Below are positions 1 through 64,000 of a stretch of 64,000 bases of DNA, piece after piece. This DNA comes from Antedon bifida (taxonomy: Eukaryota; Echinodermata; Crinoidea; Comatulida; Antedonidae): contig OY727101.1 of the NCBI GenBank assembly GCA_963402885.1, positions 15,476,417 to 15,540,416 on the forward strand, given 5' to 3'. Every line of letters begins with the position of its first letter. Positions within the stretch are counted from its first letter, which is position 1. A program made the position numbers and the translations under genes. Under the pieces are notes generated by a model. The model did no database searches, had not been told where the DNA came from, and saw nothing but the letters and a program-made list of their open reading frames with translations.

Positions 1-469
1 TTACTTAGGCCTGGTCTCTTGGTCAAAAAGTAGAGATGCAAGTGTGAGGACCGCCGGGTCATGCATATTAATCTGCGCCCGATGTGGCCTAACTAGCCAT
101 AGGCTAGATTTGTTGGCATTTTTGTTTAGGTCAATGCATAACATTATATTGATAACACTGTTGGCATGTTAATGAAATAGGTCATAGCTGTCTGATCATT
201 TCGGCCGCCGCTTATGAACGGCTAAAATTTTTTACTCACCATTATATTAGGCCTAACTAAGTAATAAATATAATTAAATCGATTATTTAAATCTTTTTTA
301 TTTACCATGTCCGTGCCCATAAATGCATTTCGGCCGCAAAATATACAGTATTGGCCTAGTTGTCTAGAGGCAGGTGAGGTATGCCTAGCTAGCTAGGCTA
401 ATCACATAATAATAATATGAAATATATCTTTAATATTTGATATGGAAAATGTTTTTCTTTTTATTGCAG

Positions 470-2412
470 ATCTCTCTCATACAGTTATCATTCTTGCCAA
501 CGGATGAATGTAAACCATCAGAAAAAGAATTGATTATTGCTAGTAAGTTAATTTGCATTTTGCAAATTGTTTATCGAAAAAGGGGGAAAAGTATGACTCA
601 TGAGGTTTAATGATAACTTATTTTACAATAATTTACTATTTTAAATTTATTACTTTTCATTATTTTAGGAGGTATTCTAGAAATCGGTGTGCAGTGGAGC
701 GTCCTCCGCGGTGATACAGCATCTTTTGAGCGTTATATGGCACAATTGAAGCCCTACTATTTTGACTATAAGTAAGTAACTATGGATATAGTAAAGAAAA
801 ATAAACAATTTTAACTGAAATAAATATACGAAAATTACCACCACCAATTGCTTATTGTAGATGTCTGTTAGCCATGTTCCTCAATTGTAGGGTGGGTGTC
901 AAAAAGCTATGGGTGGTGAAAATCAAAATATAATGTCAGTGCTTTGTGTAGGTGTCCAGAGGTTTCTTAAATTAAACTGGTTGGAAGGGTTTAAAATAAT
1001 CTTTTGACTGGGTGAAAGACTTTAAAAGTTGGGTTCACTCCTTCCCAACCACGACCCCTCTTCCCCCAACACAATACCATCCTCTTGCACTAGCATCTTT
1101 ATTTTGTATTTTTTTTTTTTTTTAACTTTTAGAGATAAAATACCAGAGTCATCATACAAGTTACAACTTCTTGGCTTAAATCTGTTGTATCTCTTATCAC
1201 AAAATAGACTTGCAGAATTTCATACAGTAAGTACACCGCTTGGAGTTTAGTACTGGCCTGGTGGGCTAATACTAGCCTAGTCTGGTGGGTTAGTAAGTTT
1301 AATCGCTAGTACTACCTAGCCTGGTGGGCTACAGTAGTACTACCTAGCCTGCAAAAACAATTATACTAAACTGTTTTTGAATAATTTTGCGAAACATAAA
1401 GAAACTTTTGCCAAAATATCTAACAATTCAGTAAAACATTTTAATAAGAAATTTAAATTTTGTTGTTTTCTTATATTTTATTAGGAGTTAGAATTGCTAC
1501 CAGCTACAGAAATACTAAATAATATTTACATCAAGCACCCTGTTTCGATGGAACAGTACTTGATGGAAGGCAGTTATAATAAGGTATAAAGTATTTCTTT
1601 GTTTTTAATTATTTTCTATTTAAAAAATAATAATGAAATGCATTAGATTTATAATTGAAGTCAACACCACTAATATACATTAATAAAACAGGATTAACAT
1701 ATATCTTGGATCCACTAGGTGTTTCTTGCTAAAGGCAACGTACCAGCAGATAGCTACAATTTTTTCATTGACATTCTACTGGATACAATTCGACTAGAGA
1801 TTGCTGCATGTGCTGTCAAGGCATATGAAAGAATTGCATTGACAGAAGCTACAAGACTTCTATTCTTCAAATCAGTGAAGGAAGCAAAAGAATTTGGCCA
1901 GGCTGTAAGTTAATACTATTTATTGGATATCTCCAGGGTTTTCGTGGGTTGTTTGTATTCTCAACAGCTTCCCACAGCTTAAGACCAACTCAGACAGCAT
2001 CGTACGACGAAACTTCTTGACTCGTGTGGTGAGTTGAATCCCGACGAGACGAGTCATCTTGAGATAGCATCTGCCGTAGTTTCTAGGTCGTTGGGAGAAC
2101 TTTAATCATGTTTATTTTCGTCTGCAAAAATGCACAGCATTCCAAAAGATACCTAGTTTTATGTTTAATGAGGACACTATGCCTACATTTATTTACCAGT
2201 CCAATGATGTAGATAATGTGCCCTAGTAGAATGCTAGGCTATTTCCTATATCACATTTCTGTCTCTCCTTTTTTTAGCAAAACTGGAATTTAAAAGATGA
2301 TGGTTATTTATACTTTACTAACGACGAGGAAAAGGCTGAAGAGGTGATACCGGCACACGAACTGGCAGAACAAACGATAGAGTATGCACGCGAATTAGAA
2401 ATGATTGTATAA
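470..2412 (+). CDS. PSMD8: 26S proteasome non-ATPase regulatory subunit 8 (Rpn12), 3' part, 6 exons
   Basis: Lid subunit of the 19S regulatory particle, needed for late lid assembly and stable lid-base joining. Exons 470-542, 669-771, 1133-1226, 1485-1583, 1719-1904 and 2278-2412 join in frame with GT-AG introns and give 229 residues plus TAA. Landmarks match remembered vertebrate PSMD8: [70 protein letters not shown] and the C-terminal YARELEMIV. These cover the PCI/CSN8-like helical region. The first exon here begins at residue phase 0 with [10 protein letters not shown], so the N-terminal exon(s), including the start codon, lie upstream of the window or were not recognised in 1-469. No frameshift or premature stop is seen. 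Identity is very secure; exon edges are by inspection. Confidence 0.95.
1240..1350. repeat. imperfect short tandem repeat in PSMD8 intron
   Basis: Three to four degenerate copies of a unit containing TAGTACTACCTAGCCTGGTG lie in the intron after the third PSMD8 exon. The copies differ in length, so this is an old, small local duplication. No function is suggested. Confidence 0.5.
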
Positions 2413-3120
2413 GGTGGACTAGTATTCATTATTTTGCACTTTATTTGAACATTTAAGGAAGCACTAATTGATTAAAACACTCTGATGAAATATTAGTGCC
2501 TGTTACATCATTTCAACTTTGTTGAAATCAGTATATTTATGTATACGTCATTGCTGTCTAATATGACCAAATAACAAGATGAAAAAGTAAAAGGGTTGTG
2601 TTTTTTAAAGGACTATTGTAGAGTTTTTTAAAAAGCACTGAAAATATCAGAATTAATGATAATGCGAGTGTGTAGTATCATTAATATGGAAATATAAGAT
2701 GGTCAAAATATCAGAATCATTTGCTTATAAACAGGATGATTTAGTCAATAAATGTATAAAATACACTTCTCAAAATTATAGGTACAATTATGCCATAATA
2801 CAGGGGCATTATTTAAAGATTACAACATTTCGACTCTTTTTAATTTTGATATAACTGGTTACTAAGTCTCTATAAGAAAGTGTGATATGACAATATTATC
2901 GCATAATAATTGAATTTAGAATGTTTTCCACATTTTGACCCTTTTATTTTTTTACATAACTGCTTACTATGATTATTTGAGGGTGATACGACAATACTTA
3001 CTTAAGGTCTATAACATGATGATAATGAAATATATGTGCATACAGTATATAGCAATATTATTGCATAATAATAGTTGTTTAAAAAGTGCATATTTTGGAC
3101 ATTTTTCGAAAAAACTATAG
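2413..3120. other. PSMD8 3' flank grading into degenerate satellite
   Basis: AT-rich sequence after the PSMD8 stop. An AATAAA hexamer near 2744 could be its polyadenylation signal. From about 2790 there are eroded pieces of the neighbouring satellite, such as CATTTTGACCCTTTTATTTT and partial GGTTACT arms, so the array fades out here. No gene is seen. Confidence 0.5.
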
Positions 3121-6100
3121 TACAGGAATTTTTTCGAAAAATTGCAAAATTCCTACCTTTTTAAATTTTTGACATAAATGGTTACTGAAGGTCTTTAAGA
3201 TAATTATAGCACAATATATGCACATATATAGCCATATTATTGCATAATAATAGTATTACTATTATTATAGTATAAGGATTTTTTCGAAAAATGGCCAATT
3301 TTCGACCCTTTTATATGGTTACTATAGCATAATAAACATGCGCAGAGTCGAATAATGCATTCTGCGCATGTCAATTGTGCTATAGTAACCAGTTTTATCG
3401 AAAAATGAAAAGGTCGAAAATTTGACATTTTTTGAAAAAATCCCTGTAAGGGAAATTTTCGAAAAATGGCTAATTTTCGACCCTTTTATTTTGTGACACA
3501 AATGGTTACTATAGCATAATAAACATGCGCAGAGTCGAATAATGGGTTCTGCGCATGTCAATTGTGCTATAGTAACCACTTTTGACATAAATGGTTACAT
3601 AGCATAATAAACATGCGCAGAGTCGAATAATGCATTCTGCGCATGTCAATTGTGCTATAGTAACCAGTTTTATCGAAAAATGAAAAGGTCGAAAATTTGA
3701 CATTTTTTGAAAAAATCCCTGTACTATAGTAAGGGAAATTTTCGAAAAATGGCTAATTTTCGACCCTTTTATTTTGTGACACAAATGGTTACTATAGCAT
3801 AATAAACATGCGCAGAGTCGAATAATGGGTTCTGCGCATGTCAATTGTGCTATATAGTAACCACTTTTGACATAAATGGTTACTATAGCATAATAAACAT
3901 GCGCAGAGTCGAATAATGGGTTCTGCGCATGTCAATTGTGCTATAGTAACCAGTTTTATCGAAAAATAAAAAGGTCGAAAATTTGCCTTTTTTTTGAAAA
4001 AATCCCTGTACTATTATAGTACAGGGAAATGTTCGAAAAATAGCCAATTTCGACCCTTTTATTTTTTAACATAAATGGTTACTATAGCATAATAAACATG
4101 CGCAGAGTCGAATAATGGGTTCTGCGCATGTCAATTGTGCTATAGTAACCACTTTTAACATGAATGGTTACTATAGCATAATAAACATGCGCAGAGTCGA
4201 ATAATGGGTTCTGCGCATGTCAATTGTGCTATAGTAACCAGTTTTATCGAAAAATAAAAAGGTCGAAAATTTGCCATTTTTTGAAAAAAATCCCTGTACT
4301 ATAGTACAGGGAAATTTTCGAAAAATTGCAAATATTCGACCCTTTTATTTTTTAACATAAATGGTTACTATAGCATAATAAACATGCGCAGAGTCGAATA
4401 ATGGGTTCTGCGCATGTCAATTGTGCTATAGTAACCAGTTTTATCGAAAAATAAAAAGGTCGAAAATTTGCCTTTTTTTTGAAAAAATCCCTGTACTATA
4501 GTAAGGGAAATGTTCGAAAAATAGCCAATTTTCGACCCTTTTATTTTGTGACACAAATGGTTACTATAGCATAATAAACATGCGCAGAGTCGAATAATGC
4601 GTTCTGCGCATGTCAATTGTGCTATAGTAACCAGTTTTACTAAAAAATAAAAAGGTCGAAAATTTGCCATTTTTTGAAAAAATCCCTGTACTATAGTAAG
4701 GGAAATTTTCGAAAAATAGCCAGTTTTCGACCCTTTTATTTTTTGACGTAAATGATTACCATAGCATAATAAACATGCGCATGTCAATTGTGCTATAGTA
4801 ACCAGTTTTATCGAAAAATAAAAAGGCCGAAAATTTGCCATTTTAAAAAAAAATCCCTGTACTATAGTAAGGGAAATTTTCGAAAAATGGCTAATTTCCG
4901 GCCTTTTATTTGTTGACATAAATGGTTACTATAGCATAATAAACATGCGCAGAGTCGAATAATGGGTTCTGCGCATGTCAATTGTGCTATAGTAACCAGT
5001 TTTATCGAAAATTAAAAAGGTCAAAAATTTGCTATTTTTAAAAAAAATCCCTGTACTATAGTACAGGGAAATGTTCGAAAAATAGCCAATTTCGACCCTT
5101 TTATTTTTTGACATAAATGATTACTATAGCATAATAAACATGCGCAGAGTCGAATAATGAGTTCTGCGCATGTCAATTGTGCTATAGTAACCACTTTTAA
5201 CATGAATGGTTACTATAGCATAATAAACATGCGCAGAGTCGAATAATGCGTTCTGCGCATGTCAATTGTGCTATAGTAACCAGTTTTATCGAAAAATAAA
5301 AAGGTCGAAAATTTGCCATTTTTTGAAAAAAATCCCTGTACTATAGTACAGGGAAATTTTCGAAAAATTGCAAATATTCGACCCTTTTATTTTTTAACAT
5401 AAATGGTTACTATAGCATAATAAACATGCGCAGAGAAGAATAATGCGTTCTGCGCATGTCAATTGTGTTATAGCAACCAGTTTTATAAAAAAATAAAAAG
5501 GTCAAAAATTTGCCATTTTTTGGAAAAAATCCCTATACTATAGTAAGGGAAATTTTCGAAAAATAGCCAATTTTCGACCCTTTTATTTTTTGACGTAAAT
5601 GATTACCATAGCTTAATAAACATGCGCAGAGTCGAATAATGCGTTCTGCGCATGTCAATTGTGCTATAGTAACCAGTTTTATCGAAAAATAAAAAGGTCG
5701 AAAATTTGCCATTTTAAAAAAAAATCCATGTACTATAGTAAGGGAAATTTTCGAAAAATGGCTAATTTCCGCCCTTTTATTTGTTGACATAAATGGTTAC
5801 TATAGCATAATAAACATGCGCAGAGTCGAATAATGGGTTCTGCGCATGTCAATTGTGCTATAGTAACCAGTTTTATCGAAAAATAAAAAGGTCGAAAATT
5901 TGCCATTTTTTGAAAAAAATCCCTGTACTATAGTACAGGGAAATTTTCGAAAAATGGCCAATATTCGACCCTTTTATTTTTTAACATAAATGGTTACTAT
6001 AGCATAATAAACATGCGCAGAGAAGAATAATGCGTTCTGCGCATGTCAATTGTGCTATAGTAACCACTTTTAACATGAATGGTTACTATAGCATAATAAA

Positions 6101-6993
6101 CATGCGCAGAGTCGAATAATGCGTTCTGCGCATGTCAATTGTGCTATAGTAACCAGTTTTATCGAAAAATAAAAAGGTCGAAAATTTGCCATTTTTTGAA
6201 AAAAATCCCTGTACTATAGTACAGGGAAATTTTCGAAAAATTGCAAATATTCGACCCTTTTATTTTTTAACATAAATGGTTACTATAGCATAATAAACAT
6301 GCGCAGAGAAGAATAATGCGTTCTGCGCATGTCAATTGTGTTATAGCAACCAGTTTTATAAAAAAATAAAAAGGTCAAAAATTTGCCATTTTTTGGAAAA
6401 AATCCCTATACTATAGTAAGGGAAATTTTCGAAAAATAGCCAATTTTCGACCCTTTTATTTTTTGACGTAAATGATTACCATAGCATAATAAACATGCGC
6501 AGAGTCGAATAATGCGTTCTGCGCATGTCAATTGTGCTATAGTAACCAGTTTTATCGAAAAATAAAAAGGTCGAAAATTTGCCATTTAAAAAAAAAATCC
6601 CTGTACTATAGTAAGGGAAATTTTCGAAAAATGGCTAATTTCCGCCCTTTTATTTGTTGACATAAATGGTTACTATAGCATAATAAACATGCGCAGAGTC
6701 GAATAATGGGTTCTGCGCATGTCAATTGTGCTATAGTAACCAGTTTTATCGAAAAATAAAAAGGTCGAAAATTTGCCATTTTTTGAAAAAAATCCCTGTA
6801 CTATAGTAAGGGAAATTTTCGAAAAATAGCCAATTTTCGACCCTTTTATTTTTTAACATAAATGGTTACTATAGCATAATAAACATGCGCAGAGTCGAAT
6901 AATGCGTTCTGCGCATGTCAATCGTGCTATAGTAACCAGTTTTATCGAAAAATAAAAAGGTCGAAAATTTGCCATTTTTTAAAAAAATCCCTG
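3121..6993. repeat. palindromic satellite array, left block
   Basis: About 20 monomers. Spacing between successive GGTTACTATAGCATAA starts is 187-199 bp, with interspersed short units of about 90 bp. Each full monomer holds two inverted repeats. One has arms GGTTACTATAGCA / TGCTATAGTAACC, with inner arms ACATGCGCAGA / TCTGCGCATGT around a GTCGAATAATG loop. The other is centred on GTACTATAGTAC with flanking CGAAAA / TTTTCG and GGTCGAAAA / TTTTCGACC arms. The short units contain only the first palindrome. A larger period of roughly 874 bp recurs (the variant GTGTTATAGCAACC near 5465 and 6338), a sign of unequal exchange. Stop-free stretches on the - strand arise because many monomers are about 189 nt; they are not treated as genes. 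Confidence 0.93.
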
Positions 6994-8042
6994 CGCAAAG
7001 GGTACAGCTCAATCTTCTCATTCGGAAAGGTAAAGAACGCAAAAAGAAATGGACAAGAAATGGACAGAGCCATGTGGGGTCATTAAAACTGAATTGGACT
7101 GGGTCATTAGATAATGAGGAAACGGGACAATTGGCCAATGGGGCCCAAGAATCTAGGAGGTTGTTTTGAATACCGGCATACTAAAAACTGTCAATTTTAG
7201 GGGTTTATCACATGATCGATGTATTAAATGATATTAAATAATAGAATAATAAGACTTTAATTTTATGTTAAAAGTTGAGAAAGTCGACATTGTTTTATCC
7301 AATTTTCGAAACAAAATCCTTGTACTATAGTACATGAATTTTGTTTTTTAAAAAACGGTAAATTCGACTACAATATGTGTGCTGTATTAGTTATTAATTA
7401 ACTAGTTAAAAAACCCACCCTGACTTCTAATTGGCCAACAATATTCCAAGTAGTTTGATATTAAGTTAGCCTTTTTCAAAAATTGAGACAAAATTACCGT
7501 TAACTTTGTCTGGGGCTTTTTTTCTAGGCCACATGGTACCATATGATATGTGTAACTGTCAGAGGAGTAACTAAAGGTTACTGGATGATAACCTCTATAG
7601 TATGAGTTATTATCACAATATATTATTAGAATTGGTGGAAGGAATTATTTGATTCACATTAAAATGAATTGTAGTGGAATTGCTCTTGAAATAAATATAA
7701 AATATTTGAGAATTTACACTGCTAAGGAAATACTCTTGACAAGAATATAGAAGTCACCATTTAATGTACACTCAACTGCAAAAAGTTTCCCCTCTGCTTT
7801 TTTTGTAAGGGCTTGGGACCTTCAAATACAAAGTGCAATGAATGATATAATGTAAATTATAATGTAATAATTAAAACTGAATATAATTTATAAAAATTAC
7901 AAAATAATTTACAACATTAATCATTGCTCTTTGGATTTGGCAGCATTAAAAACTTTTTTTTTTTTAATTATTATTAAAAAAAAATTGAAGATATATGAAA
8001 GAGTATAAAAAGTCTATCCATGGCTACAAAAATCATTTGGAA
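6994..8042. other. non-coding left part of the island
   Basis: Downstream side of the DUF6729-type gene. No coding sequence is recognised. One isolated, eroded copy of the satellite's second palindrome is present at about 7285-7372, centred on GTACTATAGTAC with TTTTCGAAACAAAATCC on one arm. The rest is AT-rich unique-looking sequence. Confidence 0.45.
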
Positions 8043-11000
8043 TCATTCTTGTTGCTGCTTTTTTTTCCGCTCTTGACGAAGGCGACGGATGGCAACCATA
8101 GTCGATTTCCATTCTTCAAAAGTCACATCAGATGTTGCAGCACAATACCAATTTCCATAGTACTGAGTGTGGTTCTTATTTAACCTTGGTTGCTTACACT
8201 TTGAGCACACAATCGCAGACGTTCTTGGTTTGTATATTTTGATCGGTTTCCCTTCCGATATGTCTCTAGCCACTCGTTTTCTGTACAAGAGGGTAGTTCT
8301 AGGAATACGAGTACTGCTAGCCTCAGGGACTGATGGTGGTGGTTTTGCTATCTCGCCTGGAACTGGGATCGACTGTCTGTTTCCTAAATAGGCTAGGCCG
8401 GAAGTGTTTTTTGGTAGGACAAATGTGAAAGATGGAGCGCTTGTATGAACGTTTAGCACCGCTGGCTTGGTTAAAGGTTCAAGTAGGGTTTTATCAGAGA
8501 CAAGTTTGGGTACTGTTGCTGAGATGCCAGATTCCAACACTTGCCGCTCTTGCTTCTTTGATGTTCTGTTGTACCTGTTGTAAATAAATCAAACACAGTA
8601 TTTAAAAACTTGAATGTATTTACTGTAGTGTAAAATAACAGTAATAACAAGTTAAAACTCACCACTGGATGAGTGTCGTACGATTTATCTCCATCAACTG
8701 AAGCTTAGCAAACAACATCAGGTGTCCATTCGATAGCACTTTCCGACGAATGTTCTTGTAGCCTTTGGTAATGAGCGGCCAGCGCTGGAAACGTTTACCT
8801 TCGATAGATACGGTAGATGGATACGCTTCACACAGTTTGGTAATAATGCACTCCATATATCGATTGCAGTCCGGCCACTGAGCTGGTCCGGTGTTCTGAC
8901 CTAAGAAGCATCTTTTTAAAAAAAAACAACAAAGAAACGAGTTAGATTTAAGACTCATCATGCAACAAAGTGAAAAACGCTGGAAACTGCCTTACCGTCG
9001 AGTGCTTTCAACACCAGGTATTACGGAAGTAGTTTTACTTTTCTTGAACCTGCCTTTCGTCAAGTAATCTTGATGCCGTGCTTTGCGCTTAATGGTTTTG
9101 TCATAAGCATCCAGGTTGTTCCACAACTTTGCGACATGTTCAGCATGACTTTGACTTATCACTCCACTGTCTTCCTTAAACTGCATAAGGTAGTCTGCCA
9201 GGGCTTCAACTTTGGCGTAGCCTGGAATGTTGTCCGGTCCAGTGGAATCCTCAAGTTCCTAAATTGTAAAATATGAAAACAAAATAAATTATTAGACTCG
9301 TGCATTGTATTTCAAAACAGAAACAAAATTTGTGAGGTAGAAGCTAATAATACAAATTTAACTCACTGTGTCAATAAGGGCTGCTTTTCCTTCACCATCA
9401 TCATCATTACCGTCACATAAAGGCAAGGGCTCCAGCTGGGGTGGTGAGATTTCTTTAGCATTTCGAGGTTTAAAACAACGCTTAGGTGGTTTGTAGTCAG
9501 GTTGAGTCTTGTCATCATAACCTTCATCAACATCAAAAGTGTAAATTTCTTCATCAAAGTCTTCATCATTAATGGTATCTGTTTTGACAGGAAATTGAGT
9601 TTCGAGTACTTTGTTCGACTGGCTATACAGGTACTCCACTCCGATGAGTTCTCCAGTGTACTTGTTTGGAATGATAAAACTTTTGTACACTTTTTTGCCA
9701 ATCACTTGCTCTGCCAGTATGTTGAGAGCATGCTGATGCAGTCCACTATATGTACTGGAGATGGGTGCTCCAGACTGGGTAGCAGCTAGTGCACGGTTTG
9801 CATTCCATCGAACAAGTCCTTCCATCAGGTAAGCTTGGAAATGTAAGTCGCTAGCACGCTCACCTGAGAAAAAAATAAAACATCCATAATTATGAAATTA
9901 TACAAAAATCAGTAGATAGGTTTGAAGATTTGGTAGATACCAAATAAAAAGTAATACTGTACCTGGAATAAACCTGTTAAGGTGAAGGTGAAACGATTCC
10001 AAAGAAGTGGAGCCTCTTGCGCAACGATAAACTGGCAAGGTAACTCCACCCTTAAGCATCTCGCTGGTTTTTGTGTAGAGCGGGATGCCTTCTGGATCCT
10101 GGATGCAGGCGATGTGTCGCTCTTGTGAGCTCCAGATATCCCAGGTCTGTTCGGAGTCTAAGAGTGGGACGCCCATTGTGTCACGGCCTTCTTCACCATC
10201 GAGGGAAGTCAGGAGCTCTCGGATTAGGTCGGCAGTCTCGCGGGTCCCTCGTGTTGTCCTGCGACAATGTAAAGCATACTCCTTCTTGCTGATGTTTTTC
10301 AATATGATGTCGTCTGTTGGGTTGGAATGCTTCTTGCTTGCAATGAGCTGTTCACGCTTGGCGAGCTTCAGACGTTCAACATCGTCAGCGCTCCACTCAA
10401 AAATGCAAGCGGAAAGACGTTTGAGAAAGATCGGATACAACTGATGTGATTCTGTTGAACAAGCTGCAGCAATTCTCCTCATGAAGTGCCAGATGTCCAG
10501 GCGAATTTGCATGTCAGGCCAGGCGCTGAACATCTTCCTTATGCTTGAATGACCGCAGCAGTCACGATCGACGTAGAGAATATCGGGAGGAGGTACGCCT
10601 GCCGAAGCATATCGGTTAATGATACCGTTTGTCATGTTGTTTAGGCCACATCCTTCTGCAGCAGTCAGGACTGTAATGAGCACCTGGCCGTGCTCATTTC
10701 CAACGTTTGTTGCCCATGCTCCTGTTCCACATGCACGACCGGCTAGCTTCCTTACAATCTGCAAAAAAAATATAATAATTATTAGGAAGAAAGCTTCCCG
10801 ACAATCTGCAAAAAAAAATTTAAATAATTAAAAGCAAATTGCAGAAATTACTTACCCTTTTGGTCGAGTCAATCTTCAACACTCTTCCGAACGTCGATGT
10901 GATAGAAGCCTTGAGTTCGTCGATTCTTCCCATTACTTCGTTGCAGTAGATGGTGAGGAACCATTGGACAGTGGGAACAGGAATCATTTTAGACACCTCA

Positions 11001-12604
11001 TCAAATTTAGAAGCAGCAATGACATAATCATCATGAGAACCACAGAACTTCTTGCAATTTTCTAAGTAGAGAGCCACTCTCTCATTCCACCGCCTTGTGT
11101 GTTGTTCTAAGACTTGTTGGCGAAGCTGTGATGGACTGTTCCCGAGACCACGGTACTTTAGAAGCTGCAGGACCCGGTTGTCGCAGGCCAAGTGATACGA
11201 AAGTACAACAGGAAACTGAAGGCGATGCGCTAAATCAAGTTGCTTTAAAATGTTTTCACTCCAGCCAATTTGTCTTTGTTGGCAGTTAGAGCACCTCAGT
11301 TGTTCTGTTGCAAGAAAGTAGTGGCAGTCTAAATCCAGGACTGGACGAACGATTCCATGGAGGCCGCCTGATGTTAGTGGATAGCTCTTGCATTCTGGCC
11401 GAGGGCAGACCAGCTTGACCTGCCAAGTCTTGCGGGGCAACCAAAGAAGAAGACGATGACCGAAGTAACTGTTGGCCATGGGTATGTTTTTGTTGAGCGG
11501 ATCCGGTTGAGGTGGATAATACCAAAGTTGTTTGAGTTTAGTTGAATCCAACTCTGCGGTCCCTTTCTTCGATTTCTTGAATAAGGTTTTTGAAATCCAC
11601 TGTTGATCAATCTCGGGCAAGTTCTTCTTCCATTTATCTGGTATGAGACAATCTGCAAGAAAAACCAAGACAAAATTGTATAATTAATTAAACTACATTA
11701 TGTAATTTTCATTTTCTAGTTTTAAACATCAAACAAAATAATTAAAATTACATGAAATAAACTACCTTCACTATGTTTGATAGTTTCTGTAGTGGATGGC
11801 ATAGTACTAACAGATTCATAAGATGTATTTGGTTGAGCTGCAAGACGGAAAATTAAAGAATATTTAGCAGTAAACTACTTTCATTCGCTATCTACAGTAT
11901 GCTAGAAAGCAATATATTTAAACAACACGATTTTATGATTGAGTATAAATGAATGCATAAAAAAAACCTAAACCCAGCAAACCTACTAAAAATGCAAAAC
12001 CTCGAATTATTAATTTAAAAAATGCACAAAAAACACAAAATATGAAATAAGTCTTACCTGGTGCATATGAGGTTGATGGCTGCAAAGAAGCATCAAAGAC
12101 ATCAGTACCAGAAAGTGTTTCATCTGTGACATCCTTAACCTTTTGTAGCTCAATACCAACAGGTATGTACGATGTCTGTCTAGTTGGGCATTTCCTGAGG
12201 CGTTTTATTTCTTTCATTGCTATGGCTTCTTTGCCTTCTGGGAAAGACTCCAAGTACCTCTTAAAGTTGAATTTGTTGATATTAAGTGAACTTGTACTTG
12301 GAATTTCATTAGCCATTTTAATTACAAAACATACTGCATATTCCAGTACATTTTCGACCATCCACTTGAATGTTTGTCCACTGTATTTACCATGCTGAAA
12401 CCTGTAGCAGCCCAACACATCACATTCATCTTTGGTGTTTCCACCCAGCCTGCACACCTCCTTCAAGGCATCTTGGCGTACATCATCAGGAGTTAGACAC
12501 TTGCCAGTTGGTCGTTTTCTCAAGCTGTTAAATACTACAGCAGCAGATGTATCTTCAAGAATTAAGGCACCCTCTTCACTGCGCCGAAAAGTTGGTCTTA
12601 ACAT
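8043..12604 (-). CDS. DUF6729-type protein with DDE transposase-like core, 8+ exons, intact
   Basis: On the - strand, exons 12604-12058, 11837-11766, 11652-10856, 10758-9963, 9863-9367, 9258-8996, 8911-8663 and 8574-8043 join in frame to 1,250 residues with no stop. Residues 1-180 include GKYSGQTFKWMVENVLEYA, an N-terminal signature I associate with large uncharacterised fish and invertebrate proteins. About 207-470 is the DUF6729-like zinc region (LVCPRPEC, then LRCSNC). D468 (LKIDSTKR), D536 (YVDRDCCG), D560-H563 (LDIWHFMRR) and E726 (SLESFHLH) are in the order of a MULE/IS256-like DDE fold; that assignment is inference. An acidic stretch lies near 810-900. The C-terminus has CSKCKQPR and YYGNWYC, a likely zinc site, then a basic tail. 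The start is uncertain: ATG 12604 is the first Met in its exon, but a 41-nt exon (12738-12698) keeps the frame open, and an ATG exon (14010-13876) would also splice in phase. Confidence 0.75.
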
Positions 12605-12697
12605 ACTGTACTGTCTATTGAACACCTGCAAAACTAAAAAAACTGATCAAAGGCAAAAATATATGTAAGTAAAGTATGTGATAAAAGAAAATGTTAC

Positions 12698-12738
12698 CCG
12701 TATAATGCCACTGTGCACCGTGCAGTTGTAGTAAATGG
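12698..12738 (-). other. candidate 41-nt upstream exon of the DUF6729-type gene
   Basis: On the - strand, TTTATTTACAG precedes and GTAACATTTTC follows a 41-nt segment that reads IYYNCTVHSGIIR and joins in frame to VFNRQYSMLRP at the next exon (acceptor before 12625). It contains no ATG, so it is either 5' UTR or preceded by another coding exon. Both splice sites are acceptable. Confidence 0.45.
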
Positions 12739-13875
12739 CTGTAAATAAAGGAAAATCAAATCTAAATAAAATATCTGTGGGTTAAAATTTCTCAAGTAAT
12801 AATTAATAGTAGACCAAGACTTTAAATGTAAAATATTAATAAAATGAATCACATAGCATTAAAACATATCTACTAAGAACAAACTATTTTATCTAAATTA
12901 AATTAAGAAAATATTACATATGAATAATTATGTTTTTTTTTCAATTAACAAAACTATATAAAGAATTACAACATAAATTAGAGTAAATTGAATAATCTTT
13001 GTTTATTAAACAGTGTATGTATTAACTCTTTGATCCCTGAGCACTTCCTTTAATGCAATCAAATTATTTGAGAATCTTATCTAAATCCACAAATACAGTT
13101 GATTGCCTAATTAAACGAATGCTTTAGATCAAAGAGTAGAAGCCTACACTTAATTAAACAATCATTATAATAAAAGTTAAATTGTTTATCTATCAATTAG
13201 AAGGCTTAGTCTGTTTCCCATGGATGCTATTCTGATACAGCACACATTTAGTTTTTTATAGTTTAAAATTATGTTAGGCCTAAAATCTATTACAGGCTAC
13301 ATAGGCTAGTCTAACTAGTAGTAGGATTGTTAAAATATTAAATAAATTAAACTTTGAAGAATAGCTTACTTTAAACTAAATCGATAAATACTAATCTAAG
13401 CCTAGGCCTAGTCTATCTAACTACCCGTAGTAGATAAGTTTTGAAGAAAAAAAATAACAGGGAGCCTTAAGTAAGTATAGCATCTTACTAGGGCCTATAG
13501 CCCTTGCAGGCCCATGGTTTGACTTACAATTCATGGCAACCAAAAAAGTCTTTCTATCTAGCCTAGCCTAGGCGGCCTATATAGTAAATACATTAATTAA
13601 AGTAAGTGTCGAGTGACACTATATCTAAACCCTAACTAACCTATAAAGGCATGCGTTATTGTTAATACTTTATGAAATATATGTAGGCCTATTGGTAATT
13701 AGGGGGGGAAGTAATAATAGCAAATGCATTTTACCCCACAGAGCAGACCGCCAACAAGAATTAGCGTCGACCGCGGGGCTGGCACCCATACAAACACATT
13801 TGCTAGGCCATAGTCACGGCCTAGGCCAAACAAGTTATCAACACTTTAAATGCATGAAATCAATTTCGCTCTTAC
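12739..13875. other. intron or upstream region of the DUF6729-type gene
   Basis: AT-rich, no coding sequence recognised apart from the flanking candidate exons. It contains a small inverted-repeat element (13022-13138) and GC-richer TAGGCCTA-type patches around 13,260-13,580. Low-complexity AT tracts make up much of the rest. Confidence 0.4.
13022..13138. mobile_element. small MITE-like element, terminal repeats TTAACTCTTTGATC
   Basis: TTAACTCTTTGATC at the left is matched by GATCAAAGAGTAGAA at the right, about 117 bp overall, with no coding capacity. The size and end structure fit a miniature inverted-repeat element. It is the only copy seen in this window. Confidence 0.5.
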
Positions 13876-14010
13876 CTTTAATGCAAGTACACGTTCGAGT
13901 TGAATACAGCTACTACCAGAATTCGCCTTGAAATTAATAATAATAATAATAAGTCTAGAGGATTTGTAAAAAGATGTTGTCGCATGTAAATCTGGACAAA
14001 ATCTCATCAT
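13876..14010 (-). other. candidate first exon of the DUF6729-type gene
   Basis: A - strand exon ending in a strong donor (TTAAAG|GTAAGAG at 13876). Reading from ATG at 14010 gives 45 codons with no stop (MMRFCPDLHATTSFYKSS at the start) and phase 0 at the donor, so it could splice directly to the acceptor before 12625 and add 45 residues. It could equally be a 5' UTR exon. It lies just downstream, in the direction of transcription, of the CCAAT/CRE-like cluster. Confidence 0.35.
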
Positions 14011-14048
14011 TGTTTGTGTTGTGAAAAACTTGTGGAAGTCAGATATTA

Positions 14049-14185
14049 ATTACGTCACTTTTCAGTGTTCTGATTGGTCAAAATGACGACATTTGGAACA
14101 CTTTTCTAAGGCTCTGCTTACGTCACTTTTCAGTGCTCTGATTGTTCAACTTTTGGAACGCTTTCCGCTGCTCTGATTGGTCAAT
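14049..14185 (-). promoter_or_regulatory. CCAAT and CRE-like cluster, likely promoter of the DUF6729-type gene
   Basis: Two direct repeats of TTACGTCACTTTTCAGTG are each followed by TCTGATTG, and a third GCTCTGATTGGTCAA follows at about 14172. On the - strand these read as CCAAT boxes (two exact, one changed to ACAAT) and TGACGTAA elements, the typical proximal-promoter spacing for a gene transcribed leftward. The candidate first exon begins about 40-130 bp further on. Regulatory function is inferred from motif content only. Confidence 0.45.
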
Positions 14186-14234
14186 CAGTTGTTCAATTCA
14201 TTGTCCAATTCTACAGCACACATTGGGTTATTTG

Positions 14235-17200
14235 TATACTATAGTAAGGGAAATTTTCGAAAAATGGCTAATTTCCGCCCTTTTATTTGTTGACATAAAT
14301 GGTTACTATAGCATAATAAACATGCGCAGAGTCGAATAATGGGTTCTGCGCATGTCAATTGTGCTATAGTAACCAGTTTTATCGAAAAATAAAAAGGTCG
14401 AAAATTTGCCAATTTTTGAAAAAATCCCTGTACTATAGTAAGGGAAATTTTCGAAAAATGGCTAATTTTCGACCCTATTATTTTTTGACATAAATGGTTA
14501 CTATAGCATAATAAACATGCGCAGAGTCGAATAATGGGTTCTGCGCATGTCAATTGTGCTATAGTAACCAGTTTTATCGAAAAATAAAAAGGTCGAAAAT
14601 TTGCCATTTTTTGAAAAAATCCCTATACTATAGTAAGGGAAATTTTCGAAAAATAGCCAATTTTTGACCCTTTTATTTTTTGACGTAAATGATTACTATA
14701 GCATAATAAACATGCGCAGAGTCGAATAATGCGTTATGCGCATGTCAATTGTGCTATAGTAACCAGTTTTATCGAAAAATAAAAAGGTCGAAAATTTGCC
14801 ATTTTTTAAAAAAATCCCTGTACTATAGTAAGGGAAATTTTCGAAAAATAGCCAATTTTTTACCCTTTTATTTTTTGACGTAAATGATTACTATAGCATA
14901 ATAAACATGCGCAGAGTCGAATAATGCGTTATGCGCATGTCAATTGTGCTATAGTAACCAGTTTTCTCGAAAAATAAAAAGGTCGAAAATTTGCCATTTT
15001 TAAAAAAAATCCCTGTACTATAGTACAGGGAAATGTTCGAAAAATAGCCAATTTTGGACCCCTTTATTTTTTGACATAAATGATTACTATAGCATAATAA
15101 ACATGCGCAGAGTCGAATAATGAGTTCTGCGCATGTGAATTGTGCTATAGTAACCAGTTTTATCGAAAAATAAAAAGGTCGAAAATTTGACATTTTTTGA
15201 AAAAATCCCTGTACTATAGTAAGGGAAATTTTCGAAAAATGGCTAATTTTCGACCCTTTTATTTTTTGACATAAATGATTACTATAGCATAATAAACATG
15301 CGCAGAGTCGAATAATGGGTTCTGCGCATGTCAATTGTGCTATAGTAACCAGTTTTATCGAAAAATAAAAAGGTCGAAAATTTGCCATTTTTTGAAAAAA
15401 TCCCTATACTATAGTAAGGGAAATTTTCGAAAAATAGCCAATTTTTGACCCTTTTATTTTTTGACGTAAATGATTACTATAGCATAATAAACATGCGCAG
15501 AGTCGAATAATGCGTTATGCGCATGTCAATTGTGCTATAGTAACCAGTTTTATCGAAAAATAAAAGGGTCGAAAATTTGCCATTTTTTAAAAAAATCCCT
15601 GTACTATAGTAAGGGAAATTTTCGAAAAATAGCCAATTTTTTACCCTTTTATTTTTTGACGTAAATGATTACTATAGCATAATAAACATGCGCAGAGTCG
15701 AATAATGCGTTAGGCGCATGTCAATTGTGCTATAGTAACCAGTTTTATCGAAAAATAAAAAGGTCGAAAATTTGCCATTTTTAAAAAAAATCCCTGTACT
15801 ATAGTACAGGGAAATGTTCGAAAAATAGCCAATTTTGGACCCCTTTATTTTTTGACATAAATGATTACTATAGCATAATAAACATGCGCAGAGTCGAATA
15901 ATGAGTTCTGCGCATGTCAATTGTGCTATAGTAACCAGTTTTATCGAAAAATAAAAAGGTCGAAAATTTGCCATTTTTTGAAAAAATCCCTATACTATAG
16001 TAAGGGAAATTTTCGAAAAATAGCCAATTTCTGACCCTTTTATTTTTTGACGTAAATGATTACTATAGCATAATAAACATGCGCAGAGTCGAATAATGCG
16101 TTATGCGCATGTCAATTGTGCTATAGTAACCACTTTTGACATGAATGGTTACTATAGCATAATAAACATGCGCAGAGTCGAATAATGCGTTCTGCGCATG
16201 TCAATTGTGCTATAGTAACCAGTTTTATCGAAAAATAAAAAGGTCGAAAATTTGCCATTTTTTGAAAAAATCCCTGTACTATAGTAAGGGAAATTTTCGA
16301 AAAATGGCTAATTTCCGCCCTTTTATTTGTTGACATAAATGGTTACTATAGCATAATAAACATGCGCAGAGTCGAATAATGGGTTCTGCGCATGTCAATT
16401 GTGCTATAGTAACCAGTTTTATCGAAAAATAAAAAGGTCGAAAATTTGCCATTTTTTGAAAAAAATCTCTGTACTATAGTACAGGGAAATTTTCGAAAAA
16501 TGGCCAATATTCGACCCTTTTATTTTTTAACATAAATGGTTACTATAGCATAATAAACATGCGCAGAGAAGAATAATGCGTTCTGCGCATGTCAATTGTG
16601 CTATAGTAACCACTTTTGACATAAATGATTACTATAGCATAATAAACATGCGCAGAGTCGAATAATGGGTTCTGCGCATGTCAATTGTGCTATAGTAACC
16701 AGTTTTATCGAAAAATAAAAAGGTCGAAAATTTGCCATTTTTTGAAAAAATCCCTATACTATAGTAAGGGAAATTTTCGAAAAATAGCCAATTTTTGACC
16801 CTTTTATTTTTTGACGTAAATGATTACTATAGCATAATAAACATGCGCAGAGTCGAATAATGCGTTATGCGCATGTCAATTGTGCTATAGTAACCAGTTT
16901 TATCGAAAAATAAAAGGGTCGAAAATTTGCCATTTTTTTAAAAAATCCCTGTACTATAGTAAGGGAAATTTTCGAAAAATAGCCAATTTTTTACCCTTTT
17001 ATTTTTTGACGTAAATGATTACTATAGCATAATAAACATGCGCAGAGTCGAATAATGCGTTATGCGCATGTCAATTGTGCTATAGTAACCAGTTTTATCG
17101 AAAAATAAAAAGGTCGAAAATTTGCCATTTTTAAAAAAAATCCCTGTACTATAGTACAGGGAAATGTTCGAAAAATAGCCAATTTTGGACCCTTTTATTT

Positions 17201-19650
17201 TTTGACATAAATGGTTACTATAGCATAATAAACATGTGCAGAGTCGAATAATGGGTTCTGCGCATGTCAATTGTGCTATAGTAACCAGTTTTATCGAAAA
17301 ATAAAAAGGTCGAAAATTTGCCATTTTTTGAAAAAATCCCTATACTATAGTAAGGGAAATTTTCGAAAAATAGCCAATTTCTGACCCTTTTATTTTTTGA
17401 CGTAAATGATTACTATAGCATAATAAACATGCGCAGAGTCGAATAATGCGTTATGCGCATGTCAATTGTGCTATAGTAACCACTTTTGACATGAATGGTT
17501 ACTATAGCATAATAAACATGCGCAGAGTCGAATAATGCGTTCTGCGCATGTCAATTGTGCTATAGTAACCAGTTTTATCGAAAAATAAAAAGGTCGAAAA
17601 TTTGCCATTTTTTGAAAAAAATCTCTGTACTATAGTAAGGGAAATTTTCGAAAAATGGCTAATTTCCGCCCTTTTATTTGTTGACATAAATGGTTACTAT
17701 AGCATAATAAACATGCGCAGAGTCGAATAATGGGTTCTGCGCATGTCAATTGTGCTATAGTAACCAGTTTTATCGAAAAATAAAAAGGTCGAAAATTTGC
17801 CATTTTTTGAAAAAAATCTCTGTACTATAGTACAGGGAAATTTTCGAAAAATGGCCAATATTCGACCCTTTTATTTTTTAACATAAATGGTTACTATAGC
17901 ATAATAAACATGCGCAGAGAAGAATAATGCGTTCTGCGCATGTCAATTGTGCTATAGTAACCACTTTTGACATGAATGGTTACTATAGCATAATAAATAT
18001 GTGCAGAGTCGAATAATGCGTTCTGCGCATGTCAATTGTGTTATAGTAACTAGTTTTATCAAAAAATAAAAAGGTCGAAAATTTGCCATTTTTTGAAAAA
18101 ATCCCTATACTATAGTAAGGGAAATTTTCGAAAAATAGCCAATTTTCGACCCTTTTATTTTTTGACGTAAATGATTACCATAGCATAATAAACATGCGCA
18201 GAGTCGAATAATGCGTTCTGCGCATGTCAATTGTGCTATAGTAACCAGTTTTATCGAAAAATAAAAAGGTCGAAAATTTGCCATTTTAAAAAAAAATCCC
18301 TGTACTATAGTAAGGGAAATTTTCGAAAAATGGCTAATTTCCGCCCTTTTATTTGTTGACATAAATGGTTACTATAGCATAATAAACATGCGCAGAGTCG
18401 AATAATGGGTTCTGCGCATGTCAATTGTGCTATAGTAACCAGTTTTATCGAAAAATAAAAAGGTCGAAAATTTGCCAATTTTTGAAAAAATCCCTGTACT
18501 ATAGTAAGGGAAATTTTCGAAAAATGGCTAATTTTCGACCCTTTTATTTTTTGACATAAATGGTTACTATAGCATAATAAAAATGCGCAGAGTCGAATAA
18601 TGGGTTCTGCGCATGTCAATTGTGCTATAGTAACCAATTTTATCGAAAAATAAAAAGGTCGAAAATTTGCCATTTTTTGAAAAAATCCCTATACTATAGT
18701 AAGGGAAATTTTCGAAAAATAGCCAATTTTTGACCCTTCTATTTTTTGACGTAAATGATTACTATAGCATAATAAACATGCGCAGAGTCGAATAATGCGT
18801 TCTGCGCATGTCAATTGTGCTATAGTAACCAGTTTTATCGAAAAATAAAAAGGTCGAAAATTTGCCATTTTTAAAAAAAATCCCTGTACTATAGTAAGGG
18901 AAATTTTCAAAAAATTGCAAATTTTCGACCCTTTTATTTTCGATAAAACTGTTTACTATAGCACAATTGTCATGCGCAGAACGCATTATTCGACTCTGCG
19001 TATGTTTAGTATGCTATAGTAATCATTTATGTCAAAAAATAAATTTTCGAAAAATAGCCAATTTTCGACCCTTTTATTTTTTGACGTAAATGATTACCAT
19101 AGCATAATAAACATGCGCAGAGTCGAATAATAAAGGGAAATTTTGTTATAAAATTGTGCTATTATAGTAACCACTTTTGACATGAATGGTTACTATAGCA
19201 TAATAAACATGTGCCGAGTCGAATAATGCGTTCTGCGCATGTCAATTGTGCTATAGTAACCGGTTTTATCAAAAAATAAAAAGGTCGAAAACTGCCATTT
19301 TTTGAAAAAATCTCTGTACTATAGCCATATAGGGATTTTTTCAAAAAATTGCAAATTTTCGACCCTTTTATTTTCGATAAAACTGTTTACTATAGCACAA
19401 TTGTCATGCGCATAACGCATTATTCGACTCTGCGCATGTTTATTATGCTATAGTAATCATTTATGTCAAAAAATAAAAGGGTCGAAAACTGGCTATTTTT
19501 CGAAAATTTCCGTTACTATAGTACAGGGATTTTTTTTTTAAATGGCAAATTTTCGACCTTTTTATTTTTCGATAAAACTGGTTACTATAGCACAATTGAC
19601 ATGCGCAGAACGCATTATGCGACTCTGCGCATGTTTATTATGTCAAAATT
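14235..19650. repeat. palindromic satellite array, right block
   Basis: About 27 monomers of the same family as 3121-6993, including the shared subtype with AATTTCCGCCCTTTTATTTG (14266, 16308, 17660, 18340). A subtype with GCGTTATGCGCATG is frequent here and not seen in the left block. From about 18,920 monomers appear in the opposite orientation (TTTTATTTTCGATAAAACTG followed by TATAGCACAATTGTCATGCG), with mixed orientation up to 19,650. The flip occurs at a palindrome, where strand exchange needs no extra breakpoint. Confidence 0.93.
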
Positions 19651-20345
19651 ATTATTATAAATGTCAAAATTTCAACCTTTTTATTTTTTTACATAAATGG
19701 TTACTATAGGTCTAGAAGATGATGATAACACAATATATGCGCATTTATAGGAATATTATCGCATAATAATAGTATTCTAAAAGTGCATATTTTGAGAAAA
19801 TCCCTTTTCGAAAAATGGCCAAATTTCGACCATTTTTATTTTTTCACATAAATGGTTACAAAAAAAAAATCCCTTTTTTTTTAAATGGCCAAAATATCCA
19901 CTTTTTAAAATTCAATAATTATGCGATAATATTGCCATATATTGTGTTATCATCATCTTATAGTATAAGTATAAGATATATATATATATTTACTACTGTA
20001 TAGTATAGGGATTTTTTTCGTAAAATGGCCAAAATATCCACTTTTTAAAATTCAATAATTATGCCATAATATTGCCATATATTGTGTTATCATCTTATAG
20101 AGTCATAGTAACTAATTATATCAACTAGTTACTTGTATCAATAAAAGAGTCGAAATTTTGGCAATTTTTCTCAAATTTCCATGTATAGTACAGGGATTTT
20201 TTTTCAAAAAATGGCCAAAATAACCACTTTTTAAAATTCAATAATTATGCTATAATATTGCCATATATGCGCATATATTGTGTTATCATCTTATAGAGTC
20301 ATAGTAACTAGTTATATAAAAAATAAAAGGGTCGAAATTTGGCCA
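19651..20345. repeat. degenerate satellite edge
   Basis: Eroded monomer pieces alternate with a second motif repeated three times, a segment containing AAAATGGCCAAAATATCCAC and CAATAATTATGC (near 19,880, 20,020 and 20,210). Divergence rises away from the array core, as expected at satellite edges. Nothing coding is seen. Confidence 0.6.
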
Positions 20346-20945
20346 TTTTCCTCAAATTTTTGTTTGCACCATGGGAAAACTGATACCACAAAATGGCATT
20401 TTAATAGTAATGGTCATGAGTTGGGATCCACTAACTGAATCAATTAGACTTGCCCTAAGTCTGTATTTATTGTCTGAAAACATGAGCTCGTATTTATTTT
20501 TTTAAATACTACATGAGACTGAATGTGTAAGCAAGATATCAACAACCAACATAATCTTATTAAATGAAATCACCACCACAACTACATGAATGCACAAGAT
20601 CATGTACGTAAATAATACTTTATCACGACTGTAGTAATTGGGACACATTTAAGAAGAAATGGTATAAATAATTTTCTTTGAATTGACCAATGTAACCCAT
20701 ACATCGTGAACTTAATTCCTACATCCTAAAAAAACTGAAAGGAGACAGGTTGAGTTGAGAACATCGCAATTTTAACTAAATATCATGTACGTGGGCTTGT
20801 CACTGGCCAATTTATTTTATGCTCGCAACTACACCCTTCCAGTTGAGTCAAGTAACTATCAGTTCTCGGACCTCCCTTTATAATTAGTATTGAAGAATTA
20901 AAAGTAAAATGTATTTATAAACATCAGTGAAAAATTTTTTTCCCA
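20346..20945. other. PSMC6 3' flank
   Basis: Unique-looking AT-rich DNA on the downstream side of PSMC6. TTTATT (a - strand AATAAA) near 20,812 is a candidate polyadenylation signal. No gene is recognised. Confidence 0.4.
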
Positions 20946-27135
<6,190 letters not shown>

Positions 27136-27364
27136 GTTGAAAAAAGGTAGTGAAAAGAGTGACAGCGACCTCTGTCGTCAGAATTTAACATGCCGTTGAT
27201 GGCGCACTTGTAAACAAATTCTATGGATACCGTTCAAACAATTTTTGTTATTGTACAAAACATGTATTTTTCTTGCTTTCAATTATGGTTATTATGCATT
27301 TAGTGACGGTAGTTTGAAAGAATAGTTTATTATTTGTTAATGGTTATTCTTAAGGTAGACCAAT
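27136..27364. promoter_or_regulatory. bidirectional promoter between PSMC6 and DNAJC27
   Basis: The two start codons are 229 bp apart on opposite strands, so both core promoters and 5' UTRs must share this interval unless non-coding first exons lie elsewhere. No TATA box stands out at a convincing position on either strand. Position is the only evidence. Confidence 0.6.
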
Positions 27365-28159
27365 ATGACAGGAAACATGTCAATCCGAGCCAAAATTATC
27401 AGCATGGGCAGCACTGAATCTGGGAAGAGCTGCATCATCAAACGCTACTGTGAAAAAAGATTTGTAAATAAATATCTTGCAACTATTGGAATAGACTATG
27501 GAGTTACAAAAATCAGAGTAAAAGATCGTGATGTAAAGATTAATATATTTGATATGGCTGGTCATCCGATATTTTATGAAGTACGGAATGAATTTTATAA
27601 AGATACACAGGGAGCACTTTTAGTTTACGACATAACGGACAGAAAAAGTTTTGAAGCTTTAGAATTTTGGTTAACAGAAATGAAACAAGAAATAGGTGAT
27701 CCATTATATATGGATAAAATTGTGTTTGCTGTTTGTGCTAATAAGATTGATAAAAAATCTAAACGTGTTGTAGACGAGCTTGAGGGTCAACTTTGGGCAG
27801 ACAGTAAAGGATTCCTCTATTTCGAGACGTCTGCTTGTTCTGGAGAAGGCATTAATGAGATGTTTAACAAACTGTTCGACGGAGTTGTTGTCGCGTTTGA
27901 GAATGGCGGAAGAGTGAAACGAATAGAAACGACACTTGGCTACACGAAGGAGCAAGTTGAAGCTGTCAAGTGTCTCAAGAATGGGCATAACGATTTTGAA
28001 CGTCTCGGTATAAAAGCGGGGTCCTCGAAAGATGAAATCAACAAGGCTTATCGCAAACTGGCCGTGTTACTACACCCAGATAAAACAGTAGCGCCGCAAA
28101 GTGAAGAAGCATTCAAGATATTAGTCAGTGCCCGAACAAACTTATTGAGTGGGAAATAA
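27365..28159 (+). CDS. DNAJC27: DnaJ homolog subfamily C member 27 (Rab-like GTPase with J domain), intronless
   Basis: Single-exon 264-aa protein, close to the length I recall for vertebrate DNAJC27 (about 273). The GTPase domain has GSTESGKS (15-22, P loop), T40 in the switch I ATIG, DMAGH (63-67, where Ras-type proteins have DTAGQ; the same DMAGH occurs in the family), NKID (126-129) and ETSA (154-157). The J domain spans about 209-262 with the HPD motif at 237-239. There is no C-terminal cysteine for prenylation. The family has been linked to MEK/ERK signalling and nuclear shuttling; that is from the literature, not the sequence. The start at 27365 gives a short N-terminus and a second in-frame Met lies four codons later. 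Absence of introns is notable, since the vertebrate gene is split. Confidence 0.95.
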   Translation: MTGNMSIRAKIISMGSTESGKSCIIKRYCEKRFVNKYLATIGIDYGVTKIRVKDRDVKINIFDMAGHPIFYEVRNEFYKDTQGALLVYDITDRKSFEALEFWLTEMKQEIGDPLYMDKIVFAVCANKIDKKSKRVVDELEGQLWADSKGFLYFETSACSGEGINEMFNKLFDGVVVAFENGGRVKRIETTLGYTKEQVEAVKCLKNGHNDFERLGIKAGSSKDEINKAYRKLAVLLHPDKTVAPQSEEAFKILVSARTNLLSGK

Positions 28160-28711
28160 AAATGGATGAAATATCATTACTGTTTATTTACTCTGATCCA
28201 CAAAATTTTAAAAGCAATGCACATGGATTTTTAAATAGCATTTGTTTCCAAAACTTTTCATGCAAATTAATTAATAAGGCACCTTTTTTTTAATAAAATA
28301 ATATATTGAACATATTAGTACTATTTTGTATTTTAAAAATATACCTTCCTTTTCTCTTTGGCATAATTTTACAATCAAAAGATTTCTTTCTAATAACATT
28401 GTACTGTATAATCAAAATTACTGTTGCAAAATAAATATTTGCTAGGGGTTTTCAATATATTACTGATTGAGAAATGATTTAATCCAGGCCTACTGTATAG
28501 TACGCACACTGCTCGTAATACTAATATTGTATTTACTGTATGCTGTAATTCATACTTACCATTTTACAGTCGCGCATGAGTGATCTACAACATGAATATG
28601 ATTTGCATAATATATGATGTGTTGTAATAAATTATCACATCAAAAATGGTACCAGTAAAATTAAAGTAGTTCTCTTTTAATAATTTTAATTCTCAAAATA
28701 TTCAGTGAACT

Positions 28712-28857
28712 TAAAAGCTCTGTCTACACTATCAAACTAGTTTGACAAAAAAAGTGTGATGTGCCCAATATGGTAGTATTATGACATCGTGTCTGTCCAT
28801 ATATGGGCACATCACATTTTTTGTTAAATAAAGTTTGATATTGTAGGTAGAGCTTTA
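28712..28857. mobile_element. MITE-A copy 7
   Basis: TTAAAAGCTCTGTCTACACT at the left and GATATTGTAGGTAGAGCTTTA at the right. The interior includes CCATATATGGGCACATCACA. It lies about 550 bp after the DNAJC27 stop. Confidence 0.88.
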
Positions 28858-29206
28858 ATTTTGTTAGTCAATATCTGTTTTCAATATATATGTACAGTAG
28901 TATGTTTGTTGGTGCTAATTTTAGTAAACTCACAGCATGTCTTAGTAAGATCTGCTATTGTTGTAACATGCTGTGCAAATGCATCCAGTGTGTATCATCA
29001 TCATTGTTATTGCTATGTACAGTAGTATCATTGCCTGACAAATCAATCAAATACATTATAAGAAAATTGTATTCCATCTTTTGCGTCTTCTGTATTACAT
29101 CCATTGTTTGTTACAAACATTACAGAAATACTGGTCACCCTTGTCGTCGTAATATTTTATCATAATTTCTCGTACTACACCAATGCGGGTACAACCAATT
29201 AAAAAG

Positions 29207-29349
29207 TTGGCCAGTGGCTGTATTCACCAATCACACTGAAGTGAGATATTTCTCTTAAATATTAAGCATTTCCCTTAAATTGTATTCACTCAAATAGGAG
29301 ATTCTCTTAATTTCTTGTTTCCCTTAGCCTAAGTGTGAATATGGCCAAA
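29207..29349. mobile_element. MITE-like inverted repeat, ends TTGGCCA...TATTCAC
   Basis: The left end contains TTGGCCAGTGGCTGTATTCA and the right end GTGTGAATATGGCCAAA. About 143 bp, non-coding, with internal TCTCTTAA-type repeats. Confidence 0.5.
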
Positions 29350-29492
29350 GGGATAGCCGAAAGGACCCCACCCATGCCCCCAATCCCAATATTAACCGAA
29401 TCTCCATCTAGAGCCCAGAATACCTTGCTTGCGTTAGTATGGTTTATATACTGACCAGATGGAATCTCTTGGTTAAAACAGTATTTGTTCTG

Positions 29493-29746
29493 TTAAGGCC
29501 AATTTATGAGCGGTAACAGTAAGGGAAAAAATAGAATCTATATTATTTCTTTTCTATTTTATTTTTGTAAAGAATTTCAAATTCTGTTGCATTTTGAGTA
29601 TTTATACCGAATAAATTATGTCCATTACACAAAACATGGAGTGGACGGGCGGTTGAGCGGAAACCTGCTCAGGATAGATACAGATTCTATGTGGGACAAA
29701 CTACATGGTTTTCCGCTAACCAATACTGCTGGTCTGTGTAAATGGG
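29493..29746. mobile_element. MITE-B copy 1 (TTAAGGCCAATTTA ends)
   Basis: Starts TTAAGGCCAATTTATGAGCG and ends near CTGGTCTGTGTAAATGG. It shares GGACGGGCGGTT, CCGCTAACC and ATAGATACA with the copy at 46862-47048. It is about 250 bp and only its terminal segments are inverted. Confidence 0.55.
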
Positions 29747-31295
29747 GAGTGGAATGATGATGAAGGGGTCTGTGGATAAAATCAAACTCCTACTGAAAAC
29801 AGTATCATTTGTTCTACATAATGAATTTATTAAAAACACTATAATTAGCTACATATTCATACATCATTGGGTTAAACTATGGTTTGGAACACAGTGCCAT
29901 TATCTGGCTACAATATAACAAGAACACCCCTTCACAAAAACGAAGACTTCAAAGCTCAACAAACATTCAATTTTACAACAAAAATAACTTGTTTTTTTCT
30001 TGCTGAGCTAAATTCCTATATCGGATCCAATATTGATTTAATTTACAATTTTTACAATCAATGACACCACAGCTTGTGGTAGAGTCGGGGTATCAAAATA
30101 AAGATATCTCTTACACGCAACCAAAACAACTTAAACAATAGGTTGTAAAATGCACACAACTTTCATCCAAATAGACTTATAGCAAAATTATTATTGTAAG
30201 CGCATCGAAAACCTATAGACGCTCCATCCTACAAAATTGTACTACTACACCAATCACCTTTGACCTCTACTCAGATTTTTTTTCTGATTTTTAAGATCCA
30301 AATATACAATCCTACATTTACATAAGTAGTCAGGTGATATAAATAATCGATAATAATTAACAATACAATAATGATAAAAATAATAAAATAGTATTCAATA
30401 ATAATAACATAATGACTATGATTATAAAAAAAATATATTCTTATAAACAAAAACAACCGTACATACAATTATTTAAGTTCTATCAAGGTGTAACTAGTTA
30501 ATTAATTAGCATTTACTTTTTTCTTATTTTTGTTTTTTAATTTCTTATATCCCCTTTTTTACATGTGTTCATAACATTATTAAGTGAATTGAATATACAG
30601 TATAACCTTTAGTTCTCTTAAATATAATGTATATATATATAATATATATTGTTTTGTTTTTTGGTGATTCAATTAGTAAAGCTAAAAATATTGTGTTAGA
30701 CTAAATAATACAAATGTGACCTAAAGAATTTCTCAACATTTGAAATTCAATAGAAAAATGTAAACAAAACAAGGTAAATATAAATTTCATAAATATATAT
30801 CAATAATGTTGTCATTTGAAATATTTATATAAATGTATTTATAATATTTTATATAATTATTTTCAAATATACAGAATACTAATCGGTGTTTGGGTGATGT
30901 GATCTCCATTCGATCTGAAAGGGAAGGTACAGATTTCATATCAGTAACATTGTACCTTTAATTATTCATTTTTAAAGAATTCCTTTATTTGCAACACCCT
31001 CCAAAATGAAAGGACCTTGGTTATTTTCACCACTACGATCTTCTGAATAAACTTTAATACAACTATAATATTACTTGCTATTTGAGCAAATACATCATTC
31101 TATTAAAAAAATTTTAAATAAAGGTTATAGCACCCTCTATTTGTTAGTGAACGAAAGCATTGTCATTGAATTGATTATTCCTTGCATATTACATTATATA
31201 ATCTATTTATTTTATGCAAGTCCTCTTCATGCTTGCTTAATGCCTCTGATAAACTCTACCAATTGGTTTGCATAGCAGGTCATGACCTGTAACCT

Positions 31296-34200
31296 TTAAC
31301 CTCTGGTGATAAGCTCATTCTCATTTGGGTGCACTCGTGAATACATCTATAAAGAAAAAAAATCAAATCAAAAATACATTGAATGTAAAAATTCATTCAA
31401 GGATGCTAGGGAAGACTTAGGCTCTGTCTACACTATCAAATGTCATGCGACAAAAAAATGTGATGTGCCATGGACATGATGATGTCATATCACTACCTTA
31501 TTTGAGCATATCACTACCATATTTGGGCACGTCACACTTTTTTTGTCAAACTAGTTTGATAGTGTAGACAGAGCTTTATCTACATGGTTGATGTCAAAAA
31601 CTTGCATATCCAGTGCATGTCGACATATTCCTATCAATATACAAGAAATGCTGTAAAACTATAGTAGAACCTTTCCTTTGGGACACCTCTATTCAAGGAA
31701 ACCTCTAGTAAGGGGACACTTATGAAACAAACAAGAAAAATCTTATGTTTTAACACTATGACCAACCCCTTTAAGGGGACAGTTGATTGGGTCCCAGAGG
31801 TGTCCCCTAATAGGGTTCTACCGTATACTTATCAATACTAAATAAGTATATCTTACCCCTAAGAAATTTCTTGGTACATAGCCCTCTTTATTGTCGGTCA
31901 TCCTCTTGACCCACCACCATTCATTCTCTTCTGCATCTCCACGCTTTAGAACATGGAACTCCTCGCCGTCTTCAAAGCTTAGCTCATCAGGAGAGACTGC
32001 TTCGTAGTCATAAACTGCATAACTTCTGCTTCCATTTACCTCTCCAAGATCATTCTGTACACCTGTAACATAGAAGAGAAAATACTATAATATTTGTACC
32101 TGACTTTAATATTAAGTCATCTAGGCTGGTAATTAAATATAATACAAGAACAATGCTGCAATTTAAATTCTAGGAAAATTATTATTTTGACAAATGTTAT
32201 TTATTCCTCAGGCTGAATGCAATGGTGAATAAGAAGCAGAGAATTCCATCTGAATTGGAGAATGTGCTCACAAGGTATTCCATTCCTAAGACCCGTTTAA
32301 ATTAATTTGATGCCTCACTATAGAAGCCTTCAGCAGGGATGGAAATTACAAAGCTGTTTATTTCAAGTACATTATTTATAGACTAAACTGATCATAATTT
32401 TATTACAATTTATAAAACTGACATTCAGACAAACTTACCATACAAATACTGAGAGCAATCTAGGTAGCCATCTTCACCTTCTTCGCATTTCTGAGCTGCC
32501 GTTTCCTTGTCGCTAATGGTGGCAGCAAATATACTAGCACCCTTCTCCACTAACAACTGAACCATCTCTCGGCTGTTGCATGAGGCTGCACAATGTAATG
32601 GCGTCCTATAAAAGAGAAATGATTAGCAAACCAATTAGCATCTTTTGTAGATAAAAAGGGCATCAAATGAAGTAAACAAAGTTTTATCATGATCACATAT
32701 AATTTAAAATACAGAATTTAGCCAGTAGCGGCACTCCATCCACGGCCACCTGACAGCCTCAGCCAATGGATGCTAGCTTCACATGCATGGAAAATTCTGG
32801 CACCAACACCAAATTTAGTACAGAAATACAAATAGCACTCACCATCCGTCACTGTCTGCAGCATTGACATCACATCCCCAGTCAAGGAGGAAGTTGACAA
32901 TTTCAAAGTGACCAGCACAGATTGCATTGTGCACTGCGGTTATACCCTCATCATTTGCTGCACTGGGGTTTAATACCTAAAAAACAATAACAGTTATTAT
33001 TAATACAGTAATTATTATTGTCTTGCTTTTCTGTGTAAATAATTATGGTGAGCTCCATTACTATCTTAATGATAAATTAGTGCATTGGTATATATACAGC
33101 ATACCACTTGTCAATGAATAGGGATCTTTTCCATTGATGCAAGGCAAATGCAAGTGTAAAGCCTTGAGGGAACAAATCAATAACTTACGGTAATATCATC
33201 AAAGAGTCAATGACAAGGACAACATATTACTAAAAAAAATTATTAAAAAATATATTATTAATGAATACTTACATCAGGCATAATACGTCTAACAAGATCA
33301 TATTCTCCTTCTAATGATGCATCCAATAGCAATGCCAACGGATCGAACCTAACCCTCTGGGGCTTGGATACATAGTTTTTCTTAATAACGTTGCTCTTTG
33401 TAGGGACTTTCTTCAAGGCTTCAAGACCATTTGAGTTGGCTGACTGGGAGAAGGCTGGCATGTATGGCTTGTTGTTTTCCTTCTTTTCAACTGGTTTAGG
33501 AATGGCAGGTGGTGAAGGCGGCTTTGCCACAGATTTCGCATCAAGCGATGTCTCTTTCAACATTGCAGGTGGTTTTGTTTTCTCGGTGACAGCTTCTGCT
33601 TGTTGAGGTTGAGAAGGCATTCCAGAACCCTTGTTCATTGAATCTAACTCTTGTCTGGAGACGCCCTGGTAGAGTATCATCTTCCTGAAGGAATCGGCAG
33701 GGTTTTGATGATCAAACTCAAACGCTGGTTTATTATCTGGTTGATAAAATGTGTTTGGATACTTGTTCAAGAATGGATAGCATTCCTTGTCTTCAGAATG
33801 CGAGAATCGTTTCTTCAGTGGTCGTGGCATCATGTGAAGCTTTTCCATTTCAACTCTGCTGTGAACAGGACCAGAGCTGTAGTTCATTCCACCAGGGTAC
33901 GCATGAGGTGCGTCGCTGTCATCAGATATCTCCTCCCGTTCTTCCAACGTCTCTGGGTAATTTCCGTGAGGAGGGTAGTAACCTTGATGGTGGGGCATGT
34001 TCCTTGATGGGAGAGGGAGTTGACGACCTTGGCTGTCAAGAGGTTGTTGGTCATAAACAGCATTGCCATCTTGGAATTCTGGTGGTGCAGGATACACTCC
34101 AACAGTGGCATCCGTTCTTTTATGATTGGCTGTTAACTTACTATCTACTGATGTGCTGTTCGCTTCAGTGTAGAACGGTGTTCCAGTTTGACTGCCTGGT

Positions 34201-37200
34201 CTGGAGTTATAATAACTATTAGGAACACTTTGGGATGAACTGACCTGAGGATTTTGCCTGTGAGTGGTTAATGGAGAAGGAGGTTTGGTACCTTGATGAT
34301 TGTAGACTGGTGTTTCCTTATTGGGTGAGCTTTGCATTTGGTCATAGGGTACTGTTGGTTTAACAGGGCCTGTCTGTTTGGTGTTTTGTGACATGCCCGG
34401 TTTCTGATCATACGTCAATTTAGTTGACAGGCTCTTTGGAGGTACTTTAGGAGGCTGCTTCTTTCCAGGAGAAGGTGCAGGTTTAGTAGCAGTCGGTGGT
34501 GGTTTGGGTTTTGAATTCAGCGCAGTGTTTCCTCTCTGCGTTGGGCTTGACCTTGCCGCTGGCGGTAAGTTAGATCCAGGTAGTGTCCGCAAAGGACGTC
34601 CATCCGCCTCTTGTCGATTCTCATTTCCAATTTGCGAAGGGGAAGTTCTTGCTTCGGTGGACTTTCCACGTATTGGCTGATTGGTCATACCAGATCCACT
34701 AGCACTATCTAAACTAGAGTTCTCAGTAAGAGATGAAGTATCACTGCCACTGTTTTCGTTGACACCTTCAGGTTGACCTCTAACCCCAGGAATACCTGAT
34801 TGGTTAGGAAACGGAGCTCTTTGCCCCATCGGGCTGGCAGCTGGTGAAGCACTAGCTGAACCAGATTGTGGCGATTGTTGCCCGTAAAACATCTGACCAA
34901 CCGGCGCTCTACCATTTGTCGTCTGGTATTGGTTTTGTTGGTAGTACCTGCTGTTTTGAGATGGGTATCCTCTGGTGTCAGTACCATTCGGTTTCCTACT
35001 ATTGATATAGTTTTGATTAACACCATTAGAATGGTATATACCATTCACTGAGCCATTTGGTAGAGTTCTTATATTGTTGTTGTTAGTAGAATAAGGACTA
35101 ATGCTTTGTTGCATAGATCTTTTCTTCCGCAATCTTTCAGTCAGTTCTGCAATACGTTTGTCTACAACTGCCATTTCCTCCTTGCGAGTTTTTAAATATT
35201 CCTTCTGGTGTTCTACCTTGTTACTTTGTTCCTCATTGAGTTTATTTCGTAACTATATATAAAAAATGAAGAAAAAAACCAGTTGATTTATAAAGGCATG
35301 TCTACACTATCAAACTTTATGTGAAAAAAATGTGACCATATGGACACAATGGTGCCATATCACTACCATATATGGCCACATCACACTTTTTTTGTCAAAC
35401 TAGTTTAAAAGTGTAGTCAGAGCTTTGGATTTGTCTTGGGATGTAGAGATATTATTTTAATTAACAATCACCAATTTGACAGTTAATGTTGCTGTTACAG
35501 ATAGTAACAACAATAAGCATTTTGTTTACCATATAAAGATTTATTCCTTCTGAAACTTGATACTAAAAATAAGCATCAATAAAGTACAGGAAAGTGACAC
35601 ACATGTACTTTCATAAACAACACATCAGTTATACACTTATTCAGCTTAAGTTTCTGATTTATTACATATTTATAGTTGAATATAAATTATCCACCATATT
35701 TAGCTTTCTACTCTTTGTTCAGCTCCAGCAGCAAAACAATTCTCAAGACAACTGAAGGAGGATCAAAGATTAAAGATAATTGGATCATGAAGTCAAATTG
35801 AAGGGATTGTGACTTAAATTGGCCAATCACATGAGAGTTGACCTAGATTTATGTCTCTCTACTGACTTGATAAATCTTACAATTTTGTACCATTGATCTA
35901 ATTTAATAAATTAAGTTTAGTTTATATTAGTTTATTAGCAATTTACAGGGATTATTAGTAAGCTGATTTGTTTTCAAATCAATAAAATATAATAATATTG
36001 AATGATGATGACAGAATGATCTGGTTTCTGTTCAATTAAAGCTGCATTCACACTAAGCCAAATTCCAATCTGGTGGCTGGATAAAATTCATGAAAACACA
36101 TTCCGGATTTAGTAAGAAACATATGCGAGTTATTGAAAAATGTAACATATCCCAGTGTTTTCTCAGACTACCAGGCTTAAGTGCGAATGTAGCTCACTGT
36201 AATATACATGCATTGTAGATTGATTGTTAATTTTTAGTTGTGTACATAACAATGTAAACAGAATTGCATTAGGGATTACATTATAATCATGGGAATAGAG
36301 ATAATCTAAACAAAGATATATACAGTACAACATGTTCATCATATTCAATTATATTCAGGCCGCATCCAAATACCACTTTTGCAACATTTTAGTGAATAAT
36401 AAGCTACGTATTTTGTATTCATGTAACAATAAGTTTTGACAGGCAAATTTTTTAATTGTACTTATTAATAATAACATTTATTATAAAGAGGGCCTCTTCA
36501 AGTCAGGTAACTGCTATAGTGAAGTTGTTAGAGCTACCCTCTTGAAATAAAGTTGAATAAACAAATAAACAGAATAGCAGAAAAACAGACAGGACTGGAG
36601 AAAAGCAATCCGAGATATAAGCAAAGCAACCGAGGCGGGAAAGTCATCAGACTATCTGGCGGACCGGCAATAAAGTAAAGTAAGTAAACAAATAAATAAT
36701 TAAATAACATAAAATTATATAATAAAATATTACACATACCAGTAGATCTTTCCTTAGTCTGTCCAGCTCCACAGACTGCAGGGGATTTTTACTGTTGCCA
36801 TTAACATAGTTAATATTGCCTGTACGCATATCTTCCAACTGTCTCGTCAAATCCTCGACCTTTGACACGGCGAGGGCGAGCTCTTTCTCCTTTTCAGCGA
36901 ACAAAGAACGCACTTCATCCAATTCGGAAGCTGTAAGAAAGTTTTTAAAATTTTATTTAAGGCTTTTTAGACTTTTCCATGACACGCCAACATTGTTGTC
37001 AATGTTATGGGGACTAGACTGGTGATATTTATAGTTTTCAATTCAAACAATTTTAAAGAGCATACCTTATTACTAGAGCCTTTATTCATATTAACAACAA
37101 ATATAAAGCAATATTACATAATTTATTAATATCATAATAAGACTTTTATACAATATTTGATTGATTATAAAGAAAAACAAATTTATGGCGACTCAAATTT

Positions 37201-40200
37201 CTAACAAAGTCTAAAAAACAAGTTTGACTTACATAAATTATTATTAGTTGTCTTTGTCGTCTCGACCTGACCTCGTAATGCATGTAGCTTGCGGATTTTC
37301 TGCTCCTGCATCTCGGTTCTTTCTCTTAATTTACGCATACGGTCATTCTCCGAGGTAACATGCTAAAATAAAAAAATATATTAAGCTGAAAAGATTTATC
37401 TCGGAAGATATGTAGCCACGCTGGCTACATTTAACAAGGTCTGGGTAGTAGAGAAGTTAGAAAATTAATAGACAATATGTCTATACACATTATTGTATTA
37501 CATTCTCTATAGAAATTAATCTGAATTAATTGGTCTGAAATTAATGATAAGAATGAATCAACAGTATAATATGACTACAAAGACATTTACATAAACTTAA
37601 ATAATAATCTATGGAATGTTTTAAGCATTTCATAGGAATGTACTAACAAATTTAATTTACTCTTGCTAATAATTTATACAAATATTTATAGATGCAACAG
37701 ATAAAAAACTGCAATAGAAATGCATTCTTTCATTCAATTTATAATATTCTAAATGCATTTAATATTCTAAAATCAATTTAGAAAAGTTAAATTTATTTTT
37801 TTAAGTAATATTTTTGTTTCTGTATAGGCTAAATATCATATTTTGGATTGTCTTGAAAGTAGAGGTTTTTACTAGATGAAATCTTTTACTTTTAGACTAC
37901 AGTATTACCAGTTGCTTACAGTATATTGAATACTTGGGACAAAATTAGATCCATTTTAAAACATGGCTTCAGTACATACAGGTACAACACATTGATTTAA
38001 TATTTTGGCTTTGTATCTAGTCTGTACTGTCCATGAATGCATCTTTTATGGTACCTTTAAGCTCTTCATGTGACAAAAAAATGTGGCGTGCCCATATATG
38101 GACATGATGATGTCATATTACTATCATATTTGGGAATATCACTATCGAATTTAGGCATATCACTATTATATTTGGTCACATCGGACTTTTTTGTAGCATA
38201 AAGTATGATAGTGTAGACACAAAGCTTAAAGGAACATTGTGGTTTTTTTTTGTTTCATGATATTCCATTTATTATTAATATTCAGCCTACTGTAGTATAA
38301 TATTTCATAATTCCTCTGGGTTAAATTTTTACAATAACTAGAGGTTTTACACTATTTTACAGGCAGAAACCTGCTTGTATACCATTGTAACCTATTACCT
38401 GATAAACATGGGTTTAATGATTTTTCCCAATATTCTACAGAATATAAAAAGACAACACGCAAAATACAAATTTTGAATTATGAAACTGTGCTTGTGCAAA
38501 GCGAAAAGAAAGATGTGTCATATCAATTCTATTCATAGATTCAAATATCAACAATGACTGTTTAAACTGACACATTTACATTCTCACTGTACAAACCATT
38601 TCAAAAAGCTTGTACACGAGAAAACCCATCTGCTAATCGTTCAACCATAAAGAAATCAAACGGCTACTAATGTAACTTGTATTGACTATCAATATTCTAG
38701 TTCAGGTCATTCATTCATCGGACAATGATTAACACGATGGACACTATTTGCAGCGATGAATCATCCTGGCAAACTTAGAAATTCTCACAAACTTGAATTT
38801 ATTTACAATTAATCATCTATTTGATTTAGTAAATCATTAATCAAACTAATTTAGGAATACAGTACATTTTTTGCAATATTTTAGAGTTGACCAAACAGCA
38901 ATACTTTAACAATAACTTGAAATACAGTATTGTGGCAATACAGTTCACATTCTAAATTATTTGTAGTTTACAGCGATTTCTTTTTTCTTACTTTTTAAAA
39001 TTTAATTTTCTTTATTTTTAAGGTTCCAAGTGGGTCGGGGTACTTTTTCTATCTCACAAATTTCCCTAATTTCCACGACAAAAAGGAATGGCACAAAATA
39101 GTGGAACGCGCTATGTATAACATTCAACAACGAAGATATACAGAGTACAGTACGTCCATTGTCAAATTTTACATTACAGCTCCAAACACTTTACTTGTGA
39201 CAAAAACTAATAGTACTTTCACTTTATGGTCATACTGTACATCTGCTCCAAAGAAAATGGCGGTTCAAACCATATTTAATTTTTCTTTAAAAGCAAGAAC
39301 AGGTCCTAATTGTCTTGAATTAAAAAGGCCTCAAACAAAGAAGATTATGATTCAATGTTTATAATTAGCGATACATTCAGTATCGGATTTATAAACAAAC
39401 GACTGTACGTATCGCAGAAACAATTGCACTTAATTAAGAATAACGGTAGGAGCTCGCAACGGAGAGGTGAAGTGGAAGGATATGGTTACATATGCTGCAT
39501 GGAGGAACAACAGATGCTGGTTGCAGAGAACAAGGCATTGATATGAACATGGAGAAATACAGTACAGTAAGTTTCTCCCTGGGTACATAACGGTATGATC
39601 AGCAATAGCACAGATACAATTACAACACTTAAAATTAGAACAACAAAATGGAAACAATCAAGTAGTTTACATTACGAAGTCAATTATTAGAGTATACAAT
39701 TTATTAATGTAGAAAATCCTTTGGGACATCCCTATTAAAGGGTATTAATGGGACACCCCTATCAAGGAGGGACTATCCTAGTAAGTAGACACTTTCTGTT
39801 TTTTGAACAAGGGAAATACAGTTATACAGTATTCTAATAGTAAAAAAAAAAAAACCAATATTCAAGTGTGAAATTTGACTTTGTCGGGTCACAAATACAG
39901 TATGTCCCCTTCATACAGTAGGTTTACTGATAGCATGTCTCACCATAAATCTAATAATCAGTAGTCAATTATACCAATTAATGTACAAAAATCTATTTTA
40001 TATTAATCTAGCATATAAATTTATAAATTACAGTTTGGTAGTGGTACACAAAAACGAAATAAATTTCATGAACTATTAATTTTGTACTGAAGTTCAATGA
40101 AAAAAGGGGAAAATCTGAGTTTTCCAATAAATTTCCTAAATAAATACAGTAAATATTTTAACGTGTCTATTATTTCTTAAATTCCAAAGACTAAAATGCA

Positions 40201-43200
40201 ACAATACCATAAATTCCAGCGAGTTTGATAATTGTTGATGTGCATTCATTTGCAAAATTCCACATTGCCAAAAGACAAGATACAGTATACTGTATGCATA
40301 TTATTATAGGTTTGTAAGGACAGAACAATCTAGAAACTTATTATTACATAATTAATATGAAGTATGTGGAGGATACTGTCTTATGGAGGAATGAAATCCT
40401 TCGTGATGTGACTATACTATGACTAAACCAATTAGGGAGGGTATACAGCTAATTAATGATGAAATTGGATTAATTGTTACTTTATTCATATCCATACACT
40501 TCCTTTGTAAACAAGTAATTAATTATACTTGAATAATTATCTATTTTAAAATATGATCCAACAAAGTCTACAGTATACCATTATTTTTAACCTACATTTC
40601 TTCAAACCATTATTAATATTAACAAGGTAGGTCTTTATTACAAAATATTAATAATCGTCTCCCTTTCTCTCAACATTACTGAAAATAAAAGAGAAACGGA
40701 TGCGCTGTACTGCACTTCCTTGCGCTTAGTGCCAAGTAATCCCACAATGCAATGTGCAAAGCAGACTATCACATTCAACAGTTGTCATTGCATGGATTGA
40801 AAATTAGAGAATCGTTTCATAAAATGACACTCAATAGATAATATACCTTAAGCTTTTAGTTTGATAAAAGACGTTTGATGTGCCCAAATATTGTACAGGT
40901 GCCATGCCAAAAAATGGTAGTGATATAAGATCATCATGTCCATATATGATAATTGTAGACAGAGCCTTACCTGATGTTTCTTCTCCTGTTGCTTGAGAAA
41001 TTTTAAACGTTGTTGTTTAGCAGCTAGGGCTTGTTGTTGACTTTCTATCTGTTGCTGTTGCCGATTGGCCATTTGTTGTAAGTCCTGGTACGACATGTCT
41101 ACGCCTTGTGGAGCCTGAAAAATACAAACAAGAAATTTATTTAATTTTTATTCAGACAAACAATAAAAATATTGGCAAGAGATTGGAGATGAAAAGTGTT
41201 TTTCAGTGAAAAGTTCCAAGTTGTAATAAATAACGTAGTCGAAAATCCATTTTAAGATCACTTTATTAGGAAGGTACACACATACATACAAGTTTCAGTA
41301 CTATTAATAATAAGAAGTCAAGTTATTAGTACATACAGTAGAAAACCTGAAAATATGAATTAATTAATCAACACGTTTAATAAACAAAGTTTTAAAGTAT
41401 ACCGTACCAATACAATCTTATCAAACATAATCCCTCTAAGTTCAAAGATAATCTCAAGCTATAAAAAATTAGCAACATGTAACAAGCCAGCCTAAGGAAC
41501 GACTAGAGATGTTACATGTGCATTGGCAACTACAGTACTATACATAAGATGAATAATCAATTTGCAGCGCGTGCTAACAGTAATCCACCAAAAACCGCAA
41601 TGTCTCCTCAAACATCCGCTGCACATGTCTAACCAAACCACATCTGCGCATTTAATATACAATTCACTCGCAATTTCTCCATGGATGAACGCACAAATGT
41701 AAATACATCAAACACGTCTTTGCGCACAACTCTCCGAGGCAGAAACAATTCAATTTTCAGGTGCGTTACCAAGTACAACTAGTGGTTTTAATACAGCTTT
41801 TGTTGTTCGCTGGACAGAACAAAAACAGCTAGCATGAACGGCAAGCGCGATTGTTTATTTTAAAGCTTAAACACTTACTAAAATATGCAAATGACCTGAA
41901 TAAGAATTAATCTCTTCAAAATACAACTTGTAACGTTTAGTAGATTAATATTAAAAACACCTCAAACATATATAAATATATATTTTGTCTTTAGTATATG
42001 TACAGGTACAGCAGTATTGAATATGCTGTATAACCATACTGCGCTGTGTTGAAAATATATTGAACTTTCTATTAAATTATAGATTTTAATAATTTTTCTT
42101 ATTTTTTATTGTATAACAAACACAAAATTTAAACCTGCAGCTGACAAAACATCTGTTATTAATAGTTTCATTAATTTCTTAATCTTTTAAGCTGTAAGCG
42201 TTAATACCAATTGACAACAAGACACAGACATGGGTCAGAATTAATAAGCTGTTTTCAGACAATAGAATCAAAGTATAAACTTATATCATGTAACAGTTTA
42301 AGAATTGAAAGTCAGGAAATGTAAGTGACCAAAGCAAAATCATAGGTGTCACTTTACACAAAATCTGCTTGCAAATGTGAAAGTTAATATTCAGGATTAA
42401 TTTTAAGTTCTTTATTCAGGTGTTTTGTACATTTTATGTCAATCTTATCATTACCTAAAATCAAAATGTTATTAGAAATAATGATTTATTATGAGAAATT
42501 ATTTCTTGAAAACAAGATTCTAGGAATGATTATTTAATTATACTGTACAGTATATGAAAGTAATATTGCAATAATGTTTTAAAGTTTTATTTACCTTCTA
42601 TGTTGTTAAATTAAAAAATCATAAATAATTCCAGAGTGAAATTGAAATAATGCCATAGTAAAATAATGTCAGAGTGAAATAATATCAGAGTAAGATAATG
42701 TCAGAGTGAAATAATGTCAGAAATATACAACATCAAACACTGAGTGAGATCATAGCTACTGTAAGATTGTCATCTTGACAATAGCAATAATACAGTGACA
42801 ATAAAATATTTAATTGTCATTTCCTAACAGGATTTTTATACCTGTACCATCATGTTCAATGCTTTACTTAATCCATGTACACCTCCAAAGGTAAACAAAT
42901 ATATTTCAGAACGTGCATTTTAGCTCAATTTAAATAGCAAAATACAATGGTCCCTTTTTTGTGTTAAGTCTGGCTATTGAACTCTGGTTAAAGTGGGCAA
43001 TTTGATAGTTCATATCAGCCACAAGGGCGTACTAGTCATGTACTGAATGAGTTTTGAATTAACTCACGATTACTGAAAACAATACCTGGAATTAATTACA
43101 GTACCAATGTACACTACTTACGTGCACTGGTACATGATACTACAGTATTGCAGTGTTTTACAAACTCTTCAATAAAGCTCTGTCTACACATCAAACTTTA

Positions 43201-46200
43201 TGTGACAACATGTGCTCATAATATATGGACATGATGATGTCATATCACTACTATATTTGGACATATCACTACCATATTTGGGCATATTACTACCATATTT
43301 GGGCACATCACACTTTTTTTGTCAAATATTCATATATTCATTTGATAGTGTAGACAGAGCTTTATAGTGGTGACAGTACTAAATAGTTTCAATTTAAGGA
43401 TGAACATTTAGTAGTACATTAGGTTAACCATATTTATTTGCATATGAATCAATCAAATTTACATAATACAGGTATTGATAAGAGAGAGGGTTTTCCCCCT
43501 CTCAGTACAAAATATTTATTTTATACTGTACATCATGATATTTTTTGTTTAATATGGAAGAAAGTACAATTGACAGATGCTGCACAATATTTGCATTTTA
43601 TTTTTAGAACAAACCGAATCAATAAGGTACTGTAGTGGTTTTTTTTATGGCTGGCATTAACTACTGCTAACCACATTATTACTACAGTAGTTGATTCTCT
43701 TATCAGTCATCTATATACCATAAATAGGTGGAGCATGTACATAAACTTTTACTGGTATTTTAGTTCATTATGAAACAGGGATTTCACTGATGACTAATGT
43801 AACCTCAATTGGGGTTTTTTTTATTACAGACAATTTCTGTGTGTGATGACAGTTGACACTCTTTACTTTACTTACTGTAGACAGTTCACTGATCTTACAG
43901 TATGATTACTGGACAAAATAATAGTCTATTTCGTGCCTAGCTTACCTGGATAAACTGAAATTGGCCTACTGCATTCTCTCTGAGAAGAGAGCTACAACTA
44001 ATATATATAAAATTAACATTTCTACTGTAGAAATATTGGATACAATGCATAATTTTATGATCTTTGGGGAGTTACTTATTACAGTATAAAAATGTGAAAC
44101 TTTATTCTAAGGGGATAGACACCACTGGCTAAAGTTTCCCCTGTGGAAATTGTATTATCTTTTTGTCCTGGCAAGCAACAACAAATTTGATACTGTATCA
44201 CATTTAACTAAACACAAATTGATTCATTGTGGAGGGATTCTGAGAAATTGGCAACTTAAATATCGGTGGAATTAAATTCAGAATTAATTATGACACCAGT
44301 AGCAGTAACATATTTTCAATTTATATATTACAATTTCTGAGAAATCATATTTTCAGTTTGCTGCTTAAAATAGTCAAGTAAATTAAATATCACTGTTTAT
44401 TAATATTACGACTAATATTGGAAATATGCTCTTTTTTCATCAATAATTGGTAATGTTATTACAGTAAATACAGTAGCGTAGGCATTACAGTAACTAAATA
44501 AACAAAGGCTGATCACTCTTGTCAATAAAATGTTATACCAGGAAAGAGTAAATTCACTCTTCCCTGGATTTACTGTATTACTAGTTAATCTAGTCTAGTT
44601 AATAAATATATTTCAAACCAGAATTTTCAATAAAATTAGTAGTTTATAATTGGTATGTTGCTACTGTACAGAATATACATAGCAGATTTTAAAAAGATAA
44701 AAATCAGCTTCAAAAAAACAATAGTTAGTTAGTTATATCCGATACGATGTCAACAAAACATTAACCTTATTAGAAAAAAATATAAAGGAAGTAATTATGA
44801 ATCAAGCATGTCATAAACATATTGTTTTCAGAAGTATTGTGTACTCTTCTGGGAATCTAATAATTCCCTGCACTTCATACAACCTAATGTCTTCTTGGAT
44901 GTTAAACACAACTCATAAATCATGAACTCTCAATAAATAGTTCCACTTCCCCTTGACGATTCCTGTACAGTGGTTGTGTAAAATGTTCATGTGTACAACC
45001 AGGGAGGTATTATACCTCTTGTATAAGCTTTGTCTACACTATCAAACTGTATGTGACACAATAATGTGATGTGCCCATATATGGAAATGATGATGTCATA
45101 GCACTACCAAAATACTGTATTGGTGTACCCTATAATTATTGAAAGCATGAAGGGGGGGGGGGGGAGAGAGGGATTCTAATGGGGCATATTACTGTTGGTG
45201 TTGTAGGTAGAGTCTTCCAACTTCTTGTAGTAGAGGTAGATATTATTACTACTATTAGCCCATGGGCTTGTTGGCTTGCTTTTGATGATCTTAAGATTTT
45301 AATTGCATAATTGAATAATGATTTGAATTTACGTTGGTTCTATAAACTACAGCATACTGTAATCACGTTCAGAACACAAACAATGCCCTACTGTGGAGAA
45401 TCAACAATTCTTTAATGAGACCCATACTTTGGACTATTTTTCAAGAACAACTGTACCATTGTATTTATGGAAATCAATATAATATTTGTTGACAATTTAT
45501 ATAGAAATGTACAGTCAAAATCAACTATATGGTGCCAGTGGTACAGTATGATGGTATCCTTCAGTTTGATAGGTTGACTTAACAAGCAAACTAATCAAAT
45601 AACTCGTGATTAATAAACAATGCTTTCCTAATTCTAATGTCACATGGTTTTTGATCTTGAATGTTGGTTTCTAGTCCCTAAATTTCTTCAAACAAGTACA
45701 GCATCTTTCCCCTTGATAGGTTGATTCAACAAGCAAACTATTAAAAAATAACTAAATAAACAATATTGTGCTTTTCTATTTTTACTTTCATGTAAAAATT
45801 GTTGTGGAGATTTTTGAATACTGTCGTGTTTCAATCCCTAAATTTCATCAACGAAACTACTATATTTATACAGTATGGTATCTTTCCTTTTGTTAGGTTG
45901 ACTCAACAAGCAAACCTTATCAACTACAAAAACAGGAAAATGGTTATTAATTAACTTGATTGTATAAGCAAATCGTGGCCAAAGGCACTTTGGTAACGCT
46001 GTCTGTTCCCTGGTTCATTTGTTTACATTGGTCATGACTCAGTCGTCACATCATTTGCATATTAAACATAGCCGCAACATGTTGCTCTTTGTATTTCACA
46101 TGTTGCTCTTATTAAACTCTGTCTACACTATCCCAAATATGATGGTGATATGCCCAAATATGATGGTGATATGCCCAAATTTGGTAGTGATATGCCCAAA

Positions 46201-49200
46201 TTTGGTAGTAATATGATATCATCATCTCCATATATGGGCACATCACATTTTTTTGTCACATAAAGTTTGATAGTGTAGACAGAGCTTTACAATAGGCCTA
46301 CACAGTGTATTATCCATTTTTGGGGGAAATATAGACATAATGGTTTTACTGTTCTGTACGTCTTCATTTACAAATTCATGTATTGAATCTGTGGCTTCCC
46401 ATATTTGGAAATTGTGTTCTGTTGTTTTGTATTCTATCTATGGTTTCTTGTTCTTCCAAATACATACTACTGTAATTTTAAGTTATATAATATAGTAGTA
46501 GAGTAATGTGTATAATAAATATAGTCTACATTCACATCTGTACATTTTTAACAAAATTACAAATCCTATATCACATGTTTGAAGTTACCCAACCATGAAA
46601 TTACATTTACTGATGTTTACTAAACTGGAAATAAATATATAACTTATAAACAATTAAATAGATTACCTTTAAATGCAATAGTTACTTCTCAAAATTCTCT
46701 CAGTTGTATGGGAAAGATTTATGAAAATGGAGCGAGTAACATACAATTCAAATATTTCTTCTAGATGATGGTACTACTAACTACTGTACCTACATTTCAC
46801 ATCACAAAGTATTGCACTTACTGTAGCAGCATACAGTTAATAATAGTGTACTGTACAGTAGTAAAGGCCAACACACAGATGAACGATAAAAGTAATAAAA
46901 ATAAAAATCTATGTTATTCCTTATGACCATTTACACACAACACGCAGGGTGGACGGGCGGTTTCCGCTCACGATAGATACAAATTCTACAGTATGCTACG
47001 CAGTTTTTCGCTTACCGTTACCGCTCTGTCTGTGTAAATTGACCTTAATAGTTTCATATCAATATCTAATGTATCACATTATGGTTGTATTACTATAACT
47101 TTTGTAAATATTAACACAATAATCACTTATCAAAATACAATATAGAAATTAGGTATAGAATCTATACTACTGTAATGTACATACCTGAACATAAGCCATA
47201 TTACACAATTTCTTAATTTACTTCAACAAGTAGGCCAAAACTATCCCTCAAATAACTTAATTTTCCAGTTAAGACAGAGATAAAGTGAAAGTTGTAGGTC
47301 CAATACTATAGGCCAGAATAACAAGCAACAAAAACAGACTCAAGCCAAGCGGTTGACACACCTCCACTGGCCTTCAGGGGTTCAAACAATGCTATGGCAC
47401 AGTGACATAGAAGCGGTCCTACTAGAGCGTGTACTATGGACTGCCTCAGGGACAAACTCAAATTTTAAAATGCCATAACTGATAAATTCTTGTAAATGGG
47501 CATTTGTCAACAACTAACTAGAAGTGGATATCTAGATAATATTCTCTTATACAAATAAAGCAAAGTAATCGATGTACAGCAGGTAAATAATAGTAATAAC
47601 AACAAAAATTTAGTAACTAATAAATTTAATGTACAGATGAAGTATATTTCCTTTTTTTTTCTCGGACATTTCTTTCATTAAAAAATAAAGGCAGAAATAA
47701 TGTGTTTACTCTGCTTGAAATCTACTTTTGTTTTATCCATCTAAATTTTTTGGGACGGTGGTTGACTTATAACCAGGATTAATGTGGTACTATTATAGTA
47801 TAGAGTTTGTACCAAGTATACATGTATATATATTATTCTTAATTTTATAGTGTTCTACAAACTGGGTTTAAATAATTTTAGAACCATCAACCACCACCAA
47901 GTGTATACAGGTAGTGGTACAATATTTGTTATCAGAATAAACATACAATGATACTGTATACAGTACCTTGATATCAAACTAAAACAGCAGTCAGTTACAG
48001 TACCAGTGAAATTCTTTCACATTTAAGTACTTTACTAATTATAATATATTAACAATTATGATAATTTGAATCAATGACGTATTTTGGGAACAGCACACAA
48101 TAGAATGCATTGTTTATATTTCAGGTTGATTCATCTAAAGGTTAAAGTTAAATGCTCGACTAGTCTAAACAGTTTCAAGACCAACCTAAAGACGTCGCTA
48201 TTCGCTGATGTTCTCGCACGTTGTTAATGCACAAAGCGCCATGAGCGCCACATGGGTGGAGGATACCGGCGCTATATAAATTTTCATTTATTATTATTAT
48301 TATCTATAATACTATGCTATTTGACATACAGAGACGTCATTCCTTCAGGTAATGAACGACAGTACAGTACTAAGTCAGGGCGTTGGTTCTGTTTTACAAC
48401 AATGTGTAGGTGTATAAGATTATTAGAATATTATGCCAAGTTTAATAAAAATTCTGTTCAGTTTAACGCGTTACAGAACATTATTTAGGTTAAGTTATTA
48501 AACTAGACATGTGGGTGGTAAGAGCTTGCTGCACAAAACGACTGAATACCCAAGGAATTGTGTTGCTCTGTAATAATACTTAATAGCAAATTAGATACTG
48601 TAGGTACTGTACAGTATCTGGTATGATTTGAACCACAACCTTCTGATTCCAAGCCTGGCACCTTAATTGAATACCACCAAGCTAAAGTAGGTACTGTACA
48701 CTATCTGGTATGATTTGAACCACAACCTTTAGATCCCAAGCCTGGCACCTTAATTGAACACCACCAAGCTAAAGTATTTTTAGAAAGAAAACATTCTACT
48801 GTATAATCGTACTATTTGTAGACGTAGTCAGTGGTTTTTGTGTAATTACACTTTTCTACATACAGTAAATGTACTTAAATTGTTAACAAAACAATATTAT
48901 GTTACTTACTTTTACTATATTACTACGGAACAAAGAACAAATAATTCAATACATTAAAGGTAGTAAAAAAAGAAAAATCAATTTATTGGTTTAATGCATA
49001 AAAGACTATGACTCATTTTAACATTTAATTTTCTTTAGTATCATTAATGGAATAATTTAATATTTTACACACTGCATATTTTTAGGATACATGGGAGAAT
49101 ACAATACAATACTGTTACACTACAGTACAATACTGTACATTTTAATTAGAAGAAATTATCAGCTGTGAAACTGTGGGCCATTTTCTGTGATGACAGTCAA

Positions 49201-52200
49201 AATGCAAAACTGTATATAGTCACTGTACAAATATTTTCAAAACAGTATTTTTACTAAAGAAAACCTTTATAAAATGCGCAAGACCTTTAGGTATTCCATA
49301 GAATGTTTACTAATTTATAGAAAAACTCTGAAAAATGAATTGAGATACAGAACAGTATTAAGAGGCCTGAAAATGAGATCAGGTCATGAAAGCAATTCCC
49401 TCAAAAATGATTAAAAAAAGGCGAGTATAATAAATAAGGTATTAAAATAAATGGAAATGAAAATAAATGAAGGAATTTACAGTTATAATACTATATCCTA
49501 GTTATGGACAATATTGTAGTTCTAAAAGTAAAATAATAATTCTCTAGTCTATTTTCTGAAAATAATTCTGAAAAAATATTATTGTAAATGGCCAGACATT
49601 AAACAACAGGTCAAATAAAGTATGCTGAGTTTTGTGTCTGTCCTTCTGACAACCTCTACTAATGCTACAGTAGTAATCATAAGCCTGATGTCCCTGTCTC
49701 TGAACGCATCAATGATTAACTGTTAAAAATTCTCTTTCAACGAAATAATTTATTCTCAAGATATCTAAGCTTCCTTTAAAGATGATTCACCATGGCAACA
49801 ATGATGACTATGAGGAAAAGAAAACAATAATATGGATGTCATAAATTTGGCTTTATACAAAATTGATAATGAAATTGCTACTGATGACAAGTACAGTAAG
49901 TAATGGGGATTGACATTTTTGAGCGATGTATTATGAAAAGATACAGTGATGTACTGTATTTAAGAGGGTGGGGTCCAAACAAAATTAAGGATATGAAAAT
50001 ATACAATGATGTACTGTATTTAAGAGGGTGGGGTCCAAACAAAATTAAGGATATGAAAATATACAATGATGTACTGTACTTAAGAGGGTGGGGTCCAAAC
50101 AAAGTAAAGGATACGAAAAGATACAGTGATGTACTGTACTTAAGAAGGTGGGGTCCAAACAAAATTAAGGATACGAAAAGATACAGTGATGTACTGTACT
50201 TAAGAGGGTGGGGTCCAAACAAAATTAAGAATTACTAAATTAGGTAATACTGTAAAGAGGCTTCGTTGAGGTGTTTAAGACTGTAGGTAGGACAGAGAAA
50301 TGTATTTTTTGTATGATGGGAACAACCATTGTTGATTTTTATCATAGTTGGCAGATAATTAAAAACAACATTCCGGAAACTATTGGGTTCCTCACACAGC
50401 AACTAAACAGGTTACTTACAGTGAGTACTATCTTTTACAGTATAATAAATTACAAACATGGAATGGGGTTGGTATTCTGTGAGTGGTGCTTAGACAATAA
50501 GTAGGAGACAAATACAGTATGAAAAGAAACATCCCTACTGTACCCATCAAACAACTTAATTACTATATCTAATTGCACTATAAAAATTATAATATATACT
50601 ATATAAAAATTAATGCATAATATATTTAATTAATATAATATTATTATATTACTGTAATGTATAAAATATTTAATAATATATTCTGTATTCGTTCAGAGCT
50701 AATCTAATTTAAGCTACAATAAAAACTCTACCTAAATCACGGATATAAATAATTCTATAATTAATGACATCACCTGATGGGACCAAATAAATTAAAATCT
50801 GCTGGCAGTATAATTAATTACCTGTAGGCCTACTGACCTGATTAAATGTCAATACCTTCCTACACTGCTATAAATTTAAAAAACAATGCAATATACTGTA
50901 TTCATAGTCTTTAATTATTCGTTGTTATTCTTATCATTGTGTTGTCAAATTGTATATTGTTCTGATGGTTCCTAATGATCAGTTTATATCGTTAAATATT
51001 GTTGAAAAAATAAATAAATTAAAATTTATAGTAGATACAGGGACTGCAGTATTCAATCAGCTGTTCTGATGATACTCAATAAAAATATTCACAATTAACA
51101 GTTAGAACTTCTAAATAAATCCCTAAATATTAAATATGGACATTGTCATAAAATGCTTTCAATAAAAATATGTTTTGGTTAGGGAAATATATATATATAT
51201 ATTGTAGTATTCAATAGATAAAACCACAATACAAACAACACAAAGATCAATATTTAAATTTGAAGAGGAACTACTACTGTACAATGAATGTCAGTAAAAT
51301 TCATTCTATTTCCTCTCCATGACTGTACTTAAAAAACAAGAATATAAGCATATAAGAAATCGAGTAACGTATAATCTTTTTCTAGTTCAAGTACCGTCTA
51401 AGCACAATTAAACATCTCGATCTGGATTAATATTCTAGATTGAAATTCTGCATGTAACCGTTCTGCCAATTGAAACATAAAATTAGAAAATTTTGAAATT
51501 GATTTTGTGTTACTGTGTTGCACAGACACAAGGGATTATATCAGTAATCAATACTTTCACAAGAATTTTGTATACTGTTGCATTCGTTCTATTATTATAC
51601 TGTACAATTTTAAGGATAAATATTCATAATAATTTATCATAATATAGTTTATCATTCACAAAAATAAGAAGTGTTTAAACTTGATAAAATCACTGTACTA
51701 CACTACTACTACGTTATACTATCTGTAAATGTTTAAACTTGGTTAAGGCAGGGAAGAGTGAAAATAAAATTATTTTGCTTTTCTCTGGTTAAGGTAACTG
51801 TTAGTACTTCTATCTGTTAAGACTTGAAATGTATAGTACAGTATCTGTACAGTTAATTTTCACCATCATACTGTACATTCCCATTTTTTTTTGTGTACTG
51901 TACATAATGCAATGAGAAAATGTTTCCAAAATATAAATTTGTGATTGAAAATAACCACAAAGTCTAATTTTTCCCCCTAATTTAATACTGATATTTCAAT
52001 AACGAGGATTGCATAATCATTACTATACCTGATATTACGTAAACTGAGAAGGAAAAACAAATCAGTTTCCCTTTCTTTTTTTGTAATGTAAAGTAAGATG
52101 AGTAATTACATAAAAAGAATCTGTCGCATCCCTTTTTTACTTTCACTACAGAATTGTTACTCGATATGCTTTCACTTTTTTCCACAATTTCTTCAACAAG

Positions 52201-52919
52201 GAAAAACTTTTAATAATGTAAATTTTTTTTAATGAATATGATGTAACCTACAGTACAGGTACTGTAACAGAACATACTGTACAGTACAGCGGTAGTACAT
52301 AAGGTAATGTAATATTACAGTATGTGGCACAGATATACAAAAGTGATACTTTTTAGTAAAATCGGAACATTTCTGAAAATTCCGGATTTTTATTTTTCAT
52401 ACAAGCTTAGCCGCTAATGTGAAGCTACTGTACAATACATACCTCTGCCTCAATTTTATCCTGAGGCCTAAGTATAGGCCTTGGTATACTAGCATATATA
52501 TCCTCTACAGACTTGTGACCATACTTCTGTTCAGTCTGATACATGTCATCTAACGATGGCCTACCATTTGATAAATCTTCTCTATCATTGACTCTTCCCT
52601 GTTTAATAGTTCCGTACAAATCTTCCGCAGAAGTCCTACGATGGTGGTATTCCTCCTTCGAATCATTTCCACCTAATTTTATTCCGTTTTTTAATCGGGT
52701 TCCATATATATCCTCCTTGAACATTTCGTTAGCAATCCGCCTCCGTCGCATAACTTCTTCGTCGACCGGTTCATCATCCAAACTCTGTTTTATATCCCTC
52801 GACATCTCGTTAGAGTCTTGCTTGACTGAAGCCTGTTGCTTGGCTGACGGTTTACTCTGAGCGATGGATGTTGAATTAAAACCCCGTGTTGCTGGTTTTA
52901 CTAAACCAATACCCAACAT
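31296..52919 (-). CDS. TP53BP2: ASPP-family protein (apoptosis-stimulating of p53 / PP1 regulatory subunit 13), 9 exons
   Basis: Scaffold that binds PP1 and polarity or p53-type partners through its C-terminus. Exons (- strand): 52919-52443, 41114-40971, 37362-37233, 36930-36740, 35252-33273, 32976-32843, 32605-32439, 32062-31857 and 31346-31296; 1,159 residues, all in frame. Residues 1-159 form a novel low-complexity head. About 160-340 is a coiled coil matching ASPP2 ([40 protein letters not shown]). A Pro/Ser-rich middle includes PPKVPPK and [14 protein letters not shown] at about 947 is the PP1 motif. Ankyrin repeats follow (LHNA- and LHCA-type helices, 950-1075), then SH3 (YAVYDYEA to YVPRNFLG, 1085-1143) with the ENEWWWVKR tryptophans. 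An in-frame TAA 9 nt before the ATG fixes this start for this exon. The usual N-terminal RA/ubiquitin-like domain is not seen. Orthology to ASPP1/2 rather than iASPP rests on the coiled coil. Confidence 0.93.
31418..31578. mobile_element. MITE-A copy 8
   Basis: TTAGGCTCTGTCTACACTAT at the left and TAGTGTAGACAGAGCTTTA at the right, bounded by TA on both sides. It lies in the last ASPP intron, about 70 bp upstream of the final acceptor on the - strand. Two TTTGGGCA/TTTGAGCA units are inside. Confidence 0.9.
31661..31826. mobile_element. MITE-C copy 1 (AGTAGAACC...GGTTCTACC ends)
   Basis: TATAGTAGAACCTTTCC at the left faces AGGGTTCTACCGTATA at the right. Subterminal GGGACACCTCTATTCAAGG faces AGAGGTGTCCCCTAATAG. 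About 166 bp, non-coding, TA at both borders. Confidence 0.7.
35291..35427. mobile_element. MITE-A copy 9 (ASPP intron)
   Basis: TAAAGGCATGTCTACACTAT at the left and AAGTGTAGTCAGAGCTTT at the right. It sits about 40 bp upstream, on the - strand, of the acceptor of the large ASPP exon. Confidence 0.8.
36038..36199. mobile_element. MITE-like inverted repeat, ends AGCTGCATTCACACTAAGCC
   Basis: AGCTGCATTCACACTAAGCC at the left pairs with GGCTTAAGTGCGAATGTAGCT at most at the right, about 160 bp apart. ASPP intron, non-coding, single copy in the window. Confidence 0.55.
38058..38228. mobile_element. MITE-A copy 10 (ASPP intron)
   Basis: The left end is shortened (TTAAGCTCTTCATGTGAC lacks the TGTCTACACTATCAAA segment). 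The right end is GATAGTGTAGACACAAAGCTT. The interior has three TATCACTA..ATATTTGG units. Confidence 0.75.
39708..39915. mobile_element. possible MITE-C copy 2, degraded
   Basis: TGTAGAAAATCCTTTGGGAC and CATCCCTATTAAAGGG resemble the left half of the element at 31661-31826, followed by GGGACACCCCTATCAAGG. The right end is weak (TATGTCCCCTTCATACAG). Confidence 0.35.
40849..40969. mobile_element. MITE-A copy 11, abutting an ASPP exon
   Basis: The left end is shortened to TTAAGCTTTTAGTTTGAT. The right end GTAGACAGAGCCTTA runs to within 1-2 bp of the ASPP exon 40971-41114. Read on the - strand, the splice donor is GTAAGGCTCTGTC, that is, a G followed by the TA target duplication and the TIR. Confidence 0.85.
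42631..42721. repeat. 16-bp tandem repeat
   Basis: Four to five copies of AAATAATGTCAGAGTG with single-base differences. Confidence 0.8.
43173..43364. mobile_element. MITE-A copy 12 (ASPP intron)
   Basis: A well-bounded copy: TA-AAGCTCTGTCTACAC at the left and GTGTAGACAGAGCTT-TA at the right. It has three tandem ATATTTGG..CATATCACTACC units, so it is longer than most copies. Confidence 0.9.
45024..45216. mobile_element. MITE-A copy 13, with poly-G insertion
   Basis: TATAAGCTTTGTCTACACTA at the left and a decayed right end (GTTGTAGGTAGAGTCTT). The middle is replaced by unrelated sequence including a run of 13 G near 45,152. Confidence 0.65.
45545..45925. repeat. three-copy diverged tandem repeat, about 150-175 bp period
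   Basis: AGGTTGACTTAACAAGCAAA recurs with small changes at about 45571, 45718 and 45895. Each is preceded by a CCCTAAATTTC or ATCTTTCC segment. ASPP intron, non-coding. Confidence 0.65.
46113..46289. mobile_element. MITE-A copy 14 (ASPP intron)
   Basis: TTAAACTCTGTCTACACTAT at the left and TAGTGTAGACAGAGCTTTA at the right. Four tandem 21-bp AAATATGATGGTGATATGCC-type units are inside, the most of any copy here. Confidence 0.88.
46862..47048. mobile_element. MITE-B copy 2
   Basis: TAAAGGCCAACACACAGAT at the left and CTGTGTAAATTGACCTTA at the right form imperfect terminal inverted repeats. Internal GGACGGGCGGTTTCCGCTC and CGCTTACCGTTACCGCTC are shared with 29493-29746. Confidence 0.6.
48145..48300 (+). 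mobile_element. 3' end of a non-LTR retrotransposon (LINE), truncated
   Basis: The + strand reads [18 protein letters not shown] and then TAA at about 48226. This resembles the C-terminal tail of many LINE reverse-transcriptase proteins. It is followed by a short 3' UTR with GGCGCTATATAAAT and a (TTA)n tail. Only the last fragment is present, as expected of a 5'-truncated insertion. The GGCGCTATATAAAT tail is shared with the SINE at 55385-55692. Confidence 0.55.
48603..48777 (-). repeat. tandem pair of tRNA-like sequences (SINE heads)
   Basis: Two 87-bp direct copies. On the - strand each has TAGCTTGGTGGTGTTCAAT (A-box-like) and, about 40 bp later, GGTTGTGGTTCAAATCATAC (B box GGTTCAAATC). 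A tRNA-derived SINE head duplicated in tandem is the simplest reading. It does not fold into a plausible functional tRNA by eye. Confidence 0.5.
49933..50230. repeat. 60-bp minisatellite, five copies
   Basis: Five head-to-tail copies with an exact 60-bp period, each containing AGGGTGGGGTCCAAACAAA and GATGTACTGTA, differing at a few positions. Because 60 is a multiple of three, both strands stay open (a 20-residue repeat with [10 protein letters not shown] on +). There is no codon-bias or homology reason to call it a gene. Confidence 0.93.
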
Positions 52920-54131
52920 AATTATTTAAGTTTAAATTAATCCTAACTATTTGCTGCCAGCCAAAACAACAAAATGACAACAGAATTAAATCTGAGTAAA
53001 TAAGTACTCTTTTCAACAGTGAATGATTAATACAAAAAGTATTTCAGATGTACTTGAGTTGAAAGAGAGGATATTCACTGTTTTTTAGTTGAATTCCCCA
53101 CTGGATATGTAGCGTAATGCATTCAATAAATTAGAAATTTATGCGTGGTAGAATCCATTGGCTGGCCTATCAGGTAGCTTGCATTGAAAGCAGTGTGAGA
53201 CACGCCTCATGAGATCATCTGACTGTCTCATCATTTGTAAGCGACGCCTGTCAAACTGTTCCGCATGAGAGAGCACCCTTCTGACATTAACCTAATCACC
53301 AACCATTGGCTAATAAAATCCACAATAACAAACTATACACAAATCAGATATAATGCAATTCTAACTTACCTTTCCTTTAATAGTATATCCACCTTAAACT
53401 ACAGGAAATGAAATATTATTAAAAAGATTTTCCTTTAGCTACTACTGTACCAGACATCCATGTTCCTTAGTCATACTAGTAATAAATGCGACCACTATGA
53501 GCAGGCTGTCATGCATTCAATTCAATGGCCCTCCATTTATTGTTATGCATAAAAGGCTTATACAATCCGAGGCTATTATTATGCATAAGTATCACCACAC
53601 AGCAAGGGCATCGAGTACAAAAGGCTAAAGAGAGCTGTCATTTCATTGGATAAGTACCTGTGTATTTTTTAAATGGTATTATTTGCAGAGGCCTTTGTAC
53701 TTTCATTAGGGTAAAATTTTCAGGGTATGACAAAACATTTAGCCTGAGGTTATAATACAAATCTACACTATTGGATCTCTTTACCTGATTTAATAACGTC
53801 ACTATAGTATAGCTTATATACTTATATACATTTTTTTTTGTATTACGACACATTTAATTTTACCTGTCCAATTGTTGGGAGCATTTAATACTGATTTGAG
53901 TAATTACTTTGAACCAGGGAACCCTTGAACTCATACTGCAGCTGAGCCATACATAAATCATGCATGGTTCTGATTTTAGTTAGCTTACCTACAAAACCAT
54001 AATGACCACTCCTCAACAGGGGTGCCAACCACCACACGGAATTGCTTGCATACACAACTTAGGGGCAACTGCTCAAAATACGGTATAAAAATACGGTATA
54101 AAATACGGTATTTTTTATACCGTATTTTTTA
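52920..54131. other. upstream region of the ASPP exon with ATG 52919
   Basis: Probable 5' UTR and promoter side of this ASPP transcript; no TATA box is convincing. Around 54,075-54,130 four short ATACGGTAT palindromes flank the Harbinger-like element that follows. No other gene is seen. Confidence 0.35.
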
Positions 54132-54872
54132 GTACCCCGTTTCTGCTAACAATACTTCTTGGGTGGTCGTGTTAAATTTCATCTTTTTTACCCAAATTGC
54201 CATTCATTTATTTGATCGATAATTAAAAGTCGCAATAAAGGAAGTTTTACGTCTCACTTTCAACAGCCTAGCCCTAGTGATAGAGATGTTGTGAGAGCAC
54301 AGAAAACATCGTAATGGGGACAATTAATTCGTTCCCTCCCCGAGTTATTGTATTTTGCAATGTTGTACTGCTTTCGCAGGCTCTTCAGCTTTGAGTTTAC
54401 TTGCTTTGGAGACAAGTTTATTCCATACTCCTGCTTTATTTTTTTAGAAATGTCTTTATAAATGTGGTTGTCCCTTTTATTACCTTTTAGTTGGTCAGAC
54501 ATTTTAGCTTCCCCACACACATTTATTTAGTAAAACTGTGACGTATTCGCTCCACATTTTCGCCGAATATATCTATACATGTGTGTAAAGCAGCTAACAG
54601 CGACAGACAATAAAAACACGAATGGTGACCTTTTGTCATGTAAAAAAAAAATACGGTATTTTTTATTGGCAGCAGAAACGGGTACAAAAAATACGGTATA
54701 AATTTGTAAATACCGTATTTTATCCACAAATTTTGTGGGGAAAATACGGTATACAAAATACGGTATATTTTTTATGAGCGCAGTTTCTGCTGCCAAAAAT
54801 ATACCGTATATATACGGTATTCAAAAAATACCGTATAATATACGGTATTTAGTTGGCAGCAGAAACAGGGCC
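54132..54872. mobile_element. Harbinger/PIF-like DNA element with ATACGGTAT palindromes
   Basis: The left end GTACCCCGTTTCTGCTAACA faces the right end GGCAGCAGAAACAGGGCC. Both are bordered by TTA (54129-54131 and 54873-54875), a 3-bp duplication as in PIF/Harbinger elements. The right subterminal zone has many ATACCGTAT/ATACGGTAT palindromes, and more lie just outside the left end. It is about 741 bp and carries one short - strand ORF with a Myb/SANT-MADF-like domain. Too short to encode a transposase, so non-autonomous. Confidence 0.7.
54260..54520 (-). pseudogene. Myb/SANT-MADF-like DNA-binding domain fragment in the Harbinger-like element
   Basis: About 86 residues. NHIYKDISKKIKQEYGINLS, then QVNSKLKSLRKQYNIAKY and a SGRERINCPHYDVF tail, match helices 2-3 and the tail of Myb/SANT-like or MADF domains, which PIF/Harbinger elements encode as their second protein. 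The tryptophan-bearing first helix is missing. An internal ATG is present, but the end lacks the usual C-terminal region, so it is probably a remnant. A spliced, longer gene cannot be excluded. Confidence 0.55.
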
Positions 54873-54912
54873 TTAGTTACCAATTAGATTAACCTTTGGG
54901 CATATAATTCAA

Positions 54913-54976
54913 CATGATTTGAACCCAGGATTCTGACATTGGTGGTAGCCGAGCATCTTAACCACAAAGCTACATT
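54913..54976 (-). repeat. tRNA-like sequence, SINE fragment
   Basis: On the - strand AGCTTTGTGGTTAAGATGCT (A-box-like) and CTGGGTTCAAATCATG (B box) are about 35 bp apart, just to the right of the Harbinger-like element. No 3' SINE tail was recognised. Confidence 0.45.
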
Positions 54977-55384
54977 TCACTTGATTAGTTTTACCTGGGT
55001 ATATCAAGGTTATATTTACTGCATACTTATACTATCAATGGCCTAATTTGAATATAATCGTTTCTGAATATTCCCTGCCAAAAATGTCACTTCTTCAGAT
55101 TAGGTAAAGCTTTTAGTATGAATATCATATCAAATAGCTATAAAATTGGTTACTACTACCTATAATGGAATGCTGGTAAAAATATACACAAGTTGTAATG
55201 TGCTAAGCATAAAGCCTGGCCACAGTGAATACTAATAGGAAATTAATCTTTTTTTTTATGTAAAAGAATTTGTAAATTTCTAGTTAGAAATTGTTAAAAT
55301 TGAAATGAAAATATATTCACAAGGGCTAGTGTGTAACTGCATTGTACGGCAACATACAACACAAGTGATAAGTATCCCAACCGG

Positions 55385-55692
55385 CAAATAATAATACCAC
55401 ATTTATATAGCGCCCTTTTCAGTAATCATGCTCAAAGGCGCTTTACAAGCATTATTACCACAGTCATTTTTTGGATCAAACACGTATGGAAACATACTCC
55501 CATAATGCAGCTATAATCAGCACAAAGTTGTGTCTTGATCTAACTGGGTACCAATTTAATACACCTGGGTAGGGAGAGGCAAATGTAAGTAAATTGCCTT
55601 GCCTAAGGATACAAGCAATGTGGCGAGAGTTGGATTTGAACCACGACCTCACGATCGGTAATCCAGCGTCCAACACACTGCGCCACACGACA
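55385..55692 (-). mobile_element. tRNA-derived SINE, near full length
   Basis: The head on the - strand (55690-55618) contains GTGGCGCAGTGTGTTGGA (A box) and GTCGTGGTTCAAATCCAACT (B box), like a tRNA gene. A middle region follows with CTTAGGCAAGGCAATTTACT and a CCTACCCAGGTGTATTAAAT block. The 3' tail is AAGGGCGCTATATAAATG and then GGTATTATT. The GGCGCTATATAAAT tail is also at the end of the LINE fragment at 48145-48300, so that LINE family may mobilise this SINE. Confidence 0.75.
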
Positions 55693-56183
55693 AGTACTCC
55701 AACCATAGTCATTTAACAATTTCAGCTTTATTTCTATTGAATACTTTCACGTAATAGATGAAAAAAAAATACATTGATTTATTTTTGTTACAATAATATA
55801 AAAACACTAGAAGAAAATAATCAAAGCTATACATTTACCTTCACATAAAGACTTATTATGTGATAGTACAATAAAACCACACATGAGGTGTCTCTATAGA
55901 TTTCACCACACAATGTATAACTGTACTGCCGTATTGTAGGGCTTTTAAAATAAGGTAAATGCAGTGAATGGTATCTAATTGGGACTTAAAACCAGGATGT
56001 CTTTATAAAACAATTACATAAAGACTTACACGCTGAAACATTACACAAATGGCTTGGATTTTCACAATGCAAACACTGTAAAAAGATTCAATACAAATAC
56101 TAAAATTCATTTCCCACTGAAGAATATCTAATAGTTTTTAATACCTAATTGCTATACATTCAATCTTTAAAACAGGATGCTAT

Positions 56184-56298
56184 TTAAAGTTCTGTTTACA
56201 CTATGATTTATCAAACTAGTAAAAAAGAAGTGTGATATAGCAAAATATGGTAGTGATATGACATCATCATGTTCATATATGGGCACAATCCACGTTTG
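56184..56298. mobile_element. MITE-A copy 15, right end missing
   Basis: TTAAAGTTCTGTTTACACTAT (one base over the usual end) and the interior AAATATGGTAGTGATATGAC and CATATATGGGCACAATC are present. The right TIR is lost. Confidence 0.7.
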
Positions 56299-59144
56299 AA
56301 CCAATTTGGGACCTTTTCTACAAGACCTTAAACAAAACTTCCCTACAGTATCTACTGTAGGTGAGTTAATAGTAACTTTTTGGTATTTTTTTACCTATAG
56401 TAATAGTATGGTAAACATTAAATAATAAATATCACATTTCCCAATGCGAGCAGTGGCATAACAGCTAACTGGCTAAACTCAGAGGGCCCAGGCCCTTAAG
56501 GGGCACTAGAGTATGAGCAGCCCAGTGTTGGAGGGCCCTTTGGAGTGCTGAACCCAGGGCCCGTCCCTCCTGTGTGTTACAGTATACCACTGAATGTCAG
56601 AACATTATGAACATACTGAAGTCAACATTTACAACTACAGAGATTACTTTACTTGATGCAAAAAAATAAATTAAATAAGTTAACGTTTAGATGGTATAAC
56701 AAAATACTCTGTAACTATTGTAAAACAGCAACTGACATTCAATAAAGGGTAAAACAACAATACTATAAATACTTGCTAAGCTATTACCAATTATGGTAAA
56801 CCATTTAAAGCTGTCATTAACAAAGGAACAGAATATAATATCCAGCTAAAATAACCAATTATAATATTAATTGGAATACTTGTACATGGCGATGTAAAAT
56901 GCAACTGGGTCATAAATTGTTATTATTGAATTAGGCCATGAAGCTATTAATGATTAACAACATTAAGACAGCTATAATTTTGCGAATTGCCTCGTACAAG
57001 ATTTAACAATTACGGAAAAACGTGACAACAACTGGCATAAAACAACGAAATCTTAGTCATCCAGTAGGAACACCATCAAGAAATTTGTCAAAAACTGACA
57101 AATAAATTGAATAATCGGAATTTTGTGTTATGTTGTCAAACTTCATGCGTATAAAAAATACACAAAACCTGATTGCTCTCTTTGCAAGGCCTGTAATTTA
57201 TTTTATCAAATCTCAATCATAAATAACAATTTCTTGGATGGTTGAGGATACCATATAATATTTTAATTATTTTTTGGAGGTATATTAGTACTAACTATAC
57301 ATGTACAATACTGTAGTGTGTAGCAATGAACTTGTACAAAAGTATGACTTGAATCAGAGCTTTGAGAATTGACAATTTGTACAAAAATGAAAAACATAAA
57401 ATGAAAAATGTAACAATAATATTATTACCGAATGTAATACAACAATAAAAATGTATAAATACATTCATTCACAAACATGTTGTGTCATTTCTTGGAGTAC
57501 TGTATGTACAGTAGGACATGTCCTAAACCATAGATAATATCTCTATGCCTAAACTAATGTTTTATGATTATTAGTGCAAATTTTCAGTAAAACTAAAACC
57601 TAAAGTTTGAGTGAAAAGAGTTAAAATACTTACAAAAGTCAGTAAAACTATGTCTCTCTCTCTCTTACAATAAATAAAATCAAAGCAGAGATACTTCAAA
57701 TAATCACGACAAAAGCTGATGTCACTCTGTTCTAGTTATCATTGTATTGTGGGATTTAAAACTGACAATAATCAGGAAGGATATTGGGAAAGAATAGCAA
57801 ACAGGAATATAGAGGAAGTGATTGATCAACTACCTGAGCTTGTTGACCTTTGAACCACAAACCAGTATTACTTCCTGATTGGCTACTGAATATCAATAAG
57901 TCTGACATAAGTACAAAATATGTCTTTAAAAAAACCACCACTTTTTTCAGTCTATTGATGTAATTTGAGTAATTTTTTATTAATAAACAACACTGAAAAT
58001 TGAATAATAGAAAATTTAGTTTTATTAGCGGATGAAGAATAAGAGTAAAATAATAAATAAAAGTTCCTAAAAATATCTGTGGTTTCAGTATGGTTATATT
58101 ATTGCATCCTATTGTTTGCTGTTTGTTTAAATTGTTTTGTTATTTTGTGTGTGGTTTTCTATTGTTTCCAAGTACTAAAGATTTTACATGAAGTGAAGTT
58201 TACTTTGCTTTTTCTCTATTTCACGACACTTTACAATAGCACTAGAGAGCCTATTCCTGCTGTATAGATAATAATATTAAATGATTTTTATATCGTTTGT
58301 ATTGCTCTCTTAAAAAATTGTGTAATCACCCTTTGTAAAGAAACATCCTACTGTAGTACATTACTGTATTAAGATGTTGCCACTCATTCTCATCTTGGTT
58401 GCTCAGTACCTCAATAATAATAGCATTACACACAGGTCAGTCCTAGGTCAATGGTATTGATCGTGTCACTTTAGTACACCTTGCCATATGCCACGTTCAA
58501 CACATCTAATCAAACTAATATTCATTTTATGTTATAATTCAATTTACAAACCGATCTTACAGTTCCAAAGCAATCGCCAAGCAATTAATGCTGTGAGTTA
58601 AGTTACGCCAATTATGCTGTACCAATAATAAGAAGAGATCATTACAATTTATCAAATAGAAGGGACATAAAAGAAGTGATGTAAAAAACATGGGTGAAAA
58701 TAGCTACTTGTATTTTTATATTCTATGTTTCAAACCCTGTAACAAATTAGTCTGATTTTACTGATGGTGTTTTATTTTCCCCTTTTTCCATTATTGTAAA
58801 AAATTAATTAATTAATTGATAATGTCCCATGTGTTTTCTGGGACCATAGACTCTAGTAGTAGGTAGGCGGGCGCAATAATCAAAGTTGAGATAGGCGTAA
58901 ACAAGTTTAAGGCTTTCCCAGTTAAAGGTGTCTTGTAACTTGTATTTTGTTTTTTTATGGAAATAAAGTGATTTGAATTTGAAACAAAAAATGCAACTAA
59001 AATGTAGAGTTGGTCAATCCATATACCTGAAATTTAAATTGACATGTAAATTACAGGTACAGTATATATCTGAGGATTAACTATGCAAATCACAAGTTGG
59101 AGATGTTCAACAAAAAAAAACCAAAATCATAGACATACAGTATC

Positions 59145-59269
59145 TAATGCTCTGTCTACACTATCAAACTGTATGTCACAAAAAAAATGTGATGTACTCA
59201 TATGGCCAGGTTGATATCACTACCATATTTGGGCACATAACACTTTTTTGTAGTGTAGACAGAGCTTTA
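59145..59269. mobile_element. MITE-A copy 16
   Basis: TAATGCTCTGTCTACACTAT at the left and GTAGTGTAGACAGAGCTTTA at the right, with a short interior. Confidence 0.85.
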
Positions 59270-59719
59270 CAGTTTACACTTACAGCAATTTTGAACTGTA
59301 TTTTCAATTACCTAACAATTATACCAGTTTTACAAGACAACTTACCAAGATCAGTATCTAATCAAACAGTGCTAACTTGATGCAGATTAAAGGATACACC
59401 TGACGTAGATGTACTGTACTGATTTCTGTCTAACGATGGCCACCGATCTTATAATGGCTTATATTTCGATTAACTTGCAAGCTAAACGTGCTGTCTTTTA
59501 AGTTGTCAGAGTATTATAACCATGTGTTTCATGTCAGAGATTTTTGTATTGCGTGACAAACAAGTTACATATATTTTGATGCATGGCATAAGAACTTACA
59601 GGTTACTTTTATAAGATTATTTCTAAATGGATGAAAGCTGGTAATATCTAAACGTAGAGTAGTAGTTGTTGTAAATTGTGGGATATATAGTGCCAGGTTA
59701 CTACAGGGAGTACAAGCTT

Positions 59720-59885
59720 TAAGCTCTGTTTACACTATCAAACTTTATGTGACAAAAAAATGTGATGTACCCATATGTGGACATGATGATGCCATATTAC
59801 TACCATATTTAAGCATATCACTACCATACTAGGGCATATCACACTTTATTTTGTCAAACTAGTTTGATAGTGTAGACAGAGCTTT
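59720..59885. mobile_element. MITE-A copy 17
   Basis: TAAGCTCTGTTTACACTATC at the left and GATAGTGTAGACAGAGCTTTA at most at the right, with a full interior including two ATATCACTACCATA units. Confidence 0.88.
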
Positions 59886-61113
59886 AGAATACCAAAATAT
59901 TATGAGTAGCACGATCTATAAGATTATCGAAAAAATAAATTTCATCTGGTAGGTTATTCTTTTTTAGAACATCTTTTCAAATGGGACATCAGTTATTAAA
60001 CGCAAGGACGATTATAATTTACATTTATTTAATTTGTTTATTTCCCAAACAAAGGAGCACAAAGATTGCAAAATGGAAAAAAAAATTATCATTAGCTAAA
60101 GGGTTGAATGTCTTGGAGAAGTGGTGGCTAAGCATGTATGAAATTGCTATTAATAATAACACTCTCAGAGTGACAAGTAAGATGTAAAGTAAATAAAGGT
60201 TACAAGCATCACACATCTATCTATTGGATGCTTCAGACCATACAATCCCTGGAGATGACCTAATCTACGCTTGATTAGGCCGACAGAGATGTCAACGTAC
60301 CTTGACAATTAATTGATCAATCAGGTTACAGTACTTTCTAAATGTATATTAAAAATGTTAACGAAGTCAAACTGATTAATTTCTAAAAGCTGTTGGTGAA
60401 TACTACACTGACGACACGGATGAAGTTACACCTCCATTGAACACAAGTTTTAGGGTGGGTTTTTTTTAATAACTAGGGTAAATGCAGTAGCCTACAGTAA
60501 ATAAATGAACATTTTAACAGTATTCCAAATTTTGTGTTGTTTGATACAACCTTATGCACTTGTTATTGTATCCATGACTCCTGAGGATCGTATAATGGGT
60601 CGACTCATACAATTTTTCAACAACATTTCTACTACAAAAGCATAACAATAATTAAAGAAAGGATATTTATTATCTACTACCTTATGAGGATGAATGCTGG
60701 GAGCTATGACAATAAATAATATTCTGACTGGTTGAATGATAGGTCAATGGTCAGTTAATAAAATGAATGCATACAACCTGTTATCAAGTTTTGGAAAATT
60801 ATGGAAAACAACACATGAAGACATTATAAACAAGTGAGTGGCATTCACACACAAAGGCGTACGATACACCAGCCTTATGCTGTACATGTGAACATCCTAA
60901 CTCGCATCCAGTTCCTTCTATGGTTTGGCATTTATCTAGTGAATGATTTGATGACAAATATGGTGAAAGGCAAGTCTAAAAACCAATGCTACCTTCAATC
61001 AACAATACATTTTTCATGATAATTAACAAGTACTCTATCTGTACAAGGTTTTAACATGGCATTCACCAGTTATAAGTAACAACACCTGAGTTCAAGCAAT
61101 GGCATTCAGGTAA

Positions 61114-63828
61114 GGGGCCGTCCAAAAACTAATTTTCCGCGAGTTCCGCGATTATATACTCTATTACTTACTCAACCATGAAAGTGAACGTCTCTTGCGG
61201 TAATGAGGCAAAATCATTCAAGCTTGATTTTCTCGCGGAACTCATGAATATTAATTAATATCGCGAGACTCGCGGAAGCCTTGCAATATCGCGGAACTCG
61301 CGGAAGTATTGCCGATACTGGAGAATATAGTGTTAACTCGTTTGTACGCTTTGGCGGCCAGGTATTACGGTAATTGATTTTTACGGAAGAACAAATTATA
61401 TTTCAATATTGTTTACAATTAGGCCAAATAAAAAACATACTTGTTAAGCGTCACCGCCCGCTCCTGATTATCCAGCCGCCTCTCTTTTTATTTTAGCAGG
61501 GCTCGAAATTCACGCTAGCAAACTAGCATTTTGCTAGTAGATTCTTCATAATTGCTAGTTGAAATTTCAAAACTAGCAAATATGTTTGCTGGGCTAGTGT
61601 AATTTTTGATTAATACGTACTTTTTAGCTTAGCCACGCTAGCCGCCGATCGCTCTATGTCGACAACGGCAATTTGGTGAAAACAATTGTTTCATTTACAC
61701 GCCGCCGATTTACGTCAAGAAAACGCGAATAGCACCGTGAATCATGTAATGTGGTAAACAGCAAGCTTTTCCCCCCAACACATTAAATCACGTGCATTTA
61801 GTACGTCGCTGAGATTACATCATCAGTCACGTGATTACAGAATACGCGATTATCAATTTAGGGATTTAACGAAATAAATATTTTGCCTACACAGTGGTCG
61901 AAGCGCGTTTTTTATAGGTTCGTAAATAGGAAACACCCCATACATAATGGACTCTACCAATTTTGTTTACGATGATCTCGAGATCGGCACACCACGAGGT
62001 CCTGTTGGGCGATGGGTTTTCTTATGCCTGGTTTACCTGTGGAATAATTACACACACTTTTCGTATCACAACTTTAAATACTGATTTACACAGCAATTGG
62101 CAAAGGATTCATCAAAGAAGAATGAATACGTTGAATAAAAATTCACTTAAGAAATGCCGTAAGCTGTTTTCAAACTATAAATCAGCCCACTGTTTAGTAT
62201 TATTGAGACCAACATCACGGTTCTCGCGATAGAATAGGGAATTTCCTGGATAGATGAGTCGAGCGAGAGACGGCGGACCATGGCCGATGAGTGAGGCGGG
62301 GGTAGCAGCTTGGACGGATTAGTTAGCCTAGGGCCTACAATTTCGCTCGGTGGCAATTAAATTTAATGTTTTAATTACGTCTGGATATAAACAATACAAA
62401 ACTCAATTTTGTCATCGGCAATAATATTTCATACATAGTCAATTTTGTTCTGTTTCGCATTTTAAAAGTTTGACGTTTCGTCCTAAAAAAAAGTGGGCCA
62501 AAACGTCCATCGCGCAAAAAATATACCTCCATAAAAAGTTTTTAAAAAAATAAAAAAACCAAAAATATTTTTGTGAACTCTTGACAAAAGAAAAAACAAA
62601 ACAGTTTGAAGGTATTAAAGCATAATCTTTTATTTTTACAGTAGTTACAATTATTTTAAGAACGATATAGTACATAAGTACAATGCATGGTATAAACTAT
62701 CGTACACAATACACAGAATCCACTCTCAGTCGCAGCAACTTTGATCATAAAAATATATAATATTTTGTAATCGTATTCGTTTCCTTCGTGCGTGTTATAC
62801 CTACTCAACGGCGAATATAAATTTCCCACGTTGTAAATGAACGTAGAGACACGATCCAACACAATGAACTAGGCCAACTAATAAAAATAATATAGCGAAC
62901 GTCCAGTCGATCCAGAAACGATCCCGACAAAAAAGATCGTAAACAATTCATTCTAAATATAGTATCAGAACGTTCAGTCGGTCGCTCAAAAGGACTGCCG
63001 ACAGAAGACCGTAATTATACAGACCTAGTTTTTTTTGGTCACATGGCATGAAACACGATACTCTCTGTTTACCGCAACCTCTCGCATGTTTTTTTTTCAA
63101 CTCGGTACAGGGGTGGCTAATTAAGATCGTGTACCTGGATTTTGTGTCACATGACATGAAACGTAATATAATACTCTTTTAGCTGCTCTAAACTGTTCCC
63201 ACGATTCACATGTTTTTTTCCCTCCATCCAAATTCTAGTCGGGCATTTTCTTTACACATGTATTTAATAATTATTAAAAGGTCTATCTTAAATCTTAACA
63301 TGGAATATATATTTATTTTGCATATTTTATTGTTGGTGTCCTAGCCTAGGTGTCGTTGTTTTTTATAATTCGCTAACAAAAGGTAGGATTAAATCATTTA
63401 TAGTGTAGGCCGCCAAAACAATAATAATTATTATTATACTACTGTATGACGTGGGCTTTACTCCATGGTACTACTAACTAGACTGGGCTAGCTGACATAT
63501 CGGCTAGCTGGGCCTAGGAGGGATACTACTGTATACAAGATTATCGTCGTAAAAGGACCTAGTTGATTCATTAGTTCTGAATGTAATGTTTTTCCGTTTT
63601 AGCCTAGTCGTAGTTCCTGGTACATTGTAAACATTTAATTAGGCTCCCCGCGGAACTCGCGATATGTGGGCGGCAACATTTTGATTGTTTATATGAATAT
63701 TCATCAATTGCGTTCCGCGAGCATTCCGAATGAATATTTTTGTATCGCACGTTCCGCGGAAATGAGGTTCAATGAACTATGAAGGTAAAATCGCGGAACT
63801 CGCGGAAAATTAGTTTTTGGACGGCCCC
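61114..63828. mobile_element. 2.7-kb TIR element with perfect 40-bp ends and TAA duplication
   Basis: The left end starts GGGGCCGTCCAAAAACTAAT and continues TTTCCGCGAGTTCCGCGATT. The right end is its exact reverse complement for about 40 bp. TAA borders both sides (61111-61113 and 63829-63831). Subterminal zones (61,200-61,320 and 63,650-63,790) repeat the CGCGGAACTCGCGG motif several times. No transposase or other conserved protein is recognisable inside, so it looks non-autonomous. The 3-bp TAA duplication suggests PIF/Harbinger or a related superfamily; this is not proven. Confidence 0.85.
61498..61605. mobile_element. possible hAT-type terminal fragment nested in the TIR element
   Basis: CAGGGCTCGAAATTCACGCT resembles the terminal sequence common in animal hAT elements. 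It is followed by repeated CTAGCAAACTAGCA-type words that can pair with each other. No matching second end was found nearby. Confidence 0.35.
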
Positions 63829-64000
63829 TAAAGATCAAGGCAATAGCAATTTTAAAGCAAAATGATAAATGTTGATGATTAAATTGGATGTCTTTTTGGT
63901 AAGCTATTTGACATAAACTAAAAATGTGTCAAAATTAAAAGGTATTTTTCATGGATGACAAATGTTAACATTTTTTAACATCCAAATGTAATTTAAAACT

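Follow-up and report, generated by a model that had tools for sequence, protein, structure and literature searches.

A probable Dada-U6-line DNA transposon recurrently inserted into a dispersed palindromic satellite of Antedon bifida

A palindromic satellite of Antedon bifida is broken by an island at positions 6993-14241 of the 64,000-bp stretch analysed here (the window; C14:15476417-15540416 of a 315.6-Mb assembly). The question raised by this locus is what the island is and how it came to lie at this point of the repeat. According to an earlier note on the same DNA, the satellite runs to 6993 and restarts near 14235 with the island in between. This was seen again, with resumption at 14235-14237. 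The borders proposed in that note (6994..14234) were right in that the island is real, but the element body itself was found to start and end slightly further on and to be flanked by hexamer slots (Table 1).

Table 1. Coordinates of the island, its gene and the adjoining satellite in the window
Feature	Positions	Strand	Basis
Left satellite array, palindromic monomers of ~195 bp	3315..6993	.	
Left hexamer slot GCGCAA, donor type (= U6 hexamer)	6993..6998	.	
Body of the probable Dada element, 7238 bp	6999..14236	minus	end bases identical in 21/21 left ends
GAGAAGATT, CAGAGAAGA-like motif (7/9), 14 nt from slot as in U6	7011..7019	minus	
Internal palindrome TGTACTATAGTACA, target-like	7321..7334	.	
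Transposase gene, 8 coding exons (12604-12058, 11837-11766, 11652-10856, 10758-9963, 9863-9367, 9258-8996, 8911-8663, 8574-8043)	8043..12604	minus	
Exon with D536, D560xxH563 and E726	9963..10758	minus	
Exon encoding DUF6729, the CCCC zinc finger and D468, the first D of the triad	10856..11652	minus	
Right slot TACTA (GTACTA minus one base)	14237..14241	.	
Right satellite array	14242..19642	.	

Elsewhere in the window, an ORF with Ras and DnaJ domains was found at 27365-28159, which we take to be a host gene of RJL type. On the minus strand, an open frame of 638 aa (33258-35174) was without a Pfam match (E up to 10), and a 60-bp tandem repeat of five copies with 94% matches is located at 49932-50229.

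Transposase gene and probable relationship to Dada-U6

The intact DUF6729-type gene with a DDE triad that had been claimed for the island could be confirmed. After splicing of GT-AG introns, the gene model, counted from 12604 downward on the minus strand, gives 1250 codons free of stops in eight exons. DUF6729 (2e-79) was the sole Pfam match of the 1250-aa protein at E up to 10. The catalytic triad was assigned by sequence to D468, D536 and E726, together with a DxxH motif at D560xxH563; the D-D spacing is 68 and the D-E spacing 190. D536, the DxxH motif and the E are invariant also in a 39%-identical relative on C10. An AlphaFold2 model of the catalytic exon, made from a two-sequence alignment, reached a pLDDT of 40 and did not confirm the fold; a phmmer comparison of residues 1-903 with PDB sequences returned nothing at E up to 10. 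Two zinc fingers are present, one of CCCC type (C289, C294, C327, C330) and one of CCHC type (C1197, C1200, H1209, C1218).

Dada elements, as described by Kojima and Jurka (PMC3706591), encode a DDE transposase that has DxxH, a CCCC finger near the N terminus and a CCHC finger near the C terminus, contain introns, lack TIRs and produce 6-7 bp target-site duplications (TSDs) in small RNA genes. Their sequence-specific insertion into multicopy RNA genes without TIRs is reported in both PMC3706591 and PMC8869645. The Dada-U6 target reads CCCCT-GCGCAA-GGATG. In the available description of Dada-U6_DR, the D-D spacing of 68 is the same as here and the D-E spacing is 176 versus 190, while the spacings of the CCCC finger (5,35,3 versus 5,33,3 here) and the CCHC finger (3,10,9 versus 3,9,9 here) agree within two residues. 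As far as the accessible parts of the two papers go, Dada-U6 resembles the island in its DDE/DxxH residues, both fingers, introns, the lack of TIRs and a 6-bp slot after CCCT, and it also shares the GCGCAA hexamer, a motif similar to CAGAGAAGA close to the left end and tandem copies one hexamer apart. It differs in its target, which is U6 and not a palindromic satellite, and in that the two end hexamers of the island are usually unlike.

No TIR was found in the end sequences of the element. On the minus strand the left end has the order GAGAAGATT-8 nt-CCCT, which U6 also shows immediately ahead of its hexamer. The Dada-U6 sub-terminal motif is matched at 7/9 positions at the left end and 5/9 at the right, in both cases 14 nt from the slot. 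On the plus strand of the window, five satellite monomers (5431, 6018, 6304, 16564, 17915) carry CAGAGAAGA, the U6/Dada-U6 motif, and 43 others CAGAGTCGA.

A relative on C16, with 71-86% nucleotide identity over the aligned stretches, meets a U6 3' half-gene with its right end at GCGCAA-GGATGACACG (half-U6 at C16:3631563-3631606). Intact U6 genes lie beside it, and at its other end no U6 sequence was found in the stretch examined. Two U6-sited Dada copies are present at C16:3619000-3639500, 99.96% identical over 5 kb and apparently lacking the catalytic exon; a search with a 288-aa exon gave no match on C16. Judging from these sequences, they are possibly a non-autonomous or domesticated form. 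The C10 relative is located ~2 kb from two U1 genes, and a 12-bp U1-like match near it (E 0.19) was not used. In a 4.75-kb tandem array at C13:11794000-11803900, whose units are 99.98% identical, Dada exons were matched weakly, at about 40% over 58 aa.

Dada membership was judged from features, spacing and genome context, with the U6-sited relative and the relative near U1 standing in for published Dada sequences. The target here is a satellite; the multicopy small RNA gene usual for Dada was not found, and an Rfam scan of the window detected no RNA gene. Since some Dada members are listed without a named target in the available text of PMC3706591, an RNA-gene target is treated here as a usual and not a defining feature of the family. 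Based on the Dada protein features, the U6-sited relative and the U6 sub-terminal motif at the left end, the island is very probably a young DNA transposon of the Dada-U6 line, probably autonomous, that was retargeted from U6 snRNA genes to a dispersed palindromic satellite. From the same comparisons we infer that DUF6729 is likely to be part of the Dada transposase; no use of the name DUF6729 was found in the literature searched.

Copies of the element and their target site

Searched as protein against the entire genome, the 288-aa exon gave 40 matches, 21 of which cover 287-288/288 residues at 98-100% identity; these counts are lower bounds and refer to one assembly. Several copies are spaced 7.27-7.35 kb. 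The other 20 copies are 99.2-100% identical to the window copy over a 3.8-kb core, the comparison covering the borders and this core out of 7.2 kb. All 21 left ends open with the identical bases AGGGTACAGCTCAATC. The island is genuinely mobile, and its ends are defined to the base. Fourteen left ends adjoin satellite, six are joined head to tail to the right end of a further copy and one lies in other DNA (C1:20651666). The flank of the satellite-abutting ends finishes with CCCT in 13 cases and TCCT in one, and all 14 use the same slot. On the right side, 13 of the 21 ends meet the other half of the satellite site, including C1:3873, whose right flank has no junction-crossing satellite match; six are tandem, one is rearranged (L042) and one is lost (L076). 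The rearranged end belongs to a region, C1:510000-560000, in which a fragment and six near-identical copies, some in each orientation, are clustered. Three further, old ends were obtained by pattern searches: C14:7688729 (left) and C14:5670325 (right) in satellite and C7:23647994 (left) in other DNA. A candidate right end at C11:7264271 proved to be a chance match. Relatives sought in viral contigs and prokaryote genomes were not found.

The intact target, CCCT-GTACTA-TAGTAC-AGGG, is a 20-bp palindrome in which a 6-bp slot lies between CCCT and the dyad; across the junction the insertion site is written CCCT-GTACTA-TAGTACAGGG. Exact matches to the 15-base motif of the site number 2220 + 2650 (4,870) in 315.6 Mb, a perfect palindrome scoring on both strands. 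With this number of sites in the assembly and the same slot shared by 14/14 satellite-abutting left ends, the recurrent use of the slot is not due to chance. When the flanks (120 bp per side plus GTACTA) were joined, an uninterrupted satellite was matched across the junction at 11 of 12 loci, over 212-247 bp at 83.8-98.4% with 0-3 gaps; for the window the match is 98.4% over 246 bp. The test failed at C1:3873. Thirteen loci have a readable satellite end on both sides; 12 of them were covered, and C1:515 enters only the own-array comparison below. The satellite therefore predates the insertions.

These results bear directly on the remaining claims of the earlier note. It had proposed a mobile DDE-type unit without TIRs that inserts recurrently at the palindrome, and the borders of the other copies are as it predicted, 14/21 left ends being located at the same satellite site. 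The opposite outcome, a satellite that had grown around the gene, does not agree with the joined flanks. Insertion at the centre of the palindrome was only partly correct: the palindrome is hit repeatedly, but the slot is the 6 bp left of the dyad and touches it with its inner edge alone.

The same note had suggested a structure-directed insertion, and a transposase recognising the extruded cruciform of the palindrome would be in line with a 20-bp palindromic target whose dyad forms the inner edge of the slot, with a near-copy of this palindrome inside the element and with the use of both arms (left flanks of one type at six loci, of the other at four and unclear at one; 11 scored). Either arm can serve because the target is palindromic. 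However, imperfect palindromes are also hit (right flanks such as TAGTAAGGG, TAATACAGGG and GTACAGGG), one copy and one old copy lie in DNA without the palindrome, and the CCCT next to the hexamer is common to the U6 target; primary-sequence recognition is moreover what Kojima infers for Dada in PMC8869645. A cruciform is thus not needed and is very unlikely to be what the transposase recognises. The internal palindrome resembles the target with a score of 46-54, compared with a maximum of 31 in 1000 shuffles. It was rejected as a guide or binding site, the likeness being limited to the palindrome and the masked flanks not standing out. A target-like internal palindrome is also located downstream of the gene in a U6-sited relative (L073 8594-8607).

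Most of the insertions appear to be independent in sequence comparisons, though the homogeneity of the satellite blurs the test and local duplication also occurs. The joined flank is nearest to its own array by identity at seven of the 11 comparable loci (six by bit score), with a clear difference at C10, at C14:774 and in the window; two of the 13 loci were not comparable, and own arrays were represented by sampled monomers. The remaining loci (4/11 by identity, 5/11 by bit score) are nearer to the flank of another insertion. Together with the same left-end subtype among tandem members, this is what would be expected if a single insertion had been copied with its satellite, so that the shared site reflects one event. 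Such passive spread is likewise very unlikely, as both palindrome arms are in use and the flanks vary from locus to locus around elements that share 99.2-100% identity over 3.8 kb.

Hexamers at the junctions and the proposed integration

The left slot of the satellite-abutting ends (n=14) contains GCGCAA in 12 cases and GTACTA in two, while the right slot (n=13) contains GTACTA in nine, the window copy being one base short, and GCGCAA in four. Combined as left/right pairs (n=13), GCGCAA/GTACTA occurs eight times, GCGCAA/GCGCAA four times and GTACTA/GTACTA once; hexamers are thus equal at 5/13 and unequal at 8/13 loci. The reverse pair was found 0 times versus eight, which shows that the two ends of the element are non-equivalent. 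At the six tandem junctions, exactly one hexamer separates the copies (GTACTA five times, GCGCAA once). Genome-wide, the GCGCAA form of the empty site has one exact match versus 4870 for the GTACTA form. Being common at junctions yet nearly absent from empty sites, GCGCAA, the U6 hexamer, travels with the element. The single empty GCGCAA site shares its array with an inserted copy ~0.8 kb away and could be the footprint of an excision; stepwise mutation may also have produced it, a course compatible with the one-mismatch forms with TGCA and CGCT, which occur once each.

A tentative proposal, to which we give somewhat less than even chances, is that Dada integrates with a 6-nt coupling sequence derived from the donor, either gap-ligated or circle-exchanged, with unequal ends and no simple target-site duplication. 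The following course is probable: the transposase recognises the CCCTG/CAGGG side by sequence, the two target strands are cut 6 bp apart, and the element 3' ends are joined to them, leaving 6-nt gaps. A donor 6-nt flank kept on the 5' ends of the element would fit the gap and would often be ligated instead of trimmed. With identical donor and target hexamers the product would appear as a TSD; with unlike ones a GCGCAA/GTACTA heteroduplex would arise, to be resolved to either sequence at each end. The 8-to-0 asymmetry of the pairs is not accounted for by the simplest ligation scheme, and a heteroduplex circle, a one-strand pathway or preferential repair are each possible, the data not choosing between them.

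A tyrosine recombinase that swaps a short heterologous core from a circle in a Crypton-like manner, as for the coupling sequences of Tn916 (available portions of PMC4321634), can practically be dismissed: the mixed end cores, the lack of TIRs, the one-core tandem junctions and the one empty site with the donor core resemble it, as do the 4-6 bp direct repeats and the proposed circle of Cryptons (accessible text of PMC3212892), but a Pfam scan of the 1250-aa protein (E up to 10) detected no tyrosine-recombinase domain, nor did scans of 10 more ORFs out of 75 listed for the region, and the protein bears the DDE/DxxH and zinc-finger features of Dada. A tyrosine-recombinase coupling with a 4-bp core had also been considered and was replaced by the 6-bp slot in the light of the Dada paper.

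Comparison with known systems and meaning for the family

Published parallels include the fish elements Dada-tA and Dada-tY, for which Kojima describes replacement of the target hexamer by an ancestral one on one or both sides and calls the mechanism unknown (PMC8869645); Kojima also suggests that TSDs may be missing from some Dada insertions and that the former flank moved with the element. These elements target tRNA genes, whereas the target of the island is non-genic and its donor hexamer is far commoner at the left end. CryptonV families in microsatellites, described in the accessible part of the same paper, are likewise DNA transposons specific for a simple or satellite-type repeat, but use a tyrosine recombinase and not a DDE enzyme. 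The IS110 family (available portions of PMC11208160) shares the lack of TIRs, a short core and insertion into palindromic repeats (REP), and has a circle form; it differs in being prokaryotic and in its DEDD enzyme, 2-nt core and bridge RNA guide. Neither of the IS110 domains, PF01548 (DEDD RuvC-like) and PF02371, gave a Pfam match in the 1250-aa protein at E up to 10.

Published Dada targets in the available portions of PMC3706591 and PMC8869645 are genes for U6, U1, tRNA and 5S RNA, and other DNA is the site of single flanks or copies. No satellite target for Dada and no combination of palindrome, DDE and site specificity was found in the freely accessible literature searched. What is new here is the use of a satellite as target and the hexamer brought along by the element, sequence-specific insertion of Dada without TIRs being already published.

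Target-specific DNA transposons are rare and are of interest for gene delivery. In the element described here, the target would have switched naturally from an RNA gene to a satellite, the former hexamer being retained, and the large number of recent copies makes the unexplained flank replacement of Dada directly testable. If DUF6729 is indeed linked to Dada, DUF6729-annotated proteins in animal genomes become candidate transposases. If the proposed integration is true, a family freed from the target that matches its own flank would expose the mechanism of Dada, and a DDE transposon would be seen to change its target while dragging along a fossil of the old one.
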